Below are positions 1-53,942 of a stretch of DNA of 53,942 bases, one piece after another. The translations under genes were made by a program, and so were the position numbers. Source of the stretch: Bacteroides sp. Its GTDB lineage: Bacteria > Bacteroidota > Bacteroidia > Bacteroidales > Muribaculaceae. A model generated the notes under the pieces. It was given only the letters and a program-made list of their open reading frames with translations. It ran no database searches and was not told the origin of the DNA. The number at the start of each line of letters is the position of its first letter. Position 1 is the stretch's first letter. The DNA lies in contig JAAVCX010000006.1 in NCBI GenBank assembly GCA_014802105.1, positions 20,665 through 74,606 on the forward strand, given 5' to 3'.

Positions 1-1271
1 GTAGCATAGTCGGGCATACCCTTGTCGCCGGTGACGGTCTTGAGGTAAGAGATATTGAACGAACCCGAGTATTTATAACGCTTGAGATAGGCCGAATTGG
101 CTCTCAATCCCCACGAACCGAGAGTGTAGAGCTCGCCGGTCAGAGCAAGATCCATGTTTTCGGAGAGAGCGAGATAATAGCCGCCGTTGCTCAGGTAGTA
201 ACCTCGGTTATAATCGTCGCCGAAGGTAGGGAATATTATACCCGAGGAGTATTTTTTGGAAAAGGGGAAATAGCCGAACGGGACGGCCAGCGGCAACGGC
301 AGACCGGCAAGAACCATGTAAGCAGGGCCGGTCACGGCATCTTTGCCGGGACGCACCTTGGTCTTGGTGAGCTGCATCCAGAAGTGGGGATGCTCATGGT
401 CGTCACAAGTGGTGTAGATGGCGTCCTCGATATAAACTGTATTCTCATCGACTTTTTTAGAGCGACCGCCGGTGATATAGCCTTCTCCCTGCTGGGTAAT
501 CACGTTGACAAGAAAGCCTTTCTCAGACTGGAAATTATAGCGCATCGATTTAGCCTCGTAAGAGGTGCCGTTGTCATCAAACACCGGTGTGCCCTGAAGC
601 ACACCGAGCGAGTCGGGAACACCTTTGGCATAAACGGTAGATGAATCGAGGTTCATCTCGATAGCAGCCGCATCGAGCTTGATCGCACCGTAGGTCACCT
701 TGCTGTCGCCATACATATAGGCCATATTCCTGCCACGAAGCACCATTGAATCGGTGGCCGAGAAGTCTACTGAATTGTCAAGATCGACCTTGGTGCGCAC
801 GATGCGGGTCGTATCAGCTTTATCAGCCTTCAGGCGTGTGCGTGAAAGGACAGGCCGACGGGCCGAATCGCTTAGGGAGACCGAGTGACGCTGAATAGCC
901 GAACGGGGTTGCATCAATGAATCAACCCTACTACTGTCATTCATCAGAGAATCAGCGACAATCGGAGCCGACGGTATTATAGAGTCGGTTGAGATTATTT
1001 TGGACAATACAGAATCTGAAACATCACTATCATTTGAAGCATCAGCACTCTCTTCATGATCAGGCTCGACTTTATTGAATACCGTATCAGAGATCATCCT
1101 CCTCAGGCCGACCACCTCACTGTCAGTCACGACAGGCATGTCGGTTACGGCAACAGAGTCAGTGTCTCCGCCTAAAAGGTCGGAAACACCTGAATCGTTT
1201 CTGGAAAATGCACCCATCGAGAGAGCGCAAGCCATGACCGTAGATATAATATATAGGTGGGAATGCCTCAA
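1..1271 (-). CDS. lptD: LptD-like outer-membrane LPS assembly protein, N-terminal part (cut by window edge)
   Basis: The frame is open from the window edge. It encodes an exported N-terminus, a Ser/Asp-rich stretch of roughly 100 residues, then an OstA/LptA-like beta-jellyroll segment (MVLRGRNMAYMYGDSKVTYG, about residues 165-185, and the AIKLDAAAIEMNLDSSTVYA region) and the start of a barrel-like domain with many aromatic residues. This order matches the Bacteroidetes LptD homologue, which inserts LPS into the outer membrane. I place the start at TTG 1271, because MRHSHLYIISTVMACALSMG makes a normal signal peptide. The next in-frame ATG, at 1235, leaves only a short uncharged leader. A TAnnTTTG promoter lies just upstream. 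The C-terminal barrel lies outside the window, so completeness cannot be judged. Confidence 0.8.
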   Translation of the reverse strand, partial: MRHSHLYIISTVMACALSMGAFSRNDSGVSDLLGGDTDSVAVTDMPVVTDSEVVGLRRMISDTVFNKVEPDHEESADASNDSDVSDSVLSKIISTDSIIPSAPIVADSLMNDSSRVDSLMQPRSAIQRHSVSLSDSARRPVLSRTRLKADKADTTRIVRTKVDLDNSVDFSATDSMVLRGRNMAYMYGDSKVTYGAIKLDAAAIEMNLDSSTVYAKGVPDSLGVLQGTPVFDDNGTSYEAKSMRYNFQSEKGFLVNVITQQGEGYITGGRSKKVDENTVYIEDAIYTTCDDHEHPHFWMQLTKTKVRPGKDAVTGPAYMVLAGLPLPLAVPFGYFPFSKKYSSGIIFPTFGDDYNRGYYLSNGGYYLALSENMDLALTGELYTLGSWGLRANSAYLKRYKYSGSFNISYLKTVTGDKGMPDYA

Positions 1272-1293
1272 ATGGTTGGTCTTTTTTACTCTG

Positions 1294-1325
1294 CAAAGTT
1301 ATAACTTTCCACTGAAATAGACAAA
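1294..1325 (-). promoter_or_regulatory. Promoter of the lptD-like gene
   Basis: On the minus strand a TAACTTTG -7 box (1301-1294) lies 24 nt after a TTTG -33 element (1325-1322). This is the Bacteroidetes primary sigma consensus. The leader would be about 16 nt to the TTG start or about 50 nt to the ATG. Confidence 0.6.
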
Positions 1326-1710
1326 CGAATAGAGGGGCTTGAATGAGTTTCTTAGAGCATTGGGATAATTATAACATAAGGGAGCACCACAAGTTAATAA
1401 GTATTAATTATAGTAAAATCACCAATGAGCGAAATAACAATCTATCTCACTTTGCAACCGCCCATTACACTAATAATTTACAACATCAAATTAACACTTT
1501 GAATTATCAAACTTTATCCAAATTTTATTTCATTAACAAATAAAGCTTGCAGTAGCAGACTAAAAATGTGAAATATTCTAAATTTTTGTATTCAAATCGG
1601 GCAAAACCAGCCATTTTATTAACATTTTGCACATATTTTGCTAAAAGGCGTTACAATGAGTGAAGGACACTTTAAGAACTCCTAATATCAGTAGAGCCAA
1701 CAAGTTGCGA
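1326..1710. other. A+T-rich divergent intergenic region
   Basis: This stretch separates the divergent lptD-like and NlpC/P60 genes. It is very A+T-rich. A 66-codon open frame at 1343-1543 has no recognisable composition or start context. Apart from the promoters at its two edges I see no repeat, hairpin or RNA gene in it. Confidence 0.5.
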
Positions 1711-1742
1711 TTTGCACAATCACAAGATTATTCATAACTTTG
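1711..1742 (+). promoter_or_regulatory. Promoter of the NlpC/P60 gene
   Basis: TTTG (1711-1714) and TAACTTTG (1735-1742) start 24 nt apart and match the Bacteroidetes consensus. The start codon follows 21 nt after the -7 box. Confidence 0.65.
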
Positions 1743-1763
1743 CAATGCAAGTAACACAGAACC

Positions 1764-2405
1764 ATGAACACAGTCATTAAATATATTTTATCAATAATAG
1801 CCATAGCCGGATGTGCAACCGTGGCAAAAGCTGACCCCAACATCGGTCAGAGCATGGTATTGCCTATCCCCACCAAACACTACACAAGCGTTATCGACAC
1901 GAGCGAGGCTCTCGTAAAGGCCGCCTACGAGCGTGTGCGCGAAGACTCCCCTTTCACTGCCTTGGAACAGTTAGAAGAGACTGCCGAAACCGACAGCCAT
2001 CTCGATCTCATAGGCAAGATGAAGAGCTTTGCTCACGATCTGCTCGGCAGACGCTATCGACTCGGTGCAGCCGGCCCCACTCAATTTGACTGCTCGGGAT
2101 TTGTAGGATATGTGTTCCGCAACTTCGGTTTTGATCTCAACCGCGACTCACGTAGTCAGTACATGCAGGGCGAGCGAGTGGAGAAAAGCGAACTCAAACC
2201 CGGAGACCTGCTCTTTTTCTCAAGCCGTTCGAGTGGCAAAGGCCGTGTAGGCCACGTCGGCATGGTGACCGATGTAAACCCCGACGGATCATGCCGTTTC
2301 ATACATGCTTCTTCGTCGAAACATGGTGTTGTTTACCAGAATTTCCCCGACAACGGTTACTATTCAAAACATTATATCGGCGCCAAGCGCATCATCGGAG
2401 TATAA
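1764..2405 (+). CDS. Exported NlpC/P60 family peptidoglycan endopeptidase
   Basis: 213 residues. The signal peptide covers about residues 1-23. The C-terminal half is a C40/NlpC-P60 papain-like domain with the triad visible: Cys110 in FDCSGFVGYVF, His164 in RVGHVGMV and His181 in FIHASS. The family cuts the D-gamma-glutamyl-meso-diaminopimelate bond of peptidoglycan stem peptides in the periplasm. The segment at residues 30-85 has no SH3 domain that I recognise, so substrate targeting is unclear. The gene stands alone with its own promoter, and the start is the ATG 21 nt after the -7 box. It could be a house-keeping wall hydrolase or a spr/MepS-like enzyme. Confidence 0.88.
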   Translation: MNTVIKYILSIIAIAGCATVAKADPNIGQSMVLPIPTKHYTSVIDTSEALVKAAYERVREDSPFTALEQLEETAETDSHLDLIGKMKSFAHDLLGRRYRLGAAGPTQFDCSGFVGYVFRNFGFDLNRDSRSQYMQGERVEKSELKPGDLLFFSSRSSGKGRVGHVGMVTDVNPDGSCRFIHASSSKHGVVYQNFPDNGYYSKHYIGAKRIIGV

Positions 2406-2690
2406 AAAAGATTTCCAATTAGGTTTATAGATAAAATAGTAAAACAATACGAGTTATGATCACAAGACTCTTCCGAGAAAACCGGGAGAGTCTTGTCTGT
2501 TACAGGGGAACCTTATTCAGAGGCCCTAACCAGCCCAACACGCTGCCGCTACAAGCGTGAGGGAACATGCGATAAAATCTTCTGAAAAAAATTTCACATT
2601 CAAGTGAACCATTCTGACATGGGAGATGTTTTATAGATGTAGTTACTATTATTTGCACTGTGTTTTCATGGTATTAGATTAAGGTTAAAA
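2406..2690. other. Intergenic region with one strong hairpin
   Basis: This is the region after the NlpC/P60 gene. The inverted repeat at 2462-2496 (ACAAGACTCTTCC and GGGAGAGTCTTGT, 13-bp arms with one G-U pair) could end that transcript, but no T run follows it. A weaker hairpin (CACGCT/AGCGTG) lies near 2538-2559. There is no supported coding frame. Confidence 0.45.
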
Positions 2691-2725
2691 AACAACAAGG
2701 CTGTCGCGACGACAGCCTTGTTGTT
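2691..2725 (-). terminator. Perfect-stem terminator downstream of the EamA gene
   Basis: A perfect 16-bp stem (AACAACAAGGCTGTCG and its complement) closes a 3-nt loop. T-rich tracts flank it on both strands, so it can act in both directions. It lies about 100 nt past the EamA stop codon and is too far from the NlpC stop (286 nt) to be that gene's only terminator. Confidence 0.7.
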
Positions 2726-2826
2726 TTTCTGCACAGACGAAAAAAATCAAAAATCACTGCCGTCACCAATAGCAAAACGGCTAAACTTTAAGAAACATTT
2801 TTCTTAACTTTGCATCGCCAAGACCC

Positions 2827-3723
2827 TCACTGCTTAGCTTTGGAGATAGTGACGAGGAAGACACCTGAAAAGATCAGAACCACAGCAAGTATCTTCAAAG
2901 GGCCAAATGTATCAAGTCCGAGCCACACACCCACCGCTGAAGCCACAATCGGCTGGACATAGTTATACATACCGACCAATGTGGGCCGCAAGGTCTTCTG
3001 TCCGATCATTATAAATATATATGCCACGTATGTGCCTCCAACCACAACAAACGCAGCCCCGGCTATCTCCGTAACACTCAAATCCGCCGGGACAAGAGCT
3101 GACCAATCGCCGAGCGACAAAGGCACGAGCGGAATAGCCGCAAAAGTGAACATCCACTTCATCAGCGTCACTACCGAGTAGCGTTTGACAAAATTACGGT
3201 AGAACGTCAGATAAAGCGCGTAACTGCATTGGGCTAACAGCACTAGTGTATCACCAAGTGCGGGATTATCACCCTTGAGCGCCGTGTGAGAAGATGTCAG
3301 CACAAGCATCAGAGCACCTGAAGCACCCAACACAATGCCTCCGACCTTGCGCAAAGTGATAGGCTCGCCGAGGATCAGAGCCGCGAGAAGCATCACCCAC
3401 AGAGGCATCGTCGTGGTGATAATCGAAGCCTCACCGGGAGAAGTAAAACCTACACCGGCTATATAACAGCCTTGGTTGAAAAGTATACCCAGCATGGCAG
3501 CGCCGGCCAGACGGAGCAGATCGCGCCCTGGCACACGCTCGGAGGGAGTGAACAGCGAAGTGATCCAGAAGAGCATCGCTGCACCGATGATACGGAAATT
3601 TGTCATGAGCAACGGAGTCACCACTCCGGCCGCCATCACAGTCTTGGCCACAGGAGCCATGAGCCCCCACATCGTATTGGCCCCGAGCATAGAGGCATGG
3701 CCTCTTAACTTGTAAAAATCCAT
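2827..3723 (-). CDS. EamA/DMT family inner-membrane transporter
   Basis: 298 residues, almost entirely hydrophobic segments, consistent with about ten helices as two EamA repeats (about residues 10-140 and 155-292). Typical features are the N-terminal GANTMWGLMAPVAK segment and repeat ends such as LGEPITLRKVGGIVLGASG. Members of the drug/metabolite transporter superfamily export amino acids or other small metabolites. The substrate here cannot be told from sequence. The start codon sits only 4 nt from the end of a palindromic repeat (3728-3835), so the whole proximal 5' leader of this gene lies inside that repeat. Confidence 0.85.
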   Translation of the reverse strand: MDFYKLRGHASMLGANTMWGLMAPVAKTVMAAGVVTPLLMTNFRIIGAAMLFWITSLFTPSERVPGRDLLRLAGAAMLGILFNQGCYIAGVGFTSPGEASIITTTMPLWVMLLAALILGEPITLRKVGGIVLGASGALMLVLTSSHTALKGDNPALGDTLVLLAQCSYALYLTFYRNFVKRYSVVTLMKWMFTFAAIPLVPLSLGDWSALVPADLSVTEIAGAAFVVVGGTYVAYIFIMIGQKTLRPTLVGMYNYVQPIVASAVGVWLGLDTFGPLKILAVVLIFSGVFLVTISKAKQ

Positions 3724-3727
3724 TATT

Positions 3728-3835
3728 AGAACTGATCTAAACTAATTACAGAAAGTTAAAAACCAGAACTGAAATATCCTTTGAATTAACCCTTCGTCTC
3801 GAATTGTTAATTTGTAATAAGTTTAGATCAGTTCT
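3728..3835. repeat. Palindromic interspersed repeat, copy 1 (108 bp)
   Basis: It begins and ends with AGAACTGATCTAAAC in inverted orientation. The arms match over about 24 bp with one mismatch. The interior is nearly identical, on the other strand, to the outer parts of the repeat at 43683-43877. It lies between the divergent EamA and pgeF genes. It has no coding capacity, and its short length plus terminal inverted repeats are MITE-like. Confidence 0.75.
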
Positions 3836-3879
3836 TCAATCGTTTTTTTTGCGGCGCAAAATTACACAAAACTATCAGC

Positions 3880-4659
3880 ATGACCAAACACAAATCTGTA
3901 GCCCTACCACTCCTTCCGCTACTTGACCACAAAGGTTTCAGAGCCTATACAACCATGCGCGGCATCGATCCCCGACAGTCCGACGATCCATACGCCGGCT
4001 TTAATGTCTGCCACTACTCGGGCGATTCTCAAGCCCATATAGCAGAGTGTCGGGCCATATTAGCTACAAAATTCTCAACCGACGAGCATCATCTCATCAT
4101 CCCGCGTCAGACCCACTCCTGCTCCATACTGACAATAACCGACACCCTTCCCTCAGAAACAGAGCTTGAAGGTGTGGACGGGATAGTAACCACAAGACGT
4201 GACATAATAATCGGCGTCAACACCGCCGACTGCGTACCACTGATAATGGTCGACGCTGAGGCCGGAGTATCGGCCGCCGTGCATGCGGGATGGCGCGGAG
4301 CCGTCGCAGGAATAGCTTCCGAGGCTCTGAAGTCAATGAAAAAAGCAGGGGCCGATCCGCGCAACATAATCGCAGTCATGGGGCCGTCCATCTGCCTGAA
4401 ATGCTTTGAAGTCGGGCCCGAAGTCGCCGTACAATTCGACCCGGGGAGTGTAATGACAGCCGGATTTACACGGCCACACGTATCGCTACACAACCATCTG
4501 ACCAACGAACTACTCAGTCTTGGGTTGTCAGAGTCAAACATCCTGCCCTTCGAAGAAAAAATGTGTACCAGATGCCACCCGACAGACTTCTTTTCGGCCA
4601 GAGCTTCAGGTGTGGCATCAGGTCGTGTATTCACATTCATCACCGCTCTTCCATCATAA
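3880..4659 (+). CDS. pgeF: Peptidoglycan editing factor PgeF / laccase-domain protein (YfiH, DUF152)
   Basis: 259 residues, usual length for the family. The signature motifs are present: NTADCVPLIM near residue 110, HAGWRGAVAGI near residue 138, and a C-terminal TRCHPTDFFSAR that supplies further metal ligands and substrate-binding residues. The family binds metal through His and Cys residues. Its members have been described as multicopper polyphenol oxidases, as purine-nucleoside enzymes, and in E. coli as a factor that prevents L-Ser misincorporation into peptidoglycan stems. The protein has no signal peptide, so it should be cytoplasmic. The start is the first ATG after the repeat, with a short A-rich leader. 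It is a monocistronic gene. Confidence 0.88.
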   Translation: MTKHKSVALPLLPLLDHKGFRAYTTMRGIDPRQSDDPYAGFNVCHYSGDSQAHIAECRAILATKFSTDEHHLIIPRQTHSCSILTITDTLPSETELEGVDGIVTTRRDIIIGVNTADCVPLIMVDAEAGVSAAVHAGWRGAVAGIASEALKSMKKAGADPRNIIAVMGPSICLKCFEVGPEVAVQFDPGSVMTAGFTRPHVSLHNHLTNELLSLGLSESNILPFEEKMCTRCHPTDFFSARASGVASGRVFTFITALPS

Positions 4660-5034
4660 ATCGAACACCGGTTCAGAGATAACTTCCCAATGATTACTAA
4701 AAAATTTTTTCGATAATCTAAGAGGATTTTTTCATCCCTGATTTTCAGACTGTTTACAATTACAACTCATAAAAACAGCCATTACTACAGTACAACTTTA
4801 AAACCTGACTATCAGCATATTACCTAAGATCAAGAGGTAAACACAGCAACTAAAAGATAAGACTCTCATTTCCAACCGAGTAAAAAGATTTTAAAAATGC
4901 AAACGATATTTCATTTTATTTTATAGATTTTTTTTTGGAAATTTGCACAAGAAACGGGCGCGCTCAAGCGCCCTTAATCATCCGACCTAATCGTTATCAA
5001 CTAACCCTCTCTCTTCTAAAACCACCTGACAACA
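4660..5034. other. A+T-rich region upstream of dnaA
   Basis: 375 bp without a gene. It has poly-A and poly-T runs (for example T runs around 4930) and one G+C-rich hairpin, GGGCGC/GCGCCC, at 4956-4973. I looked for DnaA boxes (TTATCCACA and close variants) and found only weak candidates such as TTATCAACT near 4993. The sequence alone does not show that this is oriC. Confidence 0.4.
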
Positions 5035-6435
5035 ATGCAATCAACAGCCTCGCAAGAATGGGATAAATGCCTTGAAATCATCAAGGGAATGATCCCTGAA
5101 GCGCAATTCAGCCACTGGTTTGGCTCACTGACCTTTGTAAGTTGCAAAGGCGATGAGCTGGTGATTGCATGTCCCTCGGAATTTTTCGCCTCCCAGCTCG
5201 ACACCCGATTCATGAGCTTCATCAAGTTTGCTATGGATCGCGTCTACGGCCCCGAGCGCAGCGGCCGCATGCAGCTGGTCTATAATTTCCCCATCGTGCA
5301 GGGCGATCCGGCCGCAGTCGTAAACATTGACAGCGCCCGTCCCAGCACAGCTGTTCGTCCGGCCCCCGGAGCCTCAGCCAACCCATTTCAGGACAAGTAT
5401 GTCGAGGAGATCAATTCTCAGCTCAATCCTGAGTATAACTTCGAGAATTACTGTATCAGCGACAGCAATAAGGTAGCCCAATCGATAGGTGAGGCCATCG
5501 CCAACGATCCCAAGCTCAAGACTTTCAACCCCCTGTTTGTGTTCGGTTCATGCGGAGTCGGCAAGACCCACCTCATTCAGGCCATTGGTATCCGCATCAA
5601 GGAGCGCGACCCTCGCACACGTGTGCTCTACATCACCTCACGCCTGTTTCAGGATCAGTTCTCCTCAGCCACTCTGCGCGGCAAGATCAACGAGTTCATC
5701 AAATTCTACCAGAGCATCGACACGCTGATCATCGACGATGTGCAGGAGCTTATCGGCAAGGAAAAGACCCAGCGCACCTTCTTCCACATCTTCAATCACC
5801 TCAAGCAGAACAACAAGCAGATCATCATGTCGAGCGACTGCGCCCCCGCCGACATGGAGGGTCTCGAGGAACGCCTGCTCTCGCGTTTCAAGAGCGGCAT
5901 GACAGCCCAGCTCGAGAAACCCGACTACGAGCTGCGCCGCAAGGTGCTCATTCAGAAATCCCGTCGCGACGGTCTGTATCTCAGCGAAGATGTCATCGAC
6001 TATATCGTCACCAACGTCACCCAGAGCATCCGCGAGATCGAGGGAGTGATGGTGTCACTCCTTGCATACGCTACGACCCTCAACTGTGAGATAGACATCA
6101 ACCTGGCTCGCCGTGTGCTCTCCAACTCCGTCAAGCTCAATCAGCACAAGACCTCTTTTGAGTCAATCACCAATGCCGTGACAGAATATTACGGACTCGA
6201 GCCCGGAGCCATATTTGAGAAGTCGCGCAAACGCGAGATCTCCGATGCCCGTCAGATGGTGATGTATCTTGCCAAGAAGCACACCAAGATGCCCTTCAAA
6301 GCTATCGGTTCGCGTCTGCAGAAGTCTCATGCTACGGTGCTCTATGCCTGCCGCCTCATAGATCAGCGTCTCCCAATTGAAAAGAAACTTCAGGAAGACC
6401 TCTCTCAGATCGAGCGTAACATCATGGGCGAATGA
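5035..6435 (+). CDS. dnaA: Chromosomal replication initiator DnaA
   Basis: 466 residues with the usual four domains. Domain I (about 1-85) mediates helicase/regulator contacts, and domain II is a short linker rich in Pro and Ala (about 100-118). Domain III is the AAA+ ATPase (about 135-345), with Walker A GSCGVGKTH at 171-179, Walker B IIDDVQEL and an arginine-finger region LLSRFKSG. Domain IV (about 370-466) is the helix-turn-helix DNA-binding domain. It binds DnaA boxes and opens oriC in its ATP form. The domain IV signature is unusual: where most DnaA proteins have GGRDHTTV or GGKDHATV, this one reads LQKSHATV, one residue shorter and with Asp replaced by Ser. The reading frame is otherwise intact. 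Confidence 0.95.
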   Translation: MQSTASQEWDKCLEIIKGMIPEAQFSHWFGSLTFVSCKGDELVIACPSEFFASQLDTRFMSFIKFAMDRVYGPERSGRMQLVYNFPIVQGDPAAVVNIDSARPSTAVRPAPGASANPFQDKYVEEINSQLNPEYNFENYCISDSNKVAQSIGEAIANDPKLKTFNPLFVFGSCGVGKTHLIQAIGIRIKERDPRTRVLYITSRLFQDQFSSATLRGKINEFIKFYQSIDTLIIDDVQELIGKEKTQRTFFHIFNHLKQNNKQIIMSSDCAPADMEGLEERLLSRFKSGMTAQLEKPDYELRRKVLIQKSRRDGLYLSEDVIDYIVTNVTQSIREIEGVMVSLLAYATTLNCEIDINLARRVLSNSVKLNQHKTSFESITNAVTEYYGLEPGAIFEKSRKREISDARQMVMYLAKKHTKMPFKAIGSRLQKSHATVLYACRLIDQRLPIEKKLQEDLSQIERNIMGE

Positions 6436-6566
6436 CCTATTCTTGCGCAAAAGACGCAAAGATAGGTACTAAACTCTCTATCAAAACATCACGAATAGAC
6501 ACAGAAATCTCTCTCTGACAGAAACCCTACATAAAATCGGGGGCGTCTCAGGGCGAGTGGTTACAA

Positions 6567-7052
6567 CTATTTATCTGAGAGAAGAGCGTAATCGGGAATC
6601 GCTACCAAAGTACATCGCGGAGCGCCATCAGCAGCAGTCTCCACCCTGAAACAATAGTGCTTTAGTCCGTTACTCAAAAGGAGATAAGGCACCTTGAGCA
6701 CCACATTGTAGCGCGCAGCCTGATCGAGAACTTTCTGAGAGATAGTAACCGAGGGGGCCTTATACTCCACTATCATCAGTGGCTCCAGTTCCGGCGAATA
6801 TACCACCGTGTCACACCGTCGCGTGGTACCGTTGAGGGAAATAGCCATCTCATTTGCCATAAATGACTGACGATAACCGAGATAAACCATCAGATAATGA
6901 ACGAAATGTTGCCTGACCCACTCCTCGGCCGTCAGCACTATCCATGCTCCACGCAACACATCATAGACTTCCACCCCCTTTGCTCCGCTTCTCAGCGACA
7001 GAGAGGCCGGGGGGAGATTGAGACGCGGAGGAGTATCGAGAACCTTAGGCAT
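6567..7052 (-). CDS. HsdR N-terminal-like PD-(D/E)XK domain protein
   Basis: 161 residues. The core motif set RCDTVVY ... LMIVEYKAP near residues 88-106 has the Asp and Glu-x-Lys arrangement of the PD-(D/E)XK nuclease fold, as in the type I restriction R-subunit N-terminus. No helicase domain, HsdM or HsdS gene is present, so it is not part of a restriction system here. Similar stand-alone proteins are, from memory, common next to holA in Bacteroidales. That suggests a house-keeping DNA-processing role, which is inference. It is divergent from holA, with a 240-bp shared upstream region. The start is the ATG at 7052. Confidence 0.72.
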   Translation of the reverse strand: MPKVLDTPPRLNLPPASLSLRSGAKGVEVYDVLRGAWIVLTAEEWVRQHFVHYLMVYLGYRQSFMANEMAISLNGTTRRCDTVVYSPELEPLMIVEYKAPSVTISQKVLDQAARYNVVLKVPYLLLSNGLKHYCFRVETAADGAPRCTLVAIPDYALLSDK

Positions 7053-7237
7053 AGACGAAACGGTTACTTAGAGGTGGTTTAAATACAAATGTTAAACCGT
7101 GTGGATCTGTTTTTTTGCTGACCTGTTAATATTCCGGAGGAACTATCCACAGCATAGTGACTGAAGAACTGTTATCAGACGACTTCTTGAAGTCTTGAGC
7201 AGATCTATGACAAAAGTAATAATAATTCCTTTCATTA

Positions 7238-7268
7238 TTGCACCGTCGCCCGAAAATAGTTAACTTTA
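7238..7268 (+). promoter_or_regulatory. Promoter of holA
   Basis: TTG (7238-7240) and TAACTTTA (7261-7268) start 23 nt apart. This is one base off the TAnnTTTG consensus and 24 nt before the start codon. Confidence 0.5.
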
Positions 7269-7292
7269 CCTCACCATTTCCATCAACAGTCC

Positions 7293-8354
7293 ATGCCAGC
7301 AACTACCTCAAAGACCTCAGCAGCTCCGGCCGTCACCTTCAGTGCCTTGAGCAAGCATATCACCTCGGGGAAGGATCTCGGCCCTCTCTATCTGCTCCAC
7401 GGCGAGGAGGGATACTATATAGATCAACTCGTCGATCTTTTCGAGCAATATCTACCCGAAGAAGACCGCGACTTCAACCTCTACACCTTCTACGCGCCCG
7501 AGACCGATATGGACACCGTGATGGATGCCTGCCGCCGACTGCCTATGATGGCTCCGCGACAGATGGTGATACTTAAAGAGGCTCAGTCGATCAGAGCCGA
7601 CTCGCTGAACAAGCTCCACTACTATGCCGAGCAACCGGTAGCATCGACTACTCTGGTGATCGTATCTCGAGGAGTCAAAGCCAAAGGTAAAGACCTGATA
7701 GCAGCCATAAAGAAAAACGGAGTGATTTTTGAGTCGGCCAGAGCCCGCGACCGTGAGATACCCGGCGTGATCTCAGACATTATCCAGAGCAAAGGTCTCT
7801 CGGTCGATCCCAAGGCTCTCTCGATGCTCCGCGACTATCTTGGCAACGACATGGCCCGCATACACAACGAGATAGACAAGCTGTCATTCATACTCGGCAA
7901 AGGCGCCATGGTCACCCCGGAGGCAATAGAGCGGAATATCGGAATATCCAAAGACTACAATAACTTCGAACTGGTCAGCGCCTTGTCGCGCCGCGATGCA
8001 GCCAAAGCCATGACCATAGCCGAATACTTCCGCGCAAACCCTAAGAACAACCCCACGGTGCTCTCCTCGGCCACACTCTTCAATCATTTCTCCAACCTGC
8101 TGATCTATCATTACACCCGTGACAAAACACCTGCCGGATACATGGATGCTCTCGGGCTCAAGGGCACCTGGGCACTGAGGGAATATGAGATCTCAGCCGC
8201 CAACTATAACGTCAGACAGACCATCGAGATCATCTCGGCCCTGAGGGAGTTTGACTGCCGCAGCAAAGGTATCGGCTCACGCCAGAACGAGTACAAACTT
8301 TTCAAAGATCTGATCTTCCGTATACTCACCTCATCGGGAGTCATAAGAATGTAG
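7293..8354 (+). CDS. holA: DNA polymerase III delta subunit
   Basis: 353 residues, normal for HolA. The AAA+-like N-terminal part contains GPLYLLHGEEGYYIDQLVD (about 34-52), then the Ala-rich lid and the C-terminal collar domain with LRDYLGNDMARIHNEIDKL around residue 175-193. Delta opens the beta sliding clamp and, with delta-prime and DnaX, loads it onto primed DNA. As in other HolA proteins, the nucleotide-binding P-loop is degenerate. The gene is preceded by a promoter and followed by purA, separated by 133 nt with its own promoter. The start is the ATG with a SAPAVTFSALSKHI leader helix. Confidence 0.93.
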   Translation: MPATTSKTSAAPAVTFSALSKHITSGKDLGPLYLLHGEEGYYIDQLVDLFEQYLPEEDRDFNLYTFYAPETDMDTVMDACRRLPMMAPRQMVILKEAQSIRADSLNKLHYYAEQPVASTTLVIVSRGVKAKGKDLIAAIKKNGVIFESARARDREIPGVISDIIQSKGLSVDPKALSMLRDYLGNDMARIHNEIDKLSFILGKGAMVTPEAIERNIGISKDYNNFELVSALSRRDAAKAMTIAEYFRANPKNNPTVLSSATLFNHFSNLLIYHYTRDKTPAGYMDALGLKGTWALREYEISAANYNVRQTIEIISALREFDCRSKGIGSRQNEYKLFKDLIFRILTSSGVIRM

Positions 8355-8412
8355 CAGACATCCGTCTGCAAGCCTCAGACCAACTCCGGGTTCTAAAAAA
8401 ACCAAGCATTTC

Positions 8413-8443
8413 TTGCACAATTGAACCGCTGTTAGTAATTTTG
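8413..8443 (+). promoter_or_regulatory. Promoter of purA
   Basis: TTG (8413-8415) and TAATTTTG (8436-8443) start 23 nt apart, followed by a 44-nt leader. Confidence 0.55.
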
Positions 8444-8487
8444 CTAATAATATCACATTTCATCATATATACCACACTCACAACACT

Positions 8488-9765
8488 ATGAAAATAGACG
8501 TGCTGCTCGGGCTCCAGTGGGGCGACGAAGGTAAAGGTAAAGTAGTCGACGTACTTACCCCGCGTTATGACGCGGTGGCTCGTTTCCAGGGAGGCCCCAA
8601 CGCAGGCCACACCCTCGAGTTCGAGGGCAAGAAATATGTGCTCCGCTCGATACCCTCGGGTATCTTCCAGCATGGACAGATCAATATCATCGGCAACGGT
8701 GTAGTGCTTGATCCGGTGCTGTTCCGTCAGGAAGCCGAGGAACTTGAAAAGAGCGGCGTAGACCTGCGTTCAATCCTGCGCATTTCCAAGAAAGTCCATC
8801 TCATCACCCCTACCCACCGTCTGCTCGATGCCGCCAACGAGGCCGCCAAGGGAGGCAAGAAGATAGGCACTACCGGCAAAGGCATCGGGCCCACCTATAC
8901 CGACAAGATCTCACGCAACGGTGTGCGCCTGGGCGATGCCCTCCACAACTTTGACGAGAAATACGGCTCCCTGCGCGAGCAGCATCTCGCCCGTCTCGCC
9001 TCTATGGGCGCCACCCCCGACGAAGCCACCCTCGCCGATCTCGAGGAGAAGTGGCTCGACGCTGTGGAATATCTCAAGGGATTTGACATTGTCGACTCGG
9101 AGTTCCTCATCAATGACCTTCTGGCCCAGGGCAAAAGTGTGCTCTGCGAGGGAGCTCAGGGCACCCTGCTCGACATAGATTTCGGTTCCTACCCATACGT
9201 GACCTCCTCCAACACCATCAGCTCGGGCGCATGCTCCGGTCTCGGTGTCGCACCCAACAAGATCGGTGAAGTTTACGGCATCTTCAAAGCCTACTGCACC
9301 CGCGTAGGCAGTGGGCCTTTCCCCACCGAGCTCTTCGATGCCACCGGCAAGCGCATCCGCGATCTCGGCCACGAGTATGGAGCAGTCACCGGTCGTGAGC
9401 GTCGTTGCGGCTGGATCGATCTCGTAGCCCTCCGCTATGCCATCATGATCAACGGCGTCACCCAGCTCATCATGATGAAGAGCGACGTGCTCGACGAGTT
9501 TGACGAAATCAAGGCTTGCACCGCCTACCGCATCAACGGCACCGTCACCGACCGTTTCCCCTACACTATCGAGGAGGACATCGAGCCTGTCTACACCACC
9601 CTCCCCGGCTGGCACACCGATATGACCAAAATGCAGAGCGAGGACGAGTTTCCCAAAGAGTTTAAAGACTATATCGACTTCCTCGAGAAAGAACTCGCCA
9701 CTCCCATCACCATTGTCTCGATCGGCCCTGACCGCAAGCAGACCATAGTCCGCAACCGCAAGTAA
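8488..9765 (+). CDS. purA: Adenylosuccinate synthetase
   Basis: 425 residues, full length. The GTP-binding loop QWGDEGKGK near residues 10-18 starts the protein as in all PurA enzymes. GPTYTDK near residue 133 and the C-terminal base-recognition segment (SIGPDRKQTI) are present. It converts IMP, aspartate and GTP to adenylosuccinate, the first committed step to AMP, in the cytoplasm. The DUF1015 gene follows after 61 nt on the same strand and is probably co-transcribed. Codon use is strongly biased to C/G-ending codons, as expected for a highly expressed gene. Confidence 0.97.
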   Translation: MKIDVLLGLQWGDEGKGKVVDVLTPRYDAVARFQGGPNAGHTLEFEGKKYVLRSIPSGIFQHGQINIIGNGVVLDPVLFRQEAEELEKSGVDLRSILRISKKVHLITPTHRLLDAANEAAKGGKKIGTTGKGIGPTYTDKISRNGVRLGDALHNFDEKYGSLREQHLARLASMGATPDEATLADLEEKWLDAVEYLKGFDIVDSEFLINDLLAQGKSVLCEGAQGTLLDIDFGSYPYVTSSNTISSGACSGLGVAPNKIGEVYGIFKAYCTRVGSGPFPTELFDATGKRIRDLGHEYGAVTGRERRCGWIDLVALRYAIMINGVTQLIMMKSDVLDEFDEIKACTAYRINGTVTDRFPYTIEEDIEPVYTTLPGWHTDMTKMQSEDEFPKEFKDYIDFLEKELATPITIVSIGPDRKQTIVRNRK

Positions 9766-9826
9766 TATTCCCCCGACATCTCTCATTCGCCTCTCTCCCC
9801 TTTACCCAACACCTCAAATCAACACC

Positions 9827-11074
9827 ATGGCCAAAGTCAAACCATTCAGAGGCATACGTCCTCCTCGCGATCTCGTCACCCAGGTGGCCTCACGCCCCTA
9901 CGACGTACTCAACTCCGAAGAAGCTCGAGCTGAAGCCCACGGCAATCCACGCTCGCTCTATCACATCATCAAACCTGAGATCGACTTCGAGCCCGGCACC
10001 GACGAGCATGATCCGAAAGTCTATTCACGCGCCGTCGAAAACTTCAACGCTTTCCAGCAGCAGGGCTGGCTCGTGCAGGATGACAAGGAGCATTACTATA
10101 TCTATGCTCAGACCATGGACGGTCGCACCCAGTATGGTCTCGTAGTCGCCGCCAATGTTGCCGACTATATGGAAGGTCGCATTAAGAAACACGAGCTCAC
10201 ACGACGCGACAAGGAGGAAGACCGCATGAAACATGTGCGCGTCAACAACGCCAATATCGAGCCGGTATTCTTTGCTTTCCCCGACAATCCCGCCCTTCAG
10301 GCCGTGATCGACAACGTCACCGCCTCAGAGCCCGAGTATGACTTCACCGCTCCCGACGGTTTCGGCCATCATTTCTGGGTGATCGACTCTCCCGAAATGA
10401 TAGAGACCGTCACCCGTGAATTTGAGAAAATCCCCTATCTCTATATAGCCGACGGACATCACCGCTCGGCAGCCGCAGCTCTTGTAGGCCACGAAAAAGC
10501 CCAGGCCAACCCGGCCCATACAGGCGACGAGGAATACAACTACTTCCTGGCCGTGGCCTTCCCTGCCTCCCACCTCAATATCATTGACTACAACCGGGTG
10601 GTGAAAGACCTCAACGGTCTGACGCCTGCCGAGTTGCTCGACAAGCTCGCGGAACACTTCGAGGTAGAGGACAAAGGCTCGGATGAACCCTACCGCCCGG
10701 CCTCACTCCATAACTTCTCGCTCTATCTCGACGGCCGCTGGTATTCCCTCACTGCCAAGAGCGGCACCTATAACGATGCCGACCCCATCGGAGTGCTCGA
10801 CGTCACAATCTCGAGCGACCTGATACTGCGCGACATTCTCGGCATACACGACCTGCGCTCCGACAAGCGTATAGACTTCGTCGGTGGCATCCGAGGTCTC
10901 GGCGAACTGAAACACCGCGTCGATTCAGGAGAAATGGCACTTGCACTCGCCCTCTACCCCGTGTCCATGAAGCAGCTGATGGACATCGCCGACAGCGGCA
11001 ACATCATGCCCCCCAAGACTACTTGGTTTGAGCCCAAGCTCCGCTCGGGTCTCGTGATCCACCGTCTCGACTGA
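9827..11074 (+). CDS. DUF1015 family protein, probably kinase-like
   Basis: 415 residues, typical for DUF1015. The N-terminal KPFRGIRPPRDLVTQVASRPYDVL and the central YIADGHHRSAAA (near residue 205) are hallmark motifs of the family, the latter resembling the GHxR motif of ParB/sulfiredoxin folds. Members are cytoplasmic and have been linked to serine metabolism (SerK-like kinases), but the role of this subgroup is unknown to me. It lies directly behind purA and ahead of a clear terminator, so the two probably form one transcript. Confidence 0.85.
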   Translation: MAKVKPFRGIRPPRDLVTQVASRPYDVLNSEEARAEAHGNPRSLYHIIKPEIDFEPGTDEHDPKVYSRAVENFNAFQQQGWLVQDDKEHYYIYAQTMDGRTQYGLVVAANVADYMEGRIKKHELTRRDKEEDRMKHVRVNNANIEPVFFAFPDNPALQAVIDNVTASEPEYDFTAPDGFGHHFWVIDSPEMIETVTREFEKIPYLYIADGHHRSAAAALVGHEKAQANPAHTGDEEYNYFLAVAFPASHLNIIDYNRVVKDLNGLTPAELLDKLAEHFEVEDKGSDEPYRPASLHNFSLYLDGRWYSLTAKSGTYNDADPIGVLDVTISSDLILRDILGIHDLRSDKRIDFVGGIRGLGELKHRVDSGEMALALALYPVSMKQLMDIADSGNIMPPKTTWFEPKLRSGLVIHRLD

Positions 11075-11100
11075 TCAGTCGATTTCCTCAAGAAACTCAC

Positions 11101-11135
11101 CACGCGCCTTCAGCCTCTCAGGCTAAAGGCGCGTG
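11101..11135 (+). terminator. Terminator of the purA-DUF1015 transcript
   Basis: CACGCGCCTT pairs with its complement, and an inner AGCCT/AGGCT stem extends it to a near-perfect hairpin. A T-rich tail follows (TTCTTATCTCCCTTTTT). It lies 27 nt after the DUF1015 stop. Confidence 0.75.
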
Positions 11136-11215
11136 TTCTTATCTCCCTTTTTGCTCCAGTCCCGAGCTTCAGCGAGGCCTCTTTCATCCACTCCATTAAT
11201 AATGCCCACAGCGTT

Positions 11216-11277
11216 CCTACTCTCAACTGACAACTGCAAAATTAAAGATTTGTCGGAAGAACACCTCTTTCGGGGAT
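11216..11277 (+). repeat. Left terminal inverted repeat of the element
   Basis: The first 29 bases are identical to the right end, with four mismatches over 62. Read outward (minus strand) it contains TAATTTTGC, which resembles a -7 box. Confidence 0.8.
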
Positions 11278-11368
11278 TGAAAATATAATATTTCTCGAAG
11301 TCTACGGCGTTTTATTGCACACATGGGACCTCGGGCACCACGCAGAGAACCAAAAACGAACCAACTAA

Positions 11369-11406
11369 AATAACAAAAAGAGGTCGATTGACCTCTTTTT
11401 GTTATT
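11369..11406 (-). terminator. Bidirectional terminator after the cargo gene
   Basis: A perfect 17-bp stem (AATAACAAAAAGAGGTC and its complement) has a 4-nt loop. The T-rich arm works on both strands. It lies about 50 nt beyond the cargo gene stop. Confidence 0.75.
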
Positions 11407-11458
11407 ACTTTTTGCGTATTATAAACCTCACATATTGATATTGATCAATATATTAGAA

Positions 11459-12268
11459 TTACTCAAATCCTTGATTTGCAGTTGACGCATATTCGCCAGT
11501 ACTTACATTGATTAAATATACACGAGCAACGTTATTCTTGATTTTAACATCTATAAAATAGCCAACAGCTGAAAAATTATCTGTTTTGACAGTAGTACGG
11601 CTGTTATATTCGCCCGATTGTTGCTCCTCTATCTCTTCTTTCAATTTCTCGAGATACTCCTTAGCAACAACCTTATAATTGCTTTCTAATAAAGCATCGA
11701 GTATAATGTCCTTAATTTGATCTCTTTTTAACCCATCCCCTGTTAATATTGTGTTAATAGCAACACGAGTACCTGAACTAATGGGTTCCATTGCCTTGTT
11801 TATTGCTTTCTCAATAGCTGTTGATTCACTCATTTTTTCCTTCTTTGGCTGTGGAGATTTTGAGATGGGAATAATAACAGGTTGGGGATCTTCAACCCAC
11901 TTTTCTGCATATACCTGTCCTGTGGCGTTATGTATATATCGAAACAGCATTTTTGTAGAATTATATCCATCAAGGAATGGGTCCCCAGTCTTTTCGTATG
12001 GAGCATTTTTGGATTCATGTTGTTTACTATTATGAATTATGGTAACAGAATAATTCGCATATCCGGGATAAGTTGCTCTTGCTTTTTCAAGTAATTTCGC
12101 CTCAATATAAGCATTACTAAATGGTTCTGAACTTGAACGCCACTCGGTATATCCAGACCATGACACTGTACCAAGTGATACATTCTCATATCGGGCATAA
12201 GACGCGAAAGTAGTCATGCAAAAGATCACAGCCAGGATAAATTTGTTATGATTTAGTCGATTCATCAT
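11459..12268 (-). CDS. Secreted protein with a CsgG/LpoB-like C-terminal domain, element cargo
   Basis: About 269 residues. A signal peptide (MNRLNHNKFILAVIFCMTTF and following) ends near ASYA, with no lipobox. The N-terminal half is unlike anything I recognise. A Lys/Pro-rich linker (ISKSPQPKKEKMSES) leads to a domain with the layout of CsgG/FlgO/LpoB proteins: paired helices (KDIILDALLESNYKVVAKEY), a helix-turn segment (DNFSAVGYFIDVKI) and a beta strand ending in VARVYLINVSTGEYAS. Such domains occur in outer-membrane or periplasmic helper proteins. Codons are A/T-rich compared with all neighbouring genes, which fits horizontal transfer. Starts at 12277, 12268 and 12265 are all possible; I chose 12268. 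The function is unknown. Confidence 0.65.
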   Translation of the reverse strand: MMNRLNHNKFILAVIFCMTTFASYARYENVSLGTVSWSGYTEWRSSSEPFSNAYIEAKLLEKARATYPGYANYSVTIIHNSKQHESKNAPYEKTGDPFLDGYNSTKMLFRYIHNATGQVYAEKWVEDPQPVIIPISKSPQPKKEKMSESTAIEKAINKAMEPISSGTRVAINTILTGDGLKRDQIKDIILDALLESNYKVVAKEYLEKLKEEIEEQQSGEYNSRTTVKTDNFSAVGYFIDVKIKNNVARVYLINVSTGEYASTANQGFE

Positions 12269-12277
12269 TATTTGCAT

Positions 12278-12510
12278 TGACCTTACAGTCCTGTCGGTCA
12301 GCTATAAAATACAGAAGCGTGGACTGTATTACCACATCTCCAATGACGGTCCTGAGAAAACCTTACGAGCGAGATATGAAACAGGTGCCCACGCTATGAC
12401 GTGAGAACCGTCTTGTTACCTCTTGCTCGTGTTGAAAATTTCTCAGGTTTTCATTTGCAAGATAAGCAAAACGCTTCTTCTTTTTTTAGTATGTCGTGTC
12501 ATTCCGGATT
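12278..12510 (-). ncRNA. Long, highly foldable 5' leader of the cargo gene (possible cis-regulatory RNA)
   Basis: Between the promoter and the cargo start lie about 235 nt. Read on the minus strand, a long rod forms from CCTGAGAAA with TTTCTCAGG, ACGAGC with GCTCGT, AGGT with ACCT and CTCACG with CGTGGG, closed by a TCATAG loop. Nearer the gene, several helices cannot all coexist: GACGGT with ACCGTC, GTGG with CCAC, AATACA with TGTATT, ACAGTCC with GGACTGT, and TGACC with GGTCA just before the start. Nested and alternative helices of this kind are typical of regulatory leaders. The RNA class is not one I can name. Confidence 0.5.
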
Positions 12511-12516
12511 GACAAC

Positions 12517-12548
12517 GCAAAATTACAAAATTTTTTAACTCCGACAAA
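12517..12548 (-). promoter_or_regulatory. Promoter of the element cargo gene
   Basis: On the minus strand TTTG (12548-12545) and TAATTTTG (12525-12518) start 23 nt apart, a full consensus. The surrounding words CGATTTGTCGGA and TAATTTTGC also occur in the terminal repeats, so this promoter may have been built from a partial copy of the end sequence. Confidence 0.6.
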
Positions 12549-12578
12549 TCGAACTATGTGTTTTGATAATATTTTTGG

Positions 12579-12640
12579 ATCCCCGAAGGAGGTGATCTTC
12601 CGACAAATCGATAATTTTGCAGTTGTCAGTTGAGAGTAGG
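12579..12640 (-). repeat. Right terminal inverted repeat of the element
   Basis: This is the inverted partner of 11216-11277. TAATTTTGC within it points outward towards the glycosidase operon. Confidence 0.8.
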
Positions 12641-12676
12641 GCCACAGCGTTTGCCACAGCGTTTGCCACAGCGTTA
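12641..12676. repeat. Three tandem 12-bp units (GCCACAGCGTTT)
   Basis: Two identical units and one ending in A instead of T. A further matching word lies at 11205-11215 on the far side of the element, so the element probably inserted into this small array. Confidence 0.8.
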
Positions 12677-12708
12677 TCGCGCGTTTGGTGTGGAATTGTC
12701 GGCGGTGC

Positions 12709-12740
12709 TTTGCGGCAGTGAGGATTTTTTGTTATCTTTG
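12709..12740 (+). promoter_or_regulatory. Promoter of the glycosidase operon
   Basis: TTTG (12709-12712) and TATCTTTG (12733-12740) start 24 nt apart. The leader to the first gene is about 70 nt. Confidence 0.65.
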
Positions 12741-12813
12741 CACAATAATAGTGGTCAGCCTCACGTGACCACAACTATCTTTACAGCAAAAAATTTAACA
12801 TCACAAAATAACC

Positions 12814-14910
12814 ATGAAAACCCCAATCGTCATTCTTGGCGTGGTGGCCGCTGCTCTCATGCCGGCGTGTGCCTCGAAAGGTATCGATCGCCACGCGCTT
12901 GTAGAACGCAACAATCCCCACGTAACTTCGGTAGACACAATGGCTTCGCTCACTGTCGGCAACGGTGAGTTTGCCTTCACTGTGGATGTCACCGGTCTTC
13001 AGAGCTTCCCCGAAGTCTATACCAAAGGTGTGCCTCTTGGCACCCAGAGCCAGTGGGGCTGGCACTCATTTGCCAACCCCGAGGGCTATCAGCACTCGGA
13101 GACACTCAAGTCCTATGACTTCGGCCACGGCCATGAGGAGCTCTACTCCACCCAGTTCAAGGAAGCCGGCCGCCAGAAGGATGCCTCCAACTGGTTCCGC
13201 GTCAATCCCCACCGTCTCCACCTCGGAGCCATCGGCTTTGCCGGCGTGACACCCGCGAGTATCAGTGATATAGACCAGACACTCGATATGTGGACCGGAA
13301 AGATCAGTTCTTCGTTCAAACTCGATTCCACTCCTGTGTCAGTGACAACCGCCTGTGACCCGGCCCGCGACATGATAGCCGCCGAGATCAACAATCCCTC
13401 CCACACTCCGGTGGCTGTGCGCCTCCCCTATCCTACCGGTGCTCACGCCGATGACGCTTGTGACTGGACCAAGGATGATCTCCATCTCACCGAAATAGTC
13501 TCCTCGACACCCAACTCGACCGTACTGCGCCACTCGCTCGACTCCACCACCTATTATATTACCCTCACCTGGGAGGGCAACGCCTCTTCAGAGATGACCG
13601 GCCGCAACGAGTGGACTCTCACTCCGGCCGACGACAAGTGGAGCTTCACCGCCGAGTTCACTCAGGAGGCCAACGCTTCGACCGACGTCACCGCAGCCAC
13701 CGTGCTCAAAGACTCCGAAGCTTATTGGGAAAACTTCTGGACTACAGGTGGCGTGGTTGACTTCAGCCATTGCACCGATCCCCGAGCCTCGGAGCTCGAG
13801 CGTCGAGTAGTGCTTTCGCAATATCTTCTCGCCACCCAATGTGCAGGCAGCACACCTCCCCAGGAGACCGGCCTGACCTACAATTCCTGGTTTGGCAAAT
13901 TCCACCTCGAGATGATCTGGTGGCATCAGGCTCAGTTTGCCCTGTATGGCCACGAAAACCTTCTCGCCCGCACCCTCCCCTGGTATGAGACCGCTATGCC
14001 CATAGCTCGTGAAATAGCCGAGCGTCAGGGATTTGACGGAGTGCGCTGGATGAAGATGACCGATCCCTCTGGTATCGAGGCTCCTTCGAGCGTCGGCTCT
14101 TTCCTGATCTGGCAACAGCCCCACCTCATCTATCTTGCCGAACTCCTCTACCGCGCCAATCCCGACTCGACAGTACTCGCCAAGTATGGCCCCATGATCG
14201 AGGAGACAGCCAAGTTTATGGAGTCGTTTGCCTCTTATGATCCCGAGGGAAAACGTTATGTGCTCAAGGGTGTGATCCCCGCTCAGGAGACCCTGCGCGC
14301 CGCCGAGACCGTCAATCCTCCTTTTGAACTCTCCTACTGGTATTTTGGCCTCAACACCGCCAACAAATGGCGTGAGCGTCAGGGACTGCCCCGCAACGAG
14401 AAATGGGACGAGATCACCGGCTCGCTCTCACATCTGGCCTCAAAGGACTCGCTCTATCTCGCTGCCGAGACCGCACCCCAGACCTACGAAGACATACGTT
14501 TCACCTCCGACCACATGGCGGTGCTCGGTGCCCTCGGCATCCTTCCCGACAGCCCCCTGCAGGAGCATGACATCATGAACTCGACCTTTGACTGGATCTA
14601 CGACAACTGGAACTGGAACAAGACCTGGGGCTGGGACTATCCCACCACTGCGATGTGTGCCACCCGTCTGGGCGAACCCGAGAAGGCCGTCAACGCCATC
14701 CTCATGGACAAGCGTACCAACACCTATCTCCCCAACGGACATAACTATCAGGACAACCGCCTGCGCTGCTATCTCCCCGGCAACGGAGGTCTGCTCACAG
14801 CCATTGCTCTCATGACCGCCGGCTGGGACGGGTGTACTGAGAAAAATCCCGGTTTCCCCAAGGACGGCACCTGGGATGTAAGATGGGAAGGTATCAAGCC
14901 TCTGCCTTAA
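12814..14910 (+). CDS. Six-hairpin (GH65-like) glycosidase lipoprotein
   Basis: 698 residues. A type II signal peptide (MKTPIVILGVVAAALMPAC) puts the lipidated Cys at residue 19, so the enzyme is membrane anchored. An N-terminal beta-sandwich (about 30-290) precedes an (alpha/alpha)6 barrel (about 310-680) with KFHLEMIWWHQAQFALYG near residue 370 and GVIPAQETL near residue 490. The latter aligns by eye with the catalytic-acid loop of GH65 enzymes. The substrate is not evident. Because the operon continues with GH106 and GH105 enzymes, a rhamnogalacturonan or pectin side-chain linkage is the natural guess. The next gene starts 33 nt downstream. Confidence 0.68.
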   Translation: MKTPIVILGVVAAALMPACASKGIDRHALVERNNPHVTSVDTMASLTVGNGEFAFTVDVTGLQSFPEVYTKGVPLGTQSQWGWHSFANPEGYQHSETLKSYDFGHGHEELYSTQFKEAGRQKDASNWFRVNPHRLHLGAIGFAGVTPASISDIDQTLDMWTGKISSSFKLDSTPVSVTTACDPARDMIAAEINNPSHTPVAVRLPYPTGAHADDACDWTKDDLHLTEIVSSTPNSTVLRHSLDSTTYYITLTWEGNASSEMTGRNEWTLTPADDKWSFTAEFTQEANASTDVTAATVLKDSEAYWENFWTTGGVVDFSHCTDPRASELERRVVLSQYLLATQCAGSTPPQETGLTYNSWFGKFHLEMIWWHQAQFALYGHENLLARTLPWYETAMPIAREIAERQGFDGVRWMKMTDPSGIEAPSSVGSFLIWQQPHLIYLAELLYRANPDSTVLAKYGPMIEETAKFMESFASYDPEGKRYVLKGVIPAQETLRAAETVNPPFELSYWYFGLNTANKWRERQGLPRNEKWDEITGSLSHLASKDSLYLAAETAPQTYEDIRFTSDHMAVLGALGILPDSPLQEHDIMNSTFDWIYDNWNWNKTWGWDYPTTAMCATRLGEPEKAVNAILMDKRTNTYLPNGHNYQDNRLRCYLPGNGGLLTAIALMTAGWDGCTEKNPGFPKDGTWDVRWEGIKPLP

Positions 14911-14943
14911 GCTCACACTTAAAGCCGATCTATCATAATAAAT

Positions 14944-17900
14944 ATGTCAAGAACAGCTCTCAATCTACTGCTCGCGCTGGTAGCCGCAGGGTCGCTTTCG
15001 GCGGCCCCCGCGCTACCGGCGCGTAGCGTCCATTATAAGCCCGAAGGACGCACAGCCGTCTGCGTCAACGGCACATCCCGATACAACCGTGCCCTTTATG
15101 GAGCACACTCAGGTTTCCGCATGGAGTGTAGCGACACTCCCGTCTTTGGCATCTACCTACCCGGCATGGGTGGCAATCTCAGCCTCACACTTCCTCAGGG
15201 CGACTGCACCGCAACCTACACACCCGGCCGTATGGATTATTCTCAGGGTGGTGTCGAGGTAGAGGCTCAGGTAACTCGCAGCGATGATGCAGCCCTTTGG
15301 CGTCTCACCAACACCTCTTCAGCCGAGGTCACGGTGCCCGTAACCTTTGGTGGCGTTGCCGGAAAGAATTTCTCGCGCAACGGCGACCTCGGAGTCGATG
15401 CACCCGACTGCTTTGATCTGAAACCCGAATACACCGCAGGCAATCAGCTCTCACTCAGCGGCGACCGTCTAACAGTCGACTTCGGCCGCAAGGAACGCCG
15501 ACAGATCTCACTGATCATTCCCGCATCGTCAGCCTCAATCGGAGCTGACAATATCTATCACGGCACTATCACCCTGGCTCCCGGCCAGAGCAAAACCATA
15601 GCCTATTATCCCGACACCAAACTCCGCAAGGAAACCCCTGAAGCGCAGATAGCACGTGCCGAGAAAGAGCGTCAGACACTCGCCTCGACACTAAGCATCT
15701 CCACTCCTGACCCGTGGCTCAACCCTGTTGGCGAAGCTCTTGCGGTAGCCGCTGATGGAATCTGGAGCGGCGAAGCATGGCTCCACGGATCGATCGGGTG
15801 GCGCACACCCCATCTCGGCTGGCGCGGAGCATACGCAGGCGACGCTCTCGGCTGGCACGACCGCTCACTCACCCATCTCTCCACCTACGCCGACAATCAG
15901 GTCACCGACATACCGGCCACGATCCCCCACCCGGCTCAGGATCCCAAGATGCACTATGCCCGAGCGCTCAAGAAATGGGGCACACCCATGTACTCCAACG
16001 GCTATATCTGTCGTCGTCCCGGTAAGAAAAACGAGATGTCTCACTACGACATGAACATGGTCTATGCCGACGCTATGGTACGACATTTCCTCCACACCGG
16101 CGACAAGGAGTCGATGCGCAAACTCTTTCCCGTGCTCAAGCGTCATCTCGACTGGGAAAAACTCAACTTCGATCCCGACGGCGACCATCTCTATGATGCC
16201 TATTGCTGCATCTGGGCCAGTGACGCCCTCTATTACGGCGGCGGAGCCGTGACCCACTCCTCGGCCTACAACTATTTTGCCAACCTTATGGCTGCCCGTG
16301 TGGCCGAGGCTATCGGTGAGGATCCTACTCCCTACCTTAACGAAAGCTCGGCTATAGCCGCAGCCGTCGACTCAGTGCTCTGGATCCCTTCCAAAGGCAC
16401 TTGGGCCGAGTTCCGCGATCTTGGCGGTCACTCCCGTCTCCACCCCTATCCCGCTGTCTGGACTATCTATCACGCTATCGATTCAGATCTCGGCGATCCC
16501 TTCAAGCGATATGCCGCGACCTGTTATATCGACCGTGAGATACCTCATGTTCCGGTAGGGTGTGCCGACTCGCTCTATGTAGTCTCCACCACCAACTGGA
16601 AACCCTACTCGTGGAGTATCAACAATGTGGCTATTGCCGAAATCATGCACACCGCCCTCGCCTATTGGCAGGCAGGCCGACCCGACGAAGCATACGCGCT
16701 GATGAAAGGTGTGATGATGGACAACATGTATGGCGGAGCCAGTCCTCTCAACTTCGGACAGATCAGTCAGCTCGACGCGGCCCGCGGCGAGTGTTACCGC
16801 GACTTTGCCGACCCGATCGGAGTGTGGAGCCGAGCTCTTACCGAGGGTCTTTACGGCATTCGCCCCGACCTGTTAGCCCGCAAGGTCACAGTCACTCCCG
16901 GCTTCCCCTCTGACTGGAACGAAGCCTCCATCTCCCTTCCCGACATAACCTATTCCTTTGACCGCACAGGACACTTTGACACATATACCGTAGAGGGTCG
17001 CTATGCCAAAGGCACCGAGATCACTCTCCAGGTTCCTGCCGCCGGGCTCAAAGGCATTACTGTAAACGGTAAGAAAGCTTCCTGGAAAGCTCTCGACAAT
17101 TCTATCGGCACTCCGCGCGTAGCGGTTACTTTCCCCTCGGGCAAGAAAACCGTGGTGAAAATCGACCGCTCAGCCTCATCAACCGCCCTGGCTACGGGGC
17201 GTGTACGCTCGGAAGGGCCCGTGAAATTTACCGAGATGAAGGCCGGCGATCTTACCTGGTGGGAAGCCGACTCCTCGGCTCAGGTCGATCCCTCATCCGA
17301 TATATTCGCTACCACACCCTCGCTCTCCGACTTCACTGAAGTGCAGACTGCCCTGTGTGATCCTGTACCCATGAGCGGCAGCTATAACGCTTCAGTGAGC
17401 GACATCTTCCGCAATAAGTATCTCTCGCCACGCCCCTCGGTGACAACTCTTCAGATCCCCGAACAGGGTATCGGCGAATGGTGTCATCCCGATCTGACAG
17501 CCGAGATCTGTGACTCGGGTCTGAGAGCCGTTTCAGCCGCCAACAACGGCATCGTTACAGTCAACGGTATCCCGTTCCTGCTCCCGTCAGAGGGCATGAA
17601 TGTAGCCTACACCACTCTTTGGGACAACTATCCCGACTCCGTCAAAGTGGCACTCAACGGCAAAGCCTCTCATCTCTATCTGCTTATGGCCGGTAGCACA
17701 AACCACATGCAGTGGGGTATGGAGAACGCCCGTCTGACAGTCAACTACGCCGACGGTGAGTCGGAGTCGTTCCCGCTCGTCAACCCTGTCAACTGGGCTC
17801 CCATCGAACAGGACTTCTATACCGACGCATACGCTTATCGTCAGCCCTCAGGCGCCCCCCGTCCCATGAGGGTTCATCTTGCCTCGGGCGAAGCCTCGCG

Positions 17901-20661
17901 CTCACTCGGCGAACGTCTCGGAGCCAAGGGGCCGATGGAACGATCGATCCCCTCAGGAGCCGCAATACTGCTCGATCTCCCCGTCGATCAGTCGCGTGAG
18001 CTTGCATCGCTGTCGCTTGAAACAGTTTCCAACGACGTTGTGACCGGCATAATGGGCATCACCGCACAACGCCCCGAAGTTCTCACCGACTGGTATAATA
18101 TCACCGTTGAAAACAAGCCCTACGTGCGCTGGTGGTGGCACGGAAGTGCAGTCGACTCTATCGGTCTGACCTACAACCTCGAAGAGTTTGCCCGCCAGGG
18201 CATCGGAGGTGTCGAGATCACCCCTATCTACGGTGTGCAAGGCAACGAAAGCAATGACATCGACTTCCTGTCTGACCGCTGGATGGATATGCTCGGTCAC
18301 GTAGTACGTGAGTCAGAGCGACTTGGCCTGCAGGTCGATATGAACAACGGTACCGGTTGGCCATTCGGAGGCCCCAACATCACTCCCGAACACAGTGCCC
18401 GCAAGCTCGTGACAAGAAAGTGGAAAGTCAACGGTGGGACATCCCTTTCAGAGGCACTCTTCCCCGTAGAGAAACAGCCCGACGCCACCCTGCAGCGCAT
18501 CGTGGCCATCAGTGGCGACCGTCGACTCGACATCACTGACAAGGCTACCGACGGACGCATCAATTGGGAAGCACCCGCTTCTGACAATGACTGGACGGTC
18601 TACGCCATCTATTCAGGACGCACCAACCAGAAAGTCAAGCGTGCGGCTCCCGGCGGCGTAGGTCTCGTGCTCAACCACTATGACAGCATCTCGGTCAAAA
18701 AATACCTCGAGCGTTTCGATCAGGCTTTCCGCGGACGCGAATGGATGATCCCGACCTCCTTCTTCAACGACTCTTACGAGGTCTATGGATCTGACTGGGA
18801 CGACAAGCTCTTAGACGAATTTGAGCGCGACCACGGCTATCGCCTCGACCTCTTGATCGATACGTTTATCGGTGATAACGGCGAAAGCCCCGAGCGTGCA
18901 AAAGTGCTTCACGACTATCGACGCACTCTGGGACGCATGCTCGAAGAGAATTTCACAGCGGTGTGGATCGACTGGGCTCATCGCCACGGCGCTACAATCC
19001 GCAACCAGAGTCACGGCTCGCCGGCCAATATACTCGATCTCTACGCTCAGGTAGATATTCCCGAGTGTGAATCATTCGGCCAGACCGATTTTGACATACC
19101 CGGACTCCATCCTACAGGCCCCAAGCGCCACAGCGACTCAGCACCCTCGGTTGTCAAGTTTGCCTCATCGGCAGCCCATCTCGCCGGCAAGCCCTACACC
19201 TCATCCGAGACTCTGACCTGGCTCACCGAGCATTTCCGCACCCCTCTGTCGCGTTGCAAACCCGAGCTCGACCAGATGTTCTGCTCAGGAGTCAACCACA
19301 TATATTTCCACGGCGCACCCTATTCGCCTAAGGATGTGGCTTTCCCCGGATGGCTCTTCTACGCGTCGATCAATATGTCGCCCACAGCAGCCCTTTGGGA
19401 AAATGTGCCGGGACTGCTGGAATATATAGCAAGAGTGCAGTCGTTTCTCGTAGCCGGTCAGCCCGACAACGACCTGCTCATGTATTTCCCCTACGACGAC
19501 GTGCTCACCCGCACTCAGGGAAATCCCTACCTGATGTTTGACATCCACAAGATGGAACGCGTGATGCCCGACGTCAAAAGCGGCATGGACCGACTGGTCA
19601 AAGCCGGATATGACGTGGACTACCTCTCTGACCGCCTGATCGACTCGCTGACAGTCACTGCCGACGGCAATCTACTGTCACGCGGAGGCAATATCTACCG
19701 AGCTATTATAGTCCCCGAGGTCAAAGTGATACCCGAGGACACACGAGCCAGATTTGCCGATCTGCAGCGTCAGGGTGTCACGGTGATCTACTCAGCCGAC
19801 ATTCCCGCGACCGCCGACACTCTGGCTCTACCCTCGCTCGAACCTCTGCGCAAACGCGGAGTAAATATGATACGCCGTAAAAATGAGGAAGGTGGCCATA
19901 ACTACTTCCTCAGCGTGTTGCGCGACCTTACGATTGACGAGTGGGTACCGCTGGCAGTAACCGCGCGCGACGTGATGATATTTGACCCCCTGACCGGCAA
20001 GAAGGGTAAAGCCCTGTCGCGCACAGGAGCCGACGGCAATGTCGAAGTCAAGCTCCAGCTCCTGCCCGGAGAGTCGATACTTCTCAAGACTTTCCCCATG
20101 GAAATCGATGCGCCCGACTGGCAATATGTGGCCCGTCGAGGCAAGAGCATCGACATAAACCGCGGCTGGTCTCTCTCATTCCCCAAGAGTGACCCCGAGA
20201 TAGCCGAGACTTTCAGCATCGACCGTCTCTGTCCCTGGACAGCTCTCGATAACGACAGCCTCAAAGTCAACTACGGCACCGGACGGTACACCGTCGAGTT
20301 TAACGTCGACAAACCCTCTAAAGCCGACGACTGGGAACTTGATCTGGGCGATGTCAGAGAGTCGGCCCGTGTAAAAGTCAACGGCGTGGAAGCCGGCACC
20401 GTCTGGAGCGTCCCCATGCGGCTGCGCATAGGACATCTGCTCAAACCCGGCAAGAACACTCTCGAAGTAGACGTCACCAACCTTGAGGCCAACCGCATCG
20501 CCGACTTCGAGCGTCGCGGTGTCAAATGGCGCATATTCAAGGATGCCAACATCGCCAGTGTCACCAATGCCAAGCAATTCTCGTTTGGCGACTGGGAATT
20601 ACAGCCTTCGGGTCTCAACTCATCAGTGAAACTCACCCCTGTCTATTATAATAATAAGTAA
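14944..20661 (+). CDS. Exported two-enzyme fusion: DUF4450-like six-hairpin region plus GH106 alpha-L-rhamnosidase
   Basis: 1,905 residues in one uninterrupted frame. The signal peptide spans about 1-20. Residues about 35-240 include the NRALYGAHSGFRME motif of DUF4450-type proteins. Residues about 250-720 form an (alpha/alpha)6-like region with many paired aromatics. Residues about 790-1050 look beta-rich. From residue 1057 (KPYVRWWWHGSAVDS) to the end is a GH106 catalytic region with GIGGVEITPIYGVQG, LQVDMNNGTGWPFGGP and a C-terminal galactose-binding-like beta-sandwich (YTVEFNVDKPSKADDWELDL, VKVNGVEAGTVW). GH106 enzymes are inverting alpha-L-rhamnosidases acting on RG-I and RG-II. The two halves are usually separate proteins. 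GH105 follows after 10 nt. The DUF4450 assignment rests on memory of the motif. Confidence 0.78.
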   Translation: MSRTALNLLLALVAAGSLSAAPALPARSVHYKPEGRTAVCVNGTSRYNRALYGAHSGFRMECSDTPVFGIYLPGMGGNLSLTLPQGDCTATYTPGRMDYSQGGVEVEAQVTRSDDAALWRLTNTSSAEVTVPVTFGGVAGKNFSRNGDLGVDAPDCFDLKPEYTAGNQLSLSGDRLTVDFGRKERRQISLIIPASSASIGADNIYHGTITLAPGQSKTIAYYPDTKLRKETPEAQIARAEKERQTLASTLSISTPDPWLNPVGEALAVAADGIWSGEAWLHGSIGWRTPHLGWRGAYAGDALGWHDRSLTHLSTYADNQVTDIPATIPHPAQDPKMHYARALKKWGTPMYSNGYICRRPGKKNEMSHYDMNMVYADAMVRHFLHTGDKESMRKLFPVLKRHLDWEKLNFDPDGDHLYDAYCCIWASDALYYGGGAVTHSSAYNYFANLMAARVAEAIGEDPTPYLNESSAIAAAVDSVLWIPSKGTWAEFRDLGGHSRLHPYPAVWTIYHAIDSDLGDPFKRYAATCYIDREIPHVPVGCADSLYVVSTTNWKPYSWSINNVAIAEIMHTALAYWQAGRPDEAYALMKGVMMDNMYGGASPLNFGQISQLDAARGECYRDFADPIGVWSRALTEGLYGIRPDLLARKVTVTPGFPSDWNEASISLPDITYSFDRTGHFDTYTVEGRYAKGTEITLQVPAAGLKGITVNGKKASWKALDNSIGTPRVAVTFPSGKKTVVKIDRSASSTALATGRVRSEGPVKFTEMKAGDLTWWEADSSAQVDPSSDIFATTPSLSDFTEVQTALCDPVPMSGSYNASVSDIFRNKYLSPRPSVTTLQIPEQGIGEWCHPDLTAEICDSGLRAVSAANNGIVTVNGIPFLLPSEGMNVAYTTLWDNYPDSVKVALNGKASHLYLLMAGSTNHMQWGMENARLTVNYADGESESFPLVNPVNWAPIEQDFYTDAYAYRQPSGAPRPMRVHLASGEASRSLGERLGAKGPMERSIPSGAAILLDLPVDQSRELASLSLETVSNDVVTGIMGITAQRPEVLTDWYNITVENKPYVRWWWHGSAVDSIGLTYNLEEFARQGIGGVEITPIYGVQGNESNDIDFLSDRWMDMLGHVVRESERLGLQVDMNNGTGWPFGGPNITPEHSARKLVTRKWKVNGGTSLSEALFPVEKQPDATLQRIVAISGDRRLDITDKATDGRINWEAPASDNDWTVYAIYSGRTNQKVKRAAPGGVGLVLNHYDSISVKKYLERFDQAFRGREWMIPTSFFNDSYEVYGSDWDDKLLDEFERDHGYRLDLLIDTFIGDNGESPERAKVLHDYRRTLGRMLEENFTAVWIDWAHRHGATIRNQSHGSPANILDLYAQVDIPECESFGQTDFDIPGLHPTGPKRHSDSAPSVVKFASSAAHLAGKPYTSSETLTWLTEHFRTPLSRCKPELDQMFCSGVNHIYFHGAPYSPKDVAFPGWLFYASINMSPTAALWENVPGLLEYIARVQSFLVAGQPDNDLLMYFPYDDVLTRTQGNPYLMFDIHKMERVMPDVKSGMDRLVKAGYDVDYLSDRLIDSLTVTADGNLLSRGGNIYRAIIVPEVKVIPEDTRARFADLQRQGVTVIYSADIPATADTLALPSLEPLRKRGVNMIRRKNEEGGHNYFLSVLRDLTIDEWVPLAVTARDVMIFDPLTGKKGKALSRTGADGNVEVKLQLLPGESILLKTFPMEIDAPDWQYVARRGKSIDINRGWSLSFPKSDPEIAETFSIDRLCPWTALDNDSLKVNYGTGRYTVEFNVDKPSKADDWELDLGDVRESARVKVNGVEAGTVWSVPMRLRIGHLLKPGKNTLEVDVTNLEANRIADFERRGVKWRIFKDANIASVTNAKQFSFGDWELQPSGLNSSVKLTPVYYNNK

Positions 20662-20671
20662 CTATACCATT

Positions 20672-21808
20672 ATGAAACGTATACTGCTGTCAGCCCTGCT
20701 CTGCACTCTGTTTCTGCTCCCCTCGGGCCTCAAGGCCGAGGAGCTTCAGCCGCGTCCCGAGATACTGAAGACGCTCGTCAATGTCAACAACTACTACATG
20801 AAGCAGCATCCCGACCCGCTGCTCGGTATCCCCTACTACTCGCGTAAGAAGGTCTACGAAGCAAATATCTGGACCCGCACAATCTATTTCGAGGGACTCA
20901 TGGCTCTCTATTCCATCTATCCCGACAATAAACTGCTCAATTATGCCATGGAGTGGGCCGAGGGTTTTGACTGGGGCATGCGCCGCGACGACACTACCAC
21001 CCGCAACGCCGACAATTATGCCTGCTCTCAGGTTTATATCGACCTGTATCGTCTGACTCCCCGTCCCGAGATGCTCACTAAGGTCAAAGGTTGCATGAAC
21101 ATGCTCGTCAACACACCCCAGGTTGAAGACTGGACTTGGATCGATGCCATCCAGATGGGCATGCCTATACTCATGAAACTCTCAGCCACTACCGGCGACC
21201 CTCGCTATGCCGAGAAAGCCTACGACATGTATTCCTGGACCCGCAACACACTTGCAGGAGGTCTCTACAATAAAAAAGACGGACTGTGGTGGCGCGACAA
21301 AGACTTTGTGCCCCCCTACAAGGAGCCTAACGGCAAAGACTGCTACTGGTCGCGCGGCAACGGCTGGGTGGTAGCTGCACTGGTGCGCGCTCTCGAGGAG
21401 ATGGCCCCTGACGCTCCCCATCGCGATGAGTATGAGAAAGACCTCAAGGACATGTGTGCCGCGCTGGTGAAATGTCAGCGTGAGGACGGATTCTGGAATG
21501 TATCACTCCATGACCCCAACAACTATGGCGGAAAAGAACTCACCGGCACCGCACTCTTTGTCTACGGCATGGCCTACGGTGTGCGCACCGGTCTGCTCGA
21601 TGCCAAGACCTACATGCCCGTGATCACCAAGGCCTGGAACGCCATGGTAAAGGATGCCGTTCACCCCAACGGTTATCTCGGCTATGTGCAGGGCACAGGT
21701 AAGGAGCCTAAGGACGGTCAGCCTGTCAAATATGACTCCAAGCCCGACTTTGATGACTATGGCACAGGTTGCTTCCTTCTCGCCGGAACTGAGGTCTACA
21801 AGCTTTGA
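20672..21808 (+). CDS. GH105 unsaturated rhamnogalacturonyl hydrolase
   Basis: 378 residues, right for GH105. The signal peptide covers about 1-22. The (alpha/alpha)6 barrel carries the expected motifs: RRDDTTTRNADNYACSQVY near residue 110, the catalytic-Asp segment DWTWIDAIQMGMP near residue 153, GLWWRD, and YWSRGNGWVVAAL near residue 227. The family hydrates the 4,5-double bond of terminal unsaturated galacturonate left by pectin lyases and releases it. The sugar then opens to 4-deoxy-5-keto-hexuronate. The enzyme is exported, so this product appears in the periplasm, which matters for the kdu genes at 44-47 kb. It is the last gene of the operon. Confidence 0.9.
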   Translation: MKRILLSALLCTLFLLPSGLKAEELQPRPEILKTLVNVNNYYMKQHPDPLLGIPYYSRKKVYEANIWTRTIYFEGLMALYSIYPDNKLLNYAMEWAEGFDWGMRRDDTTTRNADNYACSQVYIDLYRLTPRPEMLTKVKGCMNMLVNTPQVEDWTWIDAIQMGMPILMKLSATTGDPRYAEKAYDMYSWTRNTLAGGLYNKKDGLWWRDKDFVPPYKEPNGKDCYWSRGNGWVVAALVRALEEMAPDAPHRDEYEKDLKDMCAALVKCQREDGFWNVSLHDPNNYGGKELTGTALFVYGMAYGVRTGLLDAKTYMPVITKAWNAMVKDAVHPNGYLGYVQGTGKEPKDGQPVKYDSKPDFDDYGTGCFLLAGTEVYKL

Positions 21809-21899
21809 TATTAACCAAATAGCGTCTGTCAGTAACCCATCCGCCTACTCTAAGGCAACCGCGCCAAGTGTTAAATTAGTGTTAAAACCACATAAAACT

Positions 21900-21931
21900 C
21901 TTGCACGGTTTCAGAAAACGTCCTACCTTTG
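21900..21931 (+). promoter_or_regulatory. tRNA promoter
   Basis: TTG (21901-21903) and TACCTTTG (21924-21931) start 23 nt apart. The tRNA begins 46 nt after the -7 box. Confidence 0.6.
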
Positions 21932-21976
21932 CAGTGCAAAACAACGAGAGACACACTCTCCAAGTAAAGCAAACAG

Positions 21977-22049
21977 GGCGCATTAGTGTAGAGGCCTAGC
22001 ACGCCGCTCTCTCAAGGCGGAGACTCGGGTTCGAATCCCGGACGCGCTA
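21977..22049 (+). tRNA. tRNA-Glu (anticodon CTC)
   Basis: All four arms fold: acceptor GGCGCAT/ACGCGCT, D arm GTGT/GCAC, anticodon arm CCGCT-CTCTCAA-GGCGG and T arm TCGGG-TTCGAAT-CCCGG. The anticodon CTC reads the glutamate codon GAG. The acceptor stem has one G-U pair and one A-C mismatch at position 6, and no CCA is encoded. The gene has its own promoter and terminator. Confidence 0.88.
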
Positions 22050-22057
22050 CAAGCCAC

Positions 22058-22089
22058 GAAGATCGGATTCTACTTAGAATCCGATCTTC
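22058..22089 (+). terminator. tRNA terminator
   Basis: A perfect 14-bp stem GAAGATCGGATTCT with a 4-nt loop, followed by six T residues. Confidence 0.85.
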
Positions 22090-22126
22090 TTTTTTATGTA
22101 AGTTTGTTACCACACATTCATCACCC

Positions 22127-22825
22127 ATGAATATCTTTGAAGTTTTAGTCATTCTCGTTACGGTGGCTGTATTCGGTCAGCCGGTGATACTATCACTCCT
22201 ACTTGTGACTATGAAGGCTGCGACATACTACAACAGAACGAAAAATCCCCTGACTTTCCAGTTTCGAATTCCTTTCAAGGGCGTGGAGTATATTACCACC
22301 GGTAGTATCAACCGCTGGATAATCTGGAAGGTCAGCAGAATACCATCGTTTGCCTTGCGCAAGCTAAGCTATCGGCTTATGGGAGTGAATATGGGTAAAA
22401 ATATAACCTTTCACTACGGGTTAGAGCTGAGAGATCCTCAGAAGCTCTATATCGGTGACGGGACTATAATAGGTGACAATGTTCTACTTGATGCAAGGTC
22501 GGGACTAAAGATCGGTAACAACGTCAATTTCTCCAGCAATGCGTCAGTCTATACTCTTCAGCACAATTATCGAAGCGCGACATTTGACTGTGAATTTGAC
22601 CGTCCGCTGAACGTTGAGATAGGCAATAGAGCCTGGATTGGATCCAACGTGGTTATACTTCCGGGCGTTGCAATCGGAGAAGGAGCTGTAGTATGTGCCG
22701 GAGCTGTTGTCACTAAAGATGTCCCTCCTTACTCGGTGGTTGCAGGCATTCCTGCCAAACAGATTGGTGAGCGGCCTCGCAATCTCCAATACAATTTTTC
22801 AGACAGCAAACTTTGGTTTATTTAA
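22127..22825 (+). CDS. Left-handed beta-helix (hexapeptide) acyltransferase
   Basis: 232 residues. The first 30 residues form a hydrophobic membrane segment, followed by a linker and a hexapeptide-repeat domain (about 85-225). [35 protein letters not shown] and the terminal [19 protein letters not shown] coils are clear. The [16 protein letters not shown] ending is typical of NodL/LacA/maltose-type O-acetyltransferases and serine acetyltransferase relatives. It probably acetylates a sugar on a cell-surface glycan at the inner membrane. The acceptor is unknown. The Nudix gene starts 11 nt downstream. Confidence 0.82.
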
Positions 22826-22836
22826 AGAAAATCCCT

Positions 22837-23367
22837 ATGCCACACGATAACTCTGCCGAACTCTTTCCCGTCGTAGACGAAAAAGGAAATGTAATCGGTA
22901 ACGCCACGCGAGGTAAATGTCACGACGGAAGCAAACTGCTCCACCCAGTGGTACATCTCCACCTGTTCAATACCGATGGTGATCTGTACCTGCAACGACG
23001 TCCCCGGTGGAAGGATATACAACCCGGCAAATGGGATACAGCCGTGGGCGGTCATGTCGACTATGGCGAGAGCGTGGCCGGGGCATTGCTCCGCGAGGCC
23101 CGCGAGGAGCTGGGAGTGGATGCCACCGGAGCAGAGCCTTTAGAGCCATACGTGTTTGAAAGTGACCGCGAGCGCGAGCTGATCAATCCTTTCCGCCTCG
23201 TAGCCGACATCGAGCCCCACCCTACCGATGAACTTGACGGAGGACGCTGGTGGAGCCGCGATGAAATACTCTTTTCAATGAGTCGCGGAGTGTTCACCCC
23301 CAATTTCGAGAACGAATACCGCCGGCTGTTTCCGGCATCATCAGGGCTATCAGAAGACTCAGAGTAA
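22837..23367 (+). CDS. Nudix hydrolase
   Basis: About 176 residues from the ATG at 22837. An upstream in-frame TTG at 22813 would overlap the previous gene and is less likely. The Nudix box GGHVDYGESVAGALLREAREELG (residues about 70-92) has every required Gly, Glu and Arg, so it should bind Mg and cleave a nucleoside diphosphate-X bond. The N-terminal layout (ELFPVVDEKGNVIGNATRG, VVHLHLFNTDGDLYLQRR) resembles the YfcD/IDI-like branch. The exact substrate is unknown. Confidence 0.85.
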   Translation: MPHDNSAELFPVVDEKGNVIGNATRGKCHDGSKLLHPVVHLHLFNTDGDLYLQRRPRWKDIQPGKWDTAVGGHVDYGESVAGALLREAREELGVDATGAEPLEPYVFESDRERELINPFRLVADIEPHPTDELDGGRWWSRDEILFSMSRGVFTPNFENEYRRLFPASSGLSEDSE

Positions 23368-23441
23368 TCGGATCGATCAGATAGAGTTTACTAAAAAACT
23401 ATAAAAAAACGTGTTTTTTCAGCACTATCGCCACTTTTGAA

Positions 23442-23474
23442 TTGACTTTTAATGAGAAATTATGTCTAAATTTG
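23442..23474 (+). promoter_or_regulatory. Promoter of the ECF sigma factor gene
   Basis: TTG (23442-23444) and TAAATTTG (23467-23474) start 25 nt apart, followed by a 24-nt leader to the ATG at 23499. Confidence 0.5.
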
Positions 23475-23498
23475 AAAGTGCAAAACCAAACGATAACA

Positions 23499-24059
23499 AT
23501 GGCAACCGATAAGCGACTTGATGATGCCGAGCTCGTGGAGCGTCTACGCGACCCGTCGACGACCCGCGCCGCCTTCGGCGACCTGATCAGGCTCTACACC
23601 GAGCCGCTCTACCGCCAGATACGCCGTATGGTGCAAAACCATGACGACACCGATGATATTTTGCAAAACAGTTTCCTTAAAGCCTGGCAAAATATAGAGA
23701 ACTTCCGCGGAGATGCCAAACTCTCGACCTGGCTATATAAAATAGCCATCAACGAGAGCCTCTCACATCTCGAACGTGAGCGCAAACGTCAGGGACTGTC
23801 ACTCGACGACCAGGAAAGCGCCATCGTCAACCTCATCGAGGCCGACGACGAGATCGACGGAGATCTGCTCGCCCGGGAACTCAGAAAAGCCATAGCAGCC
23901 CTACCCGAAAAACAGAGGCTCGTATTCAATATGCGTTACTATGACGACATGAAATACGAACAGATGTCAGAGATACTCGGCACCTCGGTAGGCGCACTGA
24001 AATCATCCTACCATCTGGCGGTAAAAAAAATCGAACAATATTTTTCTGAAATGGAATAA
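23499..24059 (+). CDS. ECF-type RNA polymerase sigma factor
   Basis: About 186 residues. Sigma region 2 (YRQIRRMVQNHDDTDDILQNSFLKAW ... FRGDAKLSTWLYKIAINESLSHLER, about residues 37-90) and region 4 (ALPEKQRLVFNMRYYDDMKYEQMSEILGTSVGALKSSYHLAVKKIE, about 130-180) are complete, with no region 1 or 3. It directs transcription of an unknown regulon. I chose the ATG at 23499 because an earlier in-frame TTG lies inside the promoter. The next gene encodes a short membrane protein of the anti-sigma layout. Confidence 0.92.
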   Translation: MATDKRLDDAELVERLRDPSTTRAAFGDLIRLYTEPLYRQIRRMVQNHDDTDDILQNSFLKAWQNIENFRGDAKLSTWLYKIAINESLSHLERERKRQGLSLDDQESAIVNLIEADDEIDGDLLARELRKAIAALPEKQRLVFNMRYYDDMKYEQMSEILGTSVGALKSSYHLAVKKIEQYFSEME

Positions 24060-24105
24060 ACCTTTTAGCCCACGTTCAGTCTAAAAATTAAAAGACCTTA
24101 CAGAG

Positions 24106-24537
24106 ATGAAAGATATACTTGAAAAAGTCAACCGCAACGACGGCATCAAGGTGCCCGAAGGGTATTTTGACGACTTCGCCCGACGCATGGAGGCGGCCCT
24201 GCCTCAGCAGCCCTGGGAGCAGGAGATCGCCAGCGGCACCCCTCATGTGGTACCCCGTTCTTTCTGGCAGAAGATCCGTCCCTATGTCTATCTGGCAGCC
24301 ATGTTCATGGGAGTGTGGTGCATGATGAAGACTTTTGATATGATGAGACCGTCGACGACTCTCTCTTTTGACTCCAATCCCGATCTTGCGGCAGCTGTCA
24401 GCAACGAGTATTTTGTCGACAACTATATACTCAGCAACGGCGACATCTCTGAGTATGACCTGCTCTCTGATCTCTATGAGACGGGCTATGTCCCCTCGTC
24501 ATATACAGTGTCGACCGACGATAACTCAGGCCTCTGA
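24106..24537 (+). CDS. Small single-pass membrane protein, probable anti-sigma partner
   Basis: 143 residues. The N-terminal cytoplasmic part contains NDGIKVPEGYFDDFARRMEAALP (about 11-34). This VPEGYFDDF motif is common in Bacteroidetes proteins encoded after ECF sigma genes. One transmembrane segment follows (YVYLAAMFMGVWCMMKTF, about 60-78), then a periplasmic Ser/Asp-rich tail. Position and topology suggest that it holds the sigma factor at the membrane, which is inference. There is no zinc-binding HxxxCxxC motif. Confidence 0.65.
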   Translation: MKDILEKVNRNDGIKVPEGYFDDFARRMEAALPQQPWEQEIASGTPHVVPRSFWQKIRPYVYLAAMFMGVWCMMKTFDMMRPSTTLSFDSNPDLAAAVSNEYFVDNYILSNGDISEYDLLSDLYETGYVPSSYTVSTDDNSGL

Positions 24538-24609
24538 CCTGCTGACCGTCCCCCTTTTAACCACCACATCTATTCTTCCACCATCCCCTCATAGTTAGCA
24601 ATATAGAAT

Positions 24610-25137
24610 ATGATACACCGACTTATCACATCTCTGCTGCTTGCCCTATTTCTCCCTACCCTGCTCATAGCTCAGAATAAAGAAGGGAAACCCTCTAAAA
24701 TGAATCAGGCCCGCTGGGAAAAGGAAATGAAACAATACAAGAACGATTTCATCGTGAAATCACTTGACGTCACCGATGCCCAGAAAGCTAAATTTCTACC
24801 GCTCTACAATAAGATGGACGATGAAATCAGATGCCTGAACCAGCAGACCATGCAGATGGCCCGTAATATCAGAACCAAGGGTGAAGCCGCTACCGATCTT
24901 GAAAAAGAAAAAGCCGCCGAAGCTCAGTTTGAGCTCAAGAGCAAAGAGGGCGCTATCGAACTGAAATATTATCAGGAGTTCCGCAAAATCCTCTCCCCCT
25001 CTCAGCTCCTTAAACTCAAAGGCGCCGAGCGCGACTTCTCGCGCCAGCTCATGAACCGCCACAGGGAGCGTATGCCAAAAAGCATGAAACACTCACCCTC
25101 CAAACCCAAAGCTACATCATCTAAAGCTGACAAGTAG
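24610..25137 (+). CDS. Exported Spy/CpxP-like helical protein
   Basis: 175 residues. A signal peptide (about 1-21, ending LLIAQ) is followed by an all-helical, charged protein with a VTDAQKAKFLPLYNKMDDEIR segment and an ILSPSQLLKLKGAERDFSRQL segment. The spacing resembles LTXXQ motifs of Spy/CpxP proteins and the Bacteroidetes sensors of periplasmic stress. The basic C-terminal tail (MPKSMKHSPSKPKATSSKADK) is low complexity. Its place after sigma and anti-sigma genes, ahead of a strong terminator, suggests a three-gene envelope-stress operon. Confidence 0.65.
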   Translation: MIHRLITSLLLALFLPTLLIAQNKEGKPSKMNQARWEKEMKQYKNDFIVKSLDVTDAQKAKFLPLYNKMDDEIRCLNQQTMQMARNIRTKGEAATDLEKEKAAEAQFELKSKEGAIELKYYQEFRKILSPSQLLKLKGAERDFSRQLMNRHRERMPKSMKHSPSKPKATSSKADK

Positions 25138-25158
25138 ACTTTAATATCCCAACCTTAT

Positions 25159-25195
25159 AAAAACCGTTTCCACCCCCCGAGTGGAAACGGTTTTT
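25159..25195 (+). terminator. Terminator of the sigma factor operon
   Basis: A 15-bp stem AAAAACCGTTTCCAC with a 7-nt loop and a T-rich tail, 21 nt after the stop codon. Confidence 0.85.
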
Positions 25196-25221
25196 GTTTT
25201 TGACACTGTTTAAGATGACTG

Positions 25222-25256
25222 TTTGCTTTAAAATAATCACTTTATTTGTATCTTTG
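25222..25256 (+). promoter_or_regulatory. Promoter of the alpha-2-macroglobulin gene
   Basis: TTTG (25222-25225) and TATCTTTG (25249-25256) start 27 nt apart. The start codon lies 41 nt after the -7 box. Confidence 0.55.
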
Positions 25257-25297
25257 CGGTTGACAGGTTTCTCTAATCACAACCGACCGACCACACC

Positions 25298-28200
25298 ATG
25301 ACAATTCTAAGATCGATATTTACGGCCATCGTTTTTGCCTCTTCAATTCTGGCCAACGCGCTCGCGGCTGTTCCGACTAAGACCGTCTCTCCTGATTTTG
25401 CCTATCCTCAAAAGGTGAGTCAGACCTCAATGGAAACATTGAAAACAGCTCTGGCCGACGGAGACCGACAGGCAACACTCAGAGCACTCATAGACTACAC
25501 ATTGGCCCAAAGCTCCATCTCCCCGGCCAATATCACCCGGTCATTGTCGCTGATTGACTCGGTAGCTAATGTGAAGACTATCGATACTGTGACCCGTGCA
25601 ATGCTAAATATACTCCGGGCCACAATCTACGAAAACGTCTATGGAAACCAGAAATGGAAATATGACCGGCGATCGCTGCCACTCACCCCTCTGCCCGAGG
25701 ATATTAACGAATGGAGCGGCCAACAGTTCCGCGACGTAATAGCCCGCCTCTATGACGAGGCCCTGGCCGACAGCACAGCCCTCTTGGCCTCACCGCTGAC
25801 CGACTGGAAAAATGTAGTGGAACAGGACAGGATGACCGTCACATACTATCCGACCCTCCTTGACTTCGTTGCCTCCAAAGCTATCACCACCTTCAGCAGT
25901 TGGAACAACGAACCTGCTTTTTATCCCTATCGACTTGTGGCCGAAGCTTCCGATGCCAACAAACAGTTTGTGTCAGTCACACTTAAACAGGCACCTGTAA
26001 GCAACCGCATACTCGGCCTCTACTCCATGCTGATCCGACACTCTCGCTCCGGGTCGGCTCCCGATGTCAATTATCGGTTGTCACGTCTGTCCTTCCTCCT
26101 TGACAATTCACCCGCAACGTCCACTGATTGGGCTACTGCCCGTTACAATGCTTACAGCGAGCTATATATGTCGCTGAGCGACCGTGACGGCAAACCAGAG
26201 AGTGAATATGTCGGCGATATATTGCTAAGCCTCCCTCTTACCCAGCAATACAATAAGAAAATCTACGATCTCATCAACAGCTTTCTGAAAGAATATCCGC
26301 GCTACTGGCGGGCTGACTGCATGAGAAATACCCTTGACATTCTAGGCCATAAGGAAATAATCGTAGAAGGCCCACATCTGACCGCTCCCGGGCGTGAGAC
26401 CGTGATTAAGGTGATCATGAACAATGTCACCGATGCCTCGCTCAAGCTATGTGATGTCTCCTCATCTGAGGCCGCTCGCGATTTTTACGACACACGTAAA
26501 TCTCAGGCGCTTAAGACCGTAGCCACGATACCTCTCAGAGCCAAGGGCGAAATACCGTTCAGCGATACTCTTGAGATACGCCATGTATTCCCGGCCTGCG
26601 GAGCTTTCATAGCCATACCTTCGGCCAAGGATGAGGTGGTCTCTGCCCGTGAGAGCTACTACAAGATCAGGGTCAGCGAGATCGCCATGATCTATGGTGC
26701 GCTCAACGGCCGGCGTCAGTTGTGGGCCGTAAGCGCCGACGACGGAGCGCCTGTACCAAACGTGAAGATCGGAATCACTGAGTCGCCCTACCGCGACAGC
26801 TCGACCACAATCGATATCGGAGTAACCGATAACGACGGAGGATTACAGATACCGGCCAAATCCCGCGGAGCTGTCACAGCCTCCAAAGGCTCAGACCGTT
26901 TTGCCTCAGTCATTTATATCGGTGAATACACTTCGCGCGACGACAGACCGCAGAAGAGGGCCGATGCCTATACCTCTCTGCCTCTATATCACCACGGAGA
27001 CACAGTGGAATGGAGTGCGATCTGTTATGAGACCGGAGGACAGGCATGCCGTCCCAGAGCCGGAGAAAAGATCCCGGTAGTGCTTCGTGATGCCAATTAT
27101 CAGAATATCGACACGGCCGAAAGCGTGAGCGATCGTTACGGTCGCATAAACGGAAGTTTCATTCTACCGGCCGAAGGGCTTTCGGGTCACTTCTCCTTAT
27201 TGATCGATGGAATGACGGCTGTCTCTTTTGAGGTCAGCGACTATAAACTCCCTACATTCCAGGTGCTTCCTTCAGCAGCAGCCAACGATACCCCCCGTGA
27301 AGGGGAGGTGACTCTCGGCGGCAAAGCAGTCAATTACTCGGGATTTCCCGTACAGGATGCCGAGGTCAAGATCGCGCTCTCGGTCAGCAACGGATGGCGC
27401 TGGGGGCCCTCTTACGAAATAGAGACTTTCAACGACACCACCGACTCAAATGGTCGCTACTCAATCGTCATACCGGCAGATGTCCTTCAAAATTCACCAT
27501 TTCCCAAGGGCTACTATACAGCCTCTGTGAGCGTAACCTCATCGGCCGGCGAGACTCAGACTGCGAGCCTATCGTTCAGCCGCGGCAGGCGTTACAATAT
27601 TACCGCCGTCACTCCGGCCATCCACTCTCTCAGTAACAAAAGTCTCACACTGACCTCTACCGTCAAAGACTTCTCTGACTCCCCCGTAGGACTATCGGTC
27701 AACATTGCTCTATCCAACGGTCGTGATACCGTGAGTCGGGCAGTCGCTGATCCATGCGCCACTATCAGCCTCGACGGTATCAGTCAGGGTGTCTACACAC
27801 TGACCTTTGCATGCGAGGAGGCCGACACGCTCAGGAGGGAAATCATCATATATGACCCTGAGGCCACCGAGAGCCCGTGTCCCGGACAACTGCTCTGGCC
27901 CCCAATGCACACAGTCACTACTGATCTTGACGGTCATGGATCGTGGCTTGTGGCCGCTTCTTGTCCTACCCATATTCTCGCTACCCTCTCGACCTCCGAC
28001 AGTATCATATCACAACAATGGATAGACGCTGCCAAAGGCTTCAACCGTCTGCCCGTCAACCTACCGGCCGGAGTAGATCAAGCCACACTCACCTACGCGG
28101 CTGTCGGAGACTACCGTAACTCCTCCGGCTCTGTGACCATCAGCCGTAAGGACTCGGAGAAAGGACTTAGAATAATCACCGAGACTTTCCGTGACAACCT

Positions 28201-30973
28201 CGAGCCCGGATCAACCGAGACAGTCATCTTCCGTGTCACTAATTTGCAGGGTCATGGACGCGAGACAGCCGTAATCGCCGGGATGTATAACTCAGCGATC
28301 AACGCCATCGCCTCGGCTCGGCCCTGGAGCTTCAACGCTTCGCCGGCCCGCAACGACAGGTTTTCTATAAACATCTCACCATCAGGTGGTTCATGGAGCT
28401 CATTCCGCATTTTCAGACAGAGAAACACCCGCAGGAGATGTACCGAGCTTATCGCGCCGTTATTCAACACCTGGGGACGACCGTTCAATTCATATCTCTT
28501 CGGAGGTACAAACCTCATGAGTAGATACTACAAATCAGCCATGAGAGCCACCACCACCGCAGGATCTGCCGATGGAGAGGAGGTAATGGATGTAGCGGAG
28601 CAAATCAGCTACGACTCAGCAGCTCCCATGGACATGATGGTCTTAAGCGAGCCGAAATTGATAGCCGGAGGGAGCATTGAGGAATCAGCCGCCGACAATG
28701 AAGCTGATGCCGGTAATGGCGGTGCTCCTGAAACAGATGCCGGGGGAGAGGTATTCAACTATCGAGAATCTGTCGTCCCTCTCGCGTTTTTCCGTCCCGA
28801 TCTGATCACAGATCCTGACGGCAACCTGGCTTTGAAATTTACAGTCCCTGATGCCAATGCCACTTGGCGCCTTCAATTGCTCGCTTTTACCGATTCACTG
28901 CTTTCGGCGAATTACTCGCGGGAGCTGACAGTGTCACGTAGGGTCATGGTGCAACCCAATATGCCGCGTTTCGTGAGGTCGGGCGACACAGTTGTAATAC
29001 CCGTGACCGTCATGAACAATTGCGACTCAACGCTCACAGCCACCGTGAGTCTGGACTGCTACGATCCATATAATGGCAAGGAACTTGTCAATGTCAACCG
29101 AGCAGTTGAAATATCCGCCCACTCATCAGTTGTATCATCTATCACTGTCAATGTACCCGACGCTGTCTCCTCTCTTGGCTTCAGGGTCAAAGCTATATCT
29201 GACCTCGGCAGCGATGGCGAGCGGAGCGTCATTCCGGTACTGCCGTCACTGACAGTAGTCCGTGAAAGTGTTCCGTTCTATCTTGCACCGGGCGGAGGAA
29301 CTGTCACTCTCGACATCCCCTCGATGCCTCGTGGCGGAAATGCAACAATGCAGATCTGCACCAACCCGGCTTGGAGCGTAGTCACAGCTCTGCCCGGACT
29401 GCTCACCAAGCAAGCAGTGACTTCCATCGAAGCAGCCGAGGCCATATTTGCGGCATCGGTAGCCACGGGCCTCGTCAAGGACAATCCCGCGATAGCCAGC
29501 GCTCTGACCGAGTGGACTGCACGCGGAAGCAAGACCGACGAACTCTCCTCGATGCTCGAGCGCAACGAGGATCTTAAGATCATGCTCCTCAACGCCACAC
29601 CCTGGATCTCAGAGGCCAAGGATGATACCCAGCGCATGAGTCGTCTGGCTCTACTCTTTGACACCAAACTCATCGACAAGGCTATCAACGATAATATAGC
29701 CCTGCTTTCCCGACTCGCCACCCCCTCGGGAGGCTGGAAATGGTCGCCTCTGAGCGACGATGCTTCGGAATGGGCAACATCAAGTGTACTCAACACATTA
29801 GGTCATGTTGTTCAGCTCGGTTATCTGCCAGCCTCAGGCGAGCTTAAACGCCTACTGACCAAAGCCCTCGCGTGGGATACATCTCTGACACTTAAGCAAT
29901 TCAAGAAATATCCTGACGGCGACTATACTGAATATGTCGATCGTCATACCCTCTATGCCCCTCTCGGCATAGGAAAACCCGAAACAACTATAGTAAACGC
30001 CACGATCCGACACATTCTCTCAACCTGGAGAAACGCACCTCTGACTACCAAAGCTATAGATGCACGCCTGCTGTTTGTCAATGGCTACCAAGAAGTGGCT
30101 CGCTCCATCCTGACATCTATCCGAGAGTTTGCCATCAGTGATGCGTCACGCGGAATGTGGTTCCCGTCACTCACCGACAACCCCTCTTTGGGATCGATGG
30201 AGATACTCTCGTCGACATCTCTAATTCTCGAGACGATAGCCCTGATCGATCCCACTTCTACCGATATAGACGGTCTGAGACAATGGTTAATACTAAGTAA
30301 AGGGGCTCAGAACTGGGGGACATCGACAGCCGCGACTCAAATCATAGCTTCCATTCTTACCACCTCACGCCGATGGATCGCGACCCCCTCCAATGCTTTG
30401 ATCAAGATAGACGGACGACTCATTACTTCCGATGAAATAAACCATATCACGGGAGAATGGGAGACTGTTCTTGAGCCGAAACGTGTCTCGGGCAAGAAAG
30501 TGAAAGCAGAGGTTAAGACTGACTCGCCGTCATGGGGAGCACTCTATTGCAGCTATGAAGCTCCCGGCGACTCGGTCAAGGCTACATCTTGTCCCGAACT
30601 ATCGCTCACACGCACTCTGCTCCCGCCGGCCGACTCGCTCTCTTTGGGTGGTCGGGTCACAGTGCTTCTCACCCTCAAGGTCAATGAAGACATGGACTAT
30701 GTTGTAATTGACGATCAGCGCGGAGCCTGTTTTGAACCCGTCGATCAACTTCCGGCGACAGTGTGGACCGACGGTGTCAGAGCATATCGCGTCAGCGGAG
30801 ACACCTCAACACGTTTCTTTATTGATAGACTGCGCCGCGGTACTTACCAGATCACATACGATGTCTACGTTAATAACGCCGGCACCTTCACTTCAGGCAT
30901 AGCCACTGTCCAGAGCCTATATGCTCCGCGTTTCACCGCCCACTCCTCGGGTACAACCCTCTATGTAAAATGA
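25298..30973 (+). CDS. Bacterial alpha-2-macroglobulin family protein
   Basis: 1,891 residues. The signal peptide spans about 1-24 with no lipobox. A helical N-terminal region of about 300 residues precedes a series of beta-sandwich macroglobulin domains. An acidic, Ala/Gly-rich stretch (about 1105-1150) may serve as bait. SVVPLAFFRPDLITDPDGNLALKFTVPD near residue 1158 is the A2M signature, followed by the terpenoid-cyclase-like alpha-toroid (about 1370-1680) and a receptor-binding-like end. The CxEQ thioester is absent; the matching place reads TSIEAAEAIF. Bacterial A2Ms trap proteases in the periplasm, and Bacteroidetes forms often lack the thioester. The stop overlaps the next start by 4 bp. 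Confidence 0.87.
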   Translation: MTILRSIFTAIVFASSILANALAAVPTKTVSPDFAYPQKVSQTSMETLKTALADGDRQATLRALIDYTLAQSSISPANITRSLSLIDSVANVKTIDTVTRAMLNILRATIYENVYGNQKWKYDRRSLPLTPLPEDINEWSGQQFRDVIARLYDEALADSTALLASPLTDWKNVVEQDRMTVTYYPTLLDFVASKAITTFSSWNNEPAFYPYRLVAEASDANKQFVSVTLKQAPVSNRILGLYSMLIRHSRSGSAPDVNYRLSRLSFLLDNSPATSTDWATARYNAYSELYMSLSDRDGKPESEYVGDILLSLPLTQQYNKKIYDLINSFLKEYPRYWRADCMRNTLDILGHKEIIVEGPHLTAPGRETVIKVIMNNVTDASLKLCDVSSSEAARDFYDTRKSQALKTVATIPLRAKGEIPFSDTLEIRHVFPACGAFIAIPSAKDEVVSARESYYKIRVSEIAMIYGALNGRRQLWAVSADDGAPVPNVKIGITESPYRDSSTTIDIGVTDNDGGLQIPAKSRGAVTASKGSDRFASVIYIGEYTSRDDRPQKRADAYTSLPLYHHGDTVEWSAICYETGGQACRPRAGEKIPVVLRDANYQNIDTAESVSDRYGRINGSFILPAEGLSGHFSLLIDGMTAVSFEVSDYKLPTFQVLPSAAANDTPREGEVTLGGKAVNYSGFPVQDAEVKIALSVSNGWRWGPSYEIETFNDTTDSNGRYSIVIPADVLQNSPFPKGYYTASVSVTSSAGETQTASLSFSRGRRYNITAVTPAIHSLSNKSLTLTSTVKDFSDSPVGLSVNIALSNGRDTVSRAVADPCATISLDGISQGVYTLTFACEEADTLRREIIIYDPEATESPCPGQLLWPPMHTVTTDLDGHGSWLVAASCPTHILATLSTSDSIISQQWIDAAKGFNRLPVNLPAGVDQATLTYAAVGDYRNSSGSVTISRKDSEKGLRIITETFRDNLEPGSTETVIFRVTNLQGHGRETAVIAGMYNSAINAIASARPWSFNASPARNDRFSINISPSGGSWSSFRIFRQRNTRRRCTELIAPLFNTWGRPFNSYLFGGTNLMSRYYKSAMRATTTAGSADGEEVMDVAEQISYDSAAPMDMMVLSEPKLIAGGSIEESAADNEADAGNGGAPETDAGGEVFNYRESVVPLAFFRPDLITDPDGNLALKFTVPDANATWRLQLLAFTDSLLSANYSRELTVSRRVMVQPNMPRFVRSGDTVVIPVTVMNNCDSTLTATVSLDCYDPYNGKELVNVNRAVEISAHSSVVSSITVNVPDAVSSLGFRVKAISDLGSDGERSVIPVLPSLTVVRESVPFYLAPGGGTVTLDIPSMPRGGNATMQICTNPAWSVVTALPGLLTKQAVTSIEAAEAIFAASVATGLVKDNPAIASALTEWTARGSKTDELSSMLERNEDLKIMLLNATPWISEAKDDTQRMSRLALLFDTKLIDKAINDNIALLSRLATPSGGWKWSPLSDDASEWATSSVLNTLGHVVQLGYLPASGELKRLLTKALAWDTSLTLKQFKKYPDGDYTEYVDRHTLYAPLGIGKPETTIVNATIRHILSTWRNAPLTTKAIDARLLFVNGYQEVARSILTSIREFAISDASRGMWFPSLTDNPSLGSMEILSSTSLILETIALIDPTSTDIDGLRQWLILSKGAQNWGTSTAATQIIASILTTSRRWIATPSNALIKIDGRLITSDEINHITGEWETVLEPKRVSGKKVKAEVKTDSPSWGALYCSYEAPGDSVKATSCPELSLTRTLLPPADSLSLGGRVTVLLTLKVNEDMDYVVIDDQRGACFEPVDQLPATVWTDGVRAYRVSGDTSTRFFIDRLRRGTYQITYDVYVNNAGTFTSGIATVQSLYAPRFTAHSSGTTLYVK

Positions 30974-31488
30974 ATAAAATCCCCCGACTGTTTCTGTTGA
31001 TATTCACGTTCATTGGCCTCAGCTCATGTGTCAATGATGACGATCCGTCAAAGGCCTGGTCGCTCCCGATAGGGAGCGAAATGCCCTCCTTTGACATCAC
31101 TCTCAGCGACGGCACACGTGTGACTAACCGAGACTATGAGGGGAAAGTGGCTGTGATCGTGCTGTTCAACACCTCATGCCCCGATTGTCGTGCCGAACTA
31201 CCCATCGTCCAGGAAGTAAGCACAATGACCGACAGCGATGTCAACTACCTCTGCATAGCCCGTCAGGAGGATAACGAGACCATTGCCCGCTTCTGGAGCG
31301 AGAACTCCCTGACTCTTCCCTACTCTCCCCAACCTGACAGGCATGTCTATTCACTATTTGCCGAATCGGTCATTCCCCGCGTCATGATCTTTAATCAGTC
31401 GGGCACGCTCTCCTCCTCATTTGCCGACTCACCGCTCCCCAATGCGCAAAAGCTTCTCGAATCAATAACCATCGCATCGCAACAATAA
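30970..31488 (+). CDS. TlpA-like thioredoxin-fold lipoprotein
   Basis: 172 residues. A type II signal peptide (MNKIPRLFLLIFTFIGLSSC) places the lipidated Cys at residue 20. The thioredoxin fold follows, with VLFNTSCPDCRAELP around residues 65-79. The active site is CPDC, which is plausible for a membrane-bound TlpA/ResA-type disulfide reductase or redoxin. The cis-Pro loop is ESVIPRVMIF. The ATGA overlap with the alpha-2-macroglobulin gene means coupled translation, suggesting a joint periplasmic role such as keeping a partner reduced. That role is inference. Confidence 0.82.
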   Translation: MNKIPRLFLLIFTFIGLSSCVNDDDPSKAWSLPIGSEMPSFDITLSDGTRVTNRDYEGKVAVIVLFNTSCPDCRAELPIVQEVSTMTDSDVNYLCIARQEDNETIARFWSENSLTLPYSPQPDRHVYSLFAESVIPRVMIFNQSGTLSSSFADSPLPNAQKLLESITIASQQ

Positions 31489-31493
31489 ACGTG

Positions 31494-31511
31494 ATATAGA
31501 ACTGATCTAAA
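31494..31511. repeat. Solo end of the palindromic repeat (copy 3 fragment)
   Basis: ATATAGAACTGATCTAAA is identical to the left boundary of the repeat at 43683, including the four flanking bases. No second end follows nearby, so this is a remnant or a half element. Confidence 0.55.
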
Positions 31512-31554
31512 ACTATAGTCTGCGGCAGGTGTTGTAATTAAAAAGACTTTGATT

Positions 31555-31935
31555 ATGACACAGATCAAGATAAAAAGAGCCTACGAGCCGGAGGATGCCG
31601 GTGACGGTTATCGTATTTATATAGACAGATTGTGGCCAAGAGGTATGTCACACGAGACATTCCACTATGACCTTTGGGTGAAGGATGTGGCTCCTTCAAC
31701 CCAACTAAGGGAATGGTTTCACGGCAGTCACGACGACACTTTGTCGCAAGCCGACCAAGATACACGATGGAAAGAATTTGAATCACGCTACGCTGCCGAG
31801 CTGCAAGCTAACCCGGCATATTCAAAACTGAGGGACATTATATCATCTCACCCGAAAGTCACACTGTTATACAGCTCCCATGACGTCACACATAACAATG
31901 CTGTGGTTCTTGCCGACTGTCTCAGACATTCATGA
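31555..31935 (+). CDS. DUF488 family protein
   Basis: 126 residues from the ATG at 31555. It has the family hallmarks RIYIDRLWPRGMSHE (about 22-36), LREWFHGS (about 53-60) and the C-terminal LLYSSHDVTHNNAVVLADCL. The family is cytoplasmic and widespread, of unknown biochemical role, and often considered metal or stress associated. Its 3' end overlaps the convergent glycosyltransferase gene by 6 bp. Confidence 0.88.
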   Translation: MTQIKIKRAYEPEDAGDGYRIYIDRLWPRGMSHETFHYDLWVKDVAPSTQLREWFHGSHDDTLSQADQDTRWKEFESRYAAELQANPAYSKLRDIISSHPKVTLLYSSHDVTHNNAVVLADCLRHS

Positions 31936-33078
31936 CATAATGTAGTCAACAAGCGTGTCGAGATCGCGACGCTGGCGCTCCTCGATGAGCCGGTAACGCT
32001 CGAGCGAAGCCTCACGCCTTGACTCAAATATATGCCGGTCTTCAAGCTGAAGCACACGGGTAGCTATCTCGTCTTCGGAATAAGGATTGACATAGAGCGG
32101 CGCATCGCCACATATCTCGGAAATAGACGAGAACGATGAGGCAATCACAGGCACCCCATATTTCATAGCTTCGATAGGAGGATAGCCGAAACCCTCATTG
32201 AGCGATGGATAAAGCAGAGCGTAAGCACCCTTGAACAGGCGTTCAAGCTCGTCGCGGTCAACATATCCTTTTGTAATAAACCTATCGCGGTTGCGCACAC
32301 GGGAGAGCAGCCTCGAATCCTCTCCGAGACCAAGCAATATGACCTTGCCGTCGATATGGGGATGGGAAGTGAAGAGCCCATCGAGCGCACGGATAGTGCG
32401 GTAAGGATTTTTGAGCCAGCGGTTGGCCGAAACCACAAGATAATATTTCCCGTCAGCAGGATCGTTATCATCTGAAACCGGCTCTGAAGTATTGGGAGAG
32501 TAGAGCACCTTGATCGAGTCAGGGTCGACCGAAGGATAGTAACGGCAAATCGAAGCCTTGGAGTGTTCAGACACGGTTACTATCCTGATACCCGGATAAT
32601 TGATCTCCACCCCATATTTCCTGAGATGCCCTTTGCGGGCCATGCGACGCATAAATGTCTGCTTAAGCAGAGCCTTGATATATTCCGAAAAACCCTTTGC
32701 GAACATAGGCTCATAGACATCGGTGTTCATCTCGAGATTTCTGAGTCCATGTTCTGTAACGGTTATAGGGACTCCTGCTCGGGCAAAGGAGCCATATTCG
32801 TCGCGCCACAGAGGCGTGTAAAGCCTCTCGAACTCAGAGTGCTCATAAAGCTCAGGAATTGTCTTATCCTTAGCCAACCTCACGGTGATATTCTTCTCCC
32901 TGACAAGCGATAAAATATCTTCGGGCAGAAATCGGCTGTCGTCATAGTAAGCTATGACATCGTGAGGATATTTCTCTGCAAGGGCTTTAAATACGATATA
33001 GCCATACACTCCGCCGCCATGAAACTTGGTTTTCCCGGCAGGCTGACAAGAGGAAAGATCAAACAGGATTTTTTTCAT
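31930..33078 (-). CDS. GT4-type glycosyltransferase
   Basis: About 382 residues from the ATG at 33078, preceded in frame by a GTG. The GT-B fold is recognisable. The N-terminal part has FHGGGVYGYIVFKAL. The nucleotide-sugar domain contains YYLVVSANRWLKNPYRTIRALDGL (about 215-238), GKVILLGLGEDSR, and the catalytic EX7E-like region ALLYPSLNEGFGYPPIEAMKYGVPVIAS (about 290-317). It transfers a sugar from a nucleotide donor in making a cell-surface glycan. Donor and acceptor are unknown. No other glycan genes are adjacent. Confidence 0.85.
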   Translation of the reverse strand: MKKILFDLSSCQPAGKTKFHGGGVYGYIVFKALAEKYPHDVIAYYDDSRFLPEDILSLVREKNITVRLAKDKTIPELYEHSEFERLYTPLWRDEYGSFARAGVPITVTEHGLRNLEMNTDVYEPMFAKGFSEYIKALLKQTFMRRMARKGHLRKYGVEINYPGIRIVTVSEHSKASICRYYPSVDPDSIKVLYSPNTSEPVSDDNDPADGKYYLVVSANRWLKNPYRTIRALDGLFTSHPHIDGKVILLGLGEDSRLLSRVRNRDRFITKGYVDRDELERLFKGAYALLYPSLNEGFGYPPIEAMKYGVPVIASSFSSISEICGDAPLYVNPYSEDEIATRVLQLEDRHIFESRREASLERYRLIEERQRRDLDTLVDYIMS

Positions 33079-33121
33079 CACACGGCCGATTTAAGGTTAT
33101 AAGGATAAGTAAGGTATTTTT

Positions 33122-33910
33122 TCAGAGATCGATGGTCCAGGAGTCGGAGGCACGCCAGGCAGGGAAGCGTTCGCGGCCTTTGTCGAGATCGGCACGCGAG
33201 AGCAACGCATAACGATAGCCCGAGGCCGAGCGCGTCTCTTGGATCGGATTTCCGAGATTGTCGTAGATCTGAGTCTCGGAGGGATGATACTCGCCGTAAT
33301 TATCTGAGCCCGATCGATTGGCACACACTACATAGGCCTGGTTTTCAACAGCACGCGCTGCCAGGAGTATCCTGAGCTGATCAGCGCGAGAGCGTGGCCA
33401 ATTGGCAGGTACGAGCAACACGTCATAGAGGGCTCCGGGTCGATTGCGGGTCCACACCGGGAACCTCACGTCGAAGCAGAGCACAAGCATGAACTCCCAG
33501 CCTCTGAATCTCACTCTCAGAGGCATCTCACGACCGGCAGTGTAGACCTTATCTTCGGTCGACAGAGGGAAGAGATGGCGCTTGTCATAGAAAGCTATCT
33601 CGCCACTGGGCTCCACAAAAAATCCACGGTTGGTATAATTGTCGTGACCATCGGTGTGGAGATAGCTGCCGGCTATGGCAAAGCCGAAAAACTGAGCCCA
33701 ACGACGCAAGGAATCGACCGTGTGTCCCTCGTCGGTCTCGGCCCAAAGTTTCTGTTCGCGGCGATCCTGAACAAACGAAGTAGTGAAAAGCTCGGGGATA
33801 ACCACTACATCAGTGTCGGGCTCGACGGCATGGAGCGCATGAGCCATGGCGAGGAGATTGGCCTCGACGTCTCCGTAGACGATGTCAAAGGGTATAGCGC
33901 AGATTTTCAT
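33122..33910 (-). CDS. Nitrilase-family amidohydrolase (omega-amidase-like)
   Basis: 262 residues. The Glu-Lys-Cys triad is visible: Glu40 in VVIPELFTT, Lys in FYDKRHLFPLSTED near residue 110, and Cys in FMLVLCFDVRFPVW near residue 147. The layout YDKRHLF-LCFDVRFP is that of the YafV/NIT2 branch, which hydrolyses omega-amides such as alpha-ketoglutaramate in metabolite repair. It is cytoplasmic. Its start overlaps the stop of the upstream acyltransferase gene by 4 bp, so translation is probably coupled. Confidence 0.86.
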   Translation of the reverse strand: MKICAIPFDIVYGDVEANLLAMAHALHAVEPDTDVVVIPELFTTSFVQDRREQKLWAETDEGHTVDSLRRWAQFFGFAIAGSYLHTDGHDNYTNRGFFVEPSGEIAFYDKRHLFPLSTEDKVYTAGREMPLRVRFRGWEFMLVLCFDVRFPVWTRNRPGALYDVLLVPANWPRSRADQLRILLAARAVENQAYVVCANRSGSDNYGEYHPSETQIYDNLGNPIQETRSASGYRYALLSRADLDKGRERFPAWRASDSWTIDL

Positions 33911-34446
33911 TCGGCTGAGAATTTTTCGGGACGTATTCCCTCAAACTGGCTGTAATAATCCTTGATGGCGCGCATGTCGGCATCAATGTCGCCCGTGGGG
34001 GTAAAGGTATGCTCGAGATGAACAAGCTTATGGGCGGCATCGACGGCTCCGAGTATCACAGGCACTCCGGCCTCGTAAGCGATGTGAAGAAAACCGGTGC
34101 GCCACTCGGTGACACGCGAGCGGGTGCCCTCGGGGGTGATGGCGAGGGTGAGACGCGAGGCGTGGCGAAATTTTTCGATAATGATCTCGGACAGCGACGA
34201 GCCGCGGCGGCGCGACACCGGGATCCCGCCGAGAGCCCTGAAAAGATATTTCAGAGGGAAGAAAAACCAGGACTCTTTCATCAGGAAACCGGCCCTGCGG
34301 CCCAGAGACCAATAGGAGAGCTCGCCGAGAATAAAATCCCAGTTGGAGGTGTGGGGAGCCACACAGACAATACTCCTGGGATAGTCGGGAACGGTACACA
34401 CCACGCGCCACCCGAACAGACGCAGGATGGCTCGGGATACATTCAT
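33907..34446 (-). CDS. PlsC-like 1-acyl-glycerol-3-phosphate acyltransferase family protein
   Basis: 179 residues, short for the family. It has the catalytic HTSNWDF motif (HX4D type) near residue 32 and the glycerophosphate-binding TPEGTRSR near residue 105, with GGIPVSRRRGSS between them. It would acylate a lysophospholipid or related lipid at the inner membrane. Length and motifs resemble stand-alone Bacteroidetes members encoded away from other lipid genes. It overlaps the nitrilase gene by 4 bp. Confidence 0.84.
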   Translation of the reverse strand: MNVSRAILRLFGWRVVCTVPDYPRSIVCVAPHTSNWDFILGELSYWSLGRRAGFLMKESWFFFPLKYLFRALGGIPVSRRRGSSLSEIIIEKFRHASRLTLAITPEGTRSRVTEWRTGFLHIAYEAGVPVILGAVDAAHKLVHLEHTFTPTGDIDADMRAIKDYYSQFEGIRPEKFSAE

Positions 34447-34475
34447 AGGAAGTAGGGAAACGGTGGAGTGAAATC

Positions 34476-34814
34476 TTATTTCTTGGCAGCCTTGAGGGCA
34501 ACATTCATCTCGTGGAGGATCTCCTCGATGCGCTTATTGAAGTTCTGACGGAGTTTAGCGAAAGATGCACGAAAGTAAGCGCGTCGGGCATCGGTGTACT
34601 CCTTGCGAGTAGCGTAGCTCTTCTGTGATCCGGGGAAGTCTACACTGACAAGCTTCAGAGCCGACATCTGAAGCTCGGCGAGGTCATAGACACACTTGTT
34701 GAGAGCCTCCGAGTCAATGCCGGGCACAGCCAGTCGGGCCATTACACATTCACCGGCGAGAGCACCGCATATACGATAGATTTCTTTCTTGATAGCACGC
34801 TTAGAGTTTGCCAT
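34476..34814 (-). CDS. Small conserved basic helical protein, function unknown
   Basis: 112 residues, Lys/Arg/Ala-rich, almost certainly all helical, with no signal peptide. It starts MANSKRAIKKEIYRICGALAGE and ends with a basic helix (KLRQNFNKRIEEILHEMNVALKAAKK). I do not recognise a domain; its look is that of a cytoplasmic nucleic-acid- or ribosome-associated protein. It is separated by 29 nt from the downstream acyltransferase gene and by 69 nt from thrC upstream. Confidence 0.7.
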   Translation of the reverse strand: MANSKRAIKKEIYRICGALAGECVMARLAVPGIDSEALNKCVYDLAELQMSALKLVSVDFPGSQKSYATRKEYTDARRAYFRASFAKLRQNFNKRIEEILHEMNVALKAAKK

Positions 34815-34883
34815 AATATAGTTTTTTATGATGAATCTGAGAATTAAGTTACATAGTCAAAACGCTGTCGGAGACAGGATTGT

Positions 34884-36197
34884 TCACACGGAGATAAGCC
34901 GGCGCAGGGCATCGTAGCTCACCGATATGCGCGGATGGGGAGCCGAGCGGTGAGGAGCCGGCGGGAGATTGTCGGGCTCGAGTCTGACCCCTGTGATCCG
35001 TTCGATGACCTTAGGGAATTTGGATGGATGGGCAGTAGAAAGGAATATACCTTTCTCGCCCTCGCGAAGATCTCTTCTCAACGCCCCCAATGCCGTGGCC
35101 GAGTGAGGATCAAGTATCACGCCCGAGTCGGTGTAAACGCTTCTTATCACCTCCTCTATCTCACTATCGGTCAGCGAATAGCCTCTCATACAGGCCTCAG
35201 GGGTCTCGTGGTCTTTTTCCAGCAGATCGATCACACGACTGATATTGGAAGGATTGCCTACATCCATAGCTGTCGCGACAGTACGCTCGGCACGTCGGGG
35301 AGTGAACTCGCCGGTAGTGACAAATCGCGCCGTGACATCGTTGGAATTATTGGCAACTACAAACCGATCTACGGGCAGACCCATGCGACGGGCCAGAAGC
35401 CCGGCCGTCAGATTGCCGAGATTGCCCGAAGGTATAGAGAATACCACCGGGGAGTCAAGATGCTTACCCGACATCTCCTCACGGGCCGAGAGCATGGCGT
35501 AGGCATAGAAAAAGTAGACCATCTGGGGTAACAGACGGCATATATTAATGGAGTTGGCCGACGTGATGCCGAAATTGTCGCGTAGCGAACGATCGACAAA
35601 CGCCTGCTTGACAAGTCGCTGGCAATCATCAAAAGTGCCGAGTACCTCGATCGGTTTTACCGAACTCCCCGGCAGGCACAGACGTGCCACCTGTGACCGT
35701 GAGAGTCCACCCGACGGATATAATATATAAGTCTCCACGCCGGGAACTCCATGAAAACCGGCCGCCACAGCGGCACCCGAGTCACCCGAGGTCGCTACAA
35801 GCACCTTGACTTTACGCGAAGGTGACCGGGAAGAGTAATGGCTGATAACGCGGGCCAGGAAACGCGCTCCTATATCCTTGAATGCCTTGGTAGGCCCATG
35901 GAAAAGTTCGAGAGAGAAAACATCGGGAGAAAGACCGACAAGAGGAATATCAAACGAGAACGTGTCATAGACGATCTGGCGTATCACTGCCGAAGGGATG
36001 TCCTTACCGAGTATCATGTCGGTAACGACAAAAGCAATGTCACGCAACGTCATCGACGATATATTATTAAAGAAAGCCTTAGGGATACGTGGGATCTGTT
36101 CGGGCATATACAGGCCACCGTCGGGCGCAAGACCGTTCATCACGGCCTCACGAAGATCCACTGAAGGGCTGCGGCGGTTAATGCTGTAAAATTTCAT
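34884..36197 (-). CDS. thrC: Threonine synthase
   Basis: 437 residues, PLP fold type II. The cofactor lysine lies in LELFHGPTKAFKDIGARFLAR near residue 108, preceded by the N-terminal SINRRSPSVDLREAVMNGLAPDGGLYMP typical of ThrC. VATSGDSGAAVAAGF binds the phosphate of the cofactor, and the C-terminal LSTAHPSKFP is conserved. It converts O-phosphohomoserine to threonine in the cytoplasm. thrA and thrB are not in this window. The small lipoprotein gene upstream ends 4 nt before this start, so the two are probably co-transcribed. Confidence 0.95.
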   Translation of the reverse strand: MKFYSINRRSPSVDLREAVMNGLAPDGGLYMPEQIPRIPKAFFNNISSMTLRDIAFVVTDMILGKDIPSAVIRQIVYDTFSFDIPLVGLSPDVFSLELFHGPTKAFKDIGARFLARVISHYSSRSPSRKVKVLVATSGDSGAAVAAGFHGVPGVETYILYPSGGLSRSQVARLCLPGSSVKPIEVLGTFDDCQRLVKQAFVDRSLRDNFGITSANSINICRLLPQMVYFFYAYAMLSAREEMSGKHLDSPVVFSIPSGNLGNLTAGLLARRMGLPVDRFVVANNSNDVTARFVTTGEFTPRRAERTVATAMDVGNPSNISRVIDLLEKDHETPEACMRGYSLTDSEIEEVIRSVYTDSGVILDPHSATALGALRRDLREGEKGIFLSTAHPSKFPKVIERITGVRLEPDNLPPAPHRSAPHPRISVSYDALRRLISV

Positions 36198-36200
36198 AGG

Positions 36201-36512
36201 TCAAAACAGTTCACGAGCCAGCGAATCATCGGCGGCCGTCACTCCGTCGATAAAACCACGTTCATAGTCGGTGGCGGCCTGACGCCCTACTCTGGCGCTG
36301 ATATTGTTCATGCGGGCCCTCACATCGAGCAGATAGTCCTGTAGAGCCGAGGGATCGTCATGGAGGCTCACAGCCCGGGCCGCGTGATCCATACCCAGAT
36401 TATAGGCTTGCCGGTCACGCACCCTCGAGGAGACACCACCACCATCACACGCCGCGAGCGACAGACCCGCGACGAGAATAACCGATGATATATGGATTGA
36501 TAATTTTTTCAT
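36201..36512 (-). CDS. Small lipoprotein, unknown function
   Basis: About 103 residues from the ATG at 36512. A longer upstream frame lacks a plausible start and would remove the signal peptide. MKKLSIHISSVILVAGLSLAAC is a type II signal peptide with the lipidated Cys at residue 22. The mature part is short, helical and charged (RVRDRQAYNLGMDHAARAVS, RQAATDYERGFIDGVTAADD). No domain is recognised. It sits between ispH and thrC in one minus-strand operon. Confidence 0.75.
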   Translation of the reverse strand: MKKLSIHISSVILVAGLSLAACDGGGVSSRVRDRQAYNLGMDHAARAVSLHDDPSALQDYLLDVRARMNNISARVGRQAATDYERGFIDGVTAADDSLARELF

Positions 36513-36544
36513 GCAGATGGGGGAGAGAAGATAATGTGTCGAAA

Positions 36545-37462
36545 TCAGGATAACGATCGGTCGATACAGTCGTTGACAATATCTCTGATCTGCTCCATGA
36601 GCCAACGTGGAGTAGAGGTGGCACCACAGATACCTATCGAAGAGGCTCCGCCCAGCCACGAGGGGTCAAAGTCGGCGGCCGTCGAGACCAGATGGGTGTC
36701 GGGATTGACATCGTGACACTCGCTGAAGAGCACCTTGCCGTTGCTGCTTTTGGCTCCGGCCACAAAGAGCACCACCTCGTGGGCCGCGGCAAATTCCCTG
36801 AGATGATTGACACGGTTGGCAACCTGTCGGCATATAGTGTCATAATACCTGAACACCACTTCAGGAGCCTTGCGCCGCTCAATCTCGGTTATCATTGCTT
36901 CAAAACCGTCGAGCGGCATGGTCGTCTGGGAATATAGAGCTATGTCGCGGTTGAAATCCACCCGGTCGAGTTGAGAGATATTCTCCACCACGGTAGCCTC
37001 GCCGTCAGTCTGACCGACGAGGCCGTTGACCTCGGCGTGTCCGGCCTTGCCATAGATGACGATCTGAGGCCGTGGCCCTGAAGTGTCATAGGTCTGCTTG
37101 ATGCGCCGCTGGAGTTGAAGCACCACGGGACATGTGGCATCGACTATCTCTATGCCGAGCCGTCGCGCCGTCAGATAGGTCGATGGTGGCTCGCCGTGAG
37201 CCCTGAGCAACACTCTGGCCCCTGCAAGCGACTCGAGATCACCGTGAGTGACGGTCGAGAGTCCTTTGCGACGCAAACGCTCCACTTCATCGCCATTGTG
37301 AACTATATCACCGAGACAATAGAGCGGAGCCGAGTGGCGCTCGAGTTCTTCCTCAGCCTTGCGTATCGCCGCCACGACTCCGTGACAGAAACCCGACGAG
37401 GGATCTATCTCGACCACCGGACGGCCTCCGGCCACTTCAGAAGAGCTTACCGTAACACTCAT
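36545..37462 (-). CDS. ispH: 4-hydroxy-3-methylbut-2-enyl diphosphate reductase
   Basis: 305 residues. The three Fe-S cluster cysteines are in SSGFCHGVV (near residue 25), VDATCPVV (near residue 111) and YYDTICRQ (near residue 206), with AHGEPP and a C-terminal GATSTP as in other IspH proteins. It makes IPP and DMAPP in the last step of the MEP pathway. The gene overlaps cmk upstream by 4 bp, an arrangement often seen in Bacteroidales. Confidence 0.95.
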   Translation of the reverse strand: MSVTVSSSEVAGGRPVVEIDPSSGFCHGVVAAIRKAEEELERHSAPLYCLGDIVHNGDEVERLRRKGLSTVTHGDLESLAGARVLLRAHGEPPSTYLTARRLGIEIVDATCPVVLQLQRRIKQTYDTSGPRPQIVIYGKAGHAEVNGLVGQTDGEATVVENISQLDRVDFNRDIALYSQTTMPLDGFEAMITEIERRKAPEVVFRYYDTICRQVANRVNHLREFAAAHEVVLFVAGAKSSNGKVLFSECHDVNPDTHLVSTAADFDPSWLGGASSIGICGATSTPRWLMEQIRDIVNDCIDRSLS

Positions 37463-38163
37463 GACTGAGACACCCGCTGATGGTACAGATCAAGCAGCCA
37501 GCGGTTCTGCTCCTCGATTGACATATCTGAATTATCAAGTCTCACTGCATCATCGGCACATCTCAGAGGCCCTTCCGAACGAGTCTCGTCGATATGATCG
37601 CGTGTTTTCACGTTATCAAGCACCTCTTGATATGTGACCTGAGCACCTTTGTCGGTGAGTTCTTTGAATCGACGGCTGGCGCGCTGCTCGGCCGAAGCAT
37701 CACAGAACACTTTCATCTCGGCATCGGGAAAAACCACAGTGCCTATGTCGCGTCCATCCATCACGATACCTTTGCTCCGGCCCATAGCCTTCTGCATAGC
37801 CACCATGGCATGACGCACCTGAGGGATAGCTGCTATGGGGCTCACGCAATTGCTCACCTCGAGAGAGCGTATCTCATTCTCCACGACCTCGCCGTTGAGT
37901 GTAGTGAGCTGGCGCTGACCGTCGACAAGGAAGTCGATGTCGATAAGAGGAAGGCCCTCGACTATACGCTCCACATCAGGCTCTGACCCGGGAGCTACCA
38001 GTCCATTACGCATGGCCCACAGGGTGACGGCACGGTACATTGCGCCCGAGTCGATATAACGGTAGCCTATGGCCGAAGCAAGTGCCCGTGCCATGGTGCT
38101 CTTGCCCGATGACGAGTAACCGTCGATAGCTATTGTGATTTTCCTTTCGGTGGAATTGTTCAT
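37459..38163 (-). CDS. cmk: Cytidylate kinase
   Basis: About 234 residues from the ATG at 38163. The longer frame upstream is the shadow of porQ. The P-loop IDGYSSSGKSTMARALA lies near residue 12, followed by DSGAMYRAVTLWAM, the CMP-binding and lid segments, and DGRDIGTVVFPDAEMKVF near residue 135. It phosphorylates CMP and dCMP with ATP. It overlaps porQ upstream and ispH downstream by 4 bp each, so all three genes are translationally coupled. Confidence 0.96.
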   Translation of the reverse strand: MNNSTERKITIAIDGYSSSGKSTMARALASAIGYRYIDSGAMYRAVTLWAMRNGLVAPGSEPDVERIVEGLPLIDIDFLVDGQRQLTTLNGEVVENEIRSLEVSNCVSPIAAIPQVRHAMVAMQKAMGRSKGIVMDGRDIGTVVFPDAEMKVFCDASAEQRASRRFKELTDKGAQVTYQEVLDNVKTRDHIDETRSEGPLRCADDAVRLDNSDMSIEEQNRWLLDLYHQRVSQS

Positions 38164-39191
38164 ATAGTAGTGGAAATGTTTAACATAAGAGTGGTGGCGC
38201 CAGAGTGGGGTTGAGACATGGCCACACCCAGCGAGAAGCTCCTGACGGCCAGCCCCATTCCAATCGAGAAACCCGAGAGGAAGGAGCGCTTGTAGGTAGA
38301 CATATCCGTGCGGGTGCGGTAATTGTATCCGAGACCGATATGAAAATTGTCGGAGGGACGGAAATCGGCACCAAATATCAGGTGGCGAAACAGGTTGGAT
38401 GTGAACTTGTCTTTCAGCTCGGGATCGGAAGTGCCGTCGCCGTTTTCCCAATAAGGAAGATGCCACTTCACGAGGTCGCGGGCTGTTACCGAGATAATCA
38501 GGGGGATAGAACTGAGGCCCTTGCTAAAACCGATTCTCAGATCGGCGGGAACCCTCTCATAGCTGCGGTCGAAGCGCTTGATCTGACCGCCCAGATTGGC
38601 CACGACGACCGAAAACGAGAAGTCGCTCTCGGGATCATAGTAGTTGACTCCGAGATCTGTGGCAAGTGCCATTGCCGTGTATGTGTCATAGGAAGAGTAG
38701 ACCCACTTTATAGTGGCGCCTCCACGCCAGCGGTCGTTGATGTCGCGGGCATAAGTGGCCGAGATCACCATATCCTTGGGCGAGAAATCGCCTGTGAGCA
38801 CTCCGTTGATGTCGGCTCCCTTGATACTGCCGTAACCGAGATACTGCACCCCGGCGGCCCAGGCGCCATGTTCGCCGGCCTGACGACCGAATTTCACACC
38901 GGCAAAATTGCTTTCGCCGATATATCTCATATAATTAAATCCGGCCTGCATCCCGATCTCAGGGCCGAGCAGACCCGGATTGCGGTCAGCGGCATTGATG
39001 TCGTCGTCGATCTGAGATATATTCATTCCTCCGAGGCCATAGGCGAGAGTCGACGAGGGGATTTCCAGAAAGGAATAGAACGTGTCGCCACCACCCTGGG
39101 CCCACAGGCTCACAGGCAGTGACAACCCGTATCCGACCCCGACGAGTATAAGTATAAGGCGGCAGAGGTGTCTGCGAAGGCAAAGTTTCAT
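38160..39191 (-). CDS. porQ: Type IX secretion system protein PorQ (PorV/PorQ-like barrel)
   Basis: 343 residues. The signal peptide covers about 1-31 (ending SLWAQ). The mature protein is beta-rich with alternating hydrophobic residues and the N-terminal FLEIPSSTLAYGLGGMNISQID typical of PorV/PorQ 14-strand outer-membrane barrels. In Porphyromonas, PorQ belongs to the attachment complex that links cargo to A-LPS. The neighbouring cmk and ispH genes match the usual context of PorQ in Bacteroidetes. No other T9SS gene is in the window. Confidence 0.82.
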   Translation of the reverse strand: MKLCLRRHLCRLILILVGVGYGLSLPVSLWAQGGGDTFYSFLEIPSSTLAYGLGGMNISQIDDDINAADRNPGLLGPEIGMQAGFNYMRYIGESNFAGVKFGRQAGEHGAWAAGVQYLGYGSIKGADINGVLTGDFSPKDMVISATYARDINDRWRGGATIKWVYSSYDTYTAMALATDLGVNYYDPESDFSFSVVVANLGGQIKRFDRSYERVPADLRIGFSKGLSSIPLIISVTARDLVKWHLPYWENGDGTSDPELKDKFTSNLFRHLIFGADFRPSDNFHIGLGYNYRTRTDMSTYKRSFLSGFSIGMGLAVRSFSLGVAMSQPHSGATTLMLNISTTI

Positions 39192-39279
39192 ATTCTTTTT
39201 AGAGTATGTTTATTTTTAACGTCGCGTTACCCTCCTTTAGTGTGTCGCCTATTCCAAAAAAGCACCCGTCAGCCGGTCA

Positions 39280-40680
39280 TCACTGACGCGCAGTCATCGA
39301 CGAGAGATCGACCGTGATAGCGGCAGGATAGAGACGATAGGGATCAAAATAGCGCGCACAACTGTTGACAACATTGCGCAGGTCGTTGACAAGCTTACCG
39401 GCGAAGACCTTCTCACCGTTGACGGTAAGCGTCACCGTACGTGACATATCCACAAGCCGGTCATTGAGATAGACCGTAAAGACTCCCGAAGTGGCCGGAG
39501 TATATGTCTTGTCAAACAGAAGTCCGATACTGAAACCGAAGCTTGTGTCGTCCTTGGCCACCGAGTAGGTCACGTTGTCGACCTTAATGTCTATATTATT
39601 GCCATCGATATCCATGCGGTAGCATGTGCGTGCCGACTCATCGTCATTACTGCGTTTATCAACATAGAGATTATAGAACCCGTCGCGATAGAGGCCGTCC
39701 ATCTCAAAGTTTTCCCAGACGACATGTTTGGGATAGGGATTGCGTGTAAACTGTTTGAGCCAGGGAGTGGTGACTCCGTATGTAATTGCATGTCCGCGTC
39801 CGGGCTCGAGCTCCACCTGATGGACGTAGGCGTCCGGCGACTCGCGCCTCAGGCTATCGAGGGTGGCCCCGGTGATCTGTGTCAACTGATTGCGCAGGAA
39901 GCCGTAGTCGTTCTCGCCGGTGTGGAGCGTGAAGGCCGTGTTGCGCAGGTTTTCAGCCGGAGCATTGATGAGTGGTTCGCCGCCGGCCATGGGCCCGGCT
40001 CCGGCGAGATAGTCGGCATAGAACGAGGCGAGACGCTGAGAACCATAGCCCCCCTCAGAGATACCGAATATGTAGATGCGGTTGCCGTCTATCAAACTGT
40101 CGGTCAACAGAGCCTGCCTGAGCAGTTTGTCCCAGGCCCATTGCTTGGACTTCTGCCACCATCGGTAGTAGGGGCCCTCGTTGGGTATACGAGGTATGAA
40201 ATAAACAGCCGGATCATCGTCAAAACTTTGAGAGATCTTCAGCCCAGTGATCCACTCCATCTGCTTCGGGCCCGAGCCGTGCAGGTAGATATAGAACGGA
40301 TATTTTCCTTCGGTGTCCCCCTTGCGGCCTATAAAATAAGACATCCGCGCATCAGGCTCGAGCGACGCGGGGAGCTGCCACTCATAGCTCACACCGTCGT
40401 TGAGCGACGGATAGGCACCGGGGAGTTTCTCTTCCTCAAAACTATCATTAGCATTCACCCACTGTTGCCACACACGTGACTCGACATCTTTCACCTGACC
40501 ATTCTTGATGGAATAGCCTGTGGAAAACGGCGATTTATCGCCTGAGAGATAGGCCGAGAAATAATTTTCGACAACTCCGTAATCATAGTTGCGAGGCATT
40601 GACGGGAGTTTCTTTTCTCCGGCCGAAAGGCCCGAGACTGTAATAAGTGACGCGAGAGAGGTTAAGAGCAGTTTATTCAT
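39280..40680 (-). CDS. Exported alpha/beta-hydrolase (esterase or peptidase)
   Basis: 466 residues. The signal peptide spans about 1-20. The N-terminal half adds a beta domain, then an alpha/beta-hydrolase core: an oxyanion segment YPFYIYLHGSGPKQM (about 126-140), the nucleophile elbow FGISEGGYGSQRLA (about 209-222) and the catalytic His in LEPGRGHAITYGVTTPWLKQF. A C-terminal region of about 130 residues forms another beta sandwich. It resembles carbohydrate esterases and prolyl-oligopeptidase-like proteins. The substrate is unknown. It is monocistronic, with no promoter that stands out. Confidence 0.75.
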   Translation of the reverse strand: MNKLLLTSLASLITVSGLSAGEKKLPSMPRNYDYGVVENYFSAYLSGDKSPFSTGYSIKNGQVKDVESRVWQQWVNANDSFEEEKLPGAYPSLNDGVSYEWQLPASLEPDARMSYFIGRKGDTEGKYPFYIYLHGSGPKQMEWITGLKISQSFDDDPAVYFIPRIPNEGPYYRWWQKSKQWAWDKLLRQALLTDSLIDGNRIYIFGISEGGYGSQRLASFYADYLAGAGPMAGGEPLINAPAENLRNTAFTLHTGENDYGFLRNQLTQITGATLDSLRRESPDAYVHQVELEPGRGHAITYGVTTPWLKQFTRNPYPKHVVWENFEMDGLYRDGFYNLYVDKRSNDDESARTCYRMDIDGNNIDIKVDNVTYSVAKDDTSFGFSIGLLFDKTYTPATSGVFTVYLNDRLVDMSRTVTLTVNGEKVFAGKLVNDLRNVVNSCARYFDPYRLYPAAITVDLSSMTARQ

Positions 40681-40846
40681 CGGGATTACTCATAAAAAAA
40701 TCAGCACATCGGCCTCGTGTCACAGCAGATTCAAAACGTGACACAAGACCGATGCGAAGTTACGAAAAATTTCCGATAATCTAAATAAAGCCGTCGCGTT
40801 TACCCCCTGACATCTGCGAACATCGCTGTCTACGGGTCTTCAGCCA

Positions 40847-41449
40847 TCAGTAGAGCAGCACCGTCAGAGAGACGGGGCCTTGTGCGCCGGTGATGTGGAC
40901 AGCCTCGATGTCGGCTGTTGCCGACGGGCCCGAGAAGAGTGAAGAATATTGTATCTTCGAGAGATTCATACGTGTATATGCGTCCTGGAGACCGTCGGTG
41001 ATCCTGTTTTTTTCGAGCAGCAGATAAAGCTTTTCAGCAAACAGTCCGTTGGCCATCCGGGTGAAGGACTCGGGCGAGACAAGTACACTGCCTGTCTCTC
41101 CGACACCGAGCAAACCCTCCCCTACGCACGCACTCAAACGTTCGGCATCGGCCGGAGTCTTGACGAGGTCTGGCGTCATGTTTCCGTTGTAACCATCGAC
41201 GGCACTAAATATCCGGTTGGACTGAGACGGGACAAGGTTTTGCTTCAGCCAGGAGATCGCCTCGTCGCGCGATGTCAAAGTGATAACTTTTCCATCAAAT
41301 CCTTCCACGTGACTGATGAAATTGTCCACAGGGTCACCGGCGATAGCAAAGACGGGGACGTCAGGATGCTCGTAGGGTTTGGGCCGGTTGGCACGGACAC
41401 GCCCCAGAATACGATCGCGGGCAGTGAGGGTATTGTTTTCTATATTCAT
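40847..41449 (-). CDS. lutC: LutC/YkgG-type LUD-domain protein
   Basis: About 200 residues from the ATG at 41449. An upstream TTG at 41503 would overlap lutB by 41 nt. The LUD domain shows GEGLLGVGETGSVLVSPESF near residue 105-125 and the terminal HITGAQGPVSLTVLLY. With LutA and LutB it forms the L-lactate dehydrogenase complex (YkgEFG) that oxidises lactate to pyruvate at the membrane. It is the last gene of the lutABC operon. Confidence 0.87.
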   Translation of the reverse strand: MNIENNTLTARDRILGRVRANRPKPYEHPDVPVFAIAGDPVDNFISHVEGFDGKVITLTSRDEAISWLKQNLVPSQSNRIFSAVDGYNGNMTPDLVKTPADAERLSACVGEGLLGVGETGSVLVSPESFTRMANGLFAEKLYLLLEKNRITDGLQDAYTRMNLSKIQYSSLFSGPSATADIEAVHITGAQGPVSLTVLLY

Positions 41450-41462
41450 AGCTGGTTTTTCG

Positions 41463-42866
41463 TTAATCTTTGGTGTCATCGTTGTCATCCCTGTTTTTCT
41501 CAAACCATTGACGGAAAGTCTGTTCAGGCGGCAGGGGGTTGCTGTGCCACTCGGCCCAAGGATTTATACCGCTCTCGGCTACAGCCGCCGGAGTGTGGCG
41601 CAGAGCCCACAGACCGAGACGCTCGGCATGCTGAAGATTGGTGGAACTCTTGAGCACCTCTCCCATGAGTCCTTCTTCAAGAGTGTGGGAGAACAGAGCC
41701 TGACGGTTTTCCACGACTACCTGACGCCAATAGAAGATAAGTTCGGGCAACGGCACTTTGACAGGACACACGTCACCACACGATCCGCAATGAGTGCAGG
41801 AGAATGGCAGACGCGCATAGCGGTGTAGATCATAGGATGGCATGAGGGCAAGCCCGAGCGGCCCCATATAATTGGCATCGTAGGATATACCCGAAGTGCG
41901 CCTGAACACGGGACATGTGTTCATACATGTGCCGCAACGCATACATTTCAACACTTCCCAATAAGACTGGCCGAGACGCTCGGAGCGTCCGTTGTCGAGC
42001 ATCACGACGTGTATCTCCTGACCGGGGGCAGGAGCCGAGATGTGAGACGTGTACTGAGTGATGTCATAGCCCAGCGAGCTTCGCGACAGTAATCTCAGAA
42101 ACAGTGGAAGGTCGGCCTGGGAGGGTATCACTTTTTCAATGCCGATAGTGACGATCAGCAGCGGAGGCACTGTGGCACATATATCCACGTCGCCCTCGTT
42201 GGAACACATCACTACCGTGCCGGTCTCGGCCACCGCATAGTTGCAACCGATCATTCCGGCCTCGGCCTTGACATAGCGCTTACGCATATCAGCGCGCATC
42301 ACACTGTTGAGATATGTCGGGTCGTCATTGGAAGGGTCGGAGCCAAGTTTCTCGGCAAATATACGGGCCACGTCGGTGCGGAGCTTATGGATCGCCGGCA
42401 TCACTATGTGGCTGTCGCGCTGATTGTCGAGCTGCTGTATGCGTTCGCCAAGATCTGACTCATTTACTTCTATCCCGTGTTTCTCAAGATACTCCCTCAT
42501 TCCACACTCATCCATCGTCATGGACTTTCCTTTGGTCAGCGAGGTCACCTCATGAGAACGCAGTATCTCAAGCACAATATCATTATGGTCGAGAGGTGTC
42601 TCCGCCCAATGCACTATGACGCCTCTGGAAGTGAGATTTTCTTCAAACTTCTCGAGATACTCGTCAAGGTGAGACAGAGTGTGTTCTTTGATTTCAGATG
42701 CGATGTCGCGCATCTGCTCCCACTCCGGAAGAGTGGCCGCAACTTTGTCGCGACGCATGCGGGCGGCCCAGAGGCAACGGTCGTTGCTCTCGCGATGAGG
42801 AGTATCGGCTATAAATTCGGCGCCGAGTTTAACTTGATTGACCTGTCGGCTCATAGGTGTATTCAT
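41463..42866 (-). CDS. lutB: LutB/YkgF-type iron-sulfur protein of L-lactate oxidation
   Basis: 467 residues. The N-terminal LUD domain (about 60-300) contains AEAGMIGCNYAVAETGTVVM near residue 203. Two 4Fe-4S motifs follow, CMRCGTCMNTCP near residue 310 and CTHCGSCGDVCPVKVPLPEL near residue 360, and a C-terminal helical part. It transfers electrons between the LutA/LutC partners and the quinone pool. It overlaps lutA by 4 bp and sits 13 nt before lutC. Confidence 0.93.
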   Translation of the reverse strand: MNTPMSRQVNQVKLGAEFIADTPHRESNDRCLWAARMRRDKVAATLPEWEQMRDIASEIKEHTLSHLDEYLEKFEENLTSRGVIVHWAETPLDHNDIVLEILRSHEVTSLTKGKSMTMDECGMREYLEKHGIEVNESDLGERIQQLDNQRDSHIVMPAIHKLRTDVARIFAEKLGSDPSNDDPTYLNSVMRADMRKRYVKAEAGMIGCNYAVAETGTVVMCSNEGDVDICATVPPLLIVTIGIEKVIPSQADLPLFLRLLSRSSLGYDITQYTSHISAPAPGQEIHVVMLDNGRSERLGQSYWEVLKCMRCGTCMNTCPVFRRTSGISYDANYMGPLGLALMPSYDLHRYARLPFSCTHCGSCGDVCPVKVPLPELIFYWRQVVVENRQALFSHTLEEGLMGEVLKSSTNLQHAERLGLWALRHTPAAVAESGINPWAEWHSNPLPPEQTFRQWFEKNRDDNDDTKD

Positions 42867-43606
42867 TTTGCGTCGCCGTTGAGTATCTCGGCGATATAAT
42901 AAAACTTAATATCCAGACCAAACTTCCGCGCCACACACGACTGATGGAGCAGGCACGACATATCCTGAGACGTAACATAGTGAAATCCATTGCGGGCATA
43001 GTCGTTCACCTTGTCAAGTCCCTGCTGTCCCGAGCAGCTTTTATCCCAGATGGCGAAAGTGCCTCCGAAGCCACAGCACTCATCGCGACGCGTGGCATAG
43101 CCTACCTCTATTCCATCGACCAGACTCAAGAGAGAGGCGGTCTTGGAAAACTCTGGGATCATGAGCTCTGAGGGGCGCGCCTCGTTGAGATAGCGTAGGG
43201 AATGGCAACCGTTATGGAGTGCGACGCGATGGGGGAATGATGCCCAGGGCAAGGAATCGACCTTGACAATATCATGAAGGAAGGTCACCAGGTCGACAGC
43301 CGATTGGCGTATTTGCCTGATTTCAGAGGTCTGAGGCAGATCCTCGAAATGATTTCTGAACTGGTCGGCACATATACCCGAGGGCATCACTATATGATCG
43401 TAGCCAGCCAAATGCGAGGCGGCCGCGCTCTCGACCTTACAGGCCGTGTGGGTGTAGCCCATATCCTTCATAGGCAGACCGCAACAAGCGGCTGATTCGA
43501 TAAACTCGGGCTTAAATCCAAGTCTACGCAGGAGTTTAAATGACGAAATGGCGGCCTGAGGTGCTATCGCATCTATATAGCATGGCACGAAAAAACCTAT
43601 TTTCAT
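42863..43606 (-). CDS. lutA: LutA/YkgE-type CCG-domain heterodisulfide-like protein
   Basis: 247 residues with two CCG-type cysteine-rich domains: CYID ... ESAACCGLPMKDMGY (about 9-52) and HNGCHSLRYL ... RRDECCGFGGTFAIW (about 131-185). Such domains bind non-cubane [4Fe-4S] clusters. It is first in the lutABC operon. A lactate permease gene is not present in the window. A TATTTTTG -7-like box at 43681-43674 abuts the palindromic repeat upstream. Confidence 0.91.
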   Translation of the reverse strand: MKIGFFVPCYIDAIAPQAAISSFKLLRRLGFKPEFIESAACCGLPMKDMGYTHTACKVESAAASHLAGYDHIVMPSGICADQFRNHFEDLPQTSEIRQIRQSAVDLVTFLHDIVKVDSLPWASFPHRVALHNGCHSLRYLNEARPSELMIPEFSKTASLLSLVDGIEVGYATRRDECCGFGGTFAIWDKSCSGQQGLDKVNDYARNGFHYVTSQDMSCLLHQSCVARKFGLDIKFYYIAEILNGDAK

Positions 43607-43673
43607 ATCGGGGGGAATGTGATGATATTTTAAGCATAACCATTCCGGCAGCCGTTTTGTTGATATATCTGCT

Positions 43674-43707
43674 CAAAAATATAGAACTGATCTAAACTTA
43701 TTACAAA
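43674..43707 (-). promoter_or_regulatory. Possible lutABC promoter that straddles a repeat boundary
   Basis: On the minus strand TTTG (43707-43704, inside the palindromic repeat) and TATTTTTG (43681-43674, at its edge) start 26 nt apart. If real, the repeat supplies the -33 element. Confidence 0.4.
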
Positions 43708-43877
43708 TTAACAATTCGAGATTGTTTTGGAGCTAATTTTAAGGTTTTTGAGGGAGCGACGGGGCTCCATCGTGACTGATAAAACCGAAGAAATTAGCCC
43801 AAAACAAGCCGAAGGGTTAATTCTTTGATTATTTCAGTTCTGACTTTTAACTTTCTGTAATAAGTTTAGATCAGTTC
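43683..43877. repeat. Palindromic interspersed repeat, copy 2 (195 bp), with an 88-bp inner palindrome
   Basis: The ends are 22-bp perfect inverted repeats containing GAACTGATCTAAAC. Compared with the reverse complement of copy 1, the outer parts align almost base for base, but copy 2 has 88 extra bases at 43722-43809. The extra block is itself an inverted repeat (TTGTTTTGG...AGCTAATTT against AAATTAG.CCAAAACAA) with smaller helices inside (GGAGC/GCTCC, GGTTTT/AAAACC). It sits between the divergent lut and kdu operons. Confidence 0.75.
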
Positions 43878-43985
43878 ATAAATTAAAGCCGGCGAGGCCG
43901 GATAGATGAGGCTTCGACGCAGCTTTTTTAATGAACGAGCCGTGAGCCGGAACAGGTTTTATAAAAAAAGTAGACAAAAAGTAAG

Positions 43986-44013
43986 TTGAGCATCCAAAAA
44001 AAATGTAACTTTG
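43986..44013 (+). promoter_or_regulatory. Promoter of the kdu operon
   Basis: TTG (43986-43988) and TAACTTTG (44006-44013) start 20 nt apart, with a 65-nt leader before kduD. Confidence 0.6.
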
Positions 44014-44078
44014 CGTGTATTATCGGTACACTCCCGTGATCCTTAGATTTAATAACGCAAAACAATACAGTCATCAAA

Positions 44079-44873
44079 ATGGTAAATTTTTCGCTTGAGG
44101 GCAAAGTTGCTCTTGTCACCGGTGCCGCTTACGGTATCGGTCTGGCTATCGCTCAGGCCTATGCAGAGGCCGGTGCTAAAATCGTGTTTAACTGCTCTCG
44201 TCAGGAGACCGTCGACCGCGGTCTGAAAGCCTACAAGGAGCTTGGCATCGAGGCCAAAGGCTATCTCTGTGATGTGACCGACGAGGAGGCTGTCAAGGCT
44301 ATGGTGGCCGATATCGAGGCTACAGTAGGCACCATCGACATTCTCGTCAACAACGCCGGTATCATCAAGCGCATCCCCATGACCGAGATGAACGTCGAGG
44401 ACTTCCGCCGCGTAGTCGATGTCGACCTCGTCGCTCCCTATATCTGCGCCAAGGCCGTTATCCCCGGCATGATCAAGAAAGGACACGGCAAGATCATCAA
44501 CATCTGCTCGATGATGAGCGAGCTCGGCCGCGAGACCGTCAGCGCATACGCAGCCGCTAAGGGTGGCCTGAAGATGCTGACCCGTAATATCTGCTCGGAG
44601 TTTGGAGAATACAACATCCAGTGTAACGGCATAGGCCCCGGCTACATAGCCACCGACCAGACCGCTCCCCTGCGCGAGATCCAGCCCGACGGCAGCCGTC
44701 ACCCCTTCGATCAGTTCATCATCTCCAAGACTCCCGCCGCCCGCTGGGGCACTCCCGAGGATCTGATGGGCCCCGCCGTGTTCCTCGCTTCCGATGCTTC
44801 TGACTTTGTAAACGGCCACGTTCTCTACGTCGACGGCGGTATCCTCGCCTATATCGGCAAACAGCCTAAGTGA
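44079..44873 (+). CDS. kduD: 2-dehydro-3-deoxy-D-gluconate 5-dehydrogenase (SDR)
   Basis: 264 residues, short-chain dehydrogenase. The cofactor motif is TGAAYGIGLAI (about 14-24), with NNAG near residue 91 and a catalytic Ser with SAYAAAKGG near residue 160. The C-terminal DGGILAYIGKQP is the usual end of KduD. It reduces 3-deoxy-D-glycero-2,5-hexodiulosonate to 2-keto-3-deoxygluconate with NADH in the cytoplasm. Alone it could also be called gluconate 5-dehydrogenase, but kduI two genes downstream supports KduD. The stop codon overlaps the next start as TGATG, which couples translation to the transporter. Confidence 0.9.
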   Translation: MVNFSLEGKVALVTGAAYGIGLAIAQAYAEAGAKIVFNCSRQETVDRGLKAYKELGIEAKGYLCDVTDEEAVKAMVADIEATVGTIDILVNNAGIIKRIPMTEMNVEDFRRVVDVDLVAPYICAKAVIPGMIKKGHGKIINICSMMSELGRETVSAYAAAKGGLKMLTRNICSEFGEYNIQCNGIGPGYIATDQTAPLREIQPDGSRHPFDQFIISKTPAARWGTPEDLMGPAVFLASDASDFVNGHVLYVDGGILAYIGKQPK

Positions 44874-46297
44874 TGGAGGCGGTATTTGCTTATGTCATCT
44901 CGCTCGGCGCAGCGGTGATGATGCCTATCATCTTCCTTGTGCTCGGTCTCTGTATCGGCCTTGGATTTAACAAGTCGCTGATGAGCGGCCTGAAGGTCGG
45001 AGTAGGTTTCATCGGTCTCGGCATAGTCACCGCTCTGCTCACCGACTCGATGTCTGATCCCCTCAAGACCATCACCAATCTCTATCACCTCCAGCTTCAG
45101 GTGTTTGATATGGGATGGCCTGCCGCCGCATCGGTTGCCTACAACACTGCTGTCGGAGCCTTCATCATCCCCGTATGCCTTGGAGTCAACATTCTGCTGC
45201 TCTTCCTCAAAGGCACCCGCACCGTCAATATCGACCTCTGGAACTACTGGCACTTCGCCTTTATCGGAGGTGTGGTCTACTTTGCCACCGAGTCGATCGG
45301 CTGGGGCTTCTTCGCCGCTATCATCTGCTATATCATTACCCTAGTGATAGCCGACGTGACAGCTCCCAAATTTCAGGAGTTCTACCACGATGTTGACGGT
45401 ATCAGCATACCTCAGCCTTTCTGTGCAGGCTTTGTACCCTTTGCATGGGGCATCAACGCCGTTCTCGACCGCATCCCCGGCATGAGCCGTCTGGAGATCG
45501 ACGCCGAGGGTCTGAAGAAAAAGTTTGGCATAGCCGGCGAACCGCTGTTTCTCGGCATCGTCGTGGGTATCATCATCGGATGCCTGCAGTTTGACTCCTG
45601 GGATGCCATTGTAAGCAATATCCCCAAGATCCTCATGCTCGGTGTGAAGATGGGTGCCGTCATGGAGCTTATCCCTCGCGTGACCGTACTCTTCATCGAG
45701 GGCCTGAAGCCTATTTCCGAGGCCACCCGCACTATGATCGCCCGTAAGTTCAAGGGAGCCGAAGGCCTCTCCATCGGCATGAGCCCCGCGCTCGTGATCG
45801 GCCATCCCACTACCCTGGTGGCCTCGATCATCCTGATCCCCGTCACTCTCATCATAGCAGTGATCCTCCCGGGCAACGCCTTCCTGCCTCTGGCTTCGCT
45901 CGCAGGAATGTTCTATATCTTCCCGCTCGTGCTCCCCTACACCAAGGGTAGTGTGCTCAAGACTATCATTGTAGGTCTCGCGGTGCTTATCCTGGCGCTC
46001 TATCTGGTCACCTGGATGGCCCCCGATTTCACCAAGGCCGCCCATGAGGTAGCTCTCGCCCACCCCGATGATAAAGCCGTGCAGGTACCCGCCGACTTCC
46101 TCGCCGGATCGCTCGACTTTGCCGGCAGTCCTCTCGGCGCAGCCATCTACTGGTGTATCGAAGGCTTCAAGTCGCTCAGTATATATATAGGTGCAGCGAT
46201 CCTGACAGTCTTTACAGCATGTCTCGTGTGGTGGAACCGCCGCCGCATGATACGCCTCGAGGCCGCCCGCCCCGCTTCAAGCCACATCACCGATTAA
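44873..46297 (+). CDS. Orphan galactitol-type PTS EIIC homologue, candidate deoxy-keto-uronate transporter
   Basis: About 474 residues with roughly ten hydrophobic segments. Galactitol EIIC (GatC) features include the N-terminal [48 protein letters not shown], and [19 protein letters not shown] near residue 300. No EIIA, EIIB, HPr or EI gene lies near it, so phosphoryl transfer is unlikely and it may work as a secondary or facilitated carrier. It sits between kduD and a signal-peptide-bearing kduI, and the start couples to kduD. I infer that it imports 2,5-diketo-3-deoxygluconate or 5-keto-4-deoxyuronate from the periplasm. It could instead move an unrelated polyol. Confidence 0.75.
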
Positions 46298-46319
46298 AAC
46301 AAAGACTTTTATCTACAAA

Positions 46320-47243
46320 ATGAAAAAAATATTTTCAGCAATCGCCCTCCTGGGCATATCCCTCTCAGCTATGGCTCAGAACACTGAATACACCATACAG
46401 CGTGCCGTTCACCCTGAAGACTTCAAGAACTACGACACCAACCAGCTGCGCTCGCGCTTCATGATGCCCAAGGTCATGGAAGAGAACAAGATCAATCTCA
46501 CCTACTCAATGTATGACCGTCTCATCTTCGGCGGAGTGGTGCCCGTAGGCAAGACCATTGAGCTTGAGACCATCGATCCCCTGAAGGCCGAATATTTCCT
46601 GGAGCGCCGCGAGCTCGGCGTGATCAATATCGGCGGCGACGGCATCGTCAGTGTCGACGGCAAGGACTATGAGCTCCACTTCAAGGATGCCCTCTATGTA
46701 GGCCGTGGCAACAAGAAAGTCACTTTCCGCAGCAAGGATGACTCTAATCCCGCCAAATTCTACCTCAACTCCACCACCGCCCATAAGGCCTACAAGACCC
46801 AGCTGATCACCATCGACGGCCGCAAGGGTTCGATCAAGGCCAACAGCTTTGCCGCCGGCAAGATGGAGGAGAGCAACGACCGTGTCATCAACCAGCTCAT
46901 CGTCAACAATGTGCTTGAAGAGGGTCCCTGTCAGCTTCAGATGGGTCTCACCGAGCTCAAGCCCGGCAGCGTGTGGAACACTATGCCTGCCCACACTCAC
47001 GACCGTCGCGTGGAGGCCTACTTCTACTTCAATGTTCCCGAGGGTAACGCCGTGTGTCACTTCATGGGTGAGCCTCAGGAGAACCGCATCCTCTGGCTCC
47101 ACAACGAGCAGGCCATCATGTCGCCCGAGTGGTCGATCCATGCCGCAGCCGGTACCTCCAACTACATGTTCATCTGGGGCATGGGTGGCGAGAACCTCAA
47201 CTATGGCGACATGGACAAGGTGACCTACCTTGAGATGAAGTAA
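46320..47243 (+). CDS. kduI: 5-keto-4-deoxyuronate isomerase KduI with a signal peptide
   Basis: 307 residues, about 30 longer than usual. The core is clearly Kdu[61 protein letters not shown] with [26 protein letters not shown] and [18 protein letters not shown]. The zinc ligands of the cupin site (His-x-His, Glu and a later His) are in place. The extra N-terminus is a normal Sec signal peptide: MKK, hydrophobic [16 protein letters not shown], cleavage before QNTEY. KduI converts 4-deoxy-5-keto-hexuronate to 3-deoxy-2,5-hexodiulosonate and is otherwise cytosolic. The enzyme is therefore predicted to be periplasmic. Confidence 0.92.
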
Positions 47244-47268
47244 TTTCTCCCCCCCGTTTGATCCATAG

Positions 47269-47312
47269 GGCTGCCGGCAAGTCTGTCCACGAGTGCCGAT
47301 CGGCCGGCAGCC
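47269..47312 (+). terminator. Hairpin after kduI, weak terminator candidate
   Basis: A perfect 10-bp stem GGCTGCCGGC encloses a 24-nt loop, 26 nt past the kduI stop. There is no T run, so it may be a stabilising 3' structure rather than an intrinsic terminator. Confidence 0.4.
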
Positions 47313-47453
47313 ACTTTACAAAATATAGTTACGTCACTTGAGGTTGGGTCGAAAGAGCTGTTTTCATCGGGGTCTGACCCCGTCACACGAGACCCGAAAT
47401 ATAGAAATCCATCATTGACGACACAACCTCCCCTCCCCCACTCCACTGCATTT

Positions 47454-48806
47454 ATGAAAAACATGAACGAGTTTAAGGAAGTCTCGACAAGCTACTCGGT
47501 AGCCGAGGCTGTCCGCGAAGCTCAGCGATGCCTCAACTGCAAGGTGCCCGGTTGTAAGAAAGGCTGTCCCATCTCTCAGGATATACCCGAATGGATCGGC
47601 CAGCTCTCACAGGGCAACTTCGGCAACGCCATGAGTATCATCAACGCCAAGAGCAACCTCCCGGCCGTGTGTGGCCGCGTGTGTGCCCACGAGCGTCAGT
47701 GTGAAGGACACTGTGTACTTGCCAAAGCCGGCAAACATATCAATATCGGCAAGCTCGAGCGTTTTATAGCCGACTTTGACAGCAAAGCAGGTCTCACCCA
47801 CGAAGGCATCAGCGAGAAATCGCGCGGCTCGGTGGCCGTGATAGGCAGCGGGCCCGCCGGTCTCACCATAGCGGGCGACATGGCCCGCAAAGGGTTCAGG
47901 GTCGAGATCTTCGAGATGGAGCCCGAGCCCGGAGGAGTGCTTCAGTTCGGCATACCCGAGTATCGACTGCCACGCAAGGTGGTAGACCGCGAGATCAAGA
48001 AGATCGAAAACCTCGGAGTTGTCTTCCATCTGTCGACCACGGTAGGGCGCGACCTCACGGTCGACGATCTCTTTGACCGCGGATTTGACGCCATCTTCAT
48101 GGGCACCGGCACAGGGCGTCCCCGCCGCCTCCCCATCGAGGGTGCCGACCATCCCGGAGTGCGTCAGGCCATCTGGTTCCTGCGTCGTGTGAGCCTCTAT
48201 CAGAGCGGATGCATCGACCGCAAGGAAGTAGTCATCTCGGAGGGCGACCATATCGCCGTGATCGGCTGTGGCAACACCGCCATCGACGCGGCCCGCACCG
48301 CCCTGCGCATGGGAGCTGCCTCGGTCAAAGTCATCTATCATCGCACCATCAACGAGATGAGCGCCCTGCGCTCCGAGTATGAGGACGCCGTGGCCGAGGG
48401 AGTCGAATTTATCTGGAAATCGTCAGTGACACGCATCATAGGCGGCCCCGACGACAAACTCAGATCTATCTTTGTCTCCACCGATGGCTCAGAGCCTGTG
48501 GAAATGCCGCTCGACCGCCTCATCATGGCCGTCGGCAGCGTGCCGGCCTCACGCATCGTCTCCACCACCGCCGGCATCGAGGTCGACGACCACGGCTATG
48601 TGCTCACCCGCGAAGAGCCCTACGGCATGACCACCCGTCGCGGAGTCTTTGCCGGGGGCGACGTCACCAACCGTCCGGCCACCGTGGTCCACGCCATGCG
48701 CGATGCCAAACAGGTAGCCGAGTCGATGATACGCTACATTGACGCCAAGCGCCTCATGGAGCAACTCTCACGCGACGAAGCCGATATGTCACGCACCAAT
48801 CCCTGA
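47454..48806 (+). CDS. GltD/NfnL-like NAD(P)-dependent oxidoreductase
   Basis: About 450 residues from the ATG at 47454. An earlier TTG at 47415 has no support. The N-terminal Fe-S domain has CLNCKVPGCKKGCPISQDIP and CGRVCAHERQCEGHC. An FAD-binding GSGPAGLTIAGDMARKGF, the GGVLQFGIPEYRLP segment and an NAD(P)-binding GCGNTAIDAARTALRMG complete a glutamate-synthase small-subunit type flavoprotein. No large GltB subunit is adjacent. It may be a glutamate synthase small chain, an Nfn-type transhydrogenase subunit or another dehydrogenase. Its place between kduI and kdgK may be coincidental. Confidence 0.82.
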   Translation: MKNMNEFKEVSTSYSVAEAVREAQRCLNCKVPGCKKGCPISQDIPEWIGQLSQGNFGNAMSIINAKSNLPAVCGRVCAHERQCEGHCVLAKAGKHINIGKLERFIADFDSKAGLTHEGISEKSRGSVAVIGSGPAGLTIAGDMARKGFRVEIFEMEPEPGGVLQFGIPEYRLPRKVVDREIKKIENLGVVFHLSTTVGRDLTVDDLFDRGFDAIFMGTGTGRPRRLPIEGADHPGVRQAIWFLRRVSLYQSGCIDRKEVVISEGDHIAVIGCGNTAIDAARTALRMGAASVKVIYHRTINEMSALRSEYEDAVAEGVEFIWKSSVTRIIGGPDDKLRSIFVSTDGSEPVEMPLDRLIMAVGSVPASRIVSTTAGIEVDDHGYVLTREEPYGMTTRRGVFAGGDVTNRPATVVHAMRDAKQVAESMIRYIDAKRLMEQLSRDEADMSRTNP

Positions 48807-48907
48807 AATGACTCCCCCGGGGACAGGTGACCGACACAACCCACTCTCCCAGTCAACCAAGTATCAACTATTTTATTTCACAAATCACTCAATAACCCAA
48901 AATCACC

Positions 48908-49930
48908 ATGAGTAAAGTTGTAACTCTCGGCGAAATCATGCTTCGCCTTTCGCCTGCAGGCTGCCATCGTTTCATCCAGGTCGATAGCTTCGACGTAATC
49001 TGGGGTGGCGGTGAGGCCAACGTAGCTGTCAGCTGTGCCAACTATGGCCATGAAGCCTACTTCGTTTCCAAGCTTCCCAAGCACGAGATCGGCCAGGCCG
49101 CTCTCAATGCCCTCCGTCGCTATGGCGTACACACCGACCACATCGCCCGTGGCGGTGACCGCGTAGGTATCTACTACTGCGAGACCGGTGCCTCGATGCG
49201 CCCATCCAAGGTGATCTACGACCGCGCCAATTCAGCTATCGCCGAGGCCGATCCCTCCGACTTTGACTTCGACGCCATCATGGAAGGTGCCGACTGGTTC
49301 CACTGGAGCGGCATCACCCCTGCCATCTCCGACAAGGCTGCCGAGATCACCCGTCTTGCATGTGAGGCTGCCAAGCGTCACGGTGTCACCGTATCGGTTG
49401 ACCTCAACTTCCGCAAGAAACTCTGGACCAAGGAGAAGGCTCAGAGCATCATGCGCCCCCTCATGCAGTATGTCGACGTATGCATCGGCAACGAGGAAGA
49501 CGCCGAACTCTGTCTCGGCTTCAAGCCCGACGCTGACGTAGAGGGTGGCGAGACCAACGCCGAAGGCTACAAGGGCATTTTCAAGGCCATGGCCGAAGAG
49601 TTTGGCTTCAAGTATGTCATCTCTACCCTCCGCGAGTCGTTCTCCGCAACCCACAACGGCTGGAAGGCCATGATCTACAACGGCAAGGAGTTCTACGAGA
49701 GCAAGCGCTACGACATCAACCCCATCATCGACCGCGTCGGTGGCGGCGACTCCTTCTCGGGCGGCATCATCCACGGCCTGCTCACCATGCCCACCCAGGG
49801 CGAGGCTCTGGAGTTTGCAGTAGCAGCCTCAGCCCTCAAGCAGACTATCCCCGGAGACTTCAACCTCGTGACTGTCGACGAGGTCAAGGCTCTCGCCGGC
49901 GGTAGCGCCAACGGTCGCGTACAGCGCTGA
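48908..49930 (+). CDS. kdgK: 2-keto-3-deoxygluconate kinase (PfkB family)
   Basis: 340 residues. The PfkB/ribokinase fold shows a GEIMLRLSPAGCHRF start, WGGGEANVAVSCANYG (about 37-52) for substrate binding and IDRVGGGDSFSGGIIHGL (about 275-292) with the catalytic Asp. The kdu genes 1.7 kb upstream point to 2-keto-3-deoxygluconate as substrate, making KDPG. The matching KDPG aldolase (eda) is not in the window, though it often neighbours kdgK. Codons are strongly C-biased, suggesting high expression. Confidence 0.85.
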   Translation: MSKVVTLGEIMLRLSPAGCHRFIQVDSFDVIWGGGEANVAVSCANYGHEAYFVSKLPKHEIGQAALNALRRYGVHTDHIARGGDRVGIYYCETGASMRPSKVIYDRANSAIAEADPSDFDFDAIMEGADWFHWSGITPAISDKAAEITRLACEAAKRHGVTVSVDLNFRKKLWTKEKAQSIMRPLMQYVDVCIGNEEDAELCLGFKPDADVEGGETNAEGYKGIFKAMAEEFGFKYVISTLRESFSATHNGWKAMIYNGKEFYESKRYDINPIIDRVGGGDSFSGGIIHGLLTMPTQGEALEFAVAASALKQTIPGDFNLVTVDEVKALAGGSANGRVQR

Positions 49931-49955
49931 TCACCGTTGACTATCCGATAAAAGT

Positions 49956-49999
49956 TCACCCCATCTGTGTCTCGGACTTATCCGCCACAGATGGGGTGA
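49956..49999 (+). terminator. Terminator after kdgK
   Basis: A 14-bp stem TCACCCCATCTGTG with a 16-nt loop, followed by a short T-rich tail, 25 nt past the stop codon. The gene on the other side is convergent, so the hairpin may serve both. Confidence 0.7.
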
Positions 50000-50041
50000 C
50001 TCTATTTTATAAATCTCAAAAGAAATTCAGCAGGGGCGCTA

Positions 50042-50572
50042 TCACATATTCTGATTCTGACCACCCATGCGCTCGCCGCCGCCACGACGCTCGCCTCCAC
50101 GACGGTCGCCGCCTCTCATATTGCGGCCACCCTGACGCATATCGCGGTTGCCCTGCATGTCACGGTTGCCGAGATTGAGATAAGCATTCTCGAGATACTG
50201 CACATACTGCTCGGGGGTCAGGATAGCCTTGATCTTAGCCAGATCCTCCTTGCGCTCCTGGAGCTGAGCCTCGGCACGAGCCTTGGGGTCAGCGATAGCT
50301 TCGCCCTTATTCTCACCCTTGGAGTTACGGGCCTCCTCGCGCATCTTCTTCATCTTCTCCTGCTTGGCATTGGCCAGAGCCTTCAGGTCGGCCAATTGCT
50401 GCTCCGAGAGATTAAGACCCTCGAAAGGATTGTAGACCTGACGGTTTCCACGGGCCGGAGCCTCGGTGCGGGTCTTGGCGTCGGGAGCCTGCCCGGGAGC
50501 CTGGGCGAAAGTCGCTGTGCTCGCCATAAGGCTTCCTATAACGATAGCGATGCTGAGAAAAGTCTTTTTCAT
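50042..50572 (-). CDS. Exported LTXXQ/Spy-like protein with an Arg/Gly-rich tail
   Basis: 176 residues. The signal peptide covers about 1-24 (ending TFAQA). The mature helical part has LNLSEQQLADLKALANAKQEKMKKM (about 54-78) and ILTPEQYVQYLENAYLNL (about 117-134), the repeated LTxxQ-like pattern of Spy/CpxP chaperones and Bacteroidetes DUF4890 proteins. The last 40 residues are Asn/Arg/Gly/Met-rich (NRDMQGNRDMRQGGRNMRGG) and probably disordered. It is convergent with kdgK. The function is inferred only as a periplasmic stress or adaptor protein. Confidence 0.7.
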   Translation of the reverse strand: MKKTFLSIAIVIGSLMASTATFAQAPGQAPDAKTRTEAPARGNRQVYNPFEGLNLSEQQLADLKALANAKQEKMKKMREEARNSKGENKGEAIADPKARAEAQLQERKEDLAKIKAILTPEQYVQYLENAYLNLGNRDMQGNRDMRQGGRNMRGGDRRGGERRGGGERMGGQNQNM

Positions 50573-50967
50573 AATCTATTGTTTTGAGTTAAGTAATTCT
50601 GATCGTCAGAGTGGCCGATCACCGACAGGGGCAATTCGCGCCACTCACAACTTTAAGACCCTCATTAACAACCGAAGTTTAGTATCACAAGCCAAATTTT
50701 AACATAGATTAACTTCTGTAATCTCCCTATCCACTCTACATTCATTGCGCATTACATTCCTATTAATTAACTTTGCACGTGATAAAAGCGGTACTGTTAC
50801 CACTCAATATTAATCTAAACGACAATTATCAAACAAGCATTTTGGTTTTGATATAACTAAATTTATCCGATAAGGAAAAAACGTTTCAGACACTCCGCAT
50901 TAACTAATCCACGCCAGCCGAGAGGCCGGTCTATTATAAAAATAACTTTCTATACAAACTACAACTT
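50573..50967. other. A+T-rich divergent promoter region
   Basis: This lies between the LTXXQ gene (minus) and the pseudouridine synthase gene (plus). It holds the synthase promoter at 50745-50775 and a leader of about 190 nt with no clear hairpin. Otherwise I see no gene or repeat in it. Confidence 0.5.
50745..50775 (+). promoter_or_regulatory. Promoter of the pseudouridine synthase gene
   Basis: TTG (50745-50747) and TAACTTTG (50768-50775) start 23 nt apart. The leader to the ATG is long, about 190 nt. Confidence 0.55.
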
Positions 50968-52620
50968 ATGGACAGCAACGAGAAAAAGGGTAAGCGGCCC
51001 CGCATTGGCGGCTTTCGTCCTTATTCCGCAGAGTCGCCCGAGAGCAGCAGCCAACTGACTACGGGCAATGACAACAATTCATCATCCACATCATCATCTA
51101 CTTCCGACGCTGTAGCATCCTCCTCCGACACCCGTAGCGAGGGCTACTCACCCCGTCCCTACGGCGACCGTCAGCAGCGTCCCTATCAGCAGCGTACTTA
51201 CAATAACCAGGGTGGCTATCAGCCACGCAGCGCCTACCAGCCCCGCAACAATCAGGGCGGCTACCAGCCCCGTGGCGGTTACCAGCCCCGCAATACTCAG
51301 GGCTATCAGCCACGCGAGGGTTATCAACCCCGTGAAGGCTATCAGCCCCGCAACAATCATGAGGGCGGCTATCAGCCCCGCAACAATCACGAGGGCGGCT
51401 ATCAGCCCCACAGCACCCAGGAGGGAGGCTATCAGCCCCACAGCACCCAGGAGGGAGGCTATCAGCCACGCAACAACCAGGAGGGTGGCTATCAGCCCCG
51501 TAATAACCAGGGAGGCTATCAGCCACGCAACAACCAGGGTGGCTACCAGCCCCGCAACAACCAGGGTGGCTACCAGCCCCGCAACAACCAGGGCGGCTAT
51601 CAGCCCCGCAACAACCAGGGTGGCTATCAGCCCCGCAACAACCAGGGCGGCTATCAGCCCCGCAACAACCAGGGTGGCTATCAGCCCCGTAACAACCAGG
51701 GCGGCTATCAGCCCCGTAACAACCAGGGCGGCTATCAGCCCCGCAACAACCAGGGCGGCTACCAGAACAACCGCAACAAGCAGGGTGGCTTCCAGAACAA
51801 CCGCGGGCCCCGTCAGAACCAGTTTGGCATGCCCCAGGGTGGCCGCAGCTTCACACCGCGCCCCAAGCGCATCGAGTATGAAGTACCCGTTGTCGATCCC
51901 GACGAGCAGATACGCCTCAACAAATATCTGGCCAACGCCGGTCTGTGCTCACGCCGCGAAGCCGACGAGTATATCCTCAAAGGCCTCGTCAAGGTCAACG
52001 GCGAGGTGATCACCGAGCTCGGCTCCAAGATCAACCACTCCGACGTAGTGGAATATGACGGCAAGGTAGTGACCGCCGAGAAGAAGTGCTACATCCTGCT
52101 CAACAAGCCCAAAGACTGTGTCACCACCAGCGACGACCCCAACGGCCGACTCACAGTCATGGATCTCGTCAAGGGAGCCTGTGAGGAGCGCATCTATCCC
52201 GTGGGCCGTCTCGACCGCAACACCACCGGCGTACTCCTGCTCACCAATGACGGCGACCTCGCCTCCAAGCTCACCCACCCCAAGTTTGTCAAGAAAAAGA
52301 TCTACCACGTGTGGACCGACCACGACATCACCGAAGACGACATGCAGCGCATCGCCGACGGCATAGAGCTTGAAGACGGCCCCATCCACGCCGACGCCAT
52401 CTCCTACGCCACCGAGACCGACCGCAACCAGGCCGGCATCGAGATCCACTCGGGCCGCAACCGCATCGTGCGCCGCATCTTCGAACACCTCGGCTACCAC
52501 GTCACCAAGCTCGACCGCGTCTACTTCGCCGGACTCACCAAGAAAAACCTCCCCCGCGGCCGTTGGCGCTATCTCACCCAGGAAGAGGTCAACTTCCTCA
52601 AAATGGGCTCTTTTGAATAA
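50968..52620 (+). CDS. RluB/RsuA-family pseudouridine synthase with an N-terminal GGYQPRNNQ repeat domain
   Basis: 550 residues. After a Ser-rich leader (about 1-65), residues about 70-275 consist of about 20 imperfect YQPR units rich in Gly, Tyr, Gln, Arg and Asn. Ten consecutive 9-residue units GGYQPRNNQ are identical. The rest is a standard RsuA/RluB enzyme: S4 RNA-binding domain (IRLNKYLANAGLCSRREADEY, about 312-332) and a catalytic domain with PVGRLDRNTTGVLLLTNDGDL (about 410-430), whose Asp is the nucleophile. It isomerises uridine in 23S or 16S rRNA. The repeat domain is probably disordered and RNA-binding, as in RGG-like proteins. That is inference. Confidence 0.88.
   Translation: MDSNEKKGKRPRIGGFRPYSAESPESSSQLTTGNDNNSSSTSSSTSDAVASSSDTRSEGYSPRPYGDRQQRPYQQRTYNNQGGYQPRSAYQPRNNQGGYQPRGGYQPRNTQGYQPREGYQPREGYQPRNNHEGGYQPRNNHEGGYQPHSTQEGGYQPHSTQEGGYQPRNNQEGGYQPRNNQGGYQPRNNQGGYQPRNNQGGYQPRNNQGGYQPRNNQGGYQPRNNQGGYQPRNNQGGYQPRNNQGGYQPRNNQGGYQPRNNQGGYQNNRNKQGGFQNNRGPRQNQFGMPQGGRSFTPRPKRIEYEVPVVDPDEQIRLNKYLANAGLCSRREADEYILKGLVKVNGEVITELGSKINHSDVVEYDGKVVTAEKKCYILLNKPKDCVTTSDDPNGRLTVMDLVKGACEERIYPVGRLDRNTTGVLLLTNDGDLASKLTHPKFVKKKIYHVWTDHDITEDDMQRIADGIELEDGPIHADAISYATETDRNQAGIEIHSGRNRIVRRIFEHLGYHVTKLDRVYFAGLTKKNLPRGRWRYLTQEEVNFLKMGSFE
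51484..51753 (+). repeat. Ten tandem 27-bp units encoding GGYQPRNNQ
   Basis: Units start every 27 bp from 51484 to 51727 and differ only at synonymous third positions. More divergent units (PHSTQE, PRNNHE, PREGY forms) extend the array upstream to about 51210, and a degenerate unit follows at 51754. Confidence 0.9.
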
Positions 52621-52647
52621 ATCCTCAAGACTCTCCTCTCACTCTAT

Positions 52648-53942
52648 ATGAAAAAAACTACTGTCAGAACCCTCCTCTCCACCTCCGCCCTCATAGGCAC
52701 CGAAGTGGAAGCCAAAGGCTGGGTGCGCACCCGTCGCGGCAACAAGCATGTGCAGTTTGTACAGCTCAACGACGGATCTTCGGTCAACAATATCCAGATC
52801 GTCTTTGACATGGCCCGCTTCACCGACGAAGACCTCAAGCCCGTCACCACCGGCTCGAGCATACGCGTCAAGGGCAAGCTCGTCGAGTCGATGGGCAAAG
52901 GCCAGTCTACCGAGATACAGGCCGACGAGCTCGAAGTCTACGGCACAGCCGACCCCAACGAATATCCCCTCCAGAAGAAGGGTCACACTCTCGAGTTTCT
53001 CCGCGACATAGCCCATCTACGCCCCCGCACCGCCACCTTCGGCGCCATCCTGCGTCTGCGCAGTGCGCTCGCCTACGCCATCCACAGCTTCTTCAACGAG
53101 CGCGGCTTCTACTACTTCCACACCCCCCTGATCACCGCCAGCGACTGCGAGGGTGCCGGTGCCATGTTCCAGGTCACCACTCTCGACCTCAACAACCTCC
53201 CCAAAGACGAGGAAGGCAAGGTTGACTACTCCAAAGACTTCTATGCCAAGCCCACGGCGCTCACCGTCTCGGGCCAGCTCGAAGGCGAGCTCGGAGCCAC
53301 CGCCCTCGGTCAGATCTACACCTTCGGCCCCACCTTCCGTGCCGAGAACTCCAACACTCCGCGCCACCTCTCGGAGTTCTGGATGATCGAGCCCGAGATG
53401 GCCTTCTATGACATCCACGACAATATGGATCTCGCCGAGGAGTTCGTGAAGTATTGTATCAACTATGCCCTCGAGCACAATATCGATGACATACGCTTCC
53501 TCGCCGAGCACTTCGACAAAGGGCTTGAAGACCGCCTGCGCTTTGTGGTCGACAACGACTTCGTGCGCCTGAGCTACACCGAGGGTGTGAAGATTCTCGA
53601 GGAGTCGGGCCGCAAATTTGAATTCCCCGTCCACTGGGGCACCGACCTCCAGAGCGAACACGAGCGCTATCTCGTCGAGGAACACTTCAAGAAACCAGTG
53701 ATCCTGACCGACTATCCCAAAGAGATCAAGGCTTTCTATATGAAGCAGAACGACGACGGCAAGACTGTCCGCGCCATGGACGTGCTCTTCCCCAACATCG
53801 GCGAGATCATAGGCGGATCGGAGCGCGAGGAAAACTACGACAAACTCAAGACCCGCATCGACGAACTCGGCATACCCATGAAGGATATGTGGTGGTATCT
53901 CGACACCCGCCGATTTGGCACAGTGCCCCACTCGGGCTTCGG
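52648..53942 (+). CDS. asnS: Asparagine-tRNA ligase, 5' part (cut by window edge)
   Basis: The frame runs off the window after about 431 codons, close to the usual end of AsnRS (about 465). The N-terminal OB-fold anticodon-binding domain has [22 protein letters not shown] (about 23-44). The class II catalytic domain has motif 2 [26 protein letters not shown] (about 232-257) and the segment [12 protein letters not shown] near residue 390. It charges tRNA-Asn. The AsnRS assignment over AspRS rests on the motif 2 context and the [26 protein letters not shown] segment. It begins 27 nt after the pseudouridine synthase gene. The motif 3 arginine lies just beyond the window. Confidence 0.94.

Follow-up and report, generated by a model that had tools for sequence, protein, structure and literature searches.

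Genes at the kdu locus

The window analysed here, a stretch of 53,942 nucleotides from contig JAAVCX010000006.1 of a Bacteroides sp. of the Muribaculaceae, carries on its forward strand (46320..47243) a kduI gene with an ATG start, coding for a 5-keto-4-deoxyuronate isomerase of 307 amino acids that is predicted to be exported. The protein reached 399.9 bits with the NCBIfam equivalog model NF002091 (cut-off 250) and is a full-model member of this family; its residues 26–306 correspond to model positions 3–276 of 277, indicating that the enzyme is complete. The closest solved chain is 9kd0 (545.5 bits), and a PADLOC scan of KduI returned no family. An alignment of 14 KduI sequences, three of them leaderless, showed no variation at H225, H227 and E232 (codons within 46992..47015, forward strand) and at H274 (47139..47141, forward strand), which line up with the motif of the E. 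coli enzyme and which we take to be the zinc ligands. The metal-site residues are thus intact, as claimed in an earlier note on this DNA. The same note had described the protein as about 30 residues longer than E. coli KduI. The excess is present, but only about 20 residues of it represent the leader, the rest being internal insertions and not part of an N-terminal extension.

Upstream of kduI lies the gene for a lone EIIC-GAT (galactitol IIC-like) permease of 475 residues (44870..46297, forward strand), whose start overlaps the end of a reductase gene and whose stop is located 23 bases before kduI. The permease scored 248.3 bits with PF03611 (cut-off 24.2) and belongs to this family; from its spacing and its co-occurrence with KduI (see below), we propose it as a candidate importer of the KduI product. 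The reductase (44079..44873, forward strand) is a KduD/DhuD-like SDR protein (PF13561, 205.6 bits), which was recognised best among the NCBIfam models by PRK07097 for gluconate 5-dehydrogenase (501.9 bits, cut-off 369) and stayed below the cut-off of the KduD equivalog TIGR01832 (230.2 vs. 338.85). A KdgK-like sugar kinase of the PfkB family is encoded at 48908..49930 on the forward strand (PF00294, 106.8 bits); it scored 523.8 bits with the kinase/aldolase fusion model NF041633, below the cut-off of 700. The models match both the reductase and the kinase from near residue 1, and neither protein carries a leader.

A possible source of substrate is a GH88/GH105-type unsaturated uronyl hydrolase (20672..21808, forward strand; PF07470, 283.9 bits), the N terminus of which is positive by our signal peptide rule. 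Directly before it, at 14944–20661, the window codes for a protein of 1,905 residues with GH106 and DUF4450 domains, and this neighbourhood would fit rhamnogalacturonan as the source. Beside the kdu operon we observed three minus-strand genes with LUD, 4Fe-4S and CCG domains (40847–43606), presumably a LutABC-like set for lactate utilisation. Further genes in the window code for a large alpha-2-macroglobulin-type protein with A2M and bMG10 domains (25298–30973) and for an S4-domain pseudouridine synthase (50968–52620), whose N-terminal extension is built from a repeat with a 27-base unit in 16.1 copies (51337–51790).

The window's own assembly, which is 77% complete, contains two KduI places with a leader on both. 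The second kduI allele (locus L003 on contig C18, which ends inside the repeat of the pseudouridine synthase gene) was compared with window positions 46389–51396. It matches the window at 98–100% from about base 660 of kduI, i.e. its last third, through the genes that follow, whereas the two sequences differ in the preceding two thirds of kduI and in the gene upstream of it. An aldolase gene (PF01081, 52.8 bits), which runs off the end of the contig, takes the place of the permease gene there. The two alleles may represent strain variants, the outcome of recombination or an assembly effect.

The N-terminal leader of KduI

The first 19 residues of the window KduI (46320..46376, forward strand) make up a predicted signal peptide with cleavage before Q20. 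For its recognition, we wrote a Sec/SPI rule for this analysis (not SignalP), which requires a basic n-region, an uncharged hydrophobic stretch and small residues at positions −3 and −1 and also demands that the whole leader stands ahead of the homologous core. The leader of the window KduI is located entirely N-terminal of the core and is positive by this rule, in agreement with the earlier note, which had assigned an N-terminal Sec signal peptide to the protein. Cleavage is predicted to expose Q20, matching the Q-rule of Bacteroidetes, for which an average of 71% is given in the part of the source available to us (PMC5837995). As controls we used 356 frames of DhuD, KdgK and Eda proteins, 331 of which were testable, the others being cut or without room for a leader, and none of the testable frames was positive. 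If the before-core condition is dropped, the rule misfires: 30 of the 356 control cores are scored as positive, as are 15 of 40 genes of the window, at least two of which we take to be cytosolic.

In the sample of 247 genomes of the window's family, KduI was matched in 81 genomes at 84 places, of which 80 have a readable N terminus and four are fragments without one. All 80 readable copies carry a leader, 79 as judged by the rule and one (L139) by eye. Two of the checks that the earlier note had proposed, namely conservation of the extension among orthologues and signal-peptide behaviour, therefore came out in favour of its claim: the leader core is free of charges in 79 of the 80 copies, A, G, S or N followed by Q stands at the cleavage point in 68, and the layout withstands changes of the residues. 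Shuffling the family leaders retained this layout in only 3.5% of 16,000 draws. Among 97 close family pairs, we counted 721 nonsynonymous and 510 synonymous codon differences in the leader, compared with 1282 nonsynonymous and 4659 synonymous differences in the first 120 mature codons. The residues of the leader drift while its layout is kept, and the mature part is constrained. A chance open frame ahead of a cytosolic gene is ruled out by the presence of the leader in all readable copies together with the constraint on the reading frame. Taken together, these sequence features make it very likely that KduI is exported via the Sec system.

Distribution of the probably exported KduI and the permease

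Most other KduIs of Bacteroidota that we examined begin at the core. Beyond the window genome, we found the exported form in Bacteroides, Phocaeicola, Prevotella and Paraprevotella. The order-level sample contains KduI in 92 of 344 genomes, and a leader-bearing KduI is present in nine of these (G000, G013, G301, G482, G319, G415, G387, G443 and G575). For the other 83, the N terminus was read directly wherever the locus sequence was retrieved and assessed manually from frame lengths in the remaining cases, where at most 14 residues precede the match; the KduI of G486 starts inside the core and was left unassigned. A permease scoring over the cut-off was detected in exactly the nine genomes with exported KduI. 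No such permease was found in the other 83 genomes with KduI or in any of the 335 genomes without exported KduI, the single match beyond the nine being a sub-threshold one in G546. The phylum sample contains the permease in two of 340 genomes, each with an exported KduI. Within the family sample, where the permease occurs in 79 of the 247 genomes, 77 genomes contain KduI and permease, four KduI only (three of them as fragments), two the permease only and 164 neither. G121 has a leader-bearing KduI and no permease match.

The set of named genomes was represented by the best 80 of at least 595 confirmed candidate relatives. By the rule, 53 of these 80 have leader and permease and 22 have neither; three show a leader with no permease gene in their locus, and two a permease with no leader. 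The three cases of the former kind differ from each other: L264 is truncated at the edge of its locus, the permease of L274 is located elsewhere in the genome, and L324 has an exported KduI and a second KduI in a genome with no permease. As to the permeases without a leader, the rule missed the leader of L295, which is evident by eye, and no leader was recognised in L279. L276, scored among the 22 with neither, has a permease elsewhere in the genome and likewise no recognised leader. The named carriers include Bacteroides mediterraneensis, B. caecigallinarum, B. heparinolyticus, Phocaeicola sartorii, Paraprevotella xylaniphila, Palleniella intestinalis and Prevotella species. Nine named genomes with exported KduI were checked for a second KduI, which was absent from five and present in the other four as a frame without room for a leader.

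At the level of gene neighbourhoods, the permease is located at most four genes from KduI in 116 of 123 exported-type loci as against none of 63 leaderless loci. This count left out the window, L222, L276, L279 and all loci of less than 7,500 bases or with less than 3,000 bases upstream (including L324); some of its loci represent one genome reached twice, and L308 was scored as lacking the permease although one is visible. Some loci (L251, L272 and L284) additionally contain an MFS gene downstream of kduI (PF07690 in L251), which we take to be ExuT-like, resulting in a permease–KduI–MFS block.

The permease does not appear to be part of a functional PTS. We detected neither HPr (PF00381) nor EIIB (PF02302) in any of 16 genomes (the window's genome is 77% complete), and the window permease scored 360.1 bits with the model for the functional galactitol PTS (TIGR00827), below its cut-off of 542.2. 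The residues E266, Y91–T93 and Q182–C185 are kept in at least 97% of 174 permease relatives (repeat loci included) and differ in the solved galactitol IIC protein 9u82, which argues against galactitol as the substrate of the permease. We rather infer that it would carry the KduI product. The earlier note had suggested that the inner membrane divides the pathway into two parts, and the permease, which co-occurs almost only with exported KduI, lends independent support to this suggestion.

Evolution of the probably exported form

In a tree of 152 KduI rows, nearly all exported forms group together in a single clade, which comprises 77 rows and has top support. Because most exported forms belong to this one clade, the co-occurrence of leader and permease does not represent many independent events, and a paired test of leader versus permease on the 152-row tree did not contain enough independent pairs for a significant outcome. 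Outside the clade, near leaderless sequences, are L324 and the sequences L241 and L242 (genomes G319 and G415). L241 and L242 are accompanied by permeases with 76–77% identity to that of Phocaeicola sartorii, and G319 and G415 each also hold a leaderless KduI. In the G319/G415 lineage, a KduI of the leaderless type, with a permease of the same kind as its neighbour, may therefore have acquired a leader in a second event. As scored by the rule, the leader needs four changes on the 152-row tree, and two changes on a set of 69 rows when L276 and L279 are counted as exported-type; a single origin of the leader was not rejected (p-AU 0.40). The co-occurrence thus rests largely on one clade spread across families, plus the possible second case in G319 and G415.

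The exported clade also includes L274, L276 and L279 from Verrucomicrobiota/Kiritimatiellota MAGs, where we observed an exported-clade KduI together with an EIIC-GAT protein and a leader recognised by the rule in L274 only. Their position may be due to transfer or to a binning error.

Proposed route and alternatives

The location of KduI and its in vivo substrate, as well as the substrate of the permease and the direction of transport, we infer from the genes described above. In the proposed route, Sec would export active KduI to the periplasm, with signal peptidase I cutting before Q20. The GH88/105 enzyme would release the unsaturated uronate in the same compartment; a GH88 hydrolase of B. 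theta, BT3348, is described as periplasmic in the available part of PMC6994673. The exported KduI would then isomerise the uronate to 3-deoxy-D-glycero-2,5-hexodiulosonate. Because the reductase and the kinase have no leader, a KduI product formed in the periplasm would need a carrier. The EIIC-GAT protein is the candidate that the genomes provide for this role; as a secondary carrier that works independently of PTS phosphorylation, it would import 3-deoxy-D-glycero-2,5-hexodiulosonate, and the route would be finished in the cytosol by the reductase, KdgK and an aldolase. We regard this route as a whole, from periplasmic KduI via EIIC-GAT import to the cytosolic enzymes, as reasonably probable.

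KduI would stay in the cytosol if translation began at the ATG of codon 18, which would give a normal KduI start, or if the leader were vestigial. A late in-frame ATG is indeed found in 41 of the 80 family copies, but the 39 copies without it still keep the leader, and its layout, the open frame and the Q that follows the cleavage site are conserved, all of which speaks for its use. A leaderless start at codon 18 was rejected on the grounds that this ATG is not conserved, and we consider a cytosolic KduI highly improbable. Given export, the permease could still be a mere regulon partner that moves something else, such as a hexuronate, a polyol or the unisomerised uronate. The only solved relative of the permease that we found is in fact a galactitol IIC protein (9u82, 246.9 bits). 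However, the residues conserved in the permeases of Bacteroidales differ from those of 9u82, only two of the 79 family genomes with the permease lack a KduI match, and the order-level genomes without exported KduI are devoid of it (0/335), so that we judge a different cargo to be unlikely.

It is also conceivable that the exported KduI acts mainly on the saturated hexuronates galacturonate and glucuronate in the periplasm and that the permease imports the resulting ketouronates. An MFS gene follows kduI in several loci of Bacteroides and Prevotella (PF07690, 166.4 bits in L251), and relatives of it are found no more than four genes away in 28 of the 123 loci of the exported type; however, they also occur near 12 of 63 leaderless KduIs. 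E. coli KduI is reported to aid the breakdown of both hexuronates in the accessible part of PMC3578941, but the window operon joins kduI with a reductase and a KdgK-like kinase, i.e. with the route for unsaturated uronates. Saturated hexuronates as the main substrates therefore seem quite unlikely to us.

If periplasmic isomerisation followed by EIIC-GAT import applies, a reaction that is usually placed in the cytosol would move to the periplasm. Numerous relatives of Bacteroides in the gut seem to run one step of pectin and host-glycan breakdown outside the inner membrane, by means of an exported copy, nearly always encoded next to the permease, of an enzyme that is normally internal. The pairing of KduI with the permease suggests by which route these sugar acids may get into the cell: the pair is conserved across several gut families, has a solved member from B. 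ovatus and names a candidate importer, and the orphan PTS-like IIC proteins of Bacteroides would gain a function. Going further, we tentatively suggest, with the chances slightly short of even, an isomerise-then-import module in gut Bacteroidales, in which exported KduI would make the only form taken up by a dedicated PTS-free EIIC-GAT. In this way, isomerisation would gate the entry of unsaturated uronates derived from pectin and from the glycosaminoglycans of the host.

Comparison with known systems

KduI2 of B. ovatus (PDB 9kd0, released 2025-10-29) belongs to the exported subfamily, with 88% identity to L103. Unlike the window KduI, the deposited chain has no leader and starts two residues before the core, and its depositors may have been aware of the leader; the portion of the open PMC literature covered yielded no paper on 9kd0. 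KduI1 of B. ovatus (9kcz) and E. coli KduI (1x8m, 1xru) have the fold and the metal-site motif in common with the window KduI. They differ from it in that 9kcz is 91.6% identical to the leaderless KduI L225 and that the E. coli enzyme aligns from its own N terminus.

The galactitol IIC protein 9u82 matches the window permease over query residues 4–471, but a functional galactitol PTS differs from the system considered here, where HPr and EIIB are missing from the 16 genomes and the residues of the substrate region are unlike those of 9u82. Lone IIC homologues have been reported as one copy in five of seven Bacteroides and proposed to be secondary carriers, with no substrate named in the available part of the source (PMC6281302). 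B. ovatus should be among these carriers, because the source names only B. cellulosilyticus and B. fragilis as species without one. The same part of the text terms these genes monocistronic, unlike the layout at the window locus.

Clusters with kduI have been surveyed in 3,550 strains (PMC12838403, available in part), and the kduI–dhuD hybrid cluster of Bacteroidota described there combines an isomerase gene with a DhuD-type reductase, as in the window. The main text of that survey contains neither "signal peptide" nor "signal sequence", and we found no description of an exported KduI or of its carrier in the open PMC literature as far as it was accessible. The enzyme and the permease family are thus already known, and it is the location of the isomerase and its pairing with the permease, a pairing we did not find described within that scope, that set the system at this locus apart from them.
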